Source: Phycisphaerales bacterium (GTDB lineage: Bacteria > Planctomycetota > Phycisphaerae > Phycisphaerales > UBA1924). From it: a stretch of 64,000 bases of DNA. The notes under the pieces were generated by a model. The model was not told the origin of the DNA and did not search any database. It saw only the letters and a list, made by a program, of their open reading frames with translations. How positions within the stretch are numbered: position 1 is the stretch's first letter; each line of letters opens with the position of its first letter. Position numbers and translations under genes: made by a program. The stretch lies in NCBI GenBank assembly GCA_023382935.1, contig JAHDXL010000009.1:60325-124324 (forward strand). The letters run 5' to 3'. Shown piece by piece: positions 1 to 64,000 of the stretch.

Positions 1-784
1 CCAAGCGTGACGACTCGATGACGGCCATGAGCACTTCGACGGAGGTCTTGCCGACCAGGTCGATCACGCGATCGGTCGGACCCGCCAGGTCGAGCAGCGG
101 GCGACACTGTTCCTCCTCGCCGGGGCCACCGACTACCGCGACGCACGTGTCGCTCGCGGCGAGCAGTTGAACAACGAGTGAGCGGAAGCGCTCGATTGGC
201 CAACGCTTCGACGCCCATCGGCTCGTCGGGGCGATGACGACGCAACCGGGCGGGCAGAGCGCGGCGGCCCTGGCTCTCGATTCGGCGCTGGTGTAGAGAC
301 GCATGTCGCGGACCGGTTCGACGCCAATGGCATCGAGCAACGCCAACATGCGGTCGACGGCGTGCAAGGAGCAATCGACGCGGGGGCGGATGTTGTAAAA
401 GATGGGAGCCCCCTCCGGGGCGTTGCCATACCCAACGCGGCGCGGAGCCCGCGACGACCAGGTGAAGAACGCGCTGCGGAGCAGCCCCTGAGCGTCAATC
501 GCAAGGTCGTAGGGCTGGTCGGCCAGGGAACGCGTCCAACGCAGGACGCGCCGCACATGTCCCCGTCGCATGAGCCGGCCTAACTCTTTGCGGGCAAAGG
601 GTATGACGCGATGCACGCCCGGGTGGGCTGCGATGGCGCCGGCGAACGAGTCTTGGACGAGCCAGTCGATCCTGGAATCGGGAAAGGCTCGCTGCAGACT
701 GGCCGCAAGCGGGACCGTGCGGCAGACATCACCTAAAGCGCTGGGACGGACGAGCAGAATGTGCCTAGGTGTGCGCTCAATCAT
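1..784 (-). CDS. glycosyltransferase family 9 (heptosyltransferase-like), 3' end outside window
   Basis: The minus strand reads open from about 784 to the left edge, so the C-terminus is missing. The visible 261 residues begin MIERTPRHILLVRPSALGD, the typical N-terminal beta-strand and loop of GT9 heptosyltransferases (WaaC/WaaF/RfaQ-like). They continue with LVQDSFAGAIAAHPGV, the acceptor-domain motif YDLAIDAQGLLRSA, and APTSRWASKRWP, which matches the nucleotide-sugar-binding start of the second Rossmann domain (family motif P.a.w..KrWp). The family transfers ADP-heptose or a related sugar to the LPS core on the cytoplasmic face of the inner membrane. An in-frame ATG five codons upstream (799) is an alternative start. 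Neither start has a strong ribosome-binding site. It is divergent from the gene at 871. The family call is firm; the exact sugar and acceptor are not known. Confidence 0.85.
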   Translation of the reverse strand, partial: MIERTPRHILLVRPSALGDVCRTVPLAASLQRAFPDSRIDWLVQDSFAGAIAAHPGVHRVIPFARKELGRLMRRGHVRRVLRWTRSLADQPYDLAIDAQGLLRSAFFTWSSRAPRRVGYGNAPEGAPIFYNIRPRVDCSLHAVDRMLALLDAIGVEPVRDMRLYTSAESRARAAALCPPGCVVIAPTSRWASKRWPIERFRSLVVQLLAASDTCVAVVGGPGEEEQCRPLLDLAGPTDRVIDLVGKTSVEVLMAVIESSRL

Positions 785-870
785 GGCGATGCCGCACATA
801 GGGCGAAAGTGGTGAACCTGCCAACCCAATCAACCTGTACCATTCAGGGGACTCAAACAGGAGAGGTGCC

Positions 871-2730
871 ATGATAGAGCGACTTGCCCGGGCGGGGACT
901 TGTTTGGTGGCGAGTGTGGCGGTGGCGGCCGGCGCGGCGTTGGCGCAACCGCTGCTCGTGATCGAGACGGCGCCGATGAGCCAGTTGGCGCCCGATCCGC
1001 TGGACGCGGGGCTGGCGCGGGCGATCGGCATGTTGCCCAACCGCGTCGAGGAGTTGTCCAGCGAGATTCCCAATCTCGATCGCTCGGTGACGCAGTTGAT
1101 CGCGCGCGTGCTGCGAACGGTCTCGCGCCCCATGACGATAGCGATTGTGCATGATCCCGACATCGCCGGCCCGACGATGGGTTACGGCGCGGTGTTGTCC
1201 TTTGCGATGGACGGGCCGGAGATGGCCAGCGAGTTGCAGCGAGAACTGGTCGGCGCGCTGGCCAACGCGCCCGAGGCGCCAACGCTGGAGCCGTCGCCGC
1301 ACGGAGACGGCATGATGCAGTTCTCCCCGCCGCAGAATGGGCCGACGATCGTGTTCGGCCCGCGACAGGCCGGAGGGGCATGGCATTATGAGGTGCACCT
1401 GGGATTTGTCGATCAAACCTGGGACCTGCTCGGCAAGCCCGATGAGGCCCACAAGGGCATCGCGGTGGTGCGCATGTCGCTGAACCTCGAAGCGCTGAGC
1501 CCGGTGCTGGAGATGGGAGGCCAGCAGGCCGAGCAGGCGAACGAGCGGCTGCTGCGCAAGATGCTCGATGACGTGGCCGAAGCCGGGGTGGCCGGCGATG
1601 GCGCGATGTCGCTCGACATGGCAATGAGTTACCAGGCCGACCATTGTTTGACGACGGTTCGCATGGCCGAACTGGGCAAGTTGTGGTCGATGCTCTCGCT
1701 GCCCTCCGGCGCGATCAACCGCGAGCACTTCAAGGCGGTGCCGGCCGATGCCTGGACGGCTTCGTTCAGCCGCTTCGACCTCGAAATGCTGCGAGCGATC
1801 GTGGGCAAACTCGACGAATATGAGGTGCCTGCCTCGCAGTATCTGGACTACTTTGCCCAGTCGACAGGCATCAGCCTCTTCGACGACATCGTCGCCCCGC
1901 TCGGCGGGGACGCGATTGTCTACCGCTCCGAATCCACCGGCGGCGGCGGGCTGCTCTCGTCGGTCATGCTCCTCCAAGTGCGCGACCGCGCCAAGATGCT
2001 CGAAACCAACGAGAAAGTCACCAACCTGGCCAACATGATGGCCATGATGGTGCCCATCGCCGGCAAATACATCCGCCTCACGCCCTGGAAGTATGACGAT
2101 ATCGATCTGTTCTCGCTGCGCTTCCAGGGCGTGCCGGTGCCGCTTGAGATCACCTTTGGCTACGAGGGCGACTGGATGCTGCTGACGCCGACGCCGCAGG
2201 CCGCCATCGCGGCGGTACGCCAGTTGCGTGGCAGGGGCGATCGCGGGCTGGGAACGGTCGAAGCGTTTACCTCGCAGTTGCCGCGCGGACAGGATCTGTA
2301 CTCGGTTTCATTCGTCAACGCCGATCGCGTGGCGCACGCGGGCTACGGCATGACGGCCCTCATCGGCTCGGGACTGGCTAACATGGTTCGCTCGCCGTGG
2401 GACCGCTCGCGCGACCCCGGGCTGGTCGTCCCGCCGTACAACGACTTGAAGCAGTCACTGCGCTCGGCGGTGTCATGGTCCTACTGGGATGGCTCGACGC
2501 TCGAGTATCGCGCCGTAGCCGGACGCTCGATGCTCGGCAACATGGTCGTCGGACTCGGCAAGAGCGGAGGTGGCAGTTTGGCCAGCGTGCTGCAGGTGTT
2601 ACCCGCGATCATCGGGCAGGCTCAGCAGCAGCGATTCGGGGTGATCGAATCACGCGATCTGCTGCTCTTCGCTGGCACCGATCCGCTTGGGCAGGCACTT
2701 CTCGCGGTCGTGTTGGCTGAGGCGGAGTGA
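871..2730 (+). CDS. secreted protein of unknown function, 619 aa (possibly DUF3352-like)
   Basis: The start is well supported by an AGGAGAG ribosome-binding site just upstream of ATG 871. Residues 1-25 form a Sec signal peptide (hydrophobic core VASVAVAAGAALA, likely cleavage after LAQ or ALA), so the protein is exported. The mature chain has no obvious catalytic motif. It has two segments of the form 'ISLFDDIVAPLGGDAIVY', followed by a strand and a helical stretch. That is loosely like DUF3352 proteins, in which a (lipo)protein carries repeated 'G.dl..di...lG.e.a' units. I do not recognise a specific family with certainty. It is convergent with gspE and followed by a strong hairpin. Codon use matches its neighbours. 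No function is proposed. Confidence 0.8.
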   Translation: MIERLARAGTCLVASVAVAAGAALAQPLLVIETAPMSQLAPDPLDAGLARAIGMLPNRVEELSSEIPNLDRSVTQLIARVLRTVSRPMTIAIVHDPDIAGPTMGYGAVLSFAMDGPEMASELQRELVGALANAPEAPTLEPSPHGDGMMQFSPPQNGPTIVFGPRQAGGAWHYEVHLGFVDQTWDLLGKPDEAHKGIAVVRMSLNLEALSPVLEMGGQQAEQANERLLRKMLDDVAEAGVAGDGAMSLDMAMSYQADHCLTTVRMAELGKLWSMLSLPSGAINREHFKAVPADAWTASFSRFDLEMLRAIVGKLDEYEVPASQYLDYFAQSTGISLFDDIVAPLGGDAIVYRSESTGGGGLLSSVMLLQVRDRAKMLETNEKVTNLANMMAMMVPIAGKYIRLTPWKYDDIDLFSLRFQGVPVPLEITFGYEGDWMLLTPTPQAAIAAVRQLRGRGDRGLGTVEAFTSQLPRGQDLYSVSFVNADRVAHAGYGMTALIGSGLANMVRSPWDRSRDPGLVVPPYNDLKQSLRSAVSWSYWDGSTLEYRAVAGRSMLGNMVVGLGKSGGGSLASVLQVLPAIIGQAQQQRFGVIESRDLLLFAGTDPLGQALLAVVLAEAE

Positions 2731-2758
2731 CGCCGCAACGCTTCTCTGGAACAGAAGC

Positions 2759-2789
2759 GAAGGAGATCGGCATCCAGCCGGTCTCCTTC
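2759..2789. terminator. bidirectional hairpin terminator between convergent genes
   Basis: A 13-bp stem with one G:T pair (2759-2771 with 2777-2789) encloses a five-base loop. It lies between the stop of the secreted protein (2730) and the stop of gspE (2830), where a terminator serving both directions is expected. The T-rich tail on the plus side (CTGTTTCATT) is imperfect. Confidence 0.65.
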
Positions 2790-2829
2790 CTGTTTCATTC
2801 TGGGAGGCCGGTCCCGTGCTTTCGCGGGG

Positions 2830-4509
2830 TTACCCGCTCAGCGCGCGTGCGACTTCACTCAGCGTGGTCTGCCCCGTGCGGAACTTCTCGTAGCCGTCGG
2901 TCTTGAGCAGACGCAGGTCGCCGTCTGTAAGGGCCTTGGCCACGATCTCGGGCGCGTTGCGGCGCTCCATGATCATCTCGCGCGTGTGGTTGGTCAGTCG
3001 CAGGAGTTCGTACACGCCCACGCGCCCGCGGAAGCCGGTGTTGCGACACGCGCGGCAGCCGGCGCCCACCATCGGGCAGTCGTCCGGCCGGGGATCGAAG
3101 TCGGGCGGAAGTTCGTCATGCGCGGGGTGGTGCGGCTGGGCACATTCGCGGCACACCCGCCGCACCAGCCGCTGGGCCAGCACACCCTCGACCGACGAGG
3201 CGACCAGGAACGGCTCGACTCCCATGTCGAGCAGGCGAGTCGTAGCGCCGGCGGCGTCGTTGGTGTGCAACGTGCTGAAGACCAGGTGCCCGGTAAGCGA
3301 CGCCTGGATTGCCACTTCGGCCGTTTCCCTGTCGCGGATTTCGCCGACCATCACCACGTCGGGGTCGTGGCGGAGGATGGACCGCAGTCCGTTGGCGAAA
3401 GTCAGCCCCGTCTTGGCATTGACCTGGATCTGGTTCACCATCGGGACGTGATACTCCACCGGGTCTTCGACCGTGATCACCTTGATCTCGTCGGAGACGA
3501 TCCGGTTGAGGCTTGCGTACAGCGTCGTTGACTTGCCCGAACCGGTGGGGCCGGTGACCAGCACGATCCCGTGCGGGCGATTGATCAGGTCGTCCCACTT
3601 GGCCAGCGTCGGCTTATCCATGCCCAGATCGTCGAGGGTCATGAGCACGGCCGTCTTGCTCAGCAGACGCAGCACCACGCCCTCGCCGAAAAGCATGGGA
3701 ATGACGCTCATGCGCAGGTCAAACTCCTGCGGCGGGCCGCTGGCGGGGCGATGGGTGAACGTGATGCGCCCGTCCTGCGGCTTGCGCTTCTCGGCGATGT
3801 TGAGGCTGGCCATGATCTTCAGTCGACTGACGATCGCGGCGCCGTAGCGGTTGATGGTGGGCGGGACGTTGGCGCGTTGCAGCACGCCGTCGATTCGGTA
3901 CCGAACGATCAGTTCGTTCTCGTAGGGCTCGACGTGGACGTCGGTGGCCCGCTCGTTGACCGCCTCGGCCAGAATGTCATTGACCAACTTGATGACCGAG
4001 GCTTCCTGGGCCTGCTCGATTTCGTCGGCCGCCCCGGCCACGTCGGCGTCCTCACGCCGATCGGTGGCCATCTGGTCCAGCGTGTCCCCACCCACGCCGT
4101 AATGTGCACGAATGAACTTGTTGAGTTCATCCTCGTCGGCCAGCACCAGTTCAATCGAGCACCCGGTCAGTAGGCGCAGTTCGTCAAGGGCGGTGATCTC
4201 GAAGGGGTCGCTGGTGGCGACGGTCAGGGTGCCGTTGTGACGCTCGATGGGCACGCAACTCTGCCGGTAGACCAGTTTGGGCGGCAGGGTGGCGAGCACC
4301 TCGCGCTCGGGCGCCAACGTCGTCAGATCCACCACGGGCATCTGGAACTGGTCGCCCAGAGCGGCCAAGACCTGGTTGCGCGAGACAAATCCCAGGCGCA
4401 CCAGAACCCTGTCGAGGCGCTCGCCGGACTCGCGTTGCGCGGCCAGCGCCTTCTCGAGTTGATCTCGTGAGATCAACCCCTTTTCAACAAGGATCAGTCC
4501 AATACCCAT
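2830..4509 (-). CDS. gspE: type II secretion / type IV pilus assembly ATPase GspE (PilB)
   Basis: This 559-aa hexameric ATPase would power pseudopilus assembly at the cytoplasmic face of the T2SS inner-membrane platform. Residues 1-140 form the N1/MshEN-type domain that docks on GspL. The core carries Walker A GPTGSGKST (320-328), the Asp box ITVEDPVEY (345-353), Walker B DPDVVMVGEIRD (382-393) and the His box TGHLVFSTLHTND (406-418). A zinc-finger segment follows, with Cys453/456 and Cys478/485/488 (CRAC), as in GspE and PilB. No key residue is missing and the length is normal. It is transcribed opposite to, and about 1.7 kb away from, gspF-D. The nearby T2SS genes make GspE more likely than a pilus PilB, but motifs alone do not separate the two. 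Confidence 0.93.
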   Translation of the reverse strand: MGIGLILVEKGLISRDQLEKALAAQRESGERLDRVLVRLGFVSRNQVLAALGDQFQMPVVDLTTLAPEREVLATLPPKLVYRQSCVPIERHNGTLTVATSDPFEITALDELRLLTGCSIELVLADEDELNKFIRAHYGVGGDTLDQMATDRREDADVAGAADEIEQAQEASVIKLVNDILAEAVNERATDVHVEPYENELIVRYRIDGVLQRANVPPTINRYGAAIVSRLKIMASLNIAEKRKPQDGRITFTHRPASGPPQEFDLRMSVIPMLFGEGVVLRLLSKTAVLMTLDDLGMDKPTLAKWDDLINRPHGIVLVTGPTGSGKSTTLYASLNRIVSDEIKVITVEDPVEYHVPMVNQIQVNAKTGLTFANGLRSILRHDPDVVMVGEIRDRETAEVAIQASLTGHLVFSTLHTNDAAGATTRLLDMGVEPFLVASSVEGVLAQRLVRRVCRECAQPHHPAHDELPPDFDPRPDDCPMVGAGCRACRNTGFRGRVGVYELLRLTNHTREMIMERRNAPEIVAKALTDGDLRLLKTDGYEKFRTGQTTLSEVARALSG

Positions 4510-4591
4510 CTCTGCCTCTGGTACAGACTACACGCGCCGGACCTCTCCGTTCTACCCACTTGTGACAACCGGGTTTCAACCGGGCACCCGA

Positions 4592-5389
4592 TCAGGCTGG
4601 GAACGTAGACCAAGTGCGGTCCGTCTCCCAGACCGTGACGGAGGCCAAGACAGCCCCGTCTAGAGCATCGGCCAGTGGGGCTGAAAGTCGCTCAAAGAAA
4701 ACGCGCGCGATGTTCTCAACTGAGGGCATCACCCCAGAACCTTCTGCAAACTCAGGCGTGTCAAGGTTCAGGTGCTTGTGGTCAAAGGGCCTGATGATGA
4801 CTTGCTCAACCAGTTCTTCGATCCGCCAGAGAGGGGGAGGAGCGCTGGTGTCGGTAAGCGTGCAGGCGACGGCCACTTCGACTTGGTAGTTGTGCCCATG
4901 CCCGTTGGGGTTGTTGCAGCGACCGAAAGTCGCTCGATTTTCCTCATCACTCAAGGCAGGGCTGTGCAGCCGGTGGGAGGCGGCCAAGTCGAAACGCTGG
5001 CGCAGGACGACCTGATTGGGACGGGCTCGCTCCATCTCGATGGAATGGTACGGGGTGAGTTTCCAGCGAGCGGCGGCGAAAATCGGACGCAGGGCCGACT
5101 CAGTCAGCACATTCAGGATCGACGGCATGAGCAGGGCGGCGGGAGTCTGGGGGGCGAGGGAGCAAGCCTCGGCGATGAGAGGGATGACGGAAGACCGGAC
5201 GACGCGGTCGATCTGGCGAATGTCGATCAGGTATCCTGTTTCTGGGTTCGGGGAGCCGATGCAAGTGACGTCGAGTTCGTAGTATCGACCAAGTCCATCC
5301 ATCGCCGGCGCGCCGCCGAACCCATTGCAGCCTTGGCTGCGGGCGTCCGGGTTGATGGAGAATCGCACGGTTCGGGAGAGCCGGACCAT
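4592..5389 (-). CDS. two-domain 6-pyruvoyl-tetrahydropterin synthase / QueD-family protein
   Basis: The 265-aa protein is twice the usual PTPS/QueD length (about 120-140 aa). The C-terminal half (about 130-265) has the full pattern: zinc ligand H139 in ASHRL, C158 as the probable catalytic Cys, H164 and H166 in NGHGHNY, DH at 203-204 in FDHKHLN, SVENIA, and the VWET strand with E255. The N-terminal half (about 1-110) follows the same strand order (FSIN, YYELDVTCIG, GYLIDIRQIDRVV) but lacks the His ligands, so it looks like a degenerate duplicate. The family makes 6-carboxy-tetrahydropterin (queuosine precursor) or 6-pyruvoyl-tetrahydropterin. Which one applies here cannot be told, and no other queuosine gene is present. 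It lies 82 bp upstream of gspE on the same strand, so co-transcription is possible. Confidence 0.85.
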   Translation of the reverse strand: MVRLSRTVRFSINPDARSQGCNGFGGAPAMDGLGRYYELDVTCIGSPNPETGYLIDIRQIDRVVRSSVIPLIAEACSLAPQTPAALLMPSILNVLTESALRPIFAAARWKLTPYHSIEMERARPNQVVLRQRFDLAASHRLHSPALSDEENRATFGRCNNPNGHGHNYQVEVAVACTLTDTSAPPPLWRIEELVEQVIIRPFDHKHLNLDTPEFAEGSGVMPSVENIARVFFERLSAPLADALDGAVLASVTVWETDRTWSTFPA

Positions 5390-5448
5390 CGCTTGGAGTC
5401 TAGAGCCGCCGCGTCACGAGAGGGCGCGAGTTGGCCAAGGAGGGTCGC

Positions 5449-6168
5449 ATGAAGCGGTTGTTGCTGGCGTTGACGGCCTGTTCGCTGGTTGCCTGCTCTG
5501 GAGGGACAGAGGAGCCCAAGCCGCCGCAGGGGTCAAACCCGGCGAGCCAGCAACAGCCGCGTGCGCAGCCGGAGAATCCGGCGGCAGGCAATCAGGCGCC
5601 GCAGACGCCCTCCTTTGCTTTCCCGGCGGGGGGGATGGATGATGAGGCCGACGACGAAGAGGAAGGCAACACGGGCGAGGTTCCCGGCGAGTTGTCGCCC
5701 TACGTGCTGGGCTACACGATGAACCGCATCGACGGGACGCCGCAGTCCCTGGAGGAGTACAAGGGCAAGGTGGTGCTGATCGTGAACACGGCCAGCAAGT
5801 GCGGGCTGACGCCGCAGTACGAGGCGCTCCAGACGCTGTACGACGCCTACAAGGACCGCGGGCTGGTGGTGCTGGGATTCCCGGCCAACCAGTTCCGGGA
5901 CCAAGAGCCGGGGACCAACGCGGAGATCACGCAGTTCTGCACCCAGAACTACGGGGTGACGTTCCCGATGTTCGAAAAGACGGTGGTCAAGGGTGAGGGG
6001 ACGTGTCCTCTGTACCAGCAGTTGAACGCGCTGACAGCCGAACCGAGTTGGAACTTCACCAAGTACCTGGTCAATCGTCAGGGCGAACTGGTGGACCGGA
6101 TCGACCCTCAGACATCGCCGACCGATCCGAGGCTGGTGGCGCGGATCGAATCGTTGCTGGATGGTTGA
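5449..6168 (+). CDS. glutathione-peroxidase-family lipoprotein
   Basis: This thiol peroxidase is predicted to be anchored in the envelope. ATG 5449 is chosen over the in-frame ATG 5431 because AAGGAGG precedes it and MKRLLLALTACSLVAC is a clean lipoprotein signal (lipid Cys16). Residues 20-80 are a Pro/Gln-rich then strongly acidic linker (DDEADDEEE). The GPx fold follows, with peroxidatic Cys118 in NTASKCGLTPQY, Gln148 in FPANQF, and Trp201-Asn202 in PSWNFTKYLV, so the catalytic tetrad is complete with Cys instead of selenocysteine. The family reduces peroxides, usually with thioredoxin. It is divergent from the PTPS gene (59-bp gap) and lies 35 bp before gspF, so it may be co-transcribed with the T2SS genes. 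Confidence 0.88.
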   Translation: MKRLLLALTACSLVACSGGTEEPKPPQGSNPASQQQPRAQPENPAAGNQAPQTPSFAFPAGGMDDEADDEEEGNTGEVPGELSPYVLGYTMNRIDGTPQSLEEYKGKVVLIVNTASKCGLTPQYEALQTLYDAYKDRGLVVLGFPANQFRDQEPGTNAEITQFCTQNYGVTFPMFEKTVVKGEGTCPLYQQLNALTAEPSWNFTKYLVNRQGELVDRIDPQTSPTDPRLVARIESLLDG

Positions 6169-6203
6169 AGGTGGTGCCGACGACGAGGCGATGAACCTGA
6201 TCG

Positions 6204-7400
6204 ATGCCCAGTTTTGAGTACACGGCGATCACGAGCGCGGGGGGCCGGGTGACCGGTGTGCTCGCGGCCGCCAACGAGGCGGCGGTTCTTGCTGAACTGG
6301 AATCCAAGCAACTGACGGCGTTGTCCGTGGCCGAGCAGAAGGAACGCTCGGGGCTGACACGTGGTGTTTCGCCGGCGAGGCTGGCTCGGGCGTACACGCA
6401 GTTGTCCGACCTGTTGCGGGCCGGGGTGCCGGTGATGCGGGCGCTCGCGTTGCTCGGCAAGCAGAAGAGCGACCGACGCCTTGGGACGATCTTCCGGCGC
6501 CTGGCGGAGCATGTGTCGGAAGGCGGCGAGATTTCCGACGCGATGGAGGTGCAGCCGGACGTTTTTCCGCGAATTCATGTGGCGATGATCCGCGCGGGCG
6601 AGCGAGGCGGATTCCTCGAGCAGGTGTTCGCGAGGCTCGGGCAATACGTGCAGTCGCAGGCCGAGTTGCGCAGCAAGGTGATAGGCAACATGATCTACCC
6701 CTGCGTGCTGGTGGGTGTGGGCGTGGTGCTGCTGACCGTGATCTTCGTGGTGTTCGTGCCCAACTTTGAATCGGTGTTCGACGGGCTGAAAGAGCGCGGG
6801 CAGTTGCCGGCCATCACGTCGGCGTTATTCTTCGTCAGTCACGCGATGGGACGGTACGGACTGATCACGCTGACGCTGCTGGCGGTCATCGGCGTGGTGG
6901 TCTGGCGGGCGAGCAAGAGGCCCGACGTGCGGCGATTCCTGGTCGTGGCCAAGACTCGGGCACCCATTCTGGGGCCGCTCACACGGTCTCTGGCGGCGGC
7001 GCGGTTCTGCCGGATGCTGGGGACGATGGAAGCCAACGGCGTGCCATTGCTTTCGGCCATGCAGATCGCCCGGCAGGCGGCAGGCAACCTTCTGATGGAG
7101 GAAGCCATCGACAAGGCAATCGAGGCGGTGCGCGGGGGCGAGCCGCTTGCCGGTCCGCTGGCGGCGAGCGGGATGTTTGAGGACGACGTGGTGGAGATGA
7201 TTTCGGTGGGTGAGGCCGCCGGAAACGTGGACGAGGTCATGCTCGGGATCGCCGAGACGATCGAGGGACGCGTGAACCGCCTGCTGGATACGGCGGTACG
7301 ACTGATAGAGCCGCTCATGCTGCTGCTGATCGCGGGGGTGGTGGTCTTGGTGGCGATTTCGCTACTTTTGCCGATGCTGAAGATGAGCGCGGCGCTGTAG
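6204..7400 (+). CDS. gspF: type II secretion inner-membrane platform protein GspF
   Basis: This 398-aa polytopic protein has the PilC/GspF layout: two homologous cytoplasmic helical bundles, each followed by membrane helices. The start MPSFEYTAITSAGG and the first bundle (about 60-180, 'LSDLLRAGVPVMRALALLGKQ ... AMIRAGERGGFLEQV') are typical. TM segments are near 170-195 (VLVGVGVVLLTVIFVVFVPNF), 220-240 and 370-395 (LLLIAGVVVLVAISLLLPML). The second bundle carries FCRMLGTMEANGVPLLSAM and EMISVGEAAGNVDEVM. GspF couples GspE ATP hydrolysis to pseudopilin extraction. Length is normal. There is no clear ribosome-binding site upstream of 6204. It is the first gene of the F-to-D run. Confidence 0.95.
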   Translation: MPSFEYTAITSAGGRVTGVLAAANEAAVLAELESKQLTALSVAEQKERSGLTRGVSPARLARAYTQLSDLLRAGVPVMRALALLGKQKSDRRLGTIFRRLAEHVSEGGEISDAMEVQPDVFPRIHVAMIRAGERGGFLEQVFARLGQYVQSQAELRSKVIGNMIYPCVLVGVGVVLLTVIFVVFVPNFESVFDGLKERGQLPAITSALFFVSHAMGRYGLITLTLLAVIGVVVWRASKRPDVRRFLVVAKTRAPILGPLTRSLAAARFCRMLGTMEANGVPLLSAMQIARQAAGNLLMEEAIDKAIEAVRGGEPLAGPLAASGMFEDDVVEMISVGEAAGNVDEVMLGIAETIEGRVNRLLDTAVRLIEPLMLLLIAGVVVLVAISLLLPMLKMSAAL

Positions 7401-7619
7401 GCTATACGCAACCGGTTGGGGTTGACACCCCTGCGCGGCGTTCAGGTAGTGGTATTGATCGGTGGGAGCGGTTATGCTAGTTTGGACTAGTTAACCGGGC
7501 GCTGCGGGCAATGTGGGCCCGTGTCATTCGGTCGGTCGATGCATCAGGAAAGGATGGACCCGCTTGGCGGCAAGAGGTCAGGCGGGTCGAGGGCTTCAGA
7601 CGGGGAAAGGACGGGGCGA
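7401..7619 (+). promoter_or_regulatory. 219-nt leader before gspG, possible internal promoter
   Basis: All later gsp junctions overlap by a few bases, but here there are about 220 non-coding bases before the chosen gspG start. The stretch contains a consensus-like TTGACA (7422-7427) without a good -10 at normal spacing, a short GGGGT/ACCCC hairpin around it, and an AT-richer TTATGCTAGTTTGGACTAG segment (7472-7490) with repeated CTAG. Extra expression of the major pseudopilin from an internal promoter would make sense. The evidence is weak. Confidence 0.3.
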
Positions 7620-8132
7620 ATGGGCAAGCGAGTGAACGGAATGCGTGAAACGAGCCGGCGGCGTGGCTTCACGCTCATCGAGGTGATGATCGTGCTGGCC
7701 ATTGTGTTGGCGCTGGGGGCGATCGTGAGCGTGGCGGTGCTGTCGCGCAAGGATGAGGCGAACATCCAGTTGGCCAAGACGGACTTGACGAACCTGGAGA
7801 AGGGGCTCAAGTGGTTCTACTTCAAGTACAACCGCTATCCGACGGATGAGGAAGGGCTTGCGGTGCTCTGGAGTCCGGAGACGCTGGATCCGGAACTGGA
7901 TGCGTCGCAGTGGTCGGCCCAACTGGAAAAGCCGCTGCCCAAGGACCGCTGGGGGCGCGAGTGGATGTACATGCAGCAGCGTGACGACGACCCGACCAAG
8001 TACGCGCTGTGGTCAGTTGGCCCGGACGGGGAAGACGGCACGGAAGACGATTTGAAGACGTGGTCCGAGGATGACGACACGGGCAGCGATTTCGGCTTCG
8101 GGGACTCGTCGCCGTCGCGTTCCGGTGGCTGA
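7620..8132 (+). CDS. gspG: major pseudopilin GspG
   Basis: This is the main subunit of the T2SS pseudopilus. The start at ATG 7620 is preferred over in-frame ATGs from 7521 because GGAAAGGA precedes it and it gives a 16-residue basic prepilin leader. The cleavage site is RRRG|FTLIE, with Glu5 of the mature protein present. The hydrophobic N-terminal helix is VMIVLAIVLALGAIVSVAVLS. The globular part has the GspG hallmarks YPTDEEGL, DRWGREWMY and YALWSVGPDGEDGTEDD, the last being the calcium-binding loop. A short acidic then Ser-rich tail follows. It is processed by a prepilin peptidase, which is not encoded in this window. Confidence 0.94.
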   Translation: MGKRVNGMRETSRRRGFTLIEVMIVLAIVLALGAIVSVAVLSRKDEANIQLAKTDLTNLEKGLKWFYFKYNRYPTDEEGLAVLWSPETLDPELDASQWSAQLEKPLPKDRWGREWMYMQQRDDDPTKYALWSVGPDGEDGTEDDLKTWSEDDDTGSDFGFGDSSPSRSGG

Positions 8133-8973
8133 TCGCCACAGGCCCAGGGTCGGACCAGGGGCAAGGCGCACCGGCGGAATCAGGCGAGGGCTGACGCTCT
8201 TCGAGGTGGTGGTGGCGTTGGCGCTGCTCGCGGCGCTGGCGGGCATCGTCATGCCTCTCATGCTGGAACGCACGCGCGACCTCTCGTTCGACGACATGGT
8301 GCTGCAGTTGGAGCAGGCGGCAGCAGTCGCGCGAGCCGAATCACAGCGCGAGTCCCGGGCGGTGCTGTTTGAAGTCCGCTGGTCGGCCAGGGAAGGGGTG
8401 TATCGGGTCGGAACGGCTCGGATGGGCGAACAAGGAGAGAGCGAGGGAGCAGCGAACATCGTGAGCGAGTTGCCGCGATTTGATGGGAAGGAAGGCGGCT
8501 TGGGCGAAAGCCACGCCGACCTGCCTTCATTTCAGGCGATTTTGACGCTGCCTGCTCACTACGAGATTCGGCGCCGGATTCCGGAGGAGTACTTTGAACC
8601 TCAGGTCGGCTCCGGTGGAGCCCGCAGTTCGGCATCAGGCTCGCCGGAAGAAGACGCCGTTGGGGATGCATGGGCTCCGGTCGAAGAGTGGGGCGACCCG
8701 CAGAGGCCGCAGCGCGTCATCATCGCGGTCTTCCTGCCCGACGGGACGCTGATCGGAGAAGATCGTCTGTACCTGATCGGACCCGGGCAGCGTGTGGCCT
8801 CGATCAGGACGAGCCGGTGGCTGGGAATGGTGAAGGTCGAGCGGGTGCGGCTGCAACGGCCGACCGACGGACGGGAAGGGGGCGAGGAGTCGTCCGATGC
8901 CCCGGGAGTACCGGAGGTTCGTCCGCCGGTGAGCGAGCCTTCGCAGAGGCAGGGCGAGGGGGGGCTCCCATGA
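8071..8973 (+). CDS. gspH: minor pseudopilin, GspH-like
   Basis: The protein has a prepilin site IRRG|LTLFE with Glu5 and the helix VVVALALLAALAGIVMPLML, followed by a long variable domain. Two starts are possible. ATG 8071 has GAGG just before it but overlaps gspG by 62 bp and gives a 40-residue leader. GTG 8125 overlaps gspG by 8 bp and gives a more usual 22-residue leader; I consider the GTG at least as likely. The order G-H-I-J-K and 'RAESQRESRAVLFEV' after the helix (GspH/FimT-like) support H. At about 280-300 aa it is longer than typical GspH (about 170-200), with Glu/Gly/Pro-rich insertions near residues 175-200 and at the C-terminus. Confidence 0.82.
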   Translation: MTTRAAISASGTRRRRVPVADRHRPRVGPGARRTGGIRRGLTLFEVVVALALLAALAGIVMPLMLERTRDLSFDDMVLQLEQAAAVARAESQRESRAVLFEVRWSAREGVYRVGTARMGEQGESEGAANIVSELPRFDGKEGGLGESHADLPSFQAILTLPAHYEIRRRIPEEYFEPQVGSGGARSSASGSPEEDAVGDAWAPVEEWGDPQRPQRVIIAVFLPDGTLIGEDRLYLIGPGQRVASIRTSRWLGMVKVERVRLQRPTDGREGGEESSDAPGVPEVRPPVSEPSQRQGEGGLP

Positions 8974-9527
8974 AGCGGGGCGCCATGTTGTTTGAGGTGA
9001 TGGTGGCGTTGGCGATCCTGCTGATGGCCTCGATGACGCTGGGCGGGATCGTGATGCAGAGCGTGACCGCCATGGACCGAACGCGCAAGACGATGCAGGC
9101 CTGCGATCTGGCGCGTTCGACGATGGCGCAGATCGAGGCGGGGCTGGTTGAGCCGACGTCGGTGAGCGGGCCTGCGACGCGGTGGGACGTTTCCATGTTT
9201 CTGCCCTCCTCGGACTTGTCCAGCGAGGGAGTGAAGGACGAGGGATTGCCGTCGATGGACTCAGGCAAACCGCCAGTAGGGGGTAGTCCCAGGCCGAGCG
9301 GGCCGGAGTGGATGGTGGAAGTGGATACTGAACCGACCGAGTTCGCCGGGCTGTACATGGTGAGGGTGACGGCCTGGCTTGTCAGCGGGCGGGGGGATGT
9401 GACGGAGGCTTCGTACACGCTGCGTCAGGTGGTGCGGCTGGGGAGCAAGCCCGAGGACGTGGCCGGGGAAGAGGACGAGTTGATGGACGCGGCGAGGCGC
9501 GGTTTGAGAAGGGGAGGATCGCGATGA
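8970..9527 (+). CDS. gspI: minor pseudopilin, GspI-like
   Basis: The ATG at 8970 overlaps the gspH stop in an ATGA arrangement, and the leader is only four residues (MKRG|AMLFE, Glu5 present). The helix VMVALAILLMASMTLGGIVMQSV and the following 'ACDLARSTMAQIEAG' match GspI-type minor pseudopilins, in which the helix is followed by A...A..... The C-terminal half has an EVDTEPTEFAGLYMVRVTAWL strand region as in GspI. In the family, GspI nucleates the I-J-K tip complex of the pseudopilus. The 185-aa length is somewhat longer than the usual 125, with an inserted Pro/Ser/Asp-rich loop around residues 70-110. Confidence 0.85.
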   Translation: MKRGAMLFEVMVALAILLMASMTLGGIVMQSVTAMDRTRKTMQACDLARSTMAQIEAGLVEPTSVSGPATRWDVSMFLPSSDLSSEGVKDEGLPSMDSGKPPVGGSPRPSGPEWMVEVDTEPTEFAGLYMVRVTAWLVSGRGDVTEASYTLRQVVRLGSKPEDVAGEEDELMDAARRGLRRGGSR

Positions 9528-10264
9528 GCGGCCGCCGCGCCTTTTCGCTGCTGGAGGTGATGCTGGCGATCGGCATCGTCCTGGTTTTGTCGGGCGTGGT
9601 GTACACGTTTCTGTTTGACCTCATGGACAGCCGTGACCGGGTGGTGCGATATGGCGACCAGTCCCGGGTCGGGGTGGGGATGATCGAGACGATTGAACGT
9701 GACCTGATGACCACGCTGGCCGGGGGGACGCGATTCGGCCCCGGGCTGCGCGGATCGCCTACGTCCATGACGCTGCTGTCTCGCGGGGTGACGCTGCCCA
9801 TCGAGAACGACTCGCAGACGGTACTGGGCGACATGCAGGGGGTGCGGTTTGAGTGGGAGCGATCGAGTCGGCAACTGCGGGCCAGCCGTTGGGACGTTCT
9901 GTCAGGCGAGAGCGCGATGTCGGAGGTGATCAGCGACCAGGTTGAGTACCTGCAGTTCCGCTATTACGACGGACGGCAGTGGAGCGGGAGTTTCGACTCC
10001 GGCTCGGCGGGCAGGCTGCCGGTGGCGATCGAGGTGGCGGTGTGGTTCGGCGACAGGCAGGCGGAGACAAGTCGCGGAAGGACGCGCGGCGCTGGACTGG
10101 AAGGGCGCGTGGGCCCGAGCCGGCGTGATCTCGACGCGGCGCTGGATGCAGAATGGGAGGATGAGGAGTTGTCGGCGCCGGATCTGCCCTTGCGCGACCC
10201 GGACCGGGTGCGCGTGATGGCGGTTCCAGATGCACCTGAGGTGACCGGCGGGGGTGCCTCATGA
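9524..10264 (+). CDS. gspJ: minor pseudopilin, GspJ-like
   Basis: This 246-aa protein overlaps gspI by 4 bp. Its leader MSGRRA|FSLLE keeps Glu5 but has Ala rather than Gly at the -1 position of the cleavage site, which is unusual though tolerated in some prepilins. The helix is VMLAIGIVLVLSGVVYTFLF. 'IETIERDLMTTLAGG', 'LQFRYYDGRQW' and 'LPVAIEVAVWFGD' match the GspJ body, where a late strand reads 'lP.avev.l'. GspJ forms the tip complex with GspI and GspK. A charged C-terminal extension of roughly 60 residues (DAALDAEWEDEE) is not typical. Confidence 0.84.
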   Translation: MSGRRAFSLLEVMLAIGIVLVLSGVVYTFLFDLMDSRDRVVRYGDQSRVGVGMIETIERDLMTTLAGGTRFGPGLRGSPTSMTLLSRGVTLPIENDSQTVLGDMQGVRFEWERSSRQLRASRWDVLSGESAMSEVISDQVEYLQFRYYDGRQWSGSFDSGSAGRLPVAIEVAVWFGDRQAETSRGRTRGAGLEGRVGPSRRDLDAALDAEWEDEELSAPDLPLRDPDRVRVMAVPDAPEVTGGGAS

Positions 10265-11931
10265 GGCAGCGCTCGAGGCAAGGGATGGTGCTGCTGGCGG
10301 TGCTGCTGGTGATCGTGCTGGCGGCGATGATCGGCTCGACGCTGCTGGTGACGGTCGACGCCGAGCGTTCGTCGGCCGAGACGACGCTGCGTCGCTCGCA
10401 GTCGCGGGCCAATGCGTGGTCCGGGATTCAGTATGTCATGGCGCAACTGGCAGACCAGCGAGAGAAACTGCTGGCCGGTTCGTCTCCGGAAGTCGGAACC
10501 GAGTGGGTGTTGTATGAGGACGAGGGGGGACGTCGCGCGGTGGTGCGGCTGGTGCCGGTGTGGGGCGACATGCACCTGGTTTCGGAAACGGGCAAGGTCG
10601 ACGTGAACCATGCGTCCAAGGAGATGCTGGCGTCACTATCGGGCATCGGGACCGAGGCTCGTGCGCAGAAGATCATTGACGCCAGGCCTTTCACGAGCGT
10701 CGAAGAACTGGTGCGTGTGGACGGGATGGCGGCCGACGTGCTGTACGGGTTTGTCGACACGCCGATCGGGCTGGAGGCTCTGGGTCCGGGTGCGGATGGG
10801 ACAGGCGGAGCGAAGCCACCCGAGCCGCGCAGTGGGGGTGGCGCGGCGTCCGAGGCCGGGCTGATCGACCTGCTGACGGTGTTCAGTTTTGACCCGAACA
10901 TCCAGGCCGGGATCGAGTCGCCCGAGAAGCGTGGCAAGTTGCGCGTCAACCTGAACGTTCCGTGGTCAGACCGCTTCGAGCGTGCGGTCGAGGAACAGTG
11001 GGGGAAAGAGGCGGTCGCGGTGGCCAAGGGTCTGTTTGACCAGGGTCTGCAGTTCCGCAGCGATCGCGAGATGTTGGCCAACCTGCGCAGACTCGGGGTG
11101 AACGACCCGGAGATTCTGCGCGGGATGCTTGACGCGGTGACCACGTCCAGCGACATGTACCGGCTGGGGAGAATCGACATTCTGACGGCTCCGGTCGACG
11201 TCATTGCGACGCTTCCCGGCATTGACCACGGGAGGGCGCTCGACATCGTCGATCGGCGCGATCGTCTCTCGGAGGAGATGCGTCTCTCGTCGATGTGGCT
11301 TGTGCAGGAAGGAATCCTGTCGCTGGACGAATATGAAGCGGTGGTCGATCTGGTCACGACGCGGTCGATGCAGTGGCGTGTGCGTGTGGAAGCGGGTTTC
11401 CAGGATCCGGCACGGTACGAGCGTGTGGCGGGCGTGGGCCGGTCGGTGCTCGAGGGGCTGGCCGAGGCCACGCGCGACGAGAGCGTGTTGAGCGATCGGG
11501 TGGTGTATGACGCGGTGATCGACGTTTCGTCGGAGCGGGCACGGGTGGCCTATCTGCGCGAGGTCTCGATGCTGGACCTGGCCAGGGATTTGCGTCGAGC
11601 CGATGTGCAGGAGCGGGTGTCGGCCGATCAGCGTTCGTTTGAAGCCGAACTCTGGGCGCAGATGGGGCTGACTGAGTCGGGCGCCGAAGATCTGGGCTCG
11701 GAAGATGACGCTGGAGACGGGGGCACGCCGAGTTGGCGGGCGGGAGGCTCGCGCATCGACGCGGCACGGGCGGCCCGGGCAGAGCAGCGAGCGACTCGCG
11801 CCGAGTCGTCGCGCAATCGGCGTGCGGACCGTCAGGCGGCAGGTTCGGAACCGGAGGCGCCGAAGCCCACCATGCCCGAGGAGCCGGTCGATCGTCGAAT
11901 CGGCCGATGGAAGTCGGGGGGTGGGTCATGA
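10261..11931 (+). CDS. gspK: minor pseudopilin GspK, enlarged
   Basis: The start overlaps gspJ by 4 bp. The prepilin leader MRQRSRQG|MVLLAVLLVIVL lacks Glu5, as is normal for GspK, the subunit that caps the pseudopilus tip. It continues 'ANAWSGIQYVMAQL' as in the family. Near residues 115-160 there is a helix-hairpin-helix segment (VDVNHASKEMLASLSGIG ... FTSVEELVRVDGM), and a second related segment appears near 300-345 (IDILTAPVDVIATLPGID). GspK normally has such a SAM/HhH-like alpha domain. At 556 aa it is far longer than typical GspK (about 320-340). The C-terminal 100 residues are Ala/Arg/Glu-rich and probably disordered. Confidence 0.85.
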   Translation: MRQRSRQGMVLLAVLLVIVLAAMIGSTLLVTVDAERSSAETTLRRSQSRANAWSGIQYVMAQLADQREKLLAGSSPEVGTEWVLYEDEGGRRAVVRLVPVWGDMHLVSETGKVDVNHASKEMLASLSGIGTEARAQKIIDARPFTSVEELVRVDGMAADVLYGFVDTPIGLEALGPGADGTGGAKPPEPRSGGGAASEAGLIDLLTVFSFDPNIQAGIESPEKRGKLRVNLNVPWSDRFERAVEEQWGKEAVAVAKGLFDQGLQFRSDREMLANLRRLGVNDPEILRGMLDAVTTSSDMYRLGRIDILTAPVDVIATLPGIDHGRALDIVDRRDRLSEEMRLSSMWLVQEGILSLDEYEAVVDLVTTRSMQWRVRVEAGFQDPARYERVAGVGRSVLEGLAEATRDESVLSDRVVYDAVIDVSSERARVAYLREVSMLDLARDLRRADVQERVSADQRSFEAELWAQMGLTESGAEDLGSEDDAGDGGTPSWRAGGSRIDAARAARAEQRATRAESSRNRRADRQAAGSEPEAPKPTMPEEPVDRRIGRWKSGGGS

Positions 11932-13574
11932 TCCGGAACTTGCGCGGCACGTATCTACTGATCGATCTGTCGCGTGACGGCATGGCAGCAGCGGCGGTCA
12001 AGGCCGGGCCCGGGCGGCTGATGGTCCAGCGGGTCGGCACCGCGACTCGGTCCAACGTGTCGTCCGCCCCGGAGGAAGTTGGGCCCTGGCTTCGGCAGGC
12101 GCTGCGCGAGGCAGGGATTTCAACGACGCGAGCCATCTTCGCGGCCCCGCGCGGCGACGTGGTGCTCAAGGTGCTGGAACTGCCCACGGTGGGCATCCAG
12201 AGCGAGGCAGAAATCTGCGAGGCGGTGCGCCTGCAGATGAGCCGGCAACTGACGATGCCGATCGAGGATTCGATCATCGATTCAGTGACGCTCGAAGCCG
12301 GGGATGATGCGCGGGTGACCAACGTGCTGGTGGGCGCGATTCACCGCGAGCGTGTGGTCTGGTACCGCGAGGTGGCCCGTCATGCCGGACTGAAACTGAC
12401 CGGGGTGCGACTGCGCAGCGGGGGGATCGCCCGGCTGACCAGCGGGCTGGAGGGGCCGGTCCTCATCATCGCCGGGGGCATGGAAACGACCGACTACGTC
12501 GTGGCCGACCGGGGGCGCGTGCTCTTTGCCCGTTCGGTCGAGTTGAAACACGCGATCCCGGAAGTGGCCATACCGCTTCTGAGAGAGGAAGGAAGCGAGC
12601 CGGAGCCGGACCTGGCCCAGCGGACGGCGGTGGAGGCCAAACGCACGTGGATGAGTTACCGCGTGTCGCAGCGGGCCGAAGACGTGCGGGCGATCCTGGT
12701 GATGGGATGCGGCTCGGCGGCGGGTGATGTGTGCGACCGCTGCAGTGCGCTTCTCGACCTTCCGGCCCGGTGCCTGGAGTTGCCCGAGACGGTGAAAGTG
12801 CACCCCAGGGTGGACGCTGACGCGCTGGGAACATATCTGCCTCTGATCGGGCTGGGAGTTCCAACACAGAGCGCCGGGGGACTCGATTTCCTTAATCCGC
12901 GGCGGCCTCCGGACCTGGGAGCCAGGCGACGCCAGATGGTGCTGGCGGGGATATTGGGGTTGATCGTGGTCGGTGGGGCTGGGTATCTCTATCGCCAGGA
13001 TCGGCTTGATGCGCTGAATGCGGTCAAGGCGGCCCGGCAGTCGCAGTTGGACGATCTGGCTGGCGAGTATCGCCGGTATCTGGTCGAGCGGGCGCGAGCC
13101 GAGAACGTGCGACGCTGGAATGCGATGGACGCGGACTGGATCGGACATCTGTCATGGTTGAGCGAGCGTCTGCCCGATCCGCGCAGTTCGCTGGCCGACC
13201 GGGTCAACATGGCGATGACGGGCGAGGTCAAGTACGAGGGTCGCTCGTTCCCGGGTGGAGAGTGGACGAGCCAGAGCCGAGTGGCGATCGACGTGTCGGG
13301 CAAGGTCAATGACCGATCGATCGCATTGACACTGCGTGAGCGACTGCTTGAAGCGGGACTGTTCACTGTGGTCAACCGCGGGCCGGACGTCGCGGATCGA
13401 TATGACTATGAGTTGACGACGAACTTCCTGTCGCCATCAGACAAGGTTGCCGGTACACCGGCCGGCGCTTCGCCGAATGGATCGAAGCCGGAGATTGATG
13501 CTGGAGAGCGCAAGCCGGCGGATGGTGAGGGAACCAGTGGCGCTGCCGCCGGGCCGGAGGAGGCAAGGCCATGA
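11928..13574 (+). CDS. gspL: GspL-like assembly protein (PilM-like actin fold plus PilN-like periplasmic part)
   Basis: The start at ATG 11928 overlaps the gspK stop (ATGA); the long upstream open frame is spurious. Residues 1-330 have the actin-like fold of PilM/GspL (YLLIDLSRDGMAAAAVK at the N-terminus, 'IFAAPRGDVVLKVLELP', 'MSYRVSQRAEDVRAILVMG'). A single membrane helix lies near 337-356 (MVLAGILGLIVVGGAGYLY), followed by a coiled stretch and a small ferredoxin-like periplasmic domain (ids. 'VAIDVSGKVNDRSIALTLRE ... LFTVVNRGPD'), as in PilN/GspL. GspL recruits GspE to the membrane. The C-terminal about 40 residues are low complexity. The assignment rests on architecture and position as much as on sequence. 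Confidence 0.8.
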   Translation: MIRNLRGTYLLIDLSRDGMAAAAVKAGPGRLMVQRVGTATRSNVSSAPEEVGPWLRQALREAGISTTRAIFAAPRGDVVLKVLELPTVGIQSEAEICEAVRLQMSRQLTMPIEDSIIDSVTLEAGDDARVTNVLVGAIHRERVVWYREVARHAGLKLTGVRLRSGGIARLTSGLEGPVLIIAGGMETTDYVVADRGRVLFARSVELKHAIPEVAIPLLREEGSEPEPDLAQRTAVEAKRTWMSYRVSQRAEDVRAILVMGCGSAAGDVCDRCSALLDLPARCLELPETVKVHPRVDADALGTYLPLIGLGVPTQSAGGLDFLNPRRPPDLGARRRQMVLAGILGLIVVGGAGYLYRQDRLDALNAVKAARQSQLDDLAGEYRRYLVERARAENVRRWNAMDADWIGHLSWLSERLPDPRSSLADRVNMAMTGEVKYEGRSFPGGEWTSQSRVAIDVSGKVNDRSIALTLRERLLEAGLFTVVNRGPDVADRYDYELTTNFLSPSDKVAGTPAGASPNGSKPEIDAGERKPADGEGTSGAAAGPEEARP

Positions 13575-14641
13575 AGCGGACTCCCCTGGGCTTGGTGGTT
13601 CGTCTGGCGGTGCTGGGCGTGGTCTTGAGCGTGGGGTATTGGATCGTCAACGCGGCGTATCTCAAGCCGGTCGGTGCGGTGCGCAAGCAGATTGAGGAAA
13701 TGAACGCGACGTACAAGCGTGCGACCGACACGATGGAGAACTGGCCAAGCATCAAGCGTGAACTGCAGGCCTTCGGGCTGACACAGATTGGTCGAGAGTT
13801 TGACCAGGTGGAGCACCGTCTGCGGACGAGTCTGCAGGACATCGGCGAGCGGGCGGGGCTTCGTGCGGTGCAGGTGAGCAATGGACCTCCCAAGGCCGAG
13901 CGGACGCCCCTGGCCGCGGCCCGGCTTCGCGGCAAACTCGGGCGAGAGTTGATGGAGGCACAGGATTTTGCGGTGGTGAAAGGGACGTTCAGCGGATCGG
14001 GGTCGCTGGAACAGGTGGTGCGGGCGGTCGCGTTCCTGCAGGTGCAGCCGTGGCTGCACCGCATCGAGCGGGTGTCGATCGAGCCGCGGGGTCGGGAGCG
14101 TCAGGCGTTTGGGCTGGATGTGGCGTTTTCGGTGGCAATTGCGCCCGATTTGTGTCCGCCGAACGCGGCCATGCCGCCGATCGTGGAGCCCGATGAGGAG
14201 TTGGTGAAGAAGGCGGTGCGAATTGCGCAGAGAAACGTGTTCGTCGCACCACCGGTGCAGGCGCCTAGGCCGCCGGTGGTAGACCCGCCTGTTGATCCGA
14301 TCGTGCCGCCTCCGGCCGTGCCCCCGGCGTATGACCGCTGGAAGTTGACCGGCTTGCTGGAGCGCCGGGTGGACGGGCAGACCGTGAGCGTGGAGGCATG
14401 GCTGATTCAGACGCAGACGGGTGAACGCCGCATCCTGCGTCCTGGCGACGACGTGCTGGGACACGTATTCGAGTGGGCCGAGGGAGAGCGGGGGTACTTC
14501 GTGTTCGAGGGAAGAAGGTTCGTGATCAGACAGGGCCAGACCCTGGCAGATCGCGTGCCGGCCGATCAGGTAGACTCTCCGGCGTTGGGTGGAGGAACCG
14601 CCCCGATGCCCGGAGCCAAGGCGGGTGAAGGAGAAGGATGA
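13571..14641 (+). CDS. GspM/PilO-like protein with a GspC/PilP-like C-terminal domain
   Basis: This 356-aa protein has an N-terminal membrane helix (LVVRLAVLGVVLSVGYWIVNAAYL, about 8-31), a helical segment (VRKQIEEMNATYKRATDTMENW) and a ferredoxin-like region to about 200, the plan of GspM/PilO. From about 190 it reads 'RIAQRNVFVAPP', a Pro-rich linker, then 'RWKLTGLLERRVDGQTVSVEAWL', 'RRILRPGDDVLGHVFEW' and 'GYFVFEGRRFVIRQGQTL'. That is the beta pattern of the GspC homology region or PilP, the part that contacts the secretin N0 domain. No separate gspC is present in the window, so a fused M-C protein is a plausible reading. Overlaps with gspL and gspD are 4 bp each. The fusion is inferred from pattern, not from alignment. 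Confidence 0.72.
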   Translation: MKRTPLGLVVRLAVLGVVLSVGYWIVNAAYLKPVGAVRKQIEEMNATYKRATDTMENWPSIKRELQAFGLTQIGREFDQVEHRLRTSLQDIGERAGLRAVQVSNGPPKAERTPLAAARLRGKLGRELMEAQDFAVVKGTFSGSGSLEQVVRAVAFLQVQPWLHRIERVSIEPRGRERQAFGLDVAFSVAIAPDLCPPNAAMPPIVEPDEELVKKAVRIAQRNVFVAPPVQAPRPPVVDPPVDPIVPPPAVPPAYDRWKLTGLLERRVDGQTVSVEAWLIQTQTGERRILRPGDDVLGHVFEWAEGERGYFVFEGRRFVIRQGQTLADRVPADQVDSPALGGGTAPMPGAKAGEGEG

Positions 14642-17600
14642 TGGAGCGCACCGAGAGCGGACGAGCGGCGATGAGAGCGGCAGTGGCGGCGACGTTGATC
14701 GCGGCAGCTGGTTTGCCGGTCTCGGCGGTGCTTGGGCAGGAGGCCGCGCCGGCGACAACGGGGGGTCAGAGCCCGCCGGCCGCACCGGCGGAAACCCGCA
14801 TCCGGTTCAATTTTGATGGCGTTGCGTTCGACCAGGTGCTGGACTTTTTCGCGCGTGAGACCAACCTGCCGGTGGTGCGTGAGGCGCCGGTGCCCGACGG
14901 GACGCTCAAGTTCATCAGCGCCCGTGACTTTGCGCTGGGCGAGGCGATCGAGGTTTTCAACTTCAGCCTGCGCACGCGCGGCGTACGCCTGGTGCACGAG
15001 GGCGACTTCCTGTACCTGCGGACGATCGAGGGTGCGGCCACCGACGCCCGCCCGGTCAGTCCCGACGAGTTGAAGAACACCAGTGACCGTGATGCGTCGG
15101 AATATGTGACGACGTACATCCCGCTGAACAACGCGACGGCCGACACTGTGGTCGAGCAGATCAAGCCGTTGATTCGTCCGCCGGGCATGGTGCAGGCAAT
15201 CGCGCGGCAGAACATGCTGATCCTGGTAGAGACGGCTTCGCAGTGCAAGCGGATCTACGAGATCATCAGCCAGGTTGACATGGTGCGTCCGGCGGACATC
15301 ACGATGAAGGTGATTCCGCTTCGCTACACGCAGGCCGAGCAGATCGTCGCGACGCTCAAGGGTCTGATCCCGGAACTGGATCAGATCATGGTGAAGGACA
15401 AGAACGACAACGCGCGTCTGATCGACGACGTGAGCAAGCCGCCGATGAAGATTCAGGCGGACACGCGGATCAACGCAGTGGTGGCGGTAGGCCCGACTGG
15501 GCGCATGCCGCTGGTGGATGAGTTGACCTCGATGCTGGATTCGCCAACGGGCGGTGGCGCGGCCGTAAACGAAGGCCCGCAACTCAGGGCTTTTGAAGTG
15601 GTGGGTGTGACGCCGACGAAGGCGGCTGAGCAGGTCAATGCGCTGTTCCGGGCACTGCCCGAGGCGCGGCGCCCGAACGTGCAGGGCTTGGAGAATGTCT
15701 CGCGCGTGATGGTGGTCGGCACCCCGGACCAGTTGGTGCAGGCGAAGGCGCTGCTGGAGGTGATCGACCCGGTTGCGGCGGGAGAGATGCGCGTGGATCG
15801 CGCGGCTCGAGTGATCGGGATCGAGCACCTCTCGCCGGATCAGGCGATGGCGATTGCGCAGCGCTTGCTCACGCCGAGGCAGAGTCACTCGCTGAACATG
15901 GCGGCGGCGCCCTCGGGCAGAGGGCTGATTGTCGCGGGGCCATCGAGCGACGTGGATGCGCTTGAACAGTTGGTCAGGGGCATCGATGTCAAGGCGGACC
16001 TGCGGCAGGAGGTCCGGGTGGTGACGCTGACGAGCGGCAACATTGAACAGGTGATCACCAAGGCGCGCGAACTGGACAACCTGACCGAGGAGGCGGCCAA
16101 GGATCCGGTCAGGTCGATCGTTGACTCGGCGGCTCGGACGGTGACGCTCGTGGGTTCGAGCGCCGGACTGGCACGTTTCGAGCAGCGACTGCGTTCGGCC
16201 GAGCAGAGCATCGTGGTGGAGCGCGAGTCACGCACCTATACGGTGACCAACGTCAAGGCTTCCGAGTTGGTTTCGCGGCTTTCGAGCGTGCTGCGCCCGA
16301 TGCTTGAACCGGATGACGGGACGGCATATGTGGCGCCGACGATGGAGGCGATCGACGAACTGAGCCGGTTGATCGTGCGAGCACGCCCGGAGCAGTTCTC
16401 GACGATCGAGGGACTGGTGCAGCAGTTTGACCAGGTGCGCCCCGGCGAACGGCAGATGCAGGTGATGTCGCTGCTCGGGCCCGATCCTGAAAAACTGATC
16501 GGTCGCGCGATGGAGTTGTACCGGGCGCAGACGGCCGGCATGAACGACGCCGAGGCCGGACCGATCGAATATGAGATCGATGGGGTGGCGGGCAAGTTGA
16601 TCGTCAAGGGGCGCGCGGAGGCGTTGCGGCTGTTTGGCGCGGCCCTGCAGCAGGCGCAGCAGTTGATGCCCCCGGAGCGGACGACACGACTGATCGAGGT
16701 CGAGAACGGAAACGCGATCGACCTGGTGGCGCCGCTGATGGAGTTCCTCGCGTCGGCCGACTCGATCGACCCCTCGCGTCAGGTGCCGCCGGCCGGGGTG
16801 GTGGCGGTGGAGCGGACCAACTCGCTGATGGTGACAGCCGAGGAGGCCCAGCACCAGTTGATTGCCGACTACGTGAGGCGGCTGGACCGGATCGAGCAGT
16901 CGAACCTGCCGCCGCTGAAGTTGCTCCAGTTGCGCACGGCCGATGCGGCGAATATCGCGGGGATGCTGACGCAGCAGTATGCGCAGCGCGCGCCGAGCGA
17001 CCGGGTGGCGCGTCCGGTGGACATTCGCGCCGACGTGGCGACGAACACGTTGATCGTGGCGGCGCACGAGGAGTTGTTTGACGATATCAAGTCGTTCGTC
17101 GATGACCTGAACACCGAGCGATCGGATGAACCGGAGCGCATCACGTTCCTGTTCCCGCTCAAAGTCGCCAAGGCGGTGGACGTGGCGGTGGCGATGGACA
17201 AGTTGTATCCGCAGCCTCCGATGCCGGCCGACCGGCTTGGACGCCCCATGCCCTGGCTACAGGAGCCGAAGGAAGTGACGGTTTCGGCCGATCCTTCGAG
17301 CAATTCGCTCATCATCGACGCGCCGGCCGATCGCGAGAAGTCGCTGCGGGAACTGGCGGAGAAGCTCGACCGGGTCGAGGTGCCGCCGGTGGCCGAACTG
17401 CGCACGTATCACGTCGTAAACGCCGACCTGAACTCGGTGGCGCGGATGCTGCAGGGGCTGAGCCAGAACGGCTCGCTGAGCAGCCCGGCCAGCACGGGGC
17501 GCCCGAAGGTGCCGGTGGTGATCGAAACCGAGCCCCGGAGTTCGACGCTGATCGTCGCGGGCGATGAGGTGACGTTCGAGAAGGTCGAGCAGGTGCTCAA

Positions 17601-20600
17601 GAGCCTGACGGCCGTGCCAGTCGAACGCGGACTGCGAATCGTGCCGATCGCCAACGCAGACGCGGGGGAGGTGCGTGATCGCGCGCTGGCGATTTACGGT
17701 TCGCAGATCGCGGCGATTCCGGACGCGCAGCCGGTGGACGTGACGATCGACCGGGCATCGAACTCGTTGGAAGTCGTGGCTGACGTCGAGGCAATGACTC
17801 GGTTCATGAGAATCCTCGACGAGTTGCAGCGGCAGATCGGTCCGGCGCGTGAAGTTCGGATGATCGAACTGCGCCTGGCCCAGGTAGGCGAGGTGATCGG
17901 GTTCCTTCGCGAGATGGTGAGCGCGAGTGAATCGCTGAAGGTGAGCGGCGGACCGGAGCCGGTATTCGAGCCGATCGAGACGACCAACTCGCTGCTCATT
18001 GCCGCGCAGCCGGCCCAGTTCGCGGTCATTGAGCAACTGGTGCGGAGCCTGGACAACCAGCAGGTGGCCGAGCGCCCGCCGCTGCGAATCATGAAACTGC
18101 GTTCGACGGATGCGGCGAACTTGGCGAATGTGCTCGAACGCTCGTACTCGCAGCGCCCGGCCGAGGAACGGGCCAAGAAGCCGGCAGACATCCAGGCTGA
18201 CGCGGCGACCAATACGCTGATCGTGTCGGCGCACGACGATGTCATGGCCGAAATTCAGTCGATTGTGCGCGAGTTGAACGAATCGACTTCGTTCGACGAG
18301 GCCGATCGCCAGATCCGCATTTTCCCGCTCAAGATCGCGCGGGCGGAGGAACTGGCCCGGACGATCGACGAGATGTATCCCGAGCCGCCGATGCCGCGCG
18401 ACCAGCGGGGCAATCCGCGTCCTGATCTGCAGCGTCCGAAGGAAATTTTCGTGAGAGGCGACCGGGCGACCAACTCTCTGATCGTGGATGCGCCGACGGA
18501 GAGACTGGCGGGCTTCGAGCAGATCGTCGCGTCGCTGGACAAGGCCAAACTGACGGAGAACGTGGAACTGCGGACCTATCGCGTTGAGCGTGCGGACCTG
18601 GCGGCCGTGCAGGCGACGCTCAAGCAACTGGCCGACAGCGGGGCCCTGTCGAGCAACGTGCAGTCACCCATCACGATCAACGCCGAGCCGGCCAGCCGCA
18701 CCCTGGTGGTGAGCGGCCCGGTGGAGATGTTCGATCGGGTCGAGGCGGTGCTCAAGGACGTGGACGCCAAGTACGCGCTGCCCGCGACCACGCTGCGGAT
18801 GTATCCACTCAGGCACGCGAGGGCGGAGCGGATCAAGACCGTGATTGAGCAAATGCTCTCGGCCCGCCTGCGCGAACAGCGGCGTGAGCAGGGGCTGGCG
18901 GTCGAGCCGGAAGACCTTCTGGAAGTGGCGTCGGATGCGTCTTCGAATACGCTGATCATCTCGGCTCCCGAGGCCTTGCAGGAAGCGGCCAGGCAGTTGA
19001 TCGAGGTTCTGGACACCGAGGCTGCGGCCCTAGGGCGTTCAACGGTGCGCGTGATTCCGCTGACCTACGCCGAAGCCAACCAGGTGGCGGCTACGCTCAA
19101 CCAGGCGCTGCCGACGATGGACCTGCCGAGCGGGGAGAAGGTGTCGATTCTCCCCGCAGCCAGTTCCAATGCGCTGCTGCTGGCCGGTGCCGACGCGGAC
19201 TTGAAGAAGGTGGAGTCGCTGATCGAACCGCTGGATCGGCAGCCGTTCGACCCAGAGAAGCCGGACGTGCGGACGTTCCCGCTGGAGCACGCCGACGCGG
19301 CGACGATTGCCAAGACAGTGGAGCGATTGCTGGTCGACCAGCAGCAGACCGACCCCCGCATCCTGATGCTGCAGATGAGGGCGAGGAACTACCAGTATGC
19401 CGAGACGCCGAAGATTCGCGTCGAGGCTGAGCCGCGGACCAACAGCCTGATCGTGTCGGGTCCGACGGCCACGCTGGAACTGGCGGGGGCGATGATCGAG
19501 CGGCTTGACCAGCCGGCCGAGGATCCCGGGCGCAAGACTGTGACGTTTACTCCGGCTCACGCCGATGCGGCCCAACTGGCGGCAACGGTGAGCAAGTTGA
19601 TGCAGTCGGTTCTGCCGCAGGGGCGGCGACCGATGGAGATCGTGGCTGAGCCGACGTCGGGCACGGTGCTGGTGATCGGGCAGGCGGAGGAAGTGGCGCA
19701 GGCGGTTGCGCAGTTGGCCGAGATCGACGAACGGGCGCCGGCGCTGCCGATGGTGGACGTCAAGTCATTTGAACTTTCACACGCGGATGCGGCGGGGGTG
19801 GCGACGGCCGCTCGGTCGCTGCTGGGCGATCAGTCGCGGTGGCCGATGTCGCTGGTCCGCGCGCAGAAGGCCGGCGTGCGTGTGCCGGCGGTGTCAGTTG
19901 AGCCCGATGCGAGAACGAATCGACTGCTGGTCAGTGCGCCATCGGCGCTGATGCCGCTTGCCGAGCAGTTGATCGGAACGCTCGACCGGCCCCGGCAGAA
20001 CGGCACGATCGAAGTGCAGGTGTTTCGACTGGAGAAGGGCAAGGCCGACTCGGTCGCGACGGCGCTGCAGCAGGCGCTTGCGGCGGGTCTGGAGCCGGGA
20101 GAGAAGCCCGCGACGGTGACGGCCGAGTTGGCGAGCAACTCGCTGGTGGTGGCCGCGTCGAGCGAGCGACTCGCCCGCGCGGGCGAGTTGATCAAGTCGA
20201 TGGACGAAGCGGTCGAGCCGGCGGGCGTGGGTGTTCGAACGGTGTATCTCGAGCACGCTCAGGCCGAGGCGATCGCGCCGCTGGTGCAGCGCATCATCCA
20301 ACGCGACGATCCGCTGGCCGGGGCCGACGCATGGTCGCGGTCGTTCCTGATGCGCGACATGCTGCGATCGGGGTTGAAGATCGAGGACGCGCCGGTGAAG
20401 GTCGTGGCCGAGCCGAGGCTCAACGCACTGGTGATCAGCGCGCCCGCTTCGGTGCTCGAACTGGCCGAACAGGTGGTCAGGGGGCTGGATGTGGACCGCG
20501 GCCCGGGCGGTCCGGGCAGCGATCGCGTGGTGCGTGTGATCACGCTGACCAATGCCGACGTGAGCGCCCTTTCGTCCAACATCGGCGAGTTGTTCACCAG

Positions 20601-23600
20601 CGATCAGAGCGGGCAGGTTCCGCCGACGGTGAAGGTTGACGCACAGAGCAACTCGTTGATCGTGCGCGGCACCAGCGAACAGATCGCCAGCATCGAGGGG
20701 TTGGTCAGGCAACTGGACGCGGCCACGCTGAGTTCGTCGCGCCAAATGCGGCTGATCACGGTGGACCGTTCGCGCGCCGATGCGCAGTTGATGGCACGGA
20801 CGATCCAGCGTCTGCTCGAACAGCAGGGCGGTGTGAAGGTGGAGGTGATCTCGGCCGAGGAGTTGATGAATCGGCGGGAGAAGGAGGGTGGACAGAGCGG
20901 CGACGCCCGCCCCTTTCGACCCATCTTCCACGGGCTCCGGGCCTGGGTGATCGGACACGCCGTCGCGGCCCAACCCGCTGGCGAGTCGAGCCCGGAAGGT
21001 GAAGAAGCATCGATCGTCATCGCGATTGATCCGGCGACCAACTCGCTGCTGGTCGTCGGTTCGCCGCGTCTGACGGATCGCGTGGCGGTCCTCGTCTCTG
21101 AACTCGAGAAGCAGATGCCCGCTGAGCCGACGGGTGTGCGCATCGTCACGCTGCCGTCGACGGCCGACGCACGCAACGTAGCGGACATCGTCGCGCAGAC
21201 GGTGCGAGAAGTGGGCCGCAGCAGCACGACCAACCCGGGCGGCTTCACCGGCAACGTCTCGGTGCGGCCGGACCCGGTGGGCAACGCGGTGATCGTGTGG
21301 GCAAACGAAACGGATTTCGACGCGGTTTCGCAACTCATCACCGGCGTTTCGAGCCTGGCGAGCACGATCGAAGTGACGGTCAAGGTCTACCCGCTTCAGA
21401 ACGTATCGGCCCGACAGGCGGTGGCGTCGTTGCAGGATCTGCTCAGCCCTTCGCCGCGGGGGCGGCAGGCCCAGCAATTGTTTGACATGACGCTGCGCGG
21501 GCCGGACGGACGCCCGGTGCGGGCGCGTGTCGACCCGGGCCGCACCAGCCTCGTGGCGGATCCCAGCGACAGCGCCCTGATCGTCGCCGGTACGGATGAG
21601 ACCATCGCGCTGGTCGATCGATTCATCGGCATGCTCGACCTCAGCCCGGTGTCCAACCGCATGGCCATCCGGCAGTATCCGCTCAGGAGCGCGCAGGCGG
21701 GCGAACTGGCGCAGACGTTTCAGTCGCTCTTCGACGCGCAGCGGACGGGCGCCGGTCGCCAGGCACAGGCGATGCCGCAGGCACGGTTCGTGCCCGACCA
21801 GCGCACCAACAGCATCCTGGTGACCGGCACCAGCGAGCAGCACGCGGAAGTGGTGCGGCTGCTCGCCGAGGCGGACATGAAACTCGACGACGCAAGCGTG
21901 GAGTTGGCAATCATCCCGTTGCGAAACGCATCTCCGACGGCCGTGCGTCGGATCGTTGAGCAGGTTGTAGTGGGTCGCGATCCGGCGCAGCGGGAGCGGA
22001 TCCAGATTTCGGCCGAGGATACCTCGCGACTGTTCGTCGTGAAGGCGCCGAAGGAGGACATGGAGCAGATCCGAGGCATCGTCGCGCAGGTAGACGAAGT
22101 GGAGGTTGGCAGTTTTCCGATCCGATCAATCAGGCTCAAGACGGCCAACTCGCTGGAAGTGGCGCAGCAGTTGCAGCAGTTCTTCCGCGAACGGGGCAAC
22201 ATCTCCGGGCGTCGCGGACCGCAGAGCGGGGGAGCGGCCATCGTCGGCGACGAGCGCAGCGGCACCATCGTCGTGTCGGCGTCGGACCACGACTTCGAAC
22301 AGATTGCCTCGATGGTCGAGATGTTTGACGTACCGGCCGAGAGCCAGCAGGTGCAGTACCGGATTGTCGAACTCAAGAATGCGCGTGTGACCGATATCCG
22401 CAGCACGGTGGAGAACCTGGCGTGGGAACTGCAGAACGAGCGCATGGGCGGCTGGTGGGGCGGGGGCAATCGTCGTTCCAGCGCCGCCACGGGAACGCTG
22501 CTGGTTGAAGCGAACGAACGCACCAACAGTCTGCTCGTCTTCGGGCAGGGCGAAACGGTCGACACCATGCTCGAGATCATCGCCCAACTCGATCGCCCGC
22601 TGGCCGAGCAGACGCGACTTGAAGTGCGCGCGATCAGGGCGAAGGGCTCCGACCTGGCGGCCACGGCGCAGATGATCGAGCGGGCGACCGCTACTCCGGG
22701 ATGGCGCAGTTGGCAGGGACGGGATCCCGACCTGGTGAACGTAGAGGTAGATCGCGAGCGCGGGATCCTGATTCTCATTGGCGACAAGGCGCGCGTGGAC
22801 CTGGCCGAGGGGTACGTTCGCCAGATCGCCGAGGCCGGGGTCGAGGCTGGGCGTTCCGTCAGGTCCGTCAAGTTGCAGCATGCCGATGCCAACAACGCGG
22901 CCGCGAGTTTGTCGCGGTTTTTCACCGACCGGGCCCGGGCTCAGGGTCTGCGCGAGAGCGGCGTTTCGGTGATCGGATCGCGGGAGGGCAACCTGCTATT
23001 GATCTCTGGAGACGAGACCGAACTGGCTATGCTCGATGAACTGGTCGCTCAGATCGACCAGCCCGAACTGGGCGGCGACCGCGTGATCGAGATGATCGGC
23101 GTCAAGCACATCGACCCGGCCGAGGCGGTGCGCACGGTGCAGCAAATGTTCCCCTCGCGCCGCGGCGATGAACAGGTGATCGTGTCGGCCCAGCCGAACC
23201 AGAGTTCCGTGCTGGTCTCTGCCCGGGCCGAGGATGTCCAGAAGATCCGCACGTTGCTGGGGCAGATCGATACGCTTCCATCGGCAGAAACGGCGAAGAT
23301 CGTGACCGTGCCGCTCAAGTCGGCGCGAGCGGCCGACATTGCCAGCACGCTGCGCGACGCGCTGCCCGATGGTGTGCGTGTCCAGATTACGCCAATGGCA
23401 CGCACGAACTCGGTGATGCTGACCGGTTCGGAAGAGGCCATCGCACTGGTACGTGAGCAAATCGCCGGCCTCGACGTGGAGACGGCGCAGTCTCCCGTAG
23501 AGTTCCGTCGCATCGAGATCAAGCACCAGTCGGTGTCCGATGTGGCATTCACCGTGCGGGCCATGATGCGAGGCCGCCCGCGCACGCCCGGCACGCCCGA

Positions 23601-26600
23601 GGCGAACTTCGATCCGGTGTACGACACGAATGTGCTGGCGGTGACTGCGTCTGCTGACGAGATGCCATTCATCGAGCAGATCATCCGGGAGATTGACACT
23701 CCAAAGGCGTCGAACCGGCGGACTCAGTTCGTCAAACTCGTCTACGCACCTGCTGAATCGACGGCCGAAGCACTCAAGGTTTTCTACGGTCGTCTGGCAC
23801 CCGAAGCAGCCACGCCCGCGCAGCGCGACGTGACGATCGTGCCCGATCCGGCGACCAACTCGCTGGTGATCAGTGCGGACGAATCGGTCTGGGGCGGCGT
23901 CGAAAGCCTGCTCAGGCAACTCGACACGGAGGAGTACGACACATCGCAGCAACTGGTGGTCATCCCGCTGCGGCACGCCGATGCGCGCAGCGTCGCGCAA
24001 GCCCTCAATGAGGGCCTGCGGGCGCCTCTTGAAGATCAACTGCGCCGCGAGCAGATGCGCCTGCGCGAGGAGAACCGCGGGCGCAGTCCCAACAACGACT
24101 TCTACGAGCCCACCGTTCTGGTCAGCACCGAGGGCACGCCGACCGTGTCGGCCGAGGTGCAGACCAACTCGCTGATCGTCTTTGCGGGGCGCAAGGAACT
24201 GGAGCGCATCGAGGCGATCGTCAAGCAGTTGGATGTGCCCGACTTCATGCGTCTGCCCCAGCCGCGTGTCATCCCGATCACCAGCGGGCGGGCCTCGGTG
24301 ATCGCCGGGGCCATTCGCCAAGCCTTTGCCACGCAGGGTTCGCGGGCGGGAAGTCCGCGCGAGGTGGTGGTGATCGGCGACGACACCAGCGGAACGCTCA
24401 TCGTCCGGGCCGACGATGAGCAGTTCGAGCAGATTCTCTCGCTTGCAACCACGTTGACCGAGCAAGTGGCTGGCACGCAGGCATCGCCGCGCGTGCTGCG
24501 TTTGAAGCATGTGCCGGCCGTGCGCATGCGCGAGACACTGGTGACGACGTTCACCCCCCTGGCACAACAGCGCAACGAGGCCTTGGCCATCGCGGTCGAC
24601 AGAAACAGCAATGCGCTGATCATCTCGTCGAGCGACGAACTGCACCAGCAGATCGCGGCCCTGGCGGGCGAACTGGACACCGGCCCGATGGGATCTCAGC
24701 CCGAGGCGGCGCCGGGCAGTATGAGCACGCTCGGACAGACGGTGTTGATCGTCGACGTGTCCAACCACGCGCCCGCGGACATGGTGCGCATGCTCGATGT
24801 CTTCGGCGTCACGCGGGCTCAGCCGGCCGACCGGGCCGGCCTGGTGTCCGAACCGGTCACGCTGGTGCCGCTGACGAGCCGGCGCGGGCTGGCGATCATG
24901 GGCTCGCAGCCCGACGTGCTTGTGGTCGCTGAACTGATTTCCAGGCTCGACACGCCGCCGATTGCATCTGCACGGCAGGACATGGTGGTTGTCCCGCTGC
25001 GATTGGGCGACGCGACCAGCGTGGTGGCTTCGATCAATGCGATGCTTGACACGGCGCGGCAGGCCCCGGGTTCGCCGGCAGTGGCCGCGCTGCGTGAGCA
25101 CATCCGCAGGCTCAACCTCCTGCGCGACGGCTTCGACGACAAGCCAATCGAACTCGACCTGAACACGCCGATCCGTGTCATTGCAGACACGGCGACCAAC
25201 TCCGTGATGATCGGCTCCAGCCAGGCCAACGTAGCGGCGATCCGCGAAATCATCAGCCTGTTTGATCGCCTGCCGGTCGGCGAGGCGTTGGTGGTTCGGA
25301 TTTTTCCGCTGGAGAACTCTTCGGCCCAGTCGCTGCGTCCGATCATCGAGGAACTCTTTCGCGAAAGCGAGCGTCTGCGTACCCAGCCGGGAACGCGGCG
25401 TGTCGGCATGCCCAATACGGCCGTCGGTCAGGCACTCGCCGGCGCCATCGCAGTCTCCGTCGACGAGCGCACCAACGCGCTGGTCGTGGCCGGGCGCGAG
25501 GAGGCGCTGGCCCTGGTTGAAGTGCTGATCCGGCAACTCGACGGTGACGACGCCGAACGCGGCTGGATCGAAGCCCACGTCGTGCCGCTCAAGTATGCGG
25601 ATGCGGTCCTTCTTGCCCGCAAGATCGACGAGGTGCTGGTCCGCGGCCTGGGTGACACGCCCGACGAAGTGGGGCTCCAGCGTCAGGTCGGGCGTCTGCG
25701 CCTGGTGCTGGGCGATGGCGCCGAGTCCAAGGCTGTTGATTCCGATGTTTTCGCGCCCATGGCCGGCCTGGTGGTCACGCCGGAGGAGAACCTCAACGCG
25801 CTCATCGTGGTGGGCACACCCACCAACGTCAAGGTGGTGCAGGAACTGGTCAAGACGCTCGACGTCGAACTGGCCAGTGCCCAGAACGCCGTGCAGGTGA
25901 TTCCGCTGCAGCACGCGGCGGCAGACCGGGTGTCATCCATTCTCACCCAGATTTTCCGCCAGCGCGAGGCGCTACCGACGTTCCGCCCGGAAGATCGCGT
26001 GGTGATCAGCGTGGATTCGAGGACGAACGCGCTGGTGGTGTCAACCAGTCCGCGCAGTTTTGAGTTGCTGCGCGGGCTGCTCAACACGCTCGACACCGAG
26101 GAAACGCGTTTTGCGGTCGGGCTGCACGTGGTGCAGGTGCCCAATGCCGACGTGCGCGACCTGGCGCCGAAACTTCAGAGGCTGATGCGTGAACGCATCC
26201 AGGCGACGCGACGAAGCGGGGACTTGCAGTCTCCCGAAGATGTGTTCAGCATTGAGCCGGTGCCTTCGACCAATTCGCTGATCGTCGCGGCCAGCGACGA
26301 AAACCTCGCGCTGCTGCGGGAGTTCATCGAGAGTCTGACCAGCGGCGGGCGAGCGATCAGCGACGCCGAGCGCATGGAATTGATTCCCATCGAGTCTCCC
26401 GGGCGGGCCAGCGAGATCGCCCAGGCGGTGAACTCGCTCTACGTGCAGAAGGAGAACGAGCGTCGCGGGGACCGATCGGTGACGCTGATCGCCAATGACC
26501 GGCTCAACGCGCTGATCGCCACGGGCACGGCGTCCGACATCGCCGCCATTCGCGGCTTCGTGGCCCGGCTCGACCAGGCACGGGTAGAAACGGTGCAGGA

Positions 26601-28383
26601 GTTCAAACGCATCGCGCTCGACTCGGCCAGCGCCACCGACGTGGTTCGACTCCTTCAGGACGCGCTTGCCGGCCGCACCATCGGTGGCCGGGGTACCTCG
26701 ACACAAGCCACCCTGCTGCGCGTGTACGCACCAGAGATTGAGGAGGCGATCGCCGAGGCGACGATCGACGGAGACATCCGCGACTACATCAAACTGACGG
26801 CCGATACGCGCACCAATTCAGTGCTCGTCCTGGCGCCGCCAGAGATGATGCGCCTGATCTTGAGGGTCATCCAGGATCTGGACCTCGACCGCCGGGGCGA
26901 CCGGGTGATTGAAGCGTTCCAACTGGTCAATGCCGATGCGCAGGCCATGGCCGTTCTGCTGGGAGAACTGTTCAACCTGCGTCAGATGGGCGACAGCCTG
27001 GTGCTGATCCCCACGCGAGGCGAGGAGCAAGAGGATCAGCAACAAGGCCGATTCACGCCAGTGCCCGACCCGCGCCAGGAACTTTCGATCACGGTCGACA
27101 GACGCACCAACACGCTCCTGGTGTCCGGAACGCAGGAGTACCTCCGGGAAGTGCGCGAGGTCGTGACGCAACTGGATCAGATCCAGGCCCTGGAACGCGA
27201 GCAACGCGTTGTGAACCTGCGCAATGCGCAGGCCAAGGCGATCGAGACCACCCTCCAGAATTATTTCGAGCGTGAGGCCGAGCGACGCCGCCTCACGCTT
27301 GGTCCGCAGCGGGCCGAGAGTTTCATCCGCCAACTCGAGCAGGAAGTCACCGTCATCGGCGACGAGAAAAGCAACAAACTGGTTATCTCGGCTTCGCCGC
27401 GCTACATGGACACCGTGGCCAAGATCGTTCAGGAACTCGACGCCTCGCCGCCGCAGGTCATGATCCAAGTTCTGCTGGCCGAGGTCACGCTCGATGAAGC
27501 AGAGTCATGGGGCGTGGACATCAACATCGGCGGGGTGGTGGCCAAGAGCAAGATTGGCGGTGACGGGTACGTGTTTGAAAGCCTCGCGGGCGGCGCGGGC
27601 GTGGCAACGTCACTGGGCGTACCCAACTTCTCTGTCGCCAGCACCGACTTCACCCTCTTGCTCCGTGCTCTGGAAGAGCAGGGTCGGCTCGAAGTGCTTA
27701 GCCGCCCGCACGTGATCGTCAACAACAATGAAGAAGCGTCGATCAACGTCGGCGAGAACATCGCCATCGTGACTGGTGTCGATCGCGATCAGTTCGGCGG
27801 GTCCAACGCCAACGTCGAGCGTCGCGACGTGGGCATCATTCTCAACGTTCGCCCGTCGATCTCTTCAGACGGCTTCGTGCGCGTCGCAATCGCGCCGGAG
27901 ATCTCGCAGTTGAGCCAGCGCTCCGTCGAGATTGACGAGAATTTCAGTGCGCCCATCATCACCCAGCGACTGGTCGACACGACCGTGACGGTCAAGGATG
28001 GGCAGACCGTGGTCATCGGGGGGCTCATCCAGACCATCGATGAATACCGCAAGACCAAGGCCAAGGGACTGGGCGACCTTCCGCTGCTCGGGGCCCTTTT
28101 CCGAACCAAGGACCAGTCCAAGGTCAAGACCGAACTGCTCGTGATCCTGACGCCCTACGTCATTCCTGGCGAAACGCCGCAGGCCGAGTTGCGTCAGCGC
28201 GCGCTGTCCGAGCGACATCTGCTCGAGATGACCGATCCCAAACCGATCTTTGACGCCCTTGGCCACCCAGGCGGGTTACCCTCGGTCGATGGTAAAGACG
28301 GGCCGGTGAGGCTGCCCGAAAAGGCCCCGATGATCGACGACGCATGGCTCCGAGAGCCGCGAGAAGAAGATGATCAGAAGTAA
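14638..28383 (+). CDS. gspD: giant type II secretion secretin GspD with about 50 tandem N-domains
   Basis: One uninterrupted 4581-codon frame starts at ATG 14638 (GAAGGAG ribosome-binding site, ATGA overlap with the M gene). A signal peptide covers about 1-34. An N0/STN-like domain spans about 53-134 (IRFNFDGVAFDQVLDFFARE). From about 152 to 4273 the chain is a tandem array of roughly 82-residue units of the secretin N1 (NolW-like) type: strand 'v..ipL..a.a..va..l..l', variable loop, then 'v..d..tNsLiv.a......i..li..LD'. I parse about 50; normal GspD has three. A complete outer-membrane secretin domain follows (4274-4510, VMIQVLLAEVTL, VIGGLI, LPLLGALF, LTPYVIPG), then a 70-residue polar tail. 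Codon use is uniform along the gene. Function is inferred to be the outer-membrane exit channel of this T2SS. Confidence 0.93.
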   Translation: MMERTESGRAAMRAAVAATLIAAAGLPVSAVLGQEAAPATTGGQSPPAAPAETRIRFNFDGVAFDQVLDFFARETNLPVVREAPVPDGTLKFISARDFALGEAIEVFNFSLRTRGVRLVHEGDFLYLRTIEGAATDARPVSPDELKNTSDRDASEYVTTYIPLNNATADTVVEQIKPLIRPPGMVQAIARQNMLILVETASQCKRIYEIISQVDMVRPADITMKVIPLRYTQAEQIVATLKGLIPELDQIMVKDKNDNARLIDDVSKPPMKIQADTRINAVVAVGPTGRMPLVDELTSMLDSPTGGGAAVNEGPQLRAFEVVGVTPTKAAEQVNALFRALPEARRPNVQGLENVSRVMVVGTPDQLVQAKALLEVIDPVAAGEMRVDRAARVIGIEHLSPDQAMAIAQRLLTPRQSHSLNMAAAPSGRGLIVAGPSSDVDALEQLVRGIDVKADLRQEVRVVTLTSGNIEQVITKARELDNLTEEAAKDPVRSIVDSAARTVTLVGSSAGLARFEQRLRSAEQSIVVERESRTYTVTNVKASELVSRLSSVLRPMLEPDDGTAYVAPTMEAIDELSRLIVRARPEQFSTIEGLVQQFDQVRPGERQMQVMSLLGPDPEKLIGRAMELYRAQTAGMNDAEAGPIEYEIDGVAGKLIVKGRAEALRLFGAALQQAQQLMPPERTTRLIEVENGNAIDLVAPLMEFLASADSIDPSRQVPPAGVVAVERTNSLMVTAEEAQHQLIADYVRRLDRIEQSNLPPLKLLQLRTADAANIAGMLTQQYAQRAPSDRVARPVDIRADVATNTLIVAAHEELFDDIKSFVDDLNTERSDEPERITFLFPLKVAKAVDVAVAMDKLYPQPPMPADRLGRPMPWLQEPKEVTVSADPSSNSLIIDAPADREKSLRELAEKLDRVEVPPVAELRTYHVVNADLNSVARMLQGLSQNGSLSSPASTGRPKVPVVIETEPRSSTLIVAGDEVTFEKVEQVLKSLTAVPVERGLRIVPIANADAGEVRDRALAIYGSQIAAIPDAQPVDVTIDRASNSLEVVADVEAMTRFMRILDELQRQIGPAREVRMIELRLAQVGEVIGFLREMVSASESLKVSGGPEPVFEPIETTNSLLIAAQPAQFAVIEQLVRSLDNQQVAERPPLRIMKLRSTDAANLANVLERSYSQRPAEERAKKPADIQADAATNTLIVSAHDDVMAEIQSIVRELNESTSFDEADRQIRIFPLKIARAEELARTIDEMYPEPPMPRDQRGNPRPDLQRPKEIFVRGDRATNSLIVDAPTERLAGFEQIVASLDKAKLTENVELRTYRVERADLAAVQATLKQLADSGALSSNVQSPITINAEPASRTLVVSGPVEMFDRVEAVLKDVDAKYALPATTLRMYPLRHARAERIKTVIEQMLSARLREQRREQGLAVEPEDLLEVASDASSNTLIISAPEALQEAARQLIEVLDTEAAALGRSTVRVIPLTYAEANQVAATLNQALPTMDLPSGEKVSILPAASSNALLLAGADADLKKVESLIEPLDRQPFDPEKPDVRTFPLEHADAATIAKTVERLLVDQQQTDPRILMLQMRARNYQYAETPKIRVEAEPRTNSLIVSGPTATLELAGAMIERLDQPAEDPGRKTVTFTPAHADAAQLAATVSKLMQSVLPQGRRPMEIVAEPTSGTVLVIGQAEEVAQAVAQLAEIDERAPALPMVDVKSFELSHADAAGVATAARSLLGDQSRWPMSLVRAQKAGVRVPAVSVEPDARTNRLLVSAPSALMPLAEQLIGTLDRPRQNGTIEVQVFRLEKGKADSVATALQQALAAGLEPGEKPATVTAELASNSLVVAASSERLARAGELIKSMDEAVEPAGVGVRTVYLEHAQAEAIAPLVQRIIQRDDPLAGADAWSRSFLMRDMLRSGLKIEDAPVKVVAEPRLNALVISAPASVLELAEQVVRGLDVDRGPGGPGSDRVVRVITLTNADVSALSSNIGELFTSDQSGQVPPTVKVDAQSNSLIVRGTSEQIASIEGLVRQLDAATLSSSRQMRLITVDRSRADAQLMARTIQRLLEQQGGVKVEVISAEELMNRREKEGGQSGDARPFRPIFHGLRAWVIGHAVAAQPAGESSPEGEEASIVIAIDPATNSLLVVGSPRLTDRVAVLVSELEKQMPAEPTGVRIVTLPSTADARNVADIVAQTVREVGRSSTTNPGGFTGNVSVRPDPVGNAVIVWANETDFDAVSQLITGVSSLASTIEVTVKVYPLQNVSARQAVASLQDLLSPSPRGRQAQQLFDMTLRGPDGRPVRARVDPGRTSLVADPSDSALIVAGTDETIALVDRFIGMLDLSPVSNRMAIRQYPLRSAQAGELAQTFQSLFDAQRTGAGRQAQAMPQARFVPDQRTNSILVTGTSEQHAEVVRLLAEADMKLDDASVELAIIPLRNASPTAVRRIVEQVVVGRDPAQRERIQISAEDTSRLFVVKAPKEDMEQIRGIVAQVDEVEVGSFPIRSIRLKTANSLEVAQQLQQFFRERGNISGRRGPQSGGAAIVGDERSGTIVVSASDHDFEQIASMVEMFDVPAESQQVQYRIVELKNARVTDIRSTVENLAWELQNERMGGWWGGGNRRSSAATGTLLVEANERTNSLLVFGQGETVDTMLEIIAQLDRPLAEQTRLEVRAIRAKGSDLAATAQMIERATATPGWRSWQGRDPDLVNVEVDRERGILILIGDKARVDLAEGYVRQIAEAGVEAGRSVRSVKLQHADANNAAASLSRFFTDRARAQGLRESGVSVIGSREGNLLLISGDETELAMLDELVAQIDQPELGGDRVIEMIGVKHIDPAEAVRTVQQMFPSRRGDEQVIVSAQPNQSSVLVSARAEDVQKIRTLLGQIDTLPSAETAKIVTVPLKSARAADIASTLRDALPDGVRVQITPMARTNSVMLTGSEEAIALVREQIAGLDVETAQSPVEFRRIEIKHQSVSDVAFTVRAMMRGRPRTPGTPEANFDPVYDTNVLAVTASADEMPFIEQIIREIDTPKASNRRTQFVKLVYAPAESTAEALKVFYGRLAPEAATPAQRDVTIVPDPATNSLVISADESVWGGVESLLRQLDTEEYDTSQQLVVIPLRHADARSVAQALNEGLRAPLEDQLRREQMRLREENRGRSPNNDFYEPTVLVSTEGTPTVSAEVQTNSLIVFAGRKELERIEAIVKQLDVPDFMRLPQPRVIPITSGRASVIAGAIRQAFATQGSRAGSPREVVVIGDDTSGTLIVRADDEQFEQILSLATTLTEQVAGTQASPRVLRLKHVPAVRMRETLVTTFTPLAQQRNEALAIAVDRNSNALIISSSDELHQQIAALAGELDTGPMGSQPEAAPGSMSTLGQTVLIVDVSNHAPADMVRMLDVFGVTRAQPADRAGLVSEPVTLVPLTSRRGLAIMGSQPDVLVVAELISRLDTPPIASARQDMVVVPLRLGDATSVVASINAMLDTARQAPGSPAVAALREHIRRLNLLRDGFDDKPIELDLNTPIRVIADTATNSVMIGSSQANVAAIREIISLFDRLPVGEALVVRIFPLENSSAQSLRPIIEELFRESERLRTQPGTRRVGMPNTAVGQALAGAIAVSVDERTNALVVAGREEALALVEVLIRQLDGDDAERGWIEAHVVPLKYADAVLLARKIDEVLVRGLGDTPDEVGLQRQVGRLRLVLGDGAESKAVDSDVFAPMAGLVVTPEENLNALIVVGTPTNVKVVQELVKTLDVELASAQNAVQVIPLQHAAADRVSSILTQIFRQREALPTFRPEDRVVISVDSRTNALVVSTSPRSFELLRGLLNTLDTEETRFAVGLHVVQVPNADVRDLAPKLQRLMRERIQATRRSGDLQSPEDVFSIEPVPSTNSLIVAASDENLALLREFIESLTSGGRAISDAERMELIPIESPGRASEIAQAVNSLYVQKENERRGDRSVTLIANDRLNALIATGTASDIAAIRGFVARLDQARVETVQEFKRIALDSASATDVVRLLQDALAGRTIGGRGTSTQATLLRVYAPEIEEAIAEATIDGDIRDYIKLTADTRTNSVLVLAPPEMMRLILRVIQDLDLDRRGDRVIEAFQLVNADAQAMAVLLGELFNLRQMGDSLVLIPTRGEEQEDQQQGRFTPVPDPRQELSITVDRRTNTLLVSGTQEYLREVREVVTQLDQIQALEREQRVVNLRNAQAKAIETTLQNYFEREAERRRLTLGPQRAESFIRQLEQEVTVIGDEKSNKLVISASPRYMDTVAKIVQELDASPPQVMIQVLLAEVTLDEAESWGVDINIGGVVAKSKIGGDGYVFESLAGGAGVATSLGVPNFSVASTDFTLLLRALEEQGRLEVLSRPHVIVNNNEEASINVGENIAIVTGVDRDQFGGSNANVERRDVGIILNVRPSISSDGFVRVAIAPEISQLSQRSVEIDENFSAPIITQRLVDTTVTVKDGQTVVIGGLIQTIDEYRKTKAKGLGDLPLLGALFRTKDQSKVKTELLVILTPYVIPGETPQAELRQRALSERHLLEMTDPKPIFDALGHPGGLPSVDGKDGPVRLPEKAPMIDDAWLREPREEDDQK
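16450..17625 (+). repeat. five-domain block, copy A, inside gspD (residues about 605-996)
   Basis: This 392-residue block of five N-domains aligns unit by unit with the next block (17626-18786). Shared landmarks in the same order are: 'R.m.ly..q.a.m' against 'R.lAiYgsqiaai'; 'LLQLRTADAANIAGML' against 'IMKLRSTDAANLANVL'; 'ATNTLIV.AH'; 'LYPQPPMP' against 'MYPEPPMP' with a following 'GRPMPWLQEPKE' against 'GNPRPDLQRPKE'; and 'ELRTY.V..ADL'. This points to a segmental duplication rather than one-by-one growth. Confidence 0.8.
17626..18786 (+). repeat. five-domain block, copy B, inside gspD (residues about 997-1383)
   Basis: This is the second copy of the five-domain block, 387 residues and directly adjacent to copy A. 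The PPMP insertion loop appears in the fourth domain of both copies and in no other part of the array that I can see. Confidence 0.8.
19039..20520 (+). repeat. three consecutive two-domain units inside gspD
   Basis: Three units of two domains lie at 19039-19533, 19534-20004 and 20005-20520. In each, the first domain is compact and the second carries a longer loop with a similar Met/Leu/Arg-rich segment (LMLQMRARN, SLVRAQKAG, LMRDMLRSG), followed by 'V.aEPr.N.L.vSaP'. The recurring period of two suggests another round of unit duplication. Confidence 0.6.
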
Positions 28384-28885
28384 GTTCAATCGCCCGCCCT
28401 GCCCGCTGGCTCTGGGACTGGCCCTGCTGGTCGGCATGGGTGGCTGCGCTTCGTCGGGGGGCTCCCGTCCAAAGCCGCCGCCTGTTTCGCAGCGCCCGCC
28501 GGTGCAGATCCAGTTGACCGTGGGCCTGCCCAGCGACTCCGACGGCAACGGATACCCCGATACGGTGCAAGCCATCGCCTATTTGTTTCCGGCCAACGAC
28601 GACAGCAAAGAATCCAAACTTCCCGTTGCTGCCAAGGGGACGTTCGAGTTCGTAATGCAAAATGCAGCGGGCACAGTGCTGGCCCGCTGGGTCTTCCCCC
28701 CAGAAATTGTGGACCGTGCAGCCCGTCGTCTCCCCGCCGGCGTAGGGTATTCCATGTACCTCCGTCTGGCCGAGGGTGAAGATGTCATGGCCCCTACGGG
28801 GGTGGACGTTCGTTGCCGGTTCATTACCGTTGAGGGTGTAGAGGTGCGAGGACTTGGGCGGGCCACAGTCCGCCTCGGCGGGTAG
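28370..28885 (+). CDS. small lipoprotein, candidate secretin pilotin
   Basis: This 171-aa protein overlaps the end of gspD by 14 bp, so it is very likely co-translated. Residues 1-25 are a lipoprotein signal ending in the lipobox VGMGG with lipid Cys26 and Ala at +2, so retention in the inner membrane by an Asp+2 rule is not expected. After a Pro-rich stretch comes 'VQIQLTVGLPSDSDGNGYPDTVQAIAYLF', then a compact beta-rich domain. I do not recognise the family. Position directly after the secretin gene and lipidation suggest a pilotin-like role (GspS/OutS analog) in moving or assembling the giant secretin at the outer membrane. There is no sequence evidence for homology to known pilotins. The 87 bp after it contain a repeated CGCGATCT but no clear terminator. 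Confidence 0.75.
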   Translation: MIRSKFNRPPCPLALGLALLVGMGGCASSGGSRPKPPPVSQRPPVQIQLTVGLPSDSDGNGYPDTVQAIAYLFPANDDSKESKLPVAAKGTFEFVMQNAAGTVLARWVFPPEIVDRAARRLPAGVGYSMYLRLAEGEDVMAPTGVDVRCRFITVEGVEVRGLGRATVRLGG

Positions 28886-28987
28886 TCTTAGCGCGATCTT
28901 GATGTAAGCAATACGCGATCTGAGCGCGGAAGGTGGGAAACTTCACCGCGTCAGGAGTCCAATTATCAACTGATGCAAGGAGTCCTT

Positions 28988-29995
28988 GTGAAGACCACCT
29001 TTGGACGGATCGTTGCCGCTCTCTCCGCCGGGGCATTGCTGGCGGCCGGGCCTGTGAAGATCGACCCCAAGTTTCAGCCCTACGCGGCCGAGCAGCGGGT
29101 CGCGGGCGACCTGCGGACGGCTGGTTCGGACACGCTGAGCAGCGTGGTCGGGCTGTGGGCCCAGCAGTTGAACAAGGCTCATCCGGGCGTACGGATCCAG
29201 GTCGAGGCCAAGGGCTCCTCGACCGGACCGACGGCCCTGATGGAAGGGCAGGCCCAGTTCGCGGCCATGAGCCGGGCGTTCAAGAGCAAGGAGATTGACG
29301 AGTTCGTCAAGAAGTTCGGGCACGAGCCGACCCAACTCCGCGTCGCCATCGACTGCTTGGCGGTGTACGTCCACAAGGACTGCCCGCTGGAAGAGATCAC
29401 CATGCCGCAGATCCGACAGGTCTTCTCGGTGGACTCGAGCGACGTGACCTGGGGCGAGTTGGGTGTGAGTGACCCGCGATGGCGCGATCGTCCTATCAGC
29501 CTGTACGGGCGGAACTCGGCCTCCGGCACCTATGCCTTCTTCAAGGAGGTTGGGCTCGGCGGGGCCGACTTCAAGGCGACCGTGAAAGAGGCCCCGGGCT
29601 CGGCCGGTGTCATTCAGTCCGTCGCGACCGACCCTCTCGGCATGGGCTATTCGGGCATCGGATTCCGCACCCCCGACGTCAAAGTGCTCCGGCTGGCGTC
29701 AGACGTAGGCGAAGAAGCCGTTGAAGCCTCGCAGGAGGCCGCGAACGAGGGCATCTACCCCCTGGCTCGCAATCTGTATGTCTACCTGAACTACGACCGG
29801 GCCGTCGGACTTGACCCACTTCGGGCCGAGTTCATTCGGCTGATCTACAGCCGCGACGGGCAGGAATCGACGGTCAAGGACGGCTTCTACCCCGTCTCGC
29901 CAAGGGTCGCGGCAGACGACTTGGCGAAGGTCGGTCTCAAGTTCCCTGAGCCGCCTAAGCCGGGAACTGGGGCACCCTCGGACAAGGGCGGCTAA
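28988..29995 (+). CDS. pstS: periplasmic phosphate-binding protein PstS
   Basis: GTG 28988 is preferred to ATG 28973 because AAGGAG lies 5 bases upstream of the GTG and it leaves a compact signal peptide (MKTTFGRIVAALSAGALLAAG). The mature protein has the phosphate-binding pattern 'LRTAGSDTLSSVVGLWA', 'VEAKGSSTGPTALMEGQAQFAAMSR', 'LYGRNSASGTYAFFKE' and 'DPLGMGYSGIGF'. These are the anion-contacting loops (SDT, SSTG, SGTY) of the PstS/SphX type. It captures phosphate in the periplasm and delivers it to PstCA. It is the first gene of pstSCAB. I see no convincing Pho box in the 100 bp upstream. Confidence 0.92.
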   Translation: MKTTFGRIVAALSAGALLAAGPVKIDPKFQPYAAEQRVAGDLRTAGSDTLSSVVGLWAQQLNKAHPGVRIQVEAKGSSTGPTALMEGQAQFAAMSRAFKSKEIDEFVKKFGHEPTQLRVAIDCLAVYVHKDCPLEEITMPQIRQVFSVDSSDVTWGELGVSDPRWRDRPISLYGRNSASGTYAFFKEVGLGGADFKATVKEAPGSAGVIQSVATDPLGMGYSGIGFRTPDVKVLRLASDVGEEAVEASQEAANEGIYPLARNLYVYLNYDRAVGLDPLRAEFIRLIYSRDGQESTVKDGFYPVSPRVAADDLAKVGLKFPEPPKPGTGAPSDKGG

Positions 29996-30039
29996 CCTAC
30001 GACGCTCCAACTCGGGTTGACAGCCGGGAGGCAGATCGC

Positions 30040-32868
30040 ATGAGTCCGATGTCCAAAGCACCGACGGTCCGGCGAACGGGCCGTCGCGTGCGCATGGTGG
30101 ACTCAGCGGCCCGCGCGATGATTCAGGCGGGCGGCATGGCGGTGCTGGCCGCCATGTTCGGGATCATGGTCTTCCTGGTTGTCACCGTGGCCCCACTCTT
30201 CGCGGGCGCAAAGACAAGAGGACCGGGACCGACTGGTGTTCTGGAGTCAATGACGCCCATCGCGTGTGCTCGCCTGGTGAACGGTGCCCATCACGCGCTG
30301 CTGGTCACCAGAGATGGTCGAATGCTGGGCGTGGCCCTTGAGCACCAGCGTGTCGCACTTGAGGCCGACCTTGCTGGCGGCTGCGAAGTCACGGCGACGG
30401 CCTTTGAGCCGGGGCGCTGGCGTCTCACGATGGGCACGCGAGATGGCCGCATCCTGACCCGGGAGATCGACCTGCGCTGGCTCAACGTCAGCCCGGCCGC
30501 GCAGGCTGTGCTTCCGGGCGGAGGGGGTGAGCCGATTTACGCTCTCGATGCTCCAATGCGAGAAACGCTGGCTGCGGCGATGAATCTGCCCGACCCCATC
30601 GTTGAAAGTGCCTATGTGGAGCGGACGGGCGACGGGCGTGTCCTGCTGTGGCAGCCCATCGTGGGGGCGGCGTCCGAGATCGAACTGGGATCCGGCGAAG
30701 GTGCGGTTGAACTGGTGCACAGCGCGGGCGTCGGCACTCGGCGTCGGTTCCTAGCCGCCGTCCGGGCAGACGGAACCGCGACCTACGGCGTGGTGCGGTC
30801 AGTTGTCCGGCTCGATGGAGGCGGGGCCACCGATCGCCTGACCGAATACGGGTTTGGTCTCGACCGCTCGGGGCAGGTGCCTCGCGGGATCTTCGTGCTT
30901 TCTGATGGTGAGAGCGTCATTGTCGCTTGGGAAGACGGGGGATTCTCACGCTACGACGCCCGCAACCCGGCGGGCGGAATCGTCCTCGCCGAGACCGGGA
31001 GGCTCGTGCCGCAGGGGCACCACGTTGGTGTAGTCACCTTGGCCTTGGGATCGCAGACTCTCTTGGTCGGCGACGAGACGGGCATGCTCTCGGCATGGCT
31101 GGTTGCCGATGTGGGAGAGCCCGGAACCTCCGATGGCCGCAGGCTCACCCGTCGATGGGAACTCGACTTGGGCGACAGCCCGATCGTCTCGATCGAGCCG
31201 GGCGATCGCGATCGTTCGGCTGCGGTGGCCCTGGGTGATGGATTGGTCGCTCTTGTCCATCTCACCAGTGAAAAGCGGTTTGCGTCCCTGCGGATCGAGG
31301 GCAGGCCCGTTGTTGCAGCGGCCTCGCCTTCCGAGGAACTCCTGCTCGCCGTGAATGAGCAGGGCCAGTATGCCAGTCGGGTACTCGAACCGGGACACCC
31401 CGGCGTGAGTTGGCGTTCACTCTTCGGCAAGGTGCACTATGAGGGATACGCCGACGCGCAGTGGGTGTACCAGTCGACAGGCGATGCCTCCTCGGAACCC
31501 AAGTACAGCCTGGTGCCGCTGCTCTTCGGCACTGCCAAGGCGACTTTCTTTGCCATGCTTTTCGCCACGCCGATGGCGGTGATGGCTGCAATTTACGCCA
31601 GCGAGTTCATGCACCGCTCGATCCATCGCGTGGTCAAGCCTTCGATCGAACTGATGGCTTCGCTGCCGTCGGTGGTCATCGGTTTTGTCGCGGCGATGGT
31701 GGTTGCGCCATTCGTGCGACAGTGGCTTCCTTCCATCATGCTGGCGATGCTGGTGCTCCCCCTCGCGGCGGTGACGGCCGGCATGATCTGGCAGCTGGTA
31801 CCCCCTCGTCACGGGCGCAAACTGGGTAGCCGCTCACAATTGGCGGCCATAGCGCTCGTGCTGCTGGTCGGAACCGTTCTTTCGCGGTTCACCGGCCCGC
31901 TGGTCGAGCAGTTCCTCTTTCATCCATCGAGGCAGGATGCATTGATTCGGGCGGGCATGTACGAGGTGATCCCCAACGCGGCGCTGCCAATGGCGGCACG
32001 TTCACCCAGCAGTCTGAGCGCCGCGGAACTTTCCAGGCTGCGTCTCGACGGAGTCTACTTCGTGGAAGGCCGGGCCGTGCGCCCTCTTGACAGCGGAGAA
32101 GACGTGCCGGCGACCGGAGCCAGCATTGAACGCTGGCTCGACGGCAACTTCGGCCGAGCCTGGCCCGGCTGGTTCATTGCGATGATGGTGCCGACCTCGC
32201 TGATTGTGCCGATGCTGCACGCCAATCTGTTTTCCCGCCGCTGGATTGGGTGGCTCGACGGGTTGTCGCGCCCGCTTGCCGGTTTGCTTGAGGTGTTGCG
32301 TCTGTTGACGAGCATCGTCGCCGTGATCGGGGTTGCGGCGCTGGCCGGATGGTTACTCGACGTGCTCGGGCTCGACCCCCGTGATTCGATTTTCGGCCGC
32401 TTCAACCAGAAGAACACACTGGTGGTCGGCATCGTCATGGGCTTTGCCGTCATACCCATCATCTTCACCATCAGCGAGGACGCGCTGGCCAGCGTGCCGC
32501 GGGCCCTGCGATCGGCTTCGCTGGGCGCGGGCGCCACTCCCTGGCAGACGGCCGTTCGCGTCGTGCTGCCCGTCGCAGGCTCCGGCATCTTCTCGGCCTG
32601 CATGATCGGACTTGGACGCGCCGTGGGCGAGACGATGATCGTGCTCATGGCCACGGGCAATACTCCAGAGATGGACCTGAACATCTTCTCCGGCTTCCGG
32701 TCGCTGTCGGCCAACATCGCGGTGGAACTGCCTGAGGCTCCGCGCGACAGCACGCATTTCCGCGTGCTCTTTCTGTGCGGACTGGTGCTGTTCGTGATGA
32801 CGCTGGCGATCAACAGTTCGGCCGAGGCGGTGCGCCAGCACTTCCGCAGGAGGAACGCGGCCCTGTGA
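30040..32868 (+). CDS. pstC: phosphate ABC transporter permease PstC with a large inserted domain
   Basis: At 942 aa this is about three times the size of E. coli PstC. GGGAGG precedes ATG 30040. TM1 (about 28-58) is followed by some 425 residues with no membrane helix, rich in beta-strands of WD40/propeller style ('ALLVTRDGRMLGVALEHQ', 'VIVAWEDGGFSRYDARNP', 'LLVGDETGMLSAWLVADV'). The normal permease core resumes near 488 ('FGTAKATFFAMLFATPMAVMAAIYASEFM', 'VKPSIELMASLPSVVIGFVAAM'). A second insertion of about 110 residues is at about 600-710, and the EAA-type loop 'SEDALASVPRALRSASLGAGATPWQTAVRVVLP' comes near 810. Long PstC proteins with such inserts are known in several phyla. The propeller call is by pattern only. 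Confidence 0.88.
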   Translation: MSPMSKAPTVRRTGRRVRMVDSAARAMIQAGGMAVLAAMFGIMVFLVVTVAPLFAGAKTRGPGPTGVLESMTPIACARLVNGAHHALLVTRDGRMLGVALEHQRVALEADLAGGCEVTATAFEPGRWRLTMGTRDGRILTREIDLRWLNVSPAAQAVLPGGGGEPIYALDAPMRETLAAAMNLPDPIVESAYVERTGDGRVLLWQPIVGAASEIELGSGEGAVELVHSAGVGTRRRFLAAVRADGTATYGVVRSVVRLDGGGATDRLTEYGFGLDRSGQVPRGIFVLSDGESVIVAWEDGGFSRYDARNPAGGIVLAETGRLVPQGHHVGVVTLALGSQTLLVGDETGMLSAWLVADVGEPGTSDGRRLTRRWELDLGDSPIVSIEPGDRDRSAAVALGDGLVALVHLTSEKRFASLRIEGRPVVAAASPSEELLLAVNEQGQYASRVLEPGHPGVSWRSLFGKVHYEGYADAQWVYQSTGDASSEPKYSLVPLLFGTAKATFFAMLFATPMAVMAAIYASEFMHRSIHRVVKPSIELMASLPSVVIGFVAAMVVAPFVRQWLPSIMLAMLVLPLAAVTAGMIWQLVPPRHGRKLGSRSQLAAIALVLLVGTVLSRFTGPLVEQFLFHPSRQDALIRAGMYEVIPNAALPMAARSPSSLSAAELSRLRLDGVYFVEGRAVRPLDSGEDVPATGASIERWLDGNFGRAWPGWFIAMMVPTSLIVPMLHANLFSRRWIGWLDGLSRPLAGLLEVLRLLTSIVAVIGVAALAGWLLDVLGLDPRDSIFGRFNQKNTLVVGIVMGFAVIPIIFTISEDALASVPRALRSASLGAGATPWQTAVRVVLPVAGSGIFSACMIGLGRAVGETMIVLMATGNTPEMDLNIFSGFRSLSANIAVELPEAPRDSTHFRVLFLCGLVLFVMTLAINSSAEAVRQHFRRRNAAL

Positions 32869-35192
32869 GCCCGACGAGCGACCAGTCCCGTCCGCACTTC
32901 CGGCATCGCCGCCGCACTCCTTTCAGCGCGCGAGCCGAGCCGCGTGTCTGGCTCATGGGCTCGGCGATCGTCGTGTGCCTGGGCCTGATCGTGTTCATGG
33001 TCGTCCTGATCGTCGCTGAGGGAAGTTCGACGTTTTGGCCGGGCAGAATCCACGAACTGAGGCTGTCCGATGGCAGCGTCGTGCTCGGCGTGCCGCTCGA
33101 TGAGGAGCCGTACGTCACGCAGGGCGAGGAGGACGCGGCCCAGGTGGCGGTCGCGCGGCAGGCCGGCGTGCCTTTGGGCGCACGGGCCTGGTCCGATGAA
33201 GGTCTGCCCATCCGCCGTCGTTACTTCGTGGGCAACCGCGATCTTGGGCAGGCGACGTTCCGGTGGATTCCTCTTTGGCAGGTGCAGAGTATCGAATCGC
33301 CGGCCGACGCGGTGCTCATCGAGCGAGAGGAGTGGGGCGCATTTCTCGGGCGGCTCGAAGGCGTCGTGCATGACCGCTTGCTACCGCTGGACCCCGGGGT
33401 GGACCAGTTCTCGAGTGGCGACGCGGACGGAGGCGATGGCGCCGTCGAACGCACGCAGGTGCAGACGGCCAGGGGTCTCATGCTGCGTGAGCGCACATGG
33501 GTGGCTCGCGGAAGCGCCGCAGCCACCACCCGCGTGGCTCAGGAGCGAGCCGAGGCCTCGACCCGATGGTCGCGGCGCGACGATTTGAACCTGAACGTGA
33601 TCCCGGGTCTGGAGTCGAAGATCCGACGCCTGCGCTGGCAGGTTCAGAAGGCACGTATCGAGCATGAACGCATGCTCCAACACGCGCGCGACCCGCTGCC
33701 GCTCTGGTTGTGGCTGCTGATGCTCGTCGGCACGGGGGGCGCCCTGATCGGTGGCGTGCGGCTCGGTCGACGCCTGAAGTTCAGCAGCCACCGGTGGCAG
33801 CGCCTGGCTGTGCCGGTATGCTGGGTGTGCGCGGTGCTGCTGGGCTTGGCGGTCTACGTGGAACGTCCCGGGGCTCTGCCCGACCTTTCAGGCGAACGAC
33901 TGGCCGGGATCGAGCACCAGGCTGAGACTCGCATCGCCCAACTGCGCGAGCAGCAGAACACCGCCATGGACGAACTCGCGCGACTGCGCAGCCAGGACCA
34001 GTTGGTGCGCGTCATCGCGATCGAGCCGACGCGCGGACGGCTCAGTCCTGTCAGCCGCTCTGAGCCGGACGAGCCCATGCTCCTCTCGCAGGTGGTGCGC
34101 GTGGTCGAGGCCAACCGCATCGGCTTCTTCGGGCGTCTGGGCGTCTACTTCGATCGCTGGGGGGAATATCTGTCGCAGGCGCCGCGTGACGGGTCCGCCG
34201 CGGGCGGTGTGTTTCCCGTCATTGTCGGCACGGTCACGCTGACGCTGCTGCTGACGATCTCCGTGGTTCCTCTGGGGGTGATCACGGCCCTGTACCTGCG
34301 CGAGTATGCCAGGCAGGGTTTGATGACCAGCATCATCCGCGTCGCGATCAACAATCTGGCCGGCGTGCCCAGCATCGTGTATGGCATGTTCGGGCTCGGA
34401 TTCTTCTGCTACATCCTGGGCGGATTCATCGATTCCGGCCCGGCCAATCCGATGCCCCTCGCCAACTGGTGGTGGCTCCTGGTTGGGGCGGGGGTGTTGT
34501 TGCTGACGGCCCTGGGAGTCGGGGGCTTGCTGCGGCGACAATCGATCATGGGAGGCGGGAGGCGCCGTCGCTGGCCGGTGCTCGTGGCTCTTGCCGGTTG
34601 GAGCGGTGCGGCGGTGCTGGCGGGCTGGGCGCTGGCGACGACGCCATATTTTCACGGATTCTTCGAAGAGAAGTTGCCCGAGCAGCCCACCTTCGGCGGA
34701 CGTGGCATTCTCTGGGCCTCGCTCACGCTGGCGCTGCTCACCCTCCCGGTGGTGATCGTCGCGACCGAGGAGGCCGTCGCCGCCGTGCCCGGGTCGATGC
34801 GCGAGGGCAGTTTTGGCTGTGGGGCAAGCAAGTGGCAGACGATTCGGCGGATCGTGCTTCCGTCCGCCATGCCAGGCATCATGACCGGTGCGATCCTGGC
34901 GATGGCCCGCGGCGCGGGTGAAGTGGCCCCGCTCATGCTCGTCGGCGCGGTCAACCTGGCCCCGGCCCTGCCGGTCAGCACTGAGGCGCCATTCCTGCAT
35001 GGCGACCGCACGTTTATGCACCTGGGTTTCCACATCTACACACTGGGCTTCCAGAACCCGGACTCCGAGGCCACCGAGCCGCTCGTCTGGACCACCACCC
35101 TCCTGTTGTTGTTCATTGTCCTGATGCTCAACTTCTCAGCCATCGTGCTCCGCGCCCGGTTGCGGGCCGGCATGAGGTCGGCAGCGCTCTAG
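32865..35192 (+). CDS. pstA: phosphate ABC transporter permease PstA with a large inserted domain
   Basis: The start is GTG 32865, overlapping the pstC stop in a GTGA arrangement, with AGGAGG 12 bases upstream; the 30 extra codons before it lie inside pstC. TM1 (about 20-50) is followed by an insertion to about 440 that includes a coiled coil ([20 protein letters not shown]), two extra membrane helices (about 280-345) and a second coiled segment ([20 protein letters not shown]). The permease core then reads '[29 protein letters not shown]', '[16 protein letters not shown]' and the EAA-type loop '[31 protein letters not shown]'. The 775 aa compare with about 300 in E. coli. It forms the membrane channel with PstC. 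Confidence 0.88.
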
Positions 35193-35193
35193 G

Positions 35194-36102
35194 ATGGTAC
35201 CCGTGCCTGTGAGAATGGAGCCTCCCGCCATCCTGCCACGACAAGCCCAGAGCGGTGAAAAGCGAACCGGCCGTTCGAGCGGGCTGGTTGAGGCCGTGCA
35301 CGCGGGTCACCCATTCGTGCCAGAGGTGCATGAGACACTGCGCGACGCTGACGCCGTCGTCGAGGTCAAGGACTTCACGCTCTGGTACGGCTCCACGAAG
35401 GCACTCTACTCGATCGACCTGCGTATCCCGCGCAAGGGCGTGACCGCGCTGATCGGGCCTTCTGGCTGCGGCAAATCGACGCTGCTGCGATCGATCAACC
35501 GGCTCAACGACCTGGTCGACGGCGTGCGTGTCGAGGGCCAGATGCTGCTCAACCAGAGCCCGGTCTACGCGCCCGACGTCGACGTGATCGAACTGCGCAA
35601 GCGGCTGGGCATGGTGTTCCAGAAGCCTAACCCCTTCCCCAAGTCCATCTTCGAGAACGTCGTCTACCCCCTGCGCATCGACGGCGAGAACCGGCGTTCG
35701 CTGCTCGAAGAGGCCTGCGAGCGGGCCTTGCGATCATCGGCCCTTTGGGACGAAGTCAAGGACCGGCTCAAGTCGTCAGCCCTGCGCCTGTCGGGCGGAC
35801 AGCAACAGCGTCTGTGCATCGCACGCGCGATCGTGGCTGACCCGGAGGTATTGCTGCTCGACGAGCCTTGTTCGGCTCTCGACCCCCTCTCGACGATGCG
35901 CATTGAAGAACTGATCCACGAGATCTCGCGCCGGTACACGGTCATCATCGTGACCCACAACATGCAGCAGGCCGCCCGCGTGAGCCGCCAGACGGCCTTT
36001 ATGTACCTTGGGCGCCTCGTTGAGTTCGGACCAACGGCCGACATTTTCCAGGCCCCGCGCCTGGTCGAGACGGAACAGTACGTCTCCGGGCGTTTCGGAT
36101 AA
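35194..36102 (+). CDS. pstB: phosphate ABC transporter ATP-binding protein PstB
   Basis: This 302-aa ATPase drives the PstCA channel. Residues 1-50 are an atypical N-terminal extension. The domain then shows Walker [10 protein letters not shown] (88-96), the Q-loop with the PstB-specific '[23 protein letters not shown]', the signature LSGGQQQR (about 205), Walker [14 protein letters not shown] and the switch His in '[15 protein letters not shown]'. '[23 protein letters not shown]' is characteristic of PstB rather than other importers. It starts one base after the pstA stop, so it belongs to the same operon. A later in-frame ATG (35215) is possible. No phoU follows. Confidence 0.94.
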
Positions 36103-36128
36103 CCGGCTCGGACTTGGCCCGGAAGGCA

Positions 36129-36158
36129 ACAGGGTTTTGCTCACCTGCCCGACCCTGT
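36129..36158 (+). terminator. weak hairpin after pstB
   Basis: A perfect 7-bp inverted repeat (ACAGGGT / ACCCTGT) with a 16-base loop lies 27 bases after the pstB stop. There is no T tract behind it, so a terminator role is only suggested by position. Confidence 0.3.
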
Positions 36159-36263
36159 GGCCGATAGTCATTGTCTAGTATCCATTCAGGCGCGTGATGG
36201 CGCGGCGGGAAGCGCGGCCAGTGCGCGGTTTGCACCCCTCTTACCATCGCAGTGGGGCAGTCA

Positions 36264-39218
36264 ATGAGTGCCGGACCCAAGCCCGTACGTAACTCGATCA
36301 ACAGTTGGAACGCCGAGTACCTCGAGCAGGAGTATCGGCGTTATCAGGCCGATGCTGCGTCGGTCGAACCTGACCTTCGCATCTTCTTTCAGGGTTTTGA
36401 TCTCGCTCTGGCCGATCAGTTGAAACTCGTCGGCGCCGGAGCCTCGGCCGGAGTGAATGGCTCGCACACGCTGTCCGCCGTGGCCCCAGCCCCGACGCCT
36501 CGCCCGCCTGTGCCGTTCTCACTCCCGTCCGAGCCCCCGGTTCAGGCAGGGCATCCCGCCGGGCAGGCTTCGCACTTTCAGGCCGTGGTCGATGATCTCA
36601 TCGAGGCGTATCGCGAACTGGGACACCTGGTCGCCCGACTGGATCCCTTCGGACGCGAGCGGGAACGCCCCGCACCGCTGCAACTGGCCTCGCACGGCTT
36701 GTCTGACGACGATCTGGATCGTCCCGTCAACGCCGCGGCCCTGGGTTTCCCTGGCTCGGCGACCCTGCGCGAAGTCATCGAGCGGCTCGAGAAGACCTAC
36801 TGTGGCTCGATCGGTGTCGAGTTCATGCACATCCAGGACACCACGCAGCGGGCGTGGCTGCTGGAGCGGTTTGAACGCACCTCCGGGCGGGTGGAGCTCT
36901 CGCGATCGGAAAAGGCCCAGATTCTCGAACTGCTGACCCGGGCGGAGGCGTTCGAGAAGTTCTTGGGCAAGCGCTACCCCGGCGACAAGCGATTCAGCCT
37001 CGAAGGCTCTGAGTCGCTCATTCCGCTGCTCGACTGGATCCTCATGACCGCCACGCAGCACGAGGTCGAGGAAGTCGTGCTCGGCATGGCCCACCGCGGA
37101 CGCCTCAACGTCCTCAACAACATCGTGGGCAAGTCCTACCAGCAGATCTTCACCGAGTTCGAGGAGACCTGGGTCGAAGACTTCGACGACGGCGGCGGCG
37201 ACGTGAAGTACCACCGTGGCTACTCCGGCACGAGGCGTTTCCCGAACGGTCGGATCCTGCACGTCGCCATGGCAAGCAATCCAAGCCACCTTGAGTCCGT
37301 CGATCCGGTGGTGCTCGGGCGCTGCCGCGCCAAGCAGCGCCTGCGTGGAGACACGAAGCGCAAGCGCGTGATCCCGATGCTCATTCACGGCGACGCGGCC
37401 GTCTCGGGCCAGGGCATGGTCGCCGAAGTGCTCAACCTTTCTCAACTCGAGGGCTATCGCGTCGGCGGCACCATCCACATCGTCGTGAACAATCACATCG
37501 GATTTACAACCTCGCCCGAAGATGCCCGCACCAGCCGCTACTGCACCGACATCGCCAAGTTCATCGACGCGCCCGTGCTGCATGTGAACGGGGAAGACCC
37601 CGAGGCCTGCGTTGCGGCCGCCCGGTTCGCACTCGAATATCGCCAGCACTTCCAGCGAGACATCTTCATTGACCTGTGGTGCTACCGGCGATATGGGCAC
37701 AACGAGCAGGACGAGCAGTCCTTCACGCAGCCCATCCTCAGCCGACTCATCAAGGAGAAGCGAAGCGTGCTCGATGAGTACGCCGACCGCCTGCTCGAGG
37801 AGGGCACGATCAACAAGGCCGACATCCAGGCCATTCAGCACCGGCTCGAGGAGGCGCTCGAACTGGCCCAGGCCGCCGCTCGCCAGAGCCCGTATGACCC
37901 AACAATTGACCCCGGCAGCGCACGCTGGAAGGGGTTGACCCACTCCTACTCGTTCGGCCCGTTCAATACGGCTGTGACGCGCGAAGCCCTGGCCGAGGTC
38001 TGTGCGGCGCTGGGTCGCGTGCCTGATGGTTTCCACGTCAATCGCAAACTGGCGCCGGTGCTCAAGGCCCGGGCCGCTCTGCTGGAAACCGGCGCCATCA
38101 GTTACGCGGACGCCGAGTCACTTGCGTACGGCACGCTGCTCATCGAGGGACACCCGATGCGCCTGACCGGGCAGGACGTCCGCCGTGGCACCTTCAGCCA
38201 CCGCCACGCGGTCATCCGTGACCAGGAAACCGGCGAGCCCTACATCCCGCTCAACCACATCCGCCGCGTCTGCGAAGCGCCGGCCAGGCCCGAAGATCCG
38301 AGCGAGCCTGTCCAGGCCAAGTTCTGCGTCTATGACAGCCCGCTGTCGGAGCAGTCGGTCCTCGGGTTCGACTATGGCTACTCGCTGGGCGACCCGAGCA
38401 TGCAGGTGATCTGGGAAGCGCAGTTCGGCGACTTCGCCAACGGGGCGCAAGTCATCTTCGACCAGTACATCGCCTCGGCCGAGACCAAGTGGGACCGCTG
38501 GTCGGGCCTAATCGTCCTGCTTCCGCATGGCTACGAGGGGGCCGGGCCCGAGCACTCCTCGGCCCGCATGGAGCGCTTCCTCAAACTCTGCGGCGGCGAC
38601 AACATGGAGGTGGTCTACCCGACCACGGCCGCTCAGACCTTCCACATGATTCGGCGGGGCGTGAAACGCAACTTCCGCAAGCCGCTGATCGTGATGACGC
38701 CCAAGAGCATGCTGCGCGTTCCGACCAGCCACATCGACGAACTGATGAGCGGACACTTCCAGGAGATTCTCGACGACCCGATGTTTGCGCGTGAAGGTGT
38801 CGACCGCGCGGGCGTGCAGCGCGTCATCATCTGCTGCGGCAAGATCTACTGGGAACTCGACGAGCGCCGACGCCAACTCGGCCGCAAGGACATCGGCATC
38901 ATTCGCGTCGAGCAGGTGCATCCGTTCCATCACGCCATGTTCCGCGAGATTCTGGATCGCTATCCCAGGTCGGCCGAGCGTGTGTACGTGCAGGAAGAGC
39001 CGCGCAACGCCGCCGCCTACCTGTGGGTGGGTGACCGGATGGTGGCCGAGATGGACCTGCCGCGTCCTCGCTACATCGGTCGCCGTGTCTCGGGCTCGCC
39101 GGCGACGGGCTCGAAGCGCATGCACAAGATCGAACAGGAACGAATCATCAGCGAAGCCATCGGCCCGAAGCCCGAGCACGAAGAAGCAACCAGTTCACAG
39201 GCCGCCGTTTCAGTCTGA
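36264..39218 (+). CDS. sucA: 2-oxoglutarate dehydrogenase E1 component
   Basis: This thiamine-diphosphate enzyme decarboxylates 2-oxoglutarate and passes the succinyl group to the E2 lipoyl domain (TCA cycle, cytoplasm). ATG 36264 is preferred to the in-frame GTG 36252. The N-terminus 'SINSWNAEYLEQEYRRYQADAASV' is the E2-binding segment seen in SucA, followed by a Pro/Ala-rich linker. Core motifs are 'EEVVLGMAHRGRLNVLNNIVGKSYQQIF', 'HGDAAVSGQGMVAEVLNLSQL' for the diphosphate/Mg site, 'YRRYGHNEQDEQSFTQP', and the transketolase-like domain 'FDYGYSLGDPSMQVIWEAQFGDFANGAQ'. The 984-aa length is close to the family norm. It is followed 20 bp later by the E2 gene. Confidence 0.95.
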   Translation: MSAGPKPVRNSINSWNAEYLEQEYRRYQADAASVEPDLRIFFQGFDLALADQLKLVGAGASAGVNGSHTLSAVAPAPTPRPPVPFSLPSEPPVQAGHPAGQASHFQAVVDDLIEAYRELGHLVARLDPFGRERERPAPLQLASHGLSDDDLDRPVNAAALGFPGSATLREVIERLEKTYCGSIGVEFMHIQDTTQRAWLLERFERTSGRVELSRSEKAQILELLTRAEAFEKFLGKRYPGDKRFSLEGSESLIPLLDWILMTATQHEVEEVVLGMAHRGRLNVLNNIVGKSYQQIFTEFEETWVEDFDDGGGDVKYHRGYSGTRRFPNGRILHVAMASNPSHLESVDPVVLGRCRAKQRLRGDTKRKRVIPMLIHGDAAVSGQGMVAEVLNLSQLEGYRVGGTIHIVVNNHIGFTTSPEDARTSRYCTDIAKFIDAPVLHVNGEDPEACVAAARFALEYRQHFQRDIFIDLWCYRRYGHNEQDEQSFTQPILSRLIKEKRSVLDEYADRLLEEGTINKADIQAIQHRLEEALELAQAAARQSPYDPTIDPGSARWKGLTHSYSFGPFNTAVTREALAEVCAALGRVPDGFHVNRKLAPVLKARAALLETGAISYADAESLAYGTLLIEGHPMRLTGQDVRRGTFSHRHAVIRDQETGEPYIPLNHIRRVCEAPARPEDPSEPVQAKFCVYDSPLSEQSVLGFDYGYSLGDPSMQVIWEAQFGDFANGAQVIFDQYIASAETKWDRWSGLIVLLPHGYEGAGPEHSSARMERFLKLCGGDNMEVVYPTTAAQTFHMIRRGVKRNFRKPLIVMTPKSMLRVPTSHIDELMSGHFQEILDDPMFAREGVDRAGVQRVIICCGKIYWELDERRRQLGRKDIGIIRVEQVHPFHHAMFREILDRYPRSAERVYVQEEPRNAAAYLWVGDRMVAEMDLPRPRYIGRRVSGSPATGSKRMHKIEQERIISEAIGPKPEHEEATSSQAAVSV

Positions 39219-39238
39219 ACGCACGGAGTTGAGCGGAA

Positions 39239-40546
39239 ATGTCCACCCAGATCGTGATGCCGGAAGCCGGAGAATCCGTCGTCAGCGGCGTGCTGTCGAC
39301 GTGGGTCAAGCCTGACGGCGCCTTTGTTCAGCGCGACGAGACCATCGCCGAGGTCGAGACAGACAAAATTACCGTGGAGATCTACGCCCCGGCCGCCGGC
39401 GTGCTGCGCCACAGGGCGACAGAGGGCGACGAAGTGCAGATCGGCGCCGTGCTCGCCGAGGTTGACGATTCGGCCGAACTGCCCTCACCCGCCGCCCTGC
39501 CAGCATCGACGCCCAGCCCTGCGGTCCAATCTGAGAAACTCGCCTCCACCCCGCCGGCTCGTGCTTCGACGGCGTCTGCCCAGTCTTCAGAAGCCAGCGG
39601 CAAGAACGGCGACGTCCGCGCCACGCCACTGGCTGTCAAACTCGCCCGGCAGCACGGCGTCGATCTTTCCAAGATCCGCGGCACGGGTCCCGGCGATCGC
39701 ATTCGCGAGCAGGACGTGCTTGACGCGGCCAGGGGCAGCAAGGACGCCCTCGACGTCCCTGCATCTGCCAGCCCGGCCCCGTCGCTTCCCACCGCTGCGG
39801 CGCCGACCCCGGCAGTGGGTGTGCGAGGCGTGACGCGCGAACGCATGAGTCCCCTGCGTCAGAAGGTCGCCAGCCGGCTCGTCGAGGCTCAGCACACAGC
39901 CGCGATGCTCACGACCTTCAACGAGTGCGACATGACGGCCGTCATGGAACTGCGCAAGCAGTACAAGGAGTCATTCGAGAAGAAGCACGGCATTGGGCTC
40001 GGGTTCATGTCGTTCTTCGTCAAGGCGGCCGCCAACGCGCTGCGAGCCTTTCCGATGGTCAATGCCTTCATCGTCGCTGATGAGGACGGCAAGCCTGCCA
40101 TCGAAAAGCACGACTACGCCGACATCGCCATCGCCGTCGCCAGCCCCAAGGGCCTGGTCGTCCCCGTCATCCGCGATTGCCAGACGCTGTCCTTCGCCGA
40201 TGTCGAGAAAGCCGTCAAGGACTTCGGCACGCGCGCCAGGGATGGCAAACTGGCGCTCGAAGAAATGCAGGGTGGCACGTTCACCATCACCAACGGCGGC
40301 ATCTTCGGCAGCCTGATGTCCACGCCCATTCTCAACCCGCCGCAGTCAGCCATCCTCGGCATGCACGCGATCAAGAACCGCGCCATGGAGCACCCAGCCG
40401 GCTCGGGCCAGGTCGCCATCCGCCCCATGATGTACCTGGCGCTCAGTTACGACCATCGCATCGTCGACGGCGCCGAGGCTGTGCGATTTCTCGTCGCGAT
40501 CAAGGATGCCATTGAAGACCCGTCCAGGCTGTTGCTGGACCTGTAG
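39239..40546 (+). CDS. sucB: dihydrolipoyllysine-residue succinyltransferase (2-oxoglutarate dehydrogenase E2)
   Basis: The 435-aa protein has a lipoyl domain (about 1-75) with the lipoylated Lys in '[18 protein letters not shown]', a flexible Ala/Pro/Ser linker, and a peripheral-subunit-binding domain (about 120-160, '[28 protein letters not shown]'). The catalytic acyltransferase domain carries '[30 protein letters not shown]', '[29 protein letters not shown]' and the active-site '[17 protein letters not shown]'. The ETDK/'TFNE' forms fit SucB rather than pyruvate E2. It forms an operon with sucA. E3 (lpd) is not in the window. It is convergent with the phosphatase gene, with only 27 bp between them. 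Confidence 0.95.
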
Positions 40547-40573
40547 CCGTAGGTTTGCGGCACGTTTGGCCGA

Positions 40574-41086
40574 TCAGTCGCGTCCAGTCAACTCGTTCAA
40601 GAGTCCCTCGCACGCCCGCACGAGCATCGCGTACACCTGATCAAAGCCCCCGTCGCTCCCGTAGTACGGGTCGGGTACGTCGATGTCCACGCCCGGCTTC
40701 GGCCGCCCATGCTCGTCGAGCATGTTGCGCTGCTCTGGGTCAAAACTCCGCATCAGTCGCACCTTCTCGACCGGCGTGCCCAAGTCAATCAGCCCCCGCG
40801 CATTCGACCCATCCATCGCCAGCAGCAGGTCAAAACGGACCGGGTCGGTTGTCGGGTCAAACTGACGGGCCAGCGATGGCAGGTCCACGCCGTTTTTCGC
40901 TGCAGTCGCCCTTGCCCGCGGGTCGGCGCGATTCCCGATGTGCCAGCCGCCCAACCCGCACGAGTCGATCTCAAACTCGTTCAGCACGCCACGCTGCCGC
41001 GCCTGGTGAATGAAGATCCCCTCGGCCAATGGGCTGCGGCAGATGTTACCGAGGCATACGAACAGGAGGCGACGCGGCGCGTGCAT
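40574..41086 (-). CDS. low-molecular-weight protein-tyrosine phosphatase
   Basis: The start at 41086 (MHAPRRLLFVCLGNICRSP) places the P-loop C-X5-R at Cys11-Arg17; the longer open frame upstream runs through intergenic sequence and the neighbouring gene and is rejected. The general acid is the Asp in 'VDIDVPDPYYGSDGGFDQVYAML'. At 170 aa it has family length. Such cytoplasmic enzymes dephosphorylate tyrosine, often on bacterial tyrosine kinases that control exopolysaccharide export (Wzb-like), but no kinase or polysaccharide operon is next to it. It is the last gene of a minus-strand run, 14 bp after the glycosyltransferase-like gene. Confidence 0.92.
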   Translation of the reverse strand: MHAPRRLLFVCLGNICRSPLAEGIFIHQARQRGVLNEFEIDSCGLGGWHIGNRADPRARATAAKNGVDLPSLARQFDPTTDPVRFDLLLAMDGSNARGLIDLGTPVEKVRLMRSFDPEQRNMLDEHGRPKPGVDIDVPDPYYGSDGGFDQVYAMLVRACEGLLNELTGRD

Positions 41087-41100
41087 GGCACAACTGTACC

Positions 41101-42153
41101 CTACGCGCCGCTGTGAGCACGCTCGCAGGAGGCCGCAGGAGAGCCGCTGTCGCTTGATGTCCGGCCACGGCTCCATCGCTCCGCGATGCGAAGCAGCGGT
41201 CGCAACTCGTCGGCCACACTGGGGGAGCGGCGAGGCTCTGCTTCCAGGAGTGATCCCGGAGCAACAGCCACCGGCACGCCCAGTGCTTCCGCCGCCGCAA
41301 TTAACGCTCGCAGCGCGCCACGCGGACGGTACGGCAGCAGCGTCTCGCGCGGCCTTTCGGAATCCAGGAACGCCGCGTCGGCCGCCGAAAGCCACGGCGT
41401 CATCGGCCCCTCAATCACGCACACCCTCGTCCCCAGCCGCGACTGCTCCCGGAAGACCCGCGCACCCACCAGCCGCCACGCCGAGGCGGGAACAATGGCC
41501 GTTGCCGGAGTCGCGTTGATCCGCAGCATTCCCAGCAGGAACACGAAACGGTGAGCATCGAGACCCGACCAGGGGCTGGCGACCGGAAAAACCAGGAACT
41601 CATCGTCCCCCGCATCCAGCAGGGCTCGCAAACTCGCCCGCTCATGCGGCAGTCCAAACCGGTCGGCAAGTCTCCCGACGTTCGAGCGCACACGGTTGAC
41701 GTCCGGCAACTGGACACACAGCCGCTCTCTCGGCAAGCCCGCGCGGATCCAGTCGTCCGCATCAGCGGCATCGAGCAGTCGAACTCGATCGAATCGCGAG
41801 AACCTCCTGGCCGCTCGGCGCACACCACGGCTGATCCGCGACGGGCCTTCCAGCAGGGTCGCCTCCAGATCAATGCCCGGTGCCGCCCGCATCGCCCAAG
41901 GCGCAGTCGAACGGCTCCACGCATGAACCCGATCGGTCTCGGACCGCGTCGCAGAGCGCCCGATGGGAGTTCCTCTCGGCAGCGGAAGCAGCCGCCTGGC
42001 CGCGCGCTCGTCCATCCCAGGCCCGAACCAGGCGTCGAGCGGGGCGCATACGCGCACCTCATCACCACCGGTCGCGTCGAGCAGCAGGCGAACCGCCTCA
42101 GGGTGCCTCCCGGAGATCACGGCGCCTTCGCTTCCATCAATCACGTGCATCAT
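41101..42153 (-). CDS. uncharacterised protein, weakly glycosyltransferase (GT-B)-like
   Basis: This 350-aa protein has no signal peptide or membrane segment. 'RVHAWSRSTAPWAMRAAP' in the first third resembles the 'iHaw' loop of GT4-type N-terminal domains. The second half 'EFLVFPVASPWSGLDAHRFVFLLGMLRINATPATAIVPA', 'ADAAFLDSERPRETLLPYRPRGALRALIAAAEALGVPVAVAP' follows the order of a GT-B C-terminal domain, but the usual E-x7-E motif is not evident. It may be a degenerate or divergent glycosyltransferase, or an unrelated Rossmann protein. It overlaps the upstream lipoprotein gene by 4 bp, so it is co-transcribed with envelope genes. The last 30 residues are Ser/Gly/Arg-rich. Confidence 0.7.
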   Translation of the reverse strand: MMHVIDGSEGAVISGRHPEAVRLLLDATGGDEVRVCAPLDAWFGPGMDERAARRLLPLPRGTPIGRSATRSETDRVHAWSRSTAPWAMRAAPGIDLEATLLEGPSRISRGVRRAARRFSRFDRVRLLDAADADDWIRAGLPRERLCVQLPDVNRVRSNVGRLADRFGLPHERASLRALLDAGDDEFLVFPVASPWSGLDAHRFVFLLGMLRINATPATAIVPASAWRLVGARVFREQSRLGTRVCVIEGPMTPWLSAADAAFLDSERPRETLLPYRPRGALRALIAAAEALGVPVAVAPGSLLEAEPRRSPSVADELRPLLRIAERWSRGRTSSDSGSPAASCERAHSGA

Positions 42154-42803
42154 GGGCGGCGATTGCTGCGGGTGACTTCGACGTCGTAGAACATCTGGGC
42201 CAGCGCCATGCCCGAATACTCAGCCAGTTCCTGCTGAGCCTTCTGCAACTCGCTCACCGTCGACGGCGTCATGCCCGGTCTCTGCGGCATCGTGACCACC
42301 AACGGATACATCGTGTCCACATCCGGCGGCCAGATCCGGTCACCCGTGCTTGACTCGATCAGTTTCACCTGGAGCGTGGCGCTCGGGCGGTACGTTCCGA
42401 TATCCTCTCCCAACGTGAACTGCGTGAGCAGCGCGTAGATCACCACGTCGGCCTTCACGCTCTGCCCGATTTCCTGCACGCTGAGCCGTTCGCCGTAGCG
42501 TTCCCCCGATGCGGCGATGAACGCCGAGCGACCGTCGATCATGTTCTTGACCACGCCCCGCTTGAGCAGCGCCTCCTGCGCAGTCGTCGCGATTTCTCCC
42601 CGCAGGCGACGCGAAGCCACCTTGCTCGAAGGATCGTCAATGAAGATCACGTATGACCGTTCTTCGTCGAGCGACGTCGCCTTCTTGACCTTTCCCGGCC
42701 CGGCGATGGCATACGCCACCGGTGTGGCGATATTGCAGCCGCACACCAGCGTGGTCATCGCTGCGAGCAGGCAGGCTGCCATGTGCCTGCGCCTGTTCTT
42801 CAT
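42150..42803 (-). CDS. envelope lipoprotein of unknown function (A)
   Basis: The start MKNRRRHMAACLLAAM is chosen (42803) so that the lipobox TLVCGC is reached at residue 23; an in-frame ATG at 42851 would add 16 residues that spoil the signal. The mature part has alternating strands and helices with 'RSYVIFIDDPSSKVASRRLRGEIATTAQEALLKRGVV', 'IGQSVKADVVIYALLTQF' and 'SATLQVKLIESSTGDRIWP'. The scheme (conserved helix, strand stating that a component is 'aDvviya', then a beta strand on output) resembles CsgG/LpoB-like lipoproteins that sense or build envelope structures. This is a fold-level impression only. It sits 19 bp from the second lipoprotein gene. Confidence 0.78.
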   Translation of the reverse strand: MKNRRRHMAACLLAAMTTLVCGCNIATPVAYAIAGPGKVKKATSLDEERSYVIFIDDPSSKVASRRLRGEIATTAQEALLKRGVVKNMIDGRSAFIAASGERYGERLSVQEIGQSVKADVVIYALLTQFTLGEDIGTYRPSATLQVKLIESSTGDRIWPPDVDTMYPLVVTMPQRPGMTPSTVSELQKAQQELAEYSGMALAQMFYDVEVTRSNRRP

Positions 42804-42822
42804 GCCCGTGCTCCCCGCATCG

Positions 42823-43524
42823 CTAGTACTTGATCTCGTTGGCTTCTTCATGGTCGAAGAACAACCACGCCACGCGGTTGCCGAAGCGGTTTGACAATTC
42901 CGTATGCACGACCTGACGCGCCATGTCCGTCACCATCACGCCGGTCGTGTCCGGGAACGTCACGCTGATCGCCCGCTCGAAGACCGCCTCATCCGACACG
43001 GCGCTGTCGGCCTCGATCACGGAAACCGTCCCCGCCGCCGCTCCATCCCAAAGGTGGGCGTTGCCCGGCTCGTTCAGTCGATAGGCCGCAAGGTCCACCA
43101 CGATCAGTCGCTCGACCCCCAGCAGGTCGGCCACGTCCTTGCGCGGAAGCGCCGGCCACTGCGGATGGTTATACAGCACGCGCAGCAGCCGATCGACCCG
43201 AGGCCCGGCCGTCGCGCCGTCGGGCATTTGCGCGTGCGCATTCGAGATCATCGTGTTGATGCGTTGCATCAACTTGGCCGACAGGCCGGGATACTGCGAC
43301 TCGATCGACCGGTCCGTGGCCACCACGACCGCAAAGGTCTTGCCCTTCAGTCCCTCGTACTCCGCGTAGACCGTGTGCGAGCCCTGCCGTCTGGCCGATT
43401 CGGCCATCCCGCCAACCAGCGCCGCCGCCACACACCCCGGAATGACGCAGGCCAAGGCAATCAGGGTCGCCAACCAGAGCCCGCGCCCCCGACCTTTCGC
43501 TCCAAGCCGAACTCCCTGCCTCAT
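42823..43524 (-). CDS. envelope lipoprotein of unknown function (B)
   Basis: This 233-aa protein starts at 43524; the open frame upstream of it runs through the DUF2752 gene and is spurious. The signal (LWLATLIALACVIPGC) ends in a lipobox with lipid Cys31. The body 'KTFAVVVATDRSIESQYPGLSAKLMQRINTMISNA', 'VADLLGVERLIVVDLAAYRL', 'AAGTVSVIEADSAVSDEAVFERAISVTFPD' mirrors lipoprotein A in order: strand, helix, 'adrlivvdl', output strand. The two look like diverged relatives that may act together. It lies 23 bp after the DUF2752 gene and 19 bp before lipoprotein A. No enzyme motif is visible. Confidence 0.78.
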   Translation of the reverse strand: MRQGVRLGAKGRGRGLWLATLIALACVIPGCVAAALVGGMAESARRQGSHTVYAEYEGLKGKTFAVVVATDRSIESQYPGLSAKLMQRINTMISNAHAQMPDGATAGPRVDRLLRVLYNHPQWPALPRKDVADLLGVERLIVVDLAAYRLNEPGNAHLWDGAAAGTVSVIEADSAVSDEAVFERAISVTFPDTTGVMVTDMARQVVHTELSNRFGNRVAWLFFDHEEANEIKY

Positions 43525-43547
43525 GCCGTGCGCTCCAATCCTCCGAT

Positions 43548-44003
43548 TCAACCGTTCCAAGTGATCATCTTGTACACCCAGCCGCCCAAGAACAACAGCA
43601 AGCCTCCGGCAATCACGAGAGGACGCATCAGTCCAATCGACAACTCCAGCAGCCGCGTACCAGTCAGCAGGGCATGGAGTCCCGCCCAGAACCCTACGCC
43701 CAGTGCAATCGCCATCAGTGCCCCCGCGGGCTGGGTCAGCAGGGCCGTTCCCAGGCTCCCATGGGTCGCGTGGGCAAACGCAGTCGTCATTCCGCATGTG
43801 GGACAGGGAAAGTTCCACAACTGCACCCACGAGCATGCAGGAAGCCCCATCTGGGTGTGGGTACCGTGTCCGTCCGGACTGGCCCGCAGCAGGCTCGCGA
43901 CGAGCAACACTCCCAGGCAGCCAGCCAAGACGGCCAGCCCCGCCGCCCGCGGACCGTTGGCCCCCGTCCGTGCATCCATGGATTTCGCAAGAAGGTGGCC
44001 CAA
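43548..44003 (-). CDS. DUF2752 membrane protein
   Basis: This 151-aa integral membrane protein has about three helices (AGLAVLAGCLGVLLVASLL, ALLTQPAGALMAIALGVGFWAGL, LMRPLVIAGGLLLFLGGWVYKM). The hallmark of DUF2752, a short Cys/His-bearing motif, is present as 'WNFPCPTCGMTTAFAHATHG' (CPxCGxT). The family function is unknown. Many members sit in envelope or secretion operons. The gene follows the EAL-CBS-GGDEF gene with 23 bp between them and is followed by the two lipoprotein genes with equally small gaps. Confidence 0.86.
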   Translation of the reverse strand: MGHLLAKSMDARTGANGPRAAGLAVLAGCLGVLLVASLLRASPDGHGTHTQMGLPACSWVQLWNFPCPTCGMTTAFAHATHGSLGTALLTQPAGALMAIALGVGFWAGLHALLTGTRLLELSIGLMRPLVIAGGLLLFLGGWVYKMITWNG

Positions 44004-44026
44004 CCCACCAAAGGGTATCCGGTGAT

Positions 44027-45826
44027 TCAGGCCGACGCCCGGCGAGCCTCAGTTTGTGCCAGCAGGGTGGCTGCGTCGCACCGCACCACCTGTGACGTTC
44101 TCGGCATCTGGGGCTCCGCGTGCTGGCGGTCCAGGAGGAGGCGCAGTTGGGCTCGGGCCTGGTAGATCTGCTGGGTGGCCCGACAAAATGGAAGTGCACG
44201 TTGCAGGATCATGACTCTCGCACCCATTCGGGGGATCGTTTTGTCGGATTTGCCCTGCTCGCATTTCAGGCCGCAGGTTCCCTCAAACTGGGTGAGGAAT
44301 GATTCGAGGTTTGCGTCGAGCATCCCGTTTGGTGCGACGATGATGAACTGGTCGTCGCCGACGTGCCCTAGGAAGGCTTCATCAATTTGGTGGAGCAGCG
44401 TCGAGCGCATCTGCCCGACCAGTTGATGGATCAACTGGTCGCCGAGTTCGTACCCGAATTGGTGGTTATATTCGGCGAAGGAGCGCAAGTCGACGAAGGC
44501 GATGTCGTAATAGCGATCCTGGGGTGCGTTCTCCAGCAGTTCGCCCAGGTACAAGTCGGTGCGCACGCGGCCGGGAACTCCGACGATGGACACGCCGCGC
44601 GTCTGTGAACTTCGGCAGACTTCCGAGGCGGCTTTGAGCAAGTGGGAGACGGGGATGATCCCAACGGCGCGGCCATCCTCGAGCACCACCAGCGGCGAGC
44701 CGACGGTGTGCTCAGTGCGAGAGGCAGCCAGATCAAGCGCGTCCACGAGAGGCGCGGAGGCTTCGACCGCAGCGCGGTTGGACCCGACGAGGTAGGAAAT
44801 GGGGAGCGACGCTCGGCCATCTGAGGCTGCGCGGAGCACAGAGTCGCGATCGCACCACCCGGCGAAGTGCCCGCCATCGACAACAATGCACCCGGGATGA
44901 TCCAGGTCATGCAGCAGCATGGTGGCCACTTCGCAGACTCGGGTGATGGATTCGGTGATCGGGGCCTTGCGAGCCAGCACGCGGGCGCGTTCCCGCTCGG
45001 GAACATGTCCCTGCACAAGTGTGGACTTGCTGGCTCGGGAGCGGATGTGACGGGCCAGATCGGGGGCAATGCGTTCAACGGGCTCACCCGGACGGCCCAG
45101 CAGGTAGCCCTGGCCGTAGCCGACGCCGAGTTCGATGAGGGTGTCAAGTTCCTCCTGCCGTTCAATTCCCTCGCCGATCACGCGAATGGTGCTCATTCGG
45201 CCGAAGTAGACTAGGAACCGGACCATGTGCTGGCGGATCTTGTCCTGATCGATGCCTTCGACGAGGTCGCGATCGAGTTTGAGCCAGCCCGGACGAAGGG
45301 TCATGATGCGGTTGAGCCCGCTTGTGCCCGCTCCAACGTCGTCAATGGCGATCTGGAAGCCCGTCTCGCGCAGCGTCTCGATCGAGTGGGGAAGCGTTTC
45401 AAACTCGCGATCTCGGCATCGCTCGGTAATCTCCAGGACAATTCGGGTGGGGGTGAGTTTGCCGACGCTCCTCAGATCGTTGAGGATGCTCTGGGCAAAG
45501 CGTGGATGAGCGATCACCTCTGGCGAGGAGTTCATGAAGAGCAGGGTGCCGGGACGCCAGTTCCCCGCGGCCTGCATGGCCATCTGGCGAGCCCTCGCTT
45601 CGATTTCCCAGTTCATGTTCGCGGTCTCGGCAGCGTCGAACAACTCCTCGGCGTTGTTGAAGCCCGAACCGGGGATGGGACGGGTGAGAACTTCGTGGCC
45701 GGTCACTTCGCCAGACCGCATGTCGACGATCGGCTGAAAGACCGACTTGAGCAGTCGCCCGTCGAGCGTGTGTCGGAGTTTGGCCTCGACAGGCAGACAT
45801 TCGGGATTGGTGTTGGAAGCAGTCAT
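44027..45826 (-). CDS. EAL-CBS-GGDEF signalling protein (intact EAL, degenerate GGDEF)
   Basis: This 599-aa cytoplasmic protein has an EAL domain at about 20-260. The signature reads EVL (E45 in HEVLTRP) but catalytic positions appear kept: Asn99 (MNSSPEV), EITE (132-135), Asp162-Asp163 (IDDVGAG), Lys183 (KLDRDLV), Glu219/222 (GEGIE) and Gln239 (GYGQGYLLGRP). Paired CBS motifs follow (about 290-400), then a GGDEF-like domain (430-590) whose signature is HVGDDQF (488-494) instead of GGDEF, so it is probably not a diguanylate cyclase. The protein is therefore likely a c-di-GMP phosphodiesterase regulated by nucleotide binding at CBS or by GTP at the degenerate GGDEF. It heads the minus-strand operon with DUF2752 and the lipoproteins. 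Confidence 0.9.
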   Translation of the reverse strand: MTASNTNPECLPVEAKLRHTLDGRLLKSVFQPIVDMRSGEVTGHEVLTRPIPGSGFNNAEELFDAAETANMNWEIEARARQMAMQAAGNWRPGTLLFMNSSPEVIAHPRFAQSILNDLRSVGKLTPTRIVLEITERCRDREFETLPHSIETLRETGFQIAIDDVGAGTSGLNRIMTLRPGWLKLDRDLVEGIDQDKIRQHMVRFLVYFGRMSTIRVIGEGIERQEELDTLIELGVGYGQGYLLGRPGEPVERIAPDLARHIRSRASKSTLVQGHVPERERARVLARKAPITESITRVCEVATMLLHDLDHPGCIVVDGGHFAGWCDRDSVLRAASDGRASLPISYLVGSNRAAVEASAPLVDALDLAASRTEHTVGSPLVVLEDGRAVGIIPVSHLLKAASEVCRSSQTRGVSIVGVPGRVRTDLYLGELLENAPQDRYYDIAFVDLRSFAEYNHQFGYELGDQLIHQLVGQMRSTLLHQIDEAFLGHVGDDQFIIVAPNGMLDANLESFLTQFEGTCGLKCEQGKSDKTIPRMGARVMILQRALPFCRATQQIYQARAQLRLLLDRQHAEPQMPRTSQVVRCDAATLLAQTEARRASA

Positions 45827-46067
45827 GCCACTACGCCCATCTCGTGGGGCGTTCCAGTCATCGGCTGGAAGCGGTGAGTTGGGTAGGCGTTCGAAAGCCC
45901 GAAACTGAGCCTGAGCCCGGGCATGAAGATTCGGGAGGCTTGGGCAAGATTCAACAGCCGGAGGGGCAAGATTAGCGGACGCGGAGGGCCGATCGTCGCG
46001 ATACCCACAGGATTGGAGCCATTCTTATCCACCTAAGGTGGGTGGTGGGGTGACTCTGGGTGGCCCG

Positions 46068-46475
46068 TCAATCGAAGCGGAAGACGCCCTTGCGGAAGCC
46101 GTAGAGGTAGGCGACGACGGTGGTGAAAAGGAAGAAGAGGATGCGGGCCAGCCACACGAAGGCTTGGTCCGAGCCGGGTTCAAGGTTGGCGAAGGTGGAG
46201 GCCCAGGGGTAGAGGAAGATAACTTCCACGTCGAAGACGAGGAAGACCATGGCGATGAGGTAGAAGCGAACATTGAAGCGTTTGCGGGCGGTGTTGACGG
46301 GCGTCATGCCGCTTTCGTAGGTGCTGGCCTTTGTCCGCCCATCGCGGCGGGGACCGATGACGTTGGTGGCGATGACGGTTCCCACGGCGAAAGTAATGGC
46401 CGCCAGGAGCATGAGGAAGACGGGAAGATAGGTCGAGGGATCGGTTGTGGCGAGTGTCATCGGGGCGCTTGACAT
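46068..46475 (-). CDS. nuoA: NADH-quinone oxidoreductase subunit A
   Basis: This 135-aa protein has three membrane helices (YLPVFLMLLAAITFAVGTVI, YLIAMVFLVFDVEVIFLYPW, ILFFLFTTVVAYLYGFRKG). The conserved NuoA signature 'TYESGMTPVNTARKRFNVRFYLIAMVFLVFDVEVIFL' links helices 1 and 2. It includes the loop thought to respond to the active/deactive state of complex I. The start is taken at 46475; an in-frame ATG at 46460 is also possible. The subunit belongs to the membrane arm of complex I, but no other nuo gene is adjacent: the EAL gene lies downstream and groEL is divergent upstream. Confidence 0.9.
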   Translation of the reverse strand: MSSAPMTLATTDPSTYLPVFLMLLAAITFAVGTVIATNVIGPRRDGRTKASTYESGMTPVNTARKRFNVRFYLIAMVFLVFDVEVIFLYPWASTFANLEPGSDQAFVWLARILFFLFTTVVAYLYGFRKGVFRFD

Positions 46476-46809
46476 GGGAGTGCATGATAGCGCGGTGATG
46501 GCCGTGGGGCAGCGACTGTCCACGATCGGCGGTGGTGGCTTGGTGAGGTGGGCCAGCATGTTGGGGGCGTGAAATGTGCGACGACCTGCCAAGGTGGCAG
46601 GCGGGTGCGAGCCAAACACCACGGCTGACAGGCCAGTGCACCGTCGCCGAGACGGGTCTGGCGTCCTAAGTTCTCTGCTCACATGGGATTGCGTTGTGCG
46701 GGTGCGTGGCACGGGCGTTGCCGAGCCCCTTTGGTCACCAGTGTGTCCGCAGAGATCGACCCGAAACCCGGCGCAGCGGCCGGATGCAAAGAGACAGGGA
46801 GCACGATAC
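46476..46809. other. 334-bp divergent intergenic region between nuoA and groEL1
   Basis: This is the longest gene-free stretch of the window and must hold promoters for both flanking genes. I find no CIRCE element (no TTAGCACTC/GAGTGCTAA pair) and no convincing sigma-70 or heat-shock sigma promoter. It contains a 6-bp perfect hairpin, CCTGCC-AAGGT-GGCAGG (46585-46601), 209 bp before the groEL1 start. No credible ORF lies in it. Confidence 0.6.
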
Positions 46810-48522
<1,713 letters not shown>

Positions 48523-48572
48523 CCTGCGATCGGCCGCGGTCGCAGCGGCTTTGAACTCGATCGGCGTCATGC

Positions 48573-49265
48573 ATGCACGAACTTCTCGATGCCTTTCTCG
48601 CGATGTTCCGGGACCTGCCCGGGTTCCTGGATGGATTCATCCAGGAATATGGGGTCGGCGTGTATGTGCTGCTGTTCCTCATCATCTTCGCCGAGACGGG
48701 GCTGGTGGTGACGCCGTTCCTGCCGGGCGACTCGCTGCTGTTCACGGTGGGGGCGCTGGCGGCCCGCGGATCGATGAACGTGTGGGCGATCACGTTCGCG
48801 CTGATCGTCGCGGCGATCCTGGGCGACGCCGTGAACTATCACGCGGGCAAGTTCATAGGTCCCCGCGTGTTCAGCAGGGAGATTTCGGAGAACGCGACGC
48901 TGCTGGAGCGGCTGCTCAACCGCAAGCACCTGGAGAGGGCGCACGCGTTCTTCGAGAAGTACGGCGGGAAGGCGGTGGTGCTGGGTCGCTTCGTGCCGAT
49001 CGTGCGGACGTTCGTGCCGTTCGTGGCTGGCGCGGGAGCGATGAACTACGGGCGGTTCGTGTGGTTCAACATCACGGGGGCCGTGCTGTGGGTGGGGTTG
49101 TGCGTCGGGGCGGGGTGGTTCTTCGGAAACATTCCGTTCGTGAAGGAGCATTTCGAAGCGGTGATTGTCGGAATCATTGTGGTATCGCTGATTCCGGTCG
49201 GTATTGAGTATGTGAATGCGCGGCGTGCGGCGTCGCGCGAGAAGGAACAAGTCGCCGGCAAGTAG
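48573..49265 (+). CDS. dedA: DedA-family membrane protein
   Basis: This 230-aa integral membrane protein has the DedA signature. The first helix region 'VLLFLIIFAETGLVVTPFLPGDSLLFTVGALA' has the acidic and Pro residues of the family. It continues 'ALIVAAILGDAVNYHAGKFIGPRVF', then 'FFEKYGGKAVVLGRFVPIVRTFVPFVAGAGAMNYGRFV' with the essential Arg pair, and ends in further helices. Recent work on the family supports lipid scrambling or carrier-lipid flipping (C55-P, phosphatidylethanolamine). It lies between groEL1 and groES, 50 bp after groEL1 and 42 bp before groES, in the same direction. That is an unusual place for it. Confidence 0.93.
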   Translation: MHELLDAFLAMFRDLPGFLDGFIQEYGVGVYVLLFLIIFAETGLVVTPFLPGDSLLFTVGALAARGSMNVWAITFALIVAAILGDAVNYHAGKFIGPRVFSREISENATLLERLLNRKHLERAHAFFEKYGGKAVVLGRFVPIVRTFVPFVAGAGAMNYGRFVWFNITGAVLWVGLCVGAGWFFGNIPFVKEHFEAVIVGIIVVSLIPVGIEYVNARRAASREKEQVAGK

Positions 49266-49307
49266 GCGGCGGAGTCGGCCGCCCAGAGCGGCATGGGAGA
49301 TGAAGTC

Positions 49308-49598
49308 ATGGCGGTGAAACCACTGGAAGATCGGGTGCTGGTCAAGCCCATCGAGCCTGAAGCGAAGACGGCGAGCGGGTTGTATCTGCCGGAGGGGTCG
49401 AAGGAGAGGCCGATCCAGGGCGAAGTGATCGCGACGGGGCCCGGCAAGTTGCTCGACAACGGCAAGCGTGCGCAGTTGAGCGTGAAGAAGGGCGACCGCG
49501 TGGTGTACGGGAAGTACGCGGGCTCGGAAGTGGAGATCAAGGGCGTCAAGCACCTGATCTTGAGGGAGACGGAGTTGCTCGGGGTGGTGGAGGGCTGA
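49308..49598 (+). CDS. groES: co-chaperonin GroES
   Basis: ATG 49308 gives MAVKPLEDRVLVKPIEPEAKTASG, with a GGGAGATG ribosome-binding site; the ORF opening at 49293 is less likely. This is the classical 96-aa GroES: roof loop, mobile loop 'EAKTASGLYLPEGSKERPIQGEVIATGPG', and 'VKKGDRVVYGKYAGSEVEIKGVKHLILRETELLGVVEG'. The heptameric lid closes the GroEL cage. A 183-bp spacer separates it from groEL2, so groEL2 may be expressed partly on its own. Confidence 0.96.
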   Translation: MAVKPLEDRVLVKPIEPEAKTASGLYLPEGSKERPIQGEVIATGPGKLLDNGKRAQLSVKKGDRVVYGKYAGSEVEIKGVKHLILRETELLGVVEG

Positions 49599-49617
49599 AG
49601 CCAGCCGCAAGGCGGCC

Positions 49618-49747
49618 AGGCATGAGAGGAACGGGGCACCTCGTCGTGGAGGCACCCCCGGCGAACGACGGAAGTGTGTGTGAAAGCGGATGGGCGTTCA
49701 CCCAGGCCATCCGACGTTTCGAGGCGGGGATCCAGAGCCTCATGCCT
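49618..49747. repeat. 9-bp inverted repeat in the groES-groEL2 spacer
   Basis: AGGCATGAG (49618-49626) and CTCATGCCT (49739-49747) are perfect inverted copies 112 bp apart, bracketing most of the spacer between groES and groEL2. They could be an operator or a structural element, or chance at this length. Confidence 0.35.
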
Positions 49748-49781
49748 CGTCCCCAGTGCCTTTGACTCCAAAGGAGCAGAC

Positions 49782-52729
<2,948 letters not shown>

Positions 52730-52738
52730 CGGCCGGAC

Positions 52739-53365
52739 ATGACGCGAGGTGCGGATGTGAGCAAGGAACCACGGCGACACGAAGGCGAGCAGCCGCCGCA
52801 GGAACAGACAGAGCCGCTGGAAGCGGCGTCGATCGAGCAGATCCAGGAAATGGCGCGCGCGGGCGAACTGGAAGTGCCTTCGGGCGCCGAGGATATCGTC
52901 GAAGCGCTCAAGGCCGCCCTGGCCGAGCGCGATGACCTGATGAACCGGTTCAAGACGCTGGCGGCGGACTTTCAGAACTACCAGCGTCGGGCGGCGATCA
53001 ACGAGCGCGAGGCGCGGCAGGGCGCCACGGCCGGGGTCGTGCAGAGCGTGCTGCCGGTGATGGATCATTTCGACCTGGCGCTGGGGCAGGATCTGACCAG
53101 GGCGACGGCCGAGCAGATTGCTTGCGGCGTGCGGTTGATCCGGGCCGAACTGATGCGGGTTTTGGAGGGTTATGGTGTGTCACTGATCGAGCCCAAGCCG
53201 GGCGAGAGTTTCAACCCCGGCGAGCAACAGGCGATGATGCAGCAGCCGTCAACCGAGATAGAGCCCGGGCACGTCGTGACGGTGCTGGGTGTGGGGTATC
53301 GACTGGGTGAACGTGTGATCCGCCCGGCCAAGGTCGCGGTGGCGGCGCCGTGTGCGGAGGGGTAA
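52739..53365 (+). CDS. grpE: nucleotide exchange factor GrpE
   Basis: This 208-aa protein has an acidic/Gln-rich N-terminus, a long helix with 'ERDDLMNRFKTLAADFQNYQRRAAINEREARQGATAGVVQSVLPVMDHFDLAL' as in the GrpE coiled coil, and the beta-wing 'YGVSLIEPKPGESFNPGEQQAMMQQPSTEIEPGHVVTVLGVGYRLGERVIRPAKVAVA'. It releases ADP from DnaK. An in-frame GTG (MTRGADV) lies within the first 7 codons, so the exact start is uncertain by a few residues. It follows dnaJ by 9 bp and precedes the zinc-ribbon gene by 3 bp. Confidence 0.95.
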   Translation: MTRGADVSKEPRRHEGEQPPQEQTEPLEAASIEQIQEMARAGELEVPSGAEDIVEALKAALAERDDLMNRFKTLAADFQNYQRRAAINEREARQGATAGVVQSVLPVMDHFDLALGQDLTRATAEQIACGVRLIRAELMRVLEGYGVSLIEPKPGESFNPGEQQAMMQQPSTEIEPGHVVTVLGVGYRLGERVIRPAKVAVAAPCAEG

Positions 53366-53368
53366 ACC

Positions 53369-53722
53369 ATGCCGACGTATGACTACCGCTGCGGTAACTG
53401 CGAGCACGAGTTCGAGTTGTTCCAGAGCATGAGCGAGCCGGCCAGGCGCAAGTGCCCGAACTGCGGAAGGAACACCCTGGAGAGGCTGATCGGCACCGGG
53501 GCGGCGGTTCTTTTCAAGGGGTCGGGTTTCTACCAGACCGATTACCGCTCGGAGAGTTACAAGAAGGCCGCCAAGTCGGAGTCGGGTGAGAGCACAACGA
53601 CGAAGACCGAGTCCAGGTCCGAGACGAAGGCTGAGACGAAGCCGAAGAGAGAGAAGAGCGCCGGCACATCCAACGGACCGGGCAGGTCTGACGGAACGCC
53701 CGGCTCGAAGAAGTCCGACTGA
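53369..53722 (+). CDS. FmdB-family zinc-ribbon protein
   Basis: This 117-aa protein begins MPTYDYRCGNCEHEFELFQSMSE and has a second knuckle KCPNCG, so two CxxC pairs form a zinc ribbon (about 8-35). 'LERLIGTGAAVLFKGSGFYQTDYRSESY' is the FmdB/YegP-like segment found in putative regulatory proteins. The C-terminal 55 residues are a Ser/Thr/Glu/Lys-rich tail. It starts 3 bp after the grpE stop. Its role is unknown; small FmdB proteins commonly sit in chaperone or stress operons. Confidence 0.9.
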   Translation: MPTYDYRCGNCEHEFELFQSMSEPARRKCPNCGRNTLERLIGTGAAVLFKGSGFYQTDYRSESYKKAAKSESGESTTTKTESRSETKAETKPKREKSAGTSNGPGRSDGTPGSKKSD

Positions 53723-53734
53723 CGGGGTACGCCC

Positions 53735-54121
53735 ATGCAGGCGATCGCGCACGGAGTGGACATCGTGGAGGTGGCGCGAATCGCCGAGATGTGGGCCTCG
53801 CACGGACAACAGTTTCTCGATCGCTGCTTCACGCCTGGCGAGCAGGCGTACTGCCTCGAGCGTCGCCGGGTCGAGGAGCACCTGGCGGCGAGGTTTGCGG
53901 CCAAGGAGGCGGTGCTCAAGGCGCTCGGGCTGGGGCTGCGGGGCGGGATCGTGTGGACCGATGTGGAAGTGACGCGGAGCAAGGATGGGGCTCCGGGCGT
54001 GGTGCTGCACGGGCGGGCGGCGGATATCTCTTGCGCGCGTGGCATCACCTCGTGGCTGCTTTCGATTTCACACACTTCCACCCATGCGATGGCGTCGGCG
54101 ATCGGTCTGGCCGCCGGCTGA
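53735..54121 (+). CDS. acpS: holo-[acyl-carrier-protein] synthase
   Basis: This 128-aa enzyme transfers 4'-phosphopantetheine from CoA to apo-ACP, switching on fatty-acid synthesis. The magnesium ligands are Asp9 in HGVDIVEVARI and Glu58 in 'LAARFAAKEAVLKALGLGL', and 'WLLSISHTSTHAMASAIGL' is the typical C-terminal strand. It lies 12 bp after the zinc-ribbon gene. Its last residues are in a separate frame from the transaldolase gene that follows. Confidence 0.95.
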   Translation: MQAIAHGVDIVEVARIAEMWASHGQQFLDRCFTPGEQAYCLERRRVEEHLAARFAAKEAVLKALGLGLRGGIVWTDVEVTRSKDGAPGVVLHGRAADISCARGITSWLLSISHTSTHAMASAIGLAAG

Positions 54122-54171
54122 GGGGCTACCGTTGCGCACGCCCTGCGCGGGCCAACTTGTGGAGGCCGAAC

Positions 54172-54822
54172 TTGGACCTGTACATCGACACGGCGAATCT
54201 GGATGAGATCAGGCAGGCCCACGAACTGGGCGTGCTGGATGGCGTCACGACCAACCCCTCGCTGATCGCGAAGGAAGGGGTCGATTATGGCAAGCGCCTG
54301 GCGGAAATCTGCGAGGTGGTGCAGGGCCCGGTGTCGGCCGAGGTGATCGCGCTCGACGCCGAGGGCATGCTGCGCGAGGGGCGCGAGCGGGCGAAGATTG
54401 CGCCGAACATCGTGGTGAAGTTGCCGTGTACGGTCGATGGGCTCAAGGTGTGCAAGGCGCTTTCAGACGAGGGCGTGCGCACGAACATGACGCTGTGCTT
54501 TCAAGCGATTCAGGCGTGGATGGTGGCCAAGGCAGGCGCGTTCCTCGTCAGCCCGTTCATTGGGCGCGTCGATGACGTGGGGCAGGACGGAATGGACCTG
54601 ATCCACCAGATCCGGCAGATCTACGACAACTACGGGTTTGAAACCAAACTGCTGGCCGCGTCCATCCGTCATCCCAAGCACATGCTGGATTGCGCGCTGG
54701 CCGGGGCCGACGTGGCCACGGTGCCGTTCGGCGTCATCAAGCAGTTCATGCAGCACCCGCTGACCGACGTGGGGCTGAAGAAGTTTGTCGAGGACTATCG
54801 CAAGGCCTTTGGCGGGGCGTGA
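54172..54822 (+). CDS. transaldolase-family protein (TalC/fructose-6-phosphate aldolase type)
   Basis: The start is TTG 54172, with GGAGG (54161-54165) seven bases upstream. The product begins (M)DLYIDTANLDEIRQAHELGVLDGVTTNPSLIAKEG, the exact N-terminus expected of the short (about 215-aa) transaldolase family. The Schiff-base lysine is Lys83 in 'NIVVKLPCTVDG'. Further motifs are 'TNMTLCFQAIQAWMVAKAGAFLVSPFIGRVDD' and 'KLLAASIRHPKHMLDCALAGADVATVPFGVI'. The family moves a dihydroxyacetone unit between sugar phosphates, or acts as fructose-6-phosphate aldolase; the two activities are not separable by eye. It is convergent with the agmatinase-family gene. Confidence 0.92.
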   Translation: MDLYIDTANLDEIRQAHELGVLDGVTTNPSLIAKEGVDYGKRLAEICEVVQGPVSAEVIALDAEGMLREGRERAKIAPNIVVKLPCTVDGLKVCKALSDEGVRTNMTLCFQAIQAWMVAKAGAFLVSPFIGRVDDVGQDGMDLIHQIRQIYDNYGFETKLLAASIRHPKHMLDCALAGADVATVPFGVIKQFMQHPLTDVGLKKFVEDYRKAFGGA

Positions 54823-54851
54823 GAACACAGGCCGGACGCCCGTGCCACCCG

Positions 54852-55862
54852 TCAGGCCAGGCCGCAGAGGCGGTAGAGGATGCGCGCGCCGACGTTGGCG
54901 TCCCACTCGGGCTCTTCGGGCGAACCGGGGGCGACCTCGACCAGGTCAAAGCCCACGACGGTGCGGCCCGAGTCCTTGAGCATCGCCAGCAGCAGGCTGG
55001 CCTGGGCAAATGACAGCCCGCCGGGAACCGGGGTGCCGGTGTGGGGGCACAGAGCCGGGTCGAGACCGTCGATGTCGAAGGTGACGTAGACGTGCCGCGG
55101 AAGGGCGTCGATGGCGCGCTGCCAGATCGAGCGCAGCATTTCGCCCTGGGCCAGACCGTCGGCAATGTCCTCCCAGTAGATCGCGTGTACGCGGGCGCCG
55201 GCCTCGTCAGCGGCGACACGCTCCTCTTCGCAGTAGTCTCGAATGCCCACCTGCACGATGCGGGTCACCTCCGGCACGCGGGCGAGCACGTTGTGCATGA
55301 TCGAGGCATGCGAATAGGTGAATCCCTCGAAGGCCTGGCGCAGGTCCATGTGGGCGTCGAACTGGAGAATGCCGAGTTCCCCGTAACGTGCGGCGCAGGC
55401 CTCGATGGCGCCCAGCGAGAGGGCGTGTTCGCCGCCGATCACGCCGGGCACTTTCCGTTCGGAAAGCACCTGCTCGGTGTGTGCTCGCACAAAGGCGTTG
55501 ACGTGTTCACAGGCGTTGGCGATTCGTGCGAGCGTATCGGCGTCGTTGGCCGACGAGCCGCCGCGGTCGATGATGGCCTGCGTGAGCAGGCGGGTCTGGT
55601 CAGACAGGGCGGCGATGGGCGCGGGGTGCTCGGCCATCCAGATGCCGCGCTCGTAGATGCGCCCGAAGCGATGGTCGTAGAGATCGACCTGCATCGAGGC
55701 GGCGCGGATGGCCTCGGGCCCGTGGGCCGTGCCGGGGCGATACGAGGTGGTCGCGTCGAAGGGCACGCCCAGCAGGATCACGCGGGAATCCTCGCGCGTG
55801 CAGGGAAGCCCGAAGATGCCCGCGTCGGGTGCGGCGGCGGCGTTGGGATTGAAGGTGGTCAT
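54852..55862 (-). CDS. agmatinase/arginase-family ureohydrolase
   Basis: This 336-aa enzyme starts at 55862 (MTTFNPNAAAAPDAG); the extra upstream frame is intergenic. The binuclear manganese ligands are present: His146 (IGGEHALS), Asp169, His171 and Asp173 (LQFDAHMDLR), and the pair of Asp in 'VTFDIDGLDP'. 'SHASIMHNVLARV' and 'PGGLSFAQASLLLAML' are typical of agmatinase-like members (SpeB). The reaction would be hydrolysis of agmatine to putrescine and urea, or a related guanidino substrate such as formiminoglutamate (HutG activity). The hut genes 5 kb away make the last worth considering, but 'THxD'-type agmatinase features dominate. Confidence 0.88.
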   Translation of the reverse strand: MTTFNPNAAAAPDAGIFGLPCTREDSRVILLGVPFDATTSYRPGTAHGPEAIRAASMQVDLYDHRFGRIYERGIWMAEHPAPIAALSDQTRLLTQAIIDRGGSSANDADTLARIANACEHVNAFVRAHTEQVLSERKVPGVIGGEHALSLGAIEACAARYGELGILQFDAHMDLRQAFEGFTYSHASIMHNVLARVPEVTRIVQVGIRDYCEEERVAADEAGARVHAIYWEDIADGLAQGEMLRSIWQRAIDALPRHVYVTFDIDGLDPALCPHTGTPVPGGLSFAQASLLLAMLKDSGRTVVGFDLVEVAPGSPEEPEWDANVGARILYRLCGLA

Positions 55863-55927
55863 GGTTGGGAGTGTACGGGGGCAGCGAGCGACTGCGTGGC
55901 GGAAAGCCGACAGGTACACTCCACAGG

Positions 55928-56809
55928 ATGTCCGAGCGCTGCTCCGCCCGTCCACTTCTGTTCTCGCTGGTCGCATGCACGCTGGTGGTGGCGGCGATGT
56001 GGCTGGTGCGCGCTCGCGCCCGGGTGGAGTGGTACGCGGCCTTCCATCGGTGGATGAGTGAGCAGGGTGTGCCCGACGGGGTTCGAAACCTCGACTCGAT
56101 CGTGATGATGCTCATGGCAGGGGCCGGCGCCTGGGCGGTGGTGCTCGCGATGGGCACGCGCAGAACAACGGGGTCTTTCCTCTCGGATCTGGGCATGGCT
56201 GGCGGGCGAGCGTGGGCGTGGCGCGGACTGGGCACAGGAGTGTTGATCGGGTTGCCAATGCTGGTTCTGGCCCTGCTCTTCGGCCGGGGTTTCGCGAGCG
56301 AATCGGAGTGGGGGTGGTCGAGCGTGCACGGGTTGGTGGTCGCTCCGATGGTCGAGGAGGTTGTGTACCGCGGCGTACTGGTGATCGCCGTGTGGCGCGT
56401 CGCGGGGACCGGTTTCTGGACGACAGCCGTGTCAGCCGGACTCGTGTTCGGCGCCGGGCACGTGACTTGGACGGTGGACGGCTGGTCGAGCGGGTGGACG
56501 AACGCGCTGCCGACGGGTGCGGGCGGGGTATGGTTTGCGTGGCTGGCGCGGCGATGGGGCGAGCATTGGGGTGGGGCGCTGCGGGCCAATATCTGGGTAC
56601 CGATGAGTCTGCACGCGATGATGAACCTGGCGTGGCTGGTCATGGCGGCCGATTACGGCGCGGTTGGCACCGTGTGGCCCAACCTGGCGCGTGGCGCAAC
56701 TATCGCCTTCGGCGTTATCTGGACGCTGCGGGCGACAACCGGACAGGATCCGGCTGCGGAACCACAAGGAACACCAGGATGCGCATCGAAGGAAGGAGAT
56801 GCCAGATGA
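55928..56809 (+). CDS. CPBP-family (CAAX-like) intramembrane protease
   Basis: This 293-aa membrane protein starts at ATG 55928. It has about eight hydrophobic segments, and the CPBP motifs are intact: Glu143-Glu144-x3-Arg148 in APMVEEVVYRG, the FxxxH-like His178 in LVFGAGHVT, and the last His in 'MSLHAMMNLAW'. CPBP (Abi/CaaX protease-like) members act as intramembrane metalloproteases, and many have roles in maturation of small peptides or membrane proteins. Substrate unknown. It is divergent from the agmatinase-family gene (65-bp gap) and followed by a good hairpin. Confidence 0.88.
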   Translation: MSERCSARPLLFSLVACTLVVAAMWLVRARARVEWYAAFHRWMSEQGVPDGVRNLDSIVMMLMAGAGAWAVVLAMGTRRTTGSFLSDLGMAGGRAWAWRGLGTGVLIGLPMLVLALLFGRGFASESEWGWSSVHGLVVAPMVEEVVYRGVLVIAVWRVAGTGFWTTAVSAGLVFGAGHVTWTVDGWSSGWTNALPTGAGGVWFAWLARRWGEHWGGALRANIWVPMSLHAMMNLAWLVMAADYGAVGTVWPNLARGATIAFGVIWTLRATTGQDPAAEPQGTPGCASKEGDAR

Positions 56810-56813
56810 AGCA

Positions 56814-56838
56814 GACCGCGGATGAGTGATTCGCGGTC
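56814..56838 (+). terminator. hairpin after the CPBP gene
   Basis: A perfect 7-bp stem GACCGCG / CGCGGTC with an 11-base loop starts five bases after the CPBP stop. The bases after it are only mildly T-rich (TCTGTTCCTTCCC). It lies between two convergent genes. Confidence 0.45.
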
Positions 56839-56912
56839 GGTGTGAGGGTGTCTGTTCCTTCCCGCGCCCCCCGGTGCCCCCGGTGGCGTATTCATATCTT
56901 CGCGGTGCGGCC

Positions 56913-58010
56913 TCAGCGCGGAAGGCGATCGTTCAGGGGCGGAAGTTCGGGCAGTTTGGCGCCCGGGAGCGTCTGGTACCAGAAGGCCGTCGAGGCGATG
57001 TCGTCGGTGAGCGGCTGGTACTTCATCGTCTCGTACCAGCCGAGGGCCTGGATGGTGACGCGCAAGTCGCGGTCGAAGCGCACGGGGTCGGCGATGTGCC
57101 AGCGATACAGCCCGTGGGCAGGCACGCGGGGGCCCCATTTCTTCTTGTGCCCCTCTTCAAACTGGCAGTAGCCCAGGAACGGCGTCGAGTAGGTGCGCGG
57201 AGGGAGCATCGGGTCGTCGTGGTCCATCACGAATCCCCACGCGCCGCCGAAGTAGTCTTCGGTGCCAGTGCCGCAGATGGTGGGAGAGTCGGGCGCATCG
57301 CCGTCGATGAAGAACTTGACCTCGCCCTCGCCCCACCAGCAGGAACTGAGTTGATTCCAGACGAGATAGGTGCCGACGTAGTGGCCCCTGCCCGTCGCCC
57401 TGTCGAGTATGACGTGCTCGGGGTTGTCGCGCGTGGTCATGCTGCGGTTCCAGGCGACGTGCAGGTAGCCGGCGTCATCGGGCACGTCCTGCTCGGCGTA
57501 GGTGATCTGGTAGAAGAAGTCGGGGATGGTCGTCGGCCCGTCGTTTCGCACGGTGATGCGGATGCGCTTGCGGAAGGGCATGGGCCAGTAGGAGTTCTGC
57601 CCGCCCATGGGGTTGACGGCGATGGGAAGCGAGTTGACCAGGGCCTTGCCGTTGACGCCGTTGGCGAAGAAGTCACCCAGCGGGCATCGGATGGAGGGGT
57701 TGGGCTGGTCGTCGTAGAAGACTTCCAGAGCGATGTGCCGGTGCACGCCCTGGAGGACGGTGCACCAGATGTGCTGCACGACGCCGGGGCCGGCGATGTC
57801 GGCCAGTGTGAGCGTCTGTCCGGGCTCGAAGTTCTTCAGGCAGGGGCGCACTTTCCATCCCCTGCCCAGTTCGCTGGCCGCCGGCGTGCAGTGGGGGTCG
57901 GCGCCGACCTCGGCCTGGGCGCCTCCGCCCTTGAGTCCCTGCGGATTCTCGGCACAGATTGAACGGGTGCGGGCGCTGGTGACGCGGGTGATGGTGTCAA
58001 GGTGGAACAT
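56913..58010 (-). CDS. DUF2961 / glycoside hydrolase family 172 protein
   Basis: The start at 58010 (MFHLDTITRVTSARTRSICAEN) follows AGGAGG. This 365-aa protein carries the DUF2961 core: 'DIAGPGVVQHIWCTV', 'LEVFYDDQPNPSIRCPLGDFFANG', 'PMPFRKRIRITVRNDG', 'GRGHYVGTYLVWNQLSSCWWGEGEVKFFIDGD', 'GTGTEDYFGGAWGF' and 'YRWHIADPVRFDRDLRVTIQALGW'. DUF2961 is now GH172, with members acting on difructose dianhydrides and on alpha-D-arabinofuranosides. The catalytic Glu residues of the family are probably those in 'GTEDYFGG' and 'WWGEGEVKF'. There is no signal peptide, so the protein is cytoplasmic. It is 66 bp downstream of glgB on the same strand. Confidence 0.88.
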   Translation of the reverse strand: MFHLDTITRVTSARTRSICAENPQGLKGGGAQAEVGADPHCTPAASELGRGWKVRPCLKNFEPGQTLTLADIAGPGVVQHIWCTVLQGVHRHIALEVFYDDQPNPSIRCPLGDFFANGVNGKALVNSLPIAVNPMGGQNSYWPMPFRKRIRITVRNDGPTTIPDFFYQITYAEQDVPDDAGYLHVAWNRSMTTRDNPEHVILDRATGRGHYVGTYLVWNQLSSCWWGEGEVKFFIDGDAPDSPTICGTGTEDYFGGAWGFVMDHDDPMLPPRTYSTPFLGYCQFEEGHKKKWGPRVPAHGLYRWHIADPVRFDRDLRVTIQALGWYETMKYQPLTDDIASTAFWYQTLPGAKLPELPPLNDRLPR

Positions 58011-58076
58011 GAAAGCCTCCTGAGGGAACGTAACTTTAGGGGGCAGACACGGCGAAGAGGCCGATGGCACGAAGAG

Positions 58077-59978
58077 TCATTCGATCTCCGCGGCCGTGGC
58101 GACGGGATCGTGACGCAGCAGGACGGCCGCCAGTGGCGGCAGCACGAGGCTGGCCGAGTGCGGCTGGTCGTGCAGTTCGATCGGCTGCGTGCGGACGAAG
58201 CCCAGGTTGCCGGCGCCCGAGCCGCCGAACTCGAGCGCGTCGGTGTTGAGAATCTCCCGCCACACGCCGTGCCATGGCACGCCGACGGAAAACTGCAGAC
58301 GCGGCACGGGCGTGTAGTTGAAGATGCAGACCACCTCGGAGCCGACGTCTGCGCCTCGGCGCATGAAGGCCGCAACGGAGAGATCGGCCTCGTCGGGCAG
58401 GAGGTAGACGAAGCCTTCGGGATCATGGTCGAGTTCGTGCAGGGCCGGTTCCTCGCGGTACAGACGGTTGAGTTGCCGGACAAGGCGCTGAAGCCCCGCG
58501 TGCTCGGGTCGATCGAGGAGTTCCCAGTCGAGCGCGGAGTCGTGGTCCCACTCGCGGCGCTGTCCGAACTCGCCGCCCATGAAGAGCAGTTTCTTGCCCG
58601 GCTGGGTCCACTGGTTGGCCAGCAGCAGGCGCAGGTTGGCGCGCTTCTGCCAGTCGTCACCCGGCATCTTGCCCAGGAGCGAGTTCTTGCCGTGGACGAC
58701 TTCGTCGTGGCTGAGCGGGAGCGTGTAGTTCTCCGCGAACATGTACAGGCCGCGGAACGTCAAGTCGTGGTGGTGTGCCTTGCGATGGATCGGGTCGAGC
58801 GACAGGTAGCGCAGGGTGTCGTGCATCCAGCCCATGTCCCACTTGAAGCCGAAGCCCAGACCGTCCGTGTGCACCGGGCGCGACACGCCGGGCCAGGCCG
58901 TCGATTCTTCGGCGAAGGTCTGCACGCCGGGAAACGAGCGATACACCTCGGTGTTGAACTGCCGGAGAAAGGCAATCGCCTCGAGGTTCTCGCGCCCGCC
59001 CTGCGGGTTGGGGATCCACTCGCCGGGCTGACGAGAGTAGTCGAGATAGAGCATCGAAGCGACCGCATCGACCCGCAGCGCGTCGGCGTGGTACTTGTGC
59101 AGCCAGAAAAGTGCCGACGAGAGCAGGAACGAACGCACCTCGTTGCGGCCGTAGTTGAAGATGAGCGACTTCCAGTCGGGATGAAAGCCCTGTCGGGGGT
59201 CTGCGTGCTCGTAGAGATGGGTGCCGTCGAAGTAGCCCAGTCCGTGCTCGTCCGACGGGAAGTGACTGGGCACCCAATCGAGGATGACGCCGATGCCGGC
59301 CTGGTGCAGACGGTCGACCAGGTACATGAAGTCCTGCGGCGAGCCGAAACGTCCGGTGGGAGCGAAGTAGCCAGTGGTCTGGTAGCCCCACGAGCGGTAC
59401 AGCGGGTGCTCCATGACGGGAAGGAACTCGACGTGGGTGAAGCCGAGGTCGCGCACGTAGAGCGGCAGTGTTTCAGCGAGTTGGCGGTAGGACAGCGATT
59501 GCCCCTGCGCGGCGTGCCGCCACGAGCCAAGGTGAACTTCGTAAATCGAGACCGGCGAGATGTGGAGAGCCGCCTGGGCGCGATGGGCCATCCAAGCGGC
59601 GTCGTTCCAGTGGTAGTCAAGGCTGGCCACCACGGAGGCGGTGCCGGGCGGCATCTCGTGGGCAAAACCGAACGGATCGGCCTTGTCGGCGCGGTACATG
59701 TGGTAGCGTGACTCGACGTGGTACTTGTAGAGCGTGCCCTCGCCAAGGTCGGGGATGAATAGCGTCCACAGGCCCGAGGACGCGAGCGGCTGCATGGGAT
59801 GAACGCCGGGCACCCAGCCATTGAACGGGCCTACGACGGAGACACGCTCGGCGTTGGGGGCCCAGACGGCAAAGTGGACGCCGCGACGCTCTCCTCGCCG
59901 GATGATGTGTGCTCCCAGGCGTTCGTACAGACGGCTGTGGGTGCCCTCGTTGAAGAGGTGAAGGTCGAAAGCCGTCAT
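58077..59978 (-). CDS. glgB: 1,4-alpha-glucan branching enzyme
   Basis: The family-like start MTAFDLHLFNEGTHSRLYERLGAH is at 59978; in-frame starts at 60068 (ATG) and 60074 (TTG) would add a Pro-rich leader of about 30 residues. None has a clear ribosome-binding site. A CBM48 domain (about 30-110) precedes the GH13 barrel with the four conserved regions: 'DWVPSHF' (234-240), 'ALRVDAVASM' (nucleophile Asp304), 'TFAEESTAWPG' (acid Glu357/358), 'LPLSHDEVVHGK' (Asp425). At 633 aa it lacks the extra N-terminal domain of E. coli GlgB. It makes alpha-1,6 branches in glycogen. No glgA or glgC is adjacent. Confidence 0.95.
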   Translation of the reverse strand: MTAFDLHLFNEGTHSRLYERLGAHIIRRGERRGVHFAVWAPNAERVSVVGPFNGWVPGVHPMQPLASSGLWTLFIPDLGEGTLYKYHVESRYHMYRADKADPFGFAHEMPPGTASVVASLDYHWNDAAWMAHRAQAALHISPVSIYEVHLGSWRHAAQGQSLSYRQLAETLPLYVRDLGFTHVEFLPVMEHPLYRSWGYQTTGYFAPTGRFGSPQDFMYLVDRLHQAGIGVILDWVPSHFPSDEHGLGYFDGTHLYEHADPRQGFHPDWKSLIFNYGRNEVRSFLLSSALFWLHKYHADALRVDAVASMLYLDYSRQPGEWIPNPQGGRENLEAIAFLRQFNTEVYRSFPGVQTFAEESTAWPGVSRPVHTDGLGFGFKWDMGWMHDTLRYLSLDPIHRKAHHHDLTFRGLYMFAENYTLPLSHDEVVHGKNSLLGKMPGDDWQKRANLRLLLANQWTQPGKKLLFMGGEFGQRREWDHDSALDWELLDRPEHAGLQRLVRQLNRLYREEPALHELDHDPEGFVYLLPDEADLSVAAFMRRGADVGSEVVCIFNYTPVPRLQFSVGVPWHGVWREILNTDALEFGGSGAGNLGFVRTQPIELHDQPHSASLVLPPLAAVLLRHDPVATAAEIE

Positions 59979-60214
59979 TAGCGGGCCTGGTTTCGCGCCG
60001 CCCGGCGTATGGGTGGGCGGCTTGCTAGTCGGATCCTCAGGCTCGTGTGATAGTGGCCTCCCTGCCATGGACAATGGTTCGCGATGGCGCTCCGCGGTTC
60101 CAGTGTCGTCGAACAGCCGTGGAGGGCCGAGGCGCCTCTGGTGAAGGCTTCAGCCGTGGCAAGACCAAGACAGTTCGCTGCCATGGGCGCAACAGCCGCT
60201 ACCATCATCCCGGC
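59979..60214. other. 236-bp intergenic region between glgB and the tRNA
   Basis: The region separates the divergent glgB and tRNA genes. It holds TTCGCT (60175-60180) and TACCAT (60200-60205), a poor candidate promoter for the tRNA with a long spacer of 19 bp. No convincing ORF, repeat or terminator is seen. Confidence 0.4.
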
Positions 60215-60287
60215 GGCCCTGTAGCTCAGCGGTCAGAGCAGGCGACTCATAATCGCTCGGTCCCGGGTTCGAATCCCGGCGGGGCCA
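60215..60287 (+). tRNA. tRNA with CAU anticodon, most likely tRNA-Ile2
   Basis: A full cloverleaf of 73 bases is visible. The acceptor stem GGCCCTG pairs with CGGGGCC (one T:G wobble), with discriminator A60287. The D-stem GCTC/GAGC has an eight-base loop. The anticodon stem GGCGA/TCGCT encloses CTCATAA with anticodon CAT. The T-stem CCGGG/CCCGG has the TTCGAAT loop. There is no encoded CCA. The anticodon arm GCGACTCATAATCGCT is identical in pattern to E. coli ileX (tRNA-Ile2, lysidine at 34) and unlike elongator tRNA-Met, so it is probably the AUA decoder. Initiator tRNA is ruled out because the first acceptor pair is intact and the anticodon stem lacks the GGG/CCC triplet. Confidence 0.93.
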
Positions 60288-60365
60288 TTGACGATCGCAC
60301 CCGTTATGCCAGCGATGTCCGTCATAGGACGTTGCCGGTCGCCAACTCCCTGCCCGGCCCGTTGC

Positions 60366-62117
60366 TCAAGTGCCCATCGGCACGTCCACGTCGTGTTCGC
60401 GTGCGCAGCGGCGGGCAACTTCGTAGCCGGCGTCGGCGTGACGGAAGATCCCCATCATCGGATCGTTGTTCAGTACTCGCTCCAATCGCTCGCTCGCAGC
60501 CGTCGTTCCGTCGGCAACGATGACCTGCCCGGCGTGCTGGCTGAAGCCGATACCCACGCCTCCGCCGTGGTGGAAACTCACCCAACTGGCGCCCGACGCG
60601 ACGTTGACCATGGCGTTGAGCAGCGGCCAGTCGCTGACGGCGTCGGTTCCATCGCGCATCGACTCCGTCTCGCGATTGGGGCTGGCGACCGAGCCGCAGT
60701 CGAGGTGGTCGCGCCCGATGACGATGGGGGCCGACAGCGTGCCGTCGGCGACCATTCGATTGAAGAGCAGCCCCGCCTTGTCGCGTTCGCCCAGCCCGAA
60801 CCAGCAGATGCGAGCAGGCAGGCCCTGGAAGGCGAAGCGCGGGTGGCAGTGCTCGAAGTCGCCAGCAAGCAGGGCGTCGGGATTGCGGTGGCAACTGAGG
60901 ATCCACTTGTGGAGGCGTTCGTTGTAGCCGCCGCGTTCGCGCGGGAAGGCCTGGAGGATCGCCCGATCGGTCTTGTAGATGTCGACCGGATCTCCCGATA
61001 GCGCCACCCAGCGGAAAGGCCCGCGACCCACGCAGAACTGCGGGCGGATGTACGCAGGTACGAAGCCGCGGAAATCGAAGGCGCGCTCGAAACCGTGGTC
61101 GAAGGCCCGCTGGCGGATGTTGTTGCCGTAATCAAACGTGACGGCCCCGCGCGACTGCAACTCGACCATCGCACGCACGTGCCGCTCCATCGACGCGGTG
61201 CTCAACGCCACGTAGCGCTGCGGTTCGAAGCGGCGCACATGGACAGCCTCGGAGCAACTCAGTTCCACCGGCACGTATCCGTTGAGCGGATCATGCGCGC
61301 TGGTCTGGTCGGTCAGTACGTCTGGGGTGACGTTGCACTCGATGAGTCGCTCCAGCAGTTCGACCGCGTTGCAGTGCAGCCCGATGCTGCGGGGCTGGGC
61401 GAGACGCGCCATGTCGAGCGCACGGTCAATGGCTTCGTCTATGTCGTGAATCACCTCGTCGAGATAGTCGTCACGCTGCCGGCGCACCAGGCGCTCGTGG
61501 TCCACGTCGGCGATGAGACACACCCCGCCGTTGAGAGTGACCGACAGGGGCTGCGCGCCGCCCATGCCGCCGCACCCCGCTGTGACGACCAGCCGCCCCG
61601 CCAGGGAGCCGCCGAAGTGCTCGCGAGCACATTCTGCGAACGTTTCATACGTGCCCTGCAGAATGCCCTGCGTACCGATGTAGATCCACGAGCCGGCCGT
61701 CATCTGCCCGAACATCATCAGCCCGCGGGCGCACAGGTCATCGAAATGGTCCTGATTGGCCCAGTGGGGGACCAGGTTGCTGTTGGCGATGAGCACGCGT
61801 GGGGCGTCCTCGTGTGTGCGCACCACGCCGACGGGCTTGCCCGATTGCACGAGCAGCGTCTCGTTGGGTGCCATGCGCTTCAGCGTGGCGATGATCGCGT
61901 CGAAGGCCTCCCAAGAGCGAGCCGCCTGCCCGCGACCGCCGTAGACCACCAGTTCGTCGGGATTCTCGGCCACTTGTGGATCGAGGTTGTTCATCAGCAT
62001 GCGCATCGCAGCCTCGATCTGCCACGAACTGCACGTGCGGTGAGAACCGCGCGGAGCGCGCACCGGGCGCGGTCCTCGCGGCGCGACAGGCGGGGCCTCG
62101 ACTGCGGTCGCTGACAT
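60366..62117 (-). CDS. hutU: urocanate hydratase
   Basis: The second enzyme of histidine degradation, it converts urocanate to imidazolone propionate using NAD+ as electrophile. The start at 62117 ([10 protein letters not shown]) is chosen because GGAGATGG precedes it. The 583-aa protein carries '[37 protein letters not shown]', '[17 protein letters not shown]', the NAD-binding '[22 protein letters not shown]', and '[30 protein letters not shown]'. The Cys of '[15 protein letters not shown]' is the conserved one. Length is 20-25 residues over normal, at the N-terminus. It follows hutH on the same strand by 190 bp. Confidence 0.96.
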
Positions 62118-62307
62118 GTGCCATCTCCTCTGGCCGTCCGCGCGTCCGGACCCGGACGCGGCGGGCGCACCGCCACCTGCATTGTTGTACGGCGCATCGG
62201 CACGCCGTACAAGCGACTCCAGCAGATTCGCCTGAATCGGCGGTGCCGAACTTCGGATGGCGAACTCGCAACCTTGCGGAAGGGGTGGCCGGTACGGGCG
62301 ACTCTCG
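62118..62307. other. 190-bp gap between hutH and hutU
   Basis: Both hut genes run leftward through this gap. I see no convincing hairpin or ORF in it and no clear promoter; hutU may be read through from hutH. Confidence 0.4.
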
Positions 62308-63858
62308 CTATGCGAATGCCCCGCGAGCAATCAGATTCTCAACTTCACGCAGGTCAGGAGCGGGGGGGCGGTCGTGATCGAGTGCTTCGACATGCTGTCG
62401 GATCAATCGGCGCGCCGCTTCCACACGTGCACCCGACTTCAGCGGCAAATGGGCCTCCAGACCCTGCGCCGCACAGAGAATCTCCGCCGCTACCACCGAA
62501 CGCATCAACTCCACCCCGCGCGACGCCTTGGCGACACAACGCGGACCAAACGAGTTGTAGTCCTCCATTTCCGCGCAGGTCGGCAGATTGGAAACCGAAG
62601 CAGGCGTACACAGCCCGATCAGTTCGTTGCATGCCGCTGCGGCCGCGTATTGCACGACCATGTACCCCGAGTGCAACCCGGGTCTGGGGCTGAGGAAGGG
62701 TCTGAGGCCGCTCTCCGGATCGAACACCGAGAGCATGTGAAACAGGCGACGCTCGGAGATACCCGAAACATGGCAGGCACACAGCGCCAGCGTGTCCATC
62801 GGCAGTGCGATCGGCATCCCGTGGAAGTTGCCAGCCGAAACGATGTCCGCGACCCCGTTCTCCACGAAGACCAGCGGGTTGTCGCTCACCGCTCCCAACT
62901 CGGTCTCGATGGCGCCGCGCACCTGTTGCGCCAAGTCCCATACGCTGCCGAGAACCCCGGGTGAACACCGGAACGAGTAGGGGTCTTGCACGCGCGGATC
63001 ATTCTCGGCGTGCGAGTGGACGATCTCGCTGCCGGCCAGCAGTTCACGCAGCCGGGCCGCAACCACCCGGCCGCCCTCGTGCCCCCGCACCTCGAAGACA
63101 CGTGGATCAAGGAAGCGATGCGAGACACGGCAGGCATCCATCGACATGGCATCGGCGAGCAACGCGGCGCTGAACACGCGCTCGAAGTCGTCATACACCA
63201 GCGCCGCGCGGCCGCACATTAGGTGCGTCCCGTTGATCAGGGCCAGACCCTCCTTGGCCTGGAGTTCGATGGGCCGCAGGCCCTGCTGGGCCATTACTTC
63301 GCTGGAGCGCCGCTCGGCGCCATTCACTCGCACCGGACCCTCGCCGATCAATGCCAAGGCCACATGCGAAAGAGGGGCCAGGTCACCCGACGCCCCGACA
63401 GAGCCGATCTCGGGCACGACGGGCACGATGCCGGCATTGAGAAAGGCCAAGATGAGTTCAACGAGTTGCGGCCTCACCCCCGAGATTCCTCGCGCCAATG
63501 AGCCCGCCAGCGTCAGCATCATCGCTCGCACGACTTCGTCCGGCAGGGCGCTGCCGATTCCAGAGGCGTGCGAGCGGACCAGGTTGCGCTGCAATTCGCC
63601 GAGCACCTGATCGTCGACGTGCGTGCGGCTGAGCGAGCCAAAGCCGGTGTTCACGCCGTAGTAAGCCTGCCCGCCGGAGACGAGTTCGAGCAGGGCGCGC
63701 CGGGAGTGTGCAAGGCGAGCCGCGGTCTGTGGAGCGAGTTCGACGCGCCTTCCGTGCCGCGCCACGGCAACCACCTCGTCGATGGTAAGCGGCTGCCCGC
63801 GAAGGATCAGCGATTCATGATGAGCCTCGGGGGGCGACGTTTGGGTTGTCTTGGTCAT
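62308..63858 (-). CDS. hutH: histidine ammonia-lyase
   Basis: The first enzyme of histidine degradation, it removes ammonia to make urocanate. [19 protein letters not shown] (63858) is chosen over an in-frame ATG at 63930. The MIO prosthetic group forms from Ala156-Ser157-Gly158 in '[23 protein letters not shown]'. Also present are the catalytic '[11 protein letters not shown]' Tyr (68) and '[13 protein letters not shown]', plus the late 'QPLMFxE'-type region read here as '[20 protein letters not shown]'. Those residues agree with HutH rather than phenylalanine ammonia-lyase. Length 516 aa is normal. No hutI or hutG is seen within the window. Confidence 0.95.
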
Positions 63859-63939
63859 GGGAAAGGGATCGTCGCGTGCGGAGTGGGCAACGGCAAGGGC
63901 AAGTCTCGTGCTAAGGGAGACGAAAGACACCTCATAACG

Positions 63940-63972
63940 TCCTATAATATATAGTCTGGAAGCGTGCCAATG
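63940..63972 (-). promoter_or_regulatory. AT-rich candidate promoter upstream of hutH
   Basis: An island of AT (CTATAATATATAG, 63942-63954) stands out in the GC-rich window, 85 bp upstream of the hutH start. On the minus strand it gives TATTAT (63949-63944) with TTGGCA (63970-63965) upstream, but the spacer is 15 bp, shorter than ideal. The near-palindrome could also bind a regulator such as HutC. Suggestive only. Confidence 0.35.
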
Positions 63973-64000
63973 CGAAAACGTCCGAGTTGACGGCTAGGCG

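Follow-up and report, generated by a model that had tools for sequence, protein, structure and literature searches.

The 64,000-nucleotide stretch of Phycisphaerales DNA analysed here (the window) encodes a giant secretin of the GspD type, belonging to a type II secretion system (T2SS), whose N-domains are probably stacked as rings into a segmented periplasmic conduit more than 100 nm long. The gene occupies 14638..28383 on the forward strand and was recovered in the translation of the window as a single ATG-to-stop frame of 4581 codons with zero internal stops; GAAGGAGAAGG immediately precedes its ATG. The one open frame proposed in the initial annotation was confirmed, and uninterrupted frames of 4591-4616 aa were also found at the loci L039, L040, L042 and L043 (91%, 68%, 57% and 45% identical, respectively). 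Since the same unbroken frame is present in independent relatives, an assembly artefact or a frameshift was ruled out.

A signal peptide was recognised by eye in the translation at about residues 1-34 (14638..14739, forward strand), followed by an N0 domain at about residues 54-130 (14797..15027, forward). By sequence the N0 assignment to GspD was weak: crystal structures of XcpQ N0-N1-N2 matched residues ~67-304 in a PDB profile search (4e9j, E 5.3e-4), with no individual stretch significant by itself in the match to the N0 region. By predicted fold it was clear, the model of residues 36-470 giving a Foldseek match to the secretin N-domains of PulD (6hcg, E 7.4e-15), and both N-terminal features of the initial annotation were borne out. 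Residues 161-4270 (15118..27447, forward) form the array of N-domains. Pfam-A returned 47 Secretin_N stretches in the giant, totalling 1310.8 bits, and one Secretin domain; an HMM seeded with one domain and refined iteratively on the giant and related proteins delimited 50 N-domains spaced by 5-22 residues; a retrained, broader HMM found 49; and of the 48 Secretin_N matches in a genome search, 44 fell in the giant frame and four in two other secretins. As the counts differ among models (44, 47, 49 or 50), the figure of 50 is uncertain by a few. About 50 units had been expected, and fewer than about 15 had been named as the count that would speak against the array; the 47 to 50 recovered agree with that expectation. 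Described GspDs usually carry N0 plus three N-domains, and the giant does not match this layout; the N-domain number varies among secretins, and three are not required for GspD membership. Pfam and the predicted structures both identified the units as Secretin_N-type domains (beta-alpha-beta-beta-alpha), as had been proposed, and KH-domain matches within the array are probably due to the resemblance of the N-domain fold to that of KH domains. The array ends in the single secretin barrel of normal type that had been annotated, at residues 4344-4509 (27667..28164, forward; PF00263, E 3.7e-45), and 5wln matched residues 4151-4530 in the PDB search (E 1.9e-39). The GspD equivalog TIGR02517 scored 1226.5 against a cut-off of 351.35, a value inflated by the repeats because it is summed over 22 stretches; the PilQ model TIGR02515 scored 413.9 (cut-off 284.35), far under the GspD score, and the surrounding genes are T2SS-like.

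The giant gspD closes a T2SS operon on the forward strand, comprising genes for GspF (6204..7400; PF00482; TIGR02120 309.1 bits, below the cut-off of 424), the major pseudopilin GspG (7521..8132; PF08334; TIGR01710 98.7 bits, above the cut-off of 88.85), a GspH-like minor pseudopilin (8071..8973; weak prepilin N-terminal motif, same place in L039-L041), a GspI-like minor pseudopilin (8670..9527; TIGR01707 E 0.0016, weak; kept in L039-L042), GspJ (9524..10264; PF11612), GspK (10261..11931; PF03934 and HHH; NF037980 below cut-off) and a GspL/PilM-like protein whose true start lies inside the ORF (11733..13574; PilM_2 and pilM, both below their cut-offs). GspE, a GspE/PilB-type ATPase, is on the opposite strand (2830..4509; PF00437 and MshEN; TIGR02533 579.2 bits, below the cut-off of 630.25). 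Genes for the T2SS machine (GspE, F, G-K and L) are thus present near the giant; only GspG clears its NCBIfam equivalog cut-off, GspE and GspF falling below theirs and the evidence for H and I being weak. The gene order is largely retained across L039-L043; in the most distant of these, H, I or L was undetected. The product of 13571..14641 (forward), which overlaps the gspD start, was judged by eye and by its operon place to be a single-TM, GspM/GspC-like inner-membrane protein; family and PDB profile searches gave no family match and only weak, unrelated PDB matches, with no relevant match to the GspC HR domain in the latter. Overlapping the gspD end, 28370..28885 (forward) encodes a small lipoprotein (lipobox by eye), a pilotin candidate by place only, for which profile searches returned neither a family nor a PDB match. 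A small lipoprotein gene likewise adjoins gspD in L039, L040, L042, L054, L055, L064 and L067, and was not found in L043. The genome, in an assembly about 95% complete, has a single PF01478 match for a prepilin peptidase (E 4.2e-4, below cut-off) and three other secretins of ordinary size (frames of 835, 885 and 1139 aa). Elsewhere in the window (30040-35192), a PstS-like gene is followed by two ABC permease genes of 942 and 805 aa, long for PstC/PstA, in which the BPD_transp_1 match is confined to the C-terminal parts.

A search for homologues, which the initial annotation had called for, was restricted to proteins of 0.55-1.75 times the giant's length and yielded 579 relatives; the 120 listed form, with P0001, a set of 121 (the window's own protein being both P0001 and P0002). 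In database records, giants carry automatically assigned names, for instance "type II secretion system protein D". The N-domain number ranged from 33 (P0121) to 63, and was exactly 50 in 62 of the 121 proteins, P0001 and P0002 included, that is, in 60 of the 119 other listed relatives. In 61 proteins (P0002 included), the same-numbered domain of P0001 was the best match for 99.4% of the domains. The remaining relatives vary by whole-domain blocks, for example lacking domains 18-21, 7-11 or 8-12, or 33-34, or having 6-8 doubled. Positional mapping placed most of these losses and duplications in domains 5-34 (16015..23274, forward), while domains 1-4 (15118..15993, forward) were retained in nearly all collinear relatives, with the exception of P0108 (without 1-12), and domains 35-50 (23305..27447, forward), mapped also with position-specific HMMs, were seldom altered (exceptions P0075, 44-45, and P0121, 41). 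Five proteins of 55-63 domains (P0036, P0069, P0088, P0094 and P0110) were collinear with the giant only near the C-terminus; in two further groups of giants, with 36-48 and 25-52 domains, the collinear fraction was at least 0.8 in 61/62 and 51/56 proteins, respectively. Among 20 mapped barrel chains of the class, position-specific HMMs matched domain 42 in all 20, with 43 alongside in 18, and labelled domain 50 in 19, with 49 preceding it in 12, suggesting that the block near the barrel is likely the oldest part.

The only DNA repeats found within the ORF were one of 21 bp and one of 22 bp, each in two copies, and the mean pairwise identity among the giant's own N-domains was 27%; together with the kept register, these observations ruled out a recent tandem expansion. 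Comparison of the giant with L039 gave a dN of 0.053 and a dS of 0.682 (dN/dS ~0.08), the highest dN/dS of any one domain being 0.253. A neutral ratchet, by which functionless whole-domain duplications accumulate and are merely unremoved, would accommodate both the span of 33-63 domains among the 121 proteins and the lack of the giant in some close relatives; it is hardly credible in view of this dN/dS and of the 50 domains still present in 27 of the 54 proteins whose barrels are only 50-60% identical to the giant's. The N-domains, so diverged from each other and yet strongly conserved in relatives, might instead form a substrate-binding or filament-guiding sleeve, each holding a different cargo or pseudopilus surface, with length itself unselected, and the accessible part of one report describes secretin N-domains contacting substrates (PMC5646246). 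The array is up to 17 domains shorter in some relatives (33 in P0121), which fits length tuning better than a dedicated binding role for each middle domain, and we consider the sleeve improbable; sleeve and tube can both hold.

Named relatives were MAGs of Phycisphaerae, Phycisphaerales or Planctomycetota, in agreement with the planctomycete setting suggested initially, together with one record titled Cyanobacteria. Among the matches listed, a hand count gave at least 33 of 139 Phycisphaerae genomes whose best barrel match lies in a frame of 3000 aa or more. In the window's own family (f1), five of nine sampled genomes carried the giant and four showed none among the matches listed, so that the giant seems dispensable. 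No barrel frame of 1500 aa or more was present among the matches listed for the 164 non-class genomes of the phylum sample (n = 191). An oddity of one genome was ruled out by the many relatives across the class and, as judged from these matches, the giant secretin is a patchy family of the class Phycisphaerae. The 91% identical locus L039 (RHKP01000005.1) comes from the record "Cyanobacteria bacterium CYA N2_1", which is likely mislabelled. P0267 (3955 aa, 42 domains), from a record labelled Verrucomicrobia, represents either a form beyond Planctomycetota or a misbinned record, and a non-class planctomycete (G380:C1:3838232-3838465) has a 2701-aa frame with an N-domain match that is absent among the barrel matches listed.

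The initial annotation had described one GspD; this holds for the single chain of the window, whereas some relatives in this patchily distributed family divide the array, mostly inside an N-domain. Stretches of 33 class genomes, selected by frame lengths, were analysed (L047-L079). In family f19, nine genomes divide the array between two adjacent genes, for a barrel-less upstream chain of 2601-3041 aa (L058-L062, complete) and a downstream barrel chain of 1517-1764 aa; three genes were found in L065 (f21), two in L071 (f17) and two in L064 and L067, both of one f2 genus. The number of splitting events is small (one family supplies nine of the 13 loci), and the upstream chain starts outside the data in L063 and L071 (contig ends) and in L077 and L079 (end of the analysed stretch). 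At 12 of 14 junctions, the exceptions being L065 junction 1 and L078, the upstream chain stops before the N-domain that it has entered is half complete. The terminal matches run from about position 1-7 to position 22-35 of the 70-position model, with E values between 1e-6 and 0.03; three of them are weak (E 0.025-0.027). The downstream chain opens with the second half of an N-domain at 11 of 14 junctions (model start at 20 or later, matches with E above 0.03 being skipped and the L060 value taken from a separate mapping), L061, L062 and L065 junction 1 being looser. Downstream signal peptides were detected in 12 of 14 cases by a simple script, and in L060 and L078 by eye. In L064 both halves match the domain-25 model of 146 positions, the first at 2-50 (E 7.9e-14) and the second at 75-145 (E 1.9e-14). 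The upstream ends of L058-L063 are Arg-rich, with a net charge of +5 to +9 over the last 20 residues; in L058-L062 these C-tails lie opposite N-termini that are acidic or polar in some of the downstream chains, a possible electrostatic docking. A separate protein search listed 14 barrel-less chains (P0245-P0258), P0245 being the query's own and P0247 partial. Two barrel-less N-domain proteins, P0262 (3794 aa) and P0263 (4181 aa, partial), exceed the f19 chains, and by eye the C-terminus of P0262 resembles a first half-domain.

Comparable seams were found within one-piece giants. A linker of 90 residues or more is present in 60 of 63 group B proteins (P0125-P0187); it usually lies 14.5-15.5 domains ahead of the barrel, the domain count at which f19 is split. 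The group B seams that were printed consist of a first half-domain, a basic Gly/Ser/Arg tail, a hydrophobic stretch ending in AxA-Q, the linker and a second half-domain. A signal-peptide-like pattern was present at the seam in 57/60 group B proteins versus 7.1% of shuffles, a statistic drawn from related, non-independent sequences; the shuffle test covers group B and not group C, where a similar linker occurs in 56/57 proteins, 9.5-14.5 domains from the end. In the table of seam conservation, alignment was made on the cleavage motif and sequences were selected by hydrophobicity, which inflates the corresponding columns. The counterpart in the giant's own group stands at a different place, the 26th domain from the end: it is the long insert of domain 25 (about residues 2062-2125; 20821..21012, forward), which is also the gene-split point of L064 and L067. 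The median length of domain 25 is 135, versus 56-102 for the other domains. The hydrophobic stretch of the insert is weaker than at the group B seams and exceeds the threshold in 77% of sequences versus 25% of shuffles, a modest signal given that only 29.5% of single sequences exceed 95% of their own shuffles, and an AxA-like motif is present in 56/61. In the window's own protein the signal-peptide-like stretch is degenerate. Near the start of the insert (window 20857-20868) GAGGAG stands 3 bases 5' of an in-frame ATG, a possible internal start with a short spacing. An internal translation start was not supported as a general rule for seams, a Met 15-35 residues before the cleavage site being found in just 23/57.

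The half-domains and the signal-peptide-like stretch at the seams make the one-piece giants look, in their sequences, like fusions of exported segments. Under the topology rules, a signal peptide within a chain whose export is under way is wrongly oriented for normal cleavage, so processing at the seam stays speculative. A segmented secretin of more than 100 nm, in which separately exported ring-stack chains are riveted by shared half-domains, and in which the one-piece forms are fusions that kept the second signal peptide and are in some cases perhaps cut after export, is a reading that we advance tentatively, as possible but short of probable.

The structure prediction suggested in the initial annotation gave a divided answer: the units were predicted to fold as secretin N-domains, but the orientation between domains was poorly determined (pTM 0.39 and 0.40), and a predicted model matched V. 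cholerae GspD at 16.4 A rmsd. A proposal that linkers are rigid and loops free was dropped, the median per-position spread being alike in both (SD 1.24 and 1.30). A flexible beaded tether, with rings confined to the barrel and the few N-domains next to it and the rest a loose chain that reaches the inner-membrane platform or catches substrates, would suit the uncertain orientation and the better conservation of the barrel and of block 35-50; in the accessible part of PMC5646246, high flexibility is attributed to the N-terminal domain of secretins. Each of the 50 domains retains its own identity and place, however, the linkers between them are short, and the gene splits would break a covalent tether, mostly leaving complementary half-domains; a shared domain at the break would bring no benefit to a loose tether, so that the half-domain joints speak against it. 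The flexible-chain alternative, already raised in the initial annotation, is thereby weakened, and we regard it as unlikely.

For the preferred ring stack, 51 N-rings at 2.0-2.7 nm each would reach a computed 102-138 nm if the rings stack, and a 12- to 15-mer would have a computed mass of 5.9-7.4 MDa. In this arrangement N0 would point towards the platform in the inner membrane, with the barrel embedded in the outer membrane. The 50 N-domains and N0 would then stack as rings over ~100-140 nm, spanning a locally widened periplasm, with the pseudopilus encoded in the same operon working at the base of the tube or inside it. Its length would be set in whole domains, which relatives gain or lose mostly in mid-array with the two ends mostly kept. 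Segmentation of the tube is likely: where lineages export it in two or three pieces, neighbouring chains would have one N-domain in common at each joint. In published structures, as far as the accessible parts of the reports describe them, the XcpQ N0-N1-N2 rings have a height of 80 A including a 20 A cone (PMC5646246), and the six rings of Thermus PilQ measure ~35 nm with the secretin domain in a periplasm of ~70 nm (PMC5745081, PMC4463427). The planctomycete periplasm can be greatly enlarged and convoluted according to the available text of Boedeker 2017 (PMC5394234); no width for this lineage was found in the open-licence literature. A uniformly wide periplasm is doubtful: with three ordinary-size secretins coexisting in the same genome, a width of 100 nm is improbable at the sites where these act, which suggests that the tube would be used at locally wide places. 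A link to crateriform structures was unsupported, as these are tied to sites of membrane contact in the same part of Boedeker 2017 (PMC5394234), and the Phycisphaeraceae isolates described in the accessible part of PMC8882080 are without them; on these partial sources, the giant cannot be linked to any known surface structure.

The giant resembles GspD, XcpQ and PulD (5wq8, 5ngi, 6hcg) in its N0, its N-domains of the same fold, its barrel and its pseudopilin operon, and differs from them in having ~50 N-domains in 4581 aa instead of three in ~650 aa, and in relatives that are sometimes divided over two or three exported chains. It also recalls Thermus thermophilus PilQ, whose extra stacked N-rings span most of a wide periplasm in the accessible portions of its descriptions (PMC5745081, PMC4463427). 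That secretin serves a type IV pilus and DNA uptake and has six rings in one chain, whereas 51 rings are predicted here. For RcpC of the Tad pilus we know of no shared half-domain. The barrel-less split chains might act like RcpC, to which we liken them by role, since the available part of PMC12307814 describes it as a separate periplasmic ring conduit. Extra N-rings are therefore already known; what appears new is their number of ~50, the fixed register and the division inside a domain, none of which was found described in the open-licence literature (most subscription papers lie outside it), where, as initially claimed, no secretin of this size was found either.

If the stack is ordered, no secretin conduit known to us would match its length, and the family would provide a natural series of tubes of ~33 to 63 rings in which channel length could be set against envelope width, giving a molecular handle on the long debate over the wide, folded planctomycete periplasm. 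The split-domain joints, if real, would show how a very large ring machine is assembled from separately exported pieces and, were the segmented reading true, the giant would be a modular, length-tunable secretion nanotube.
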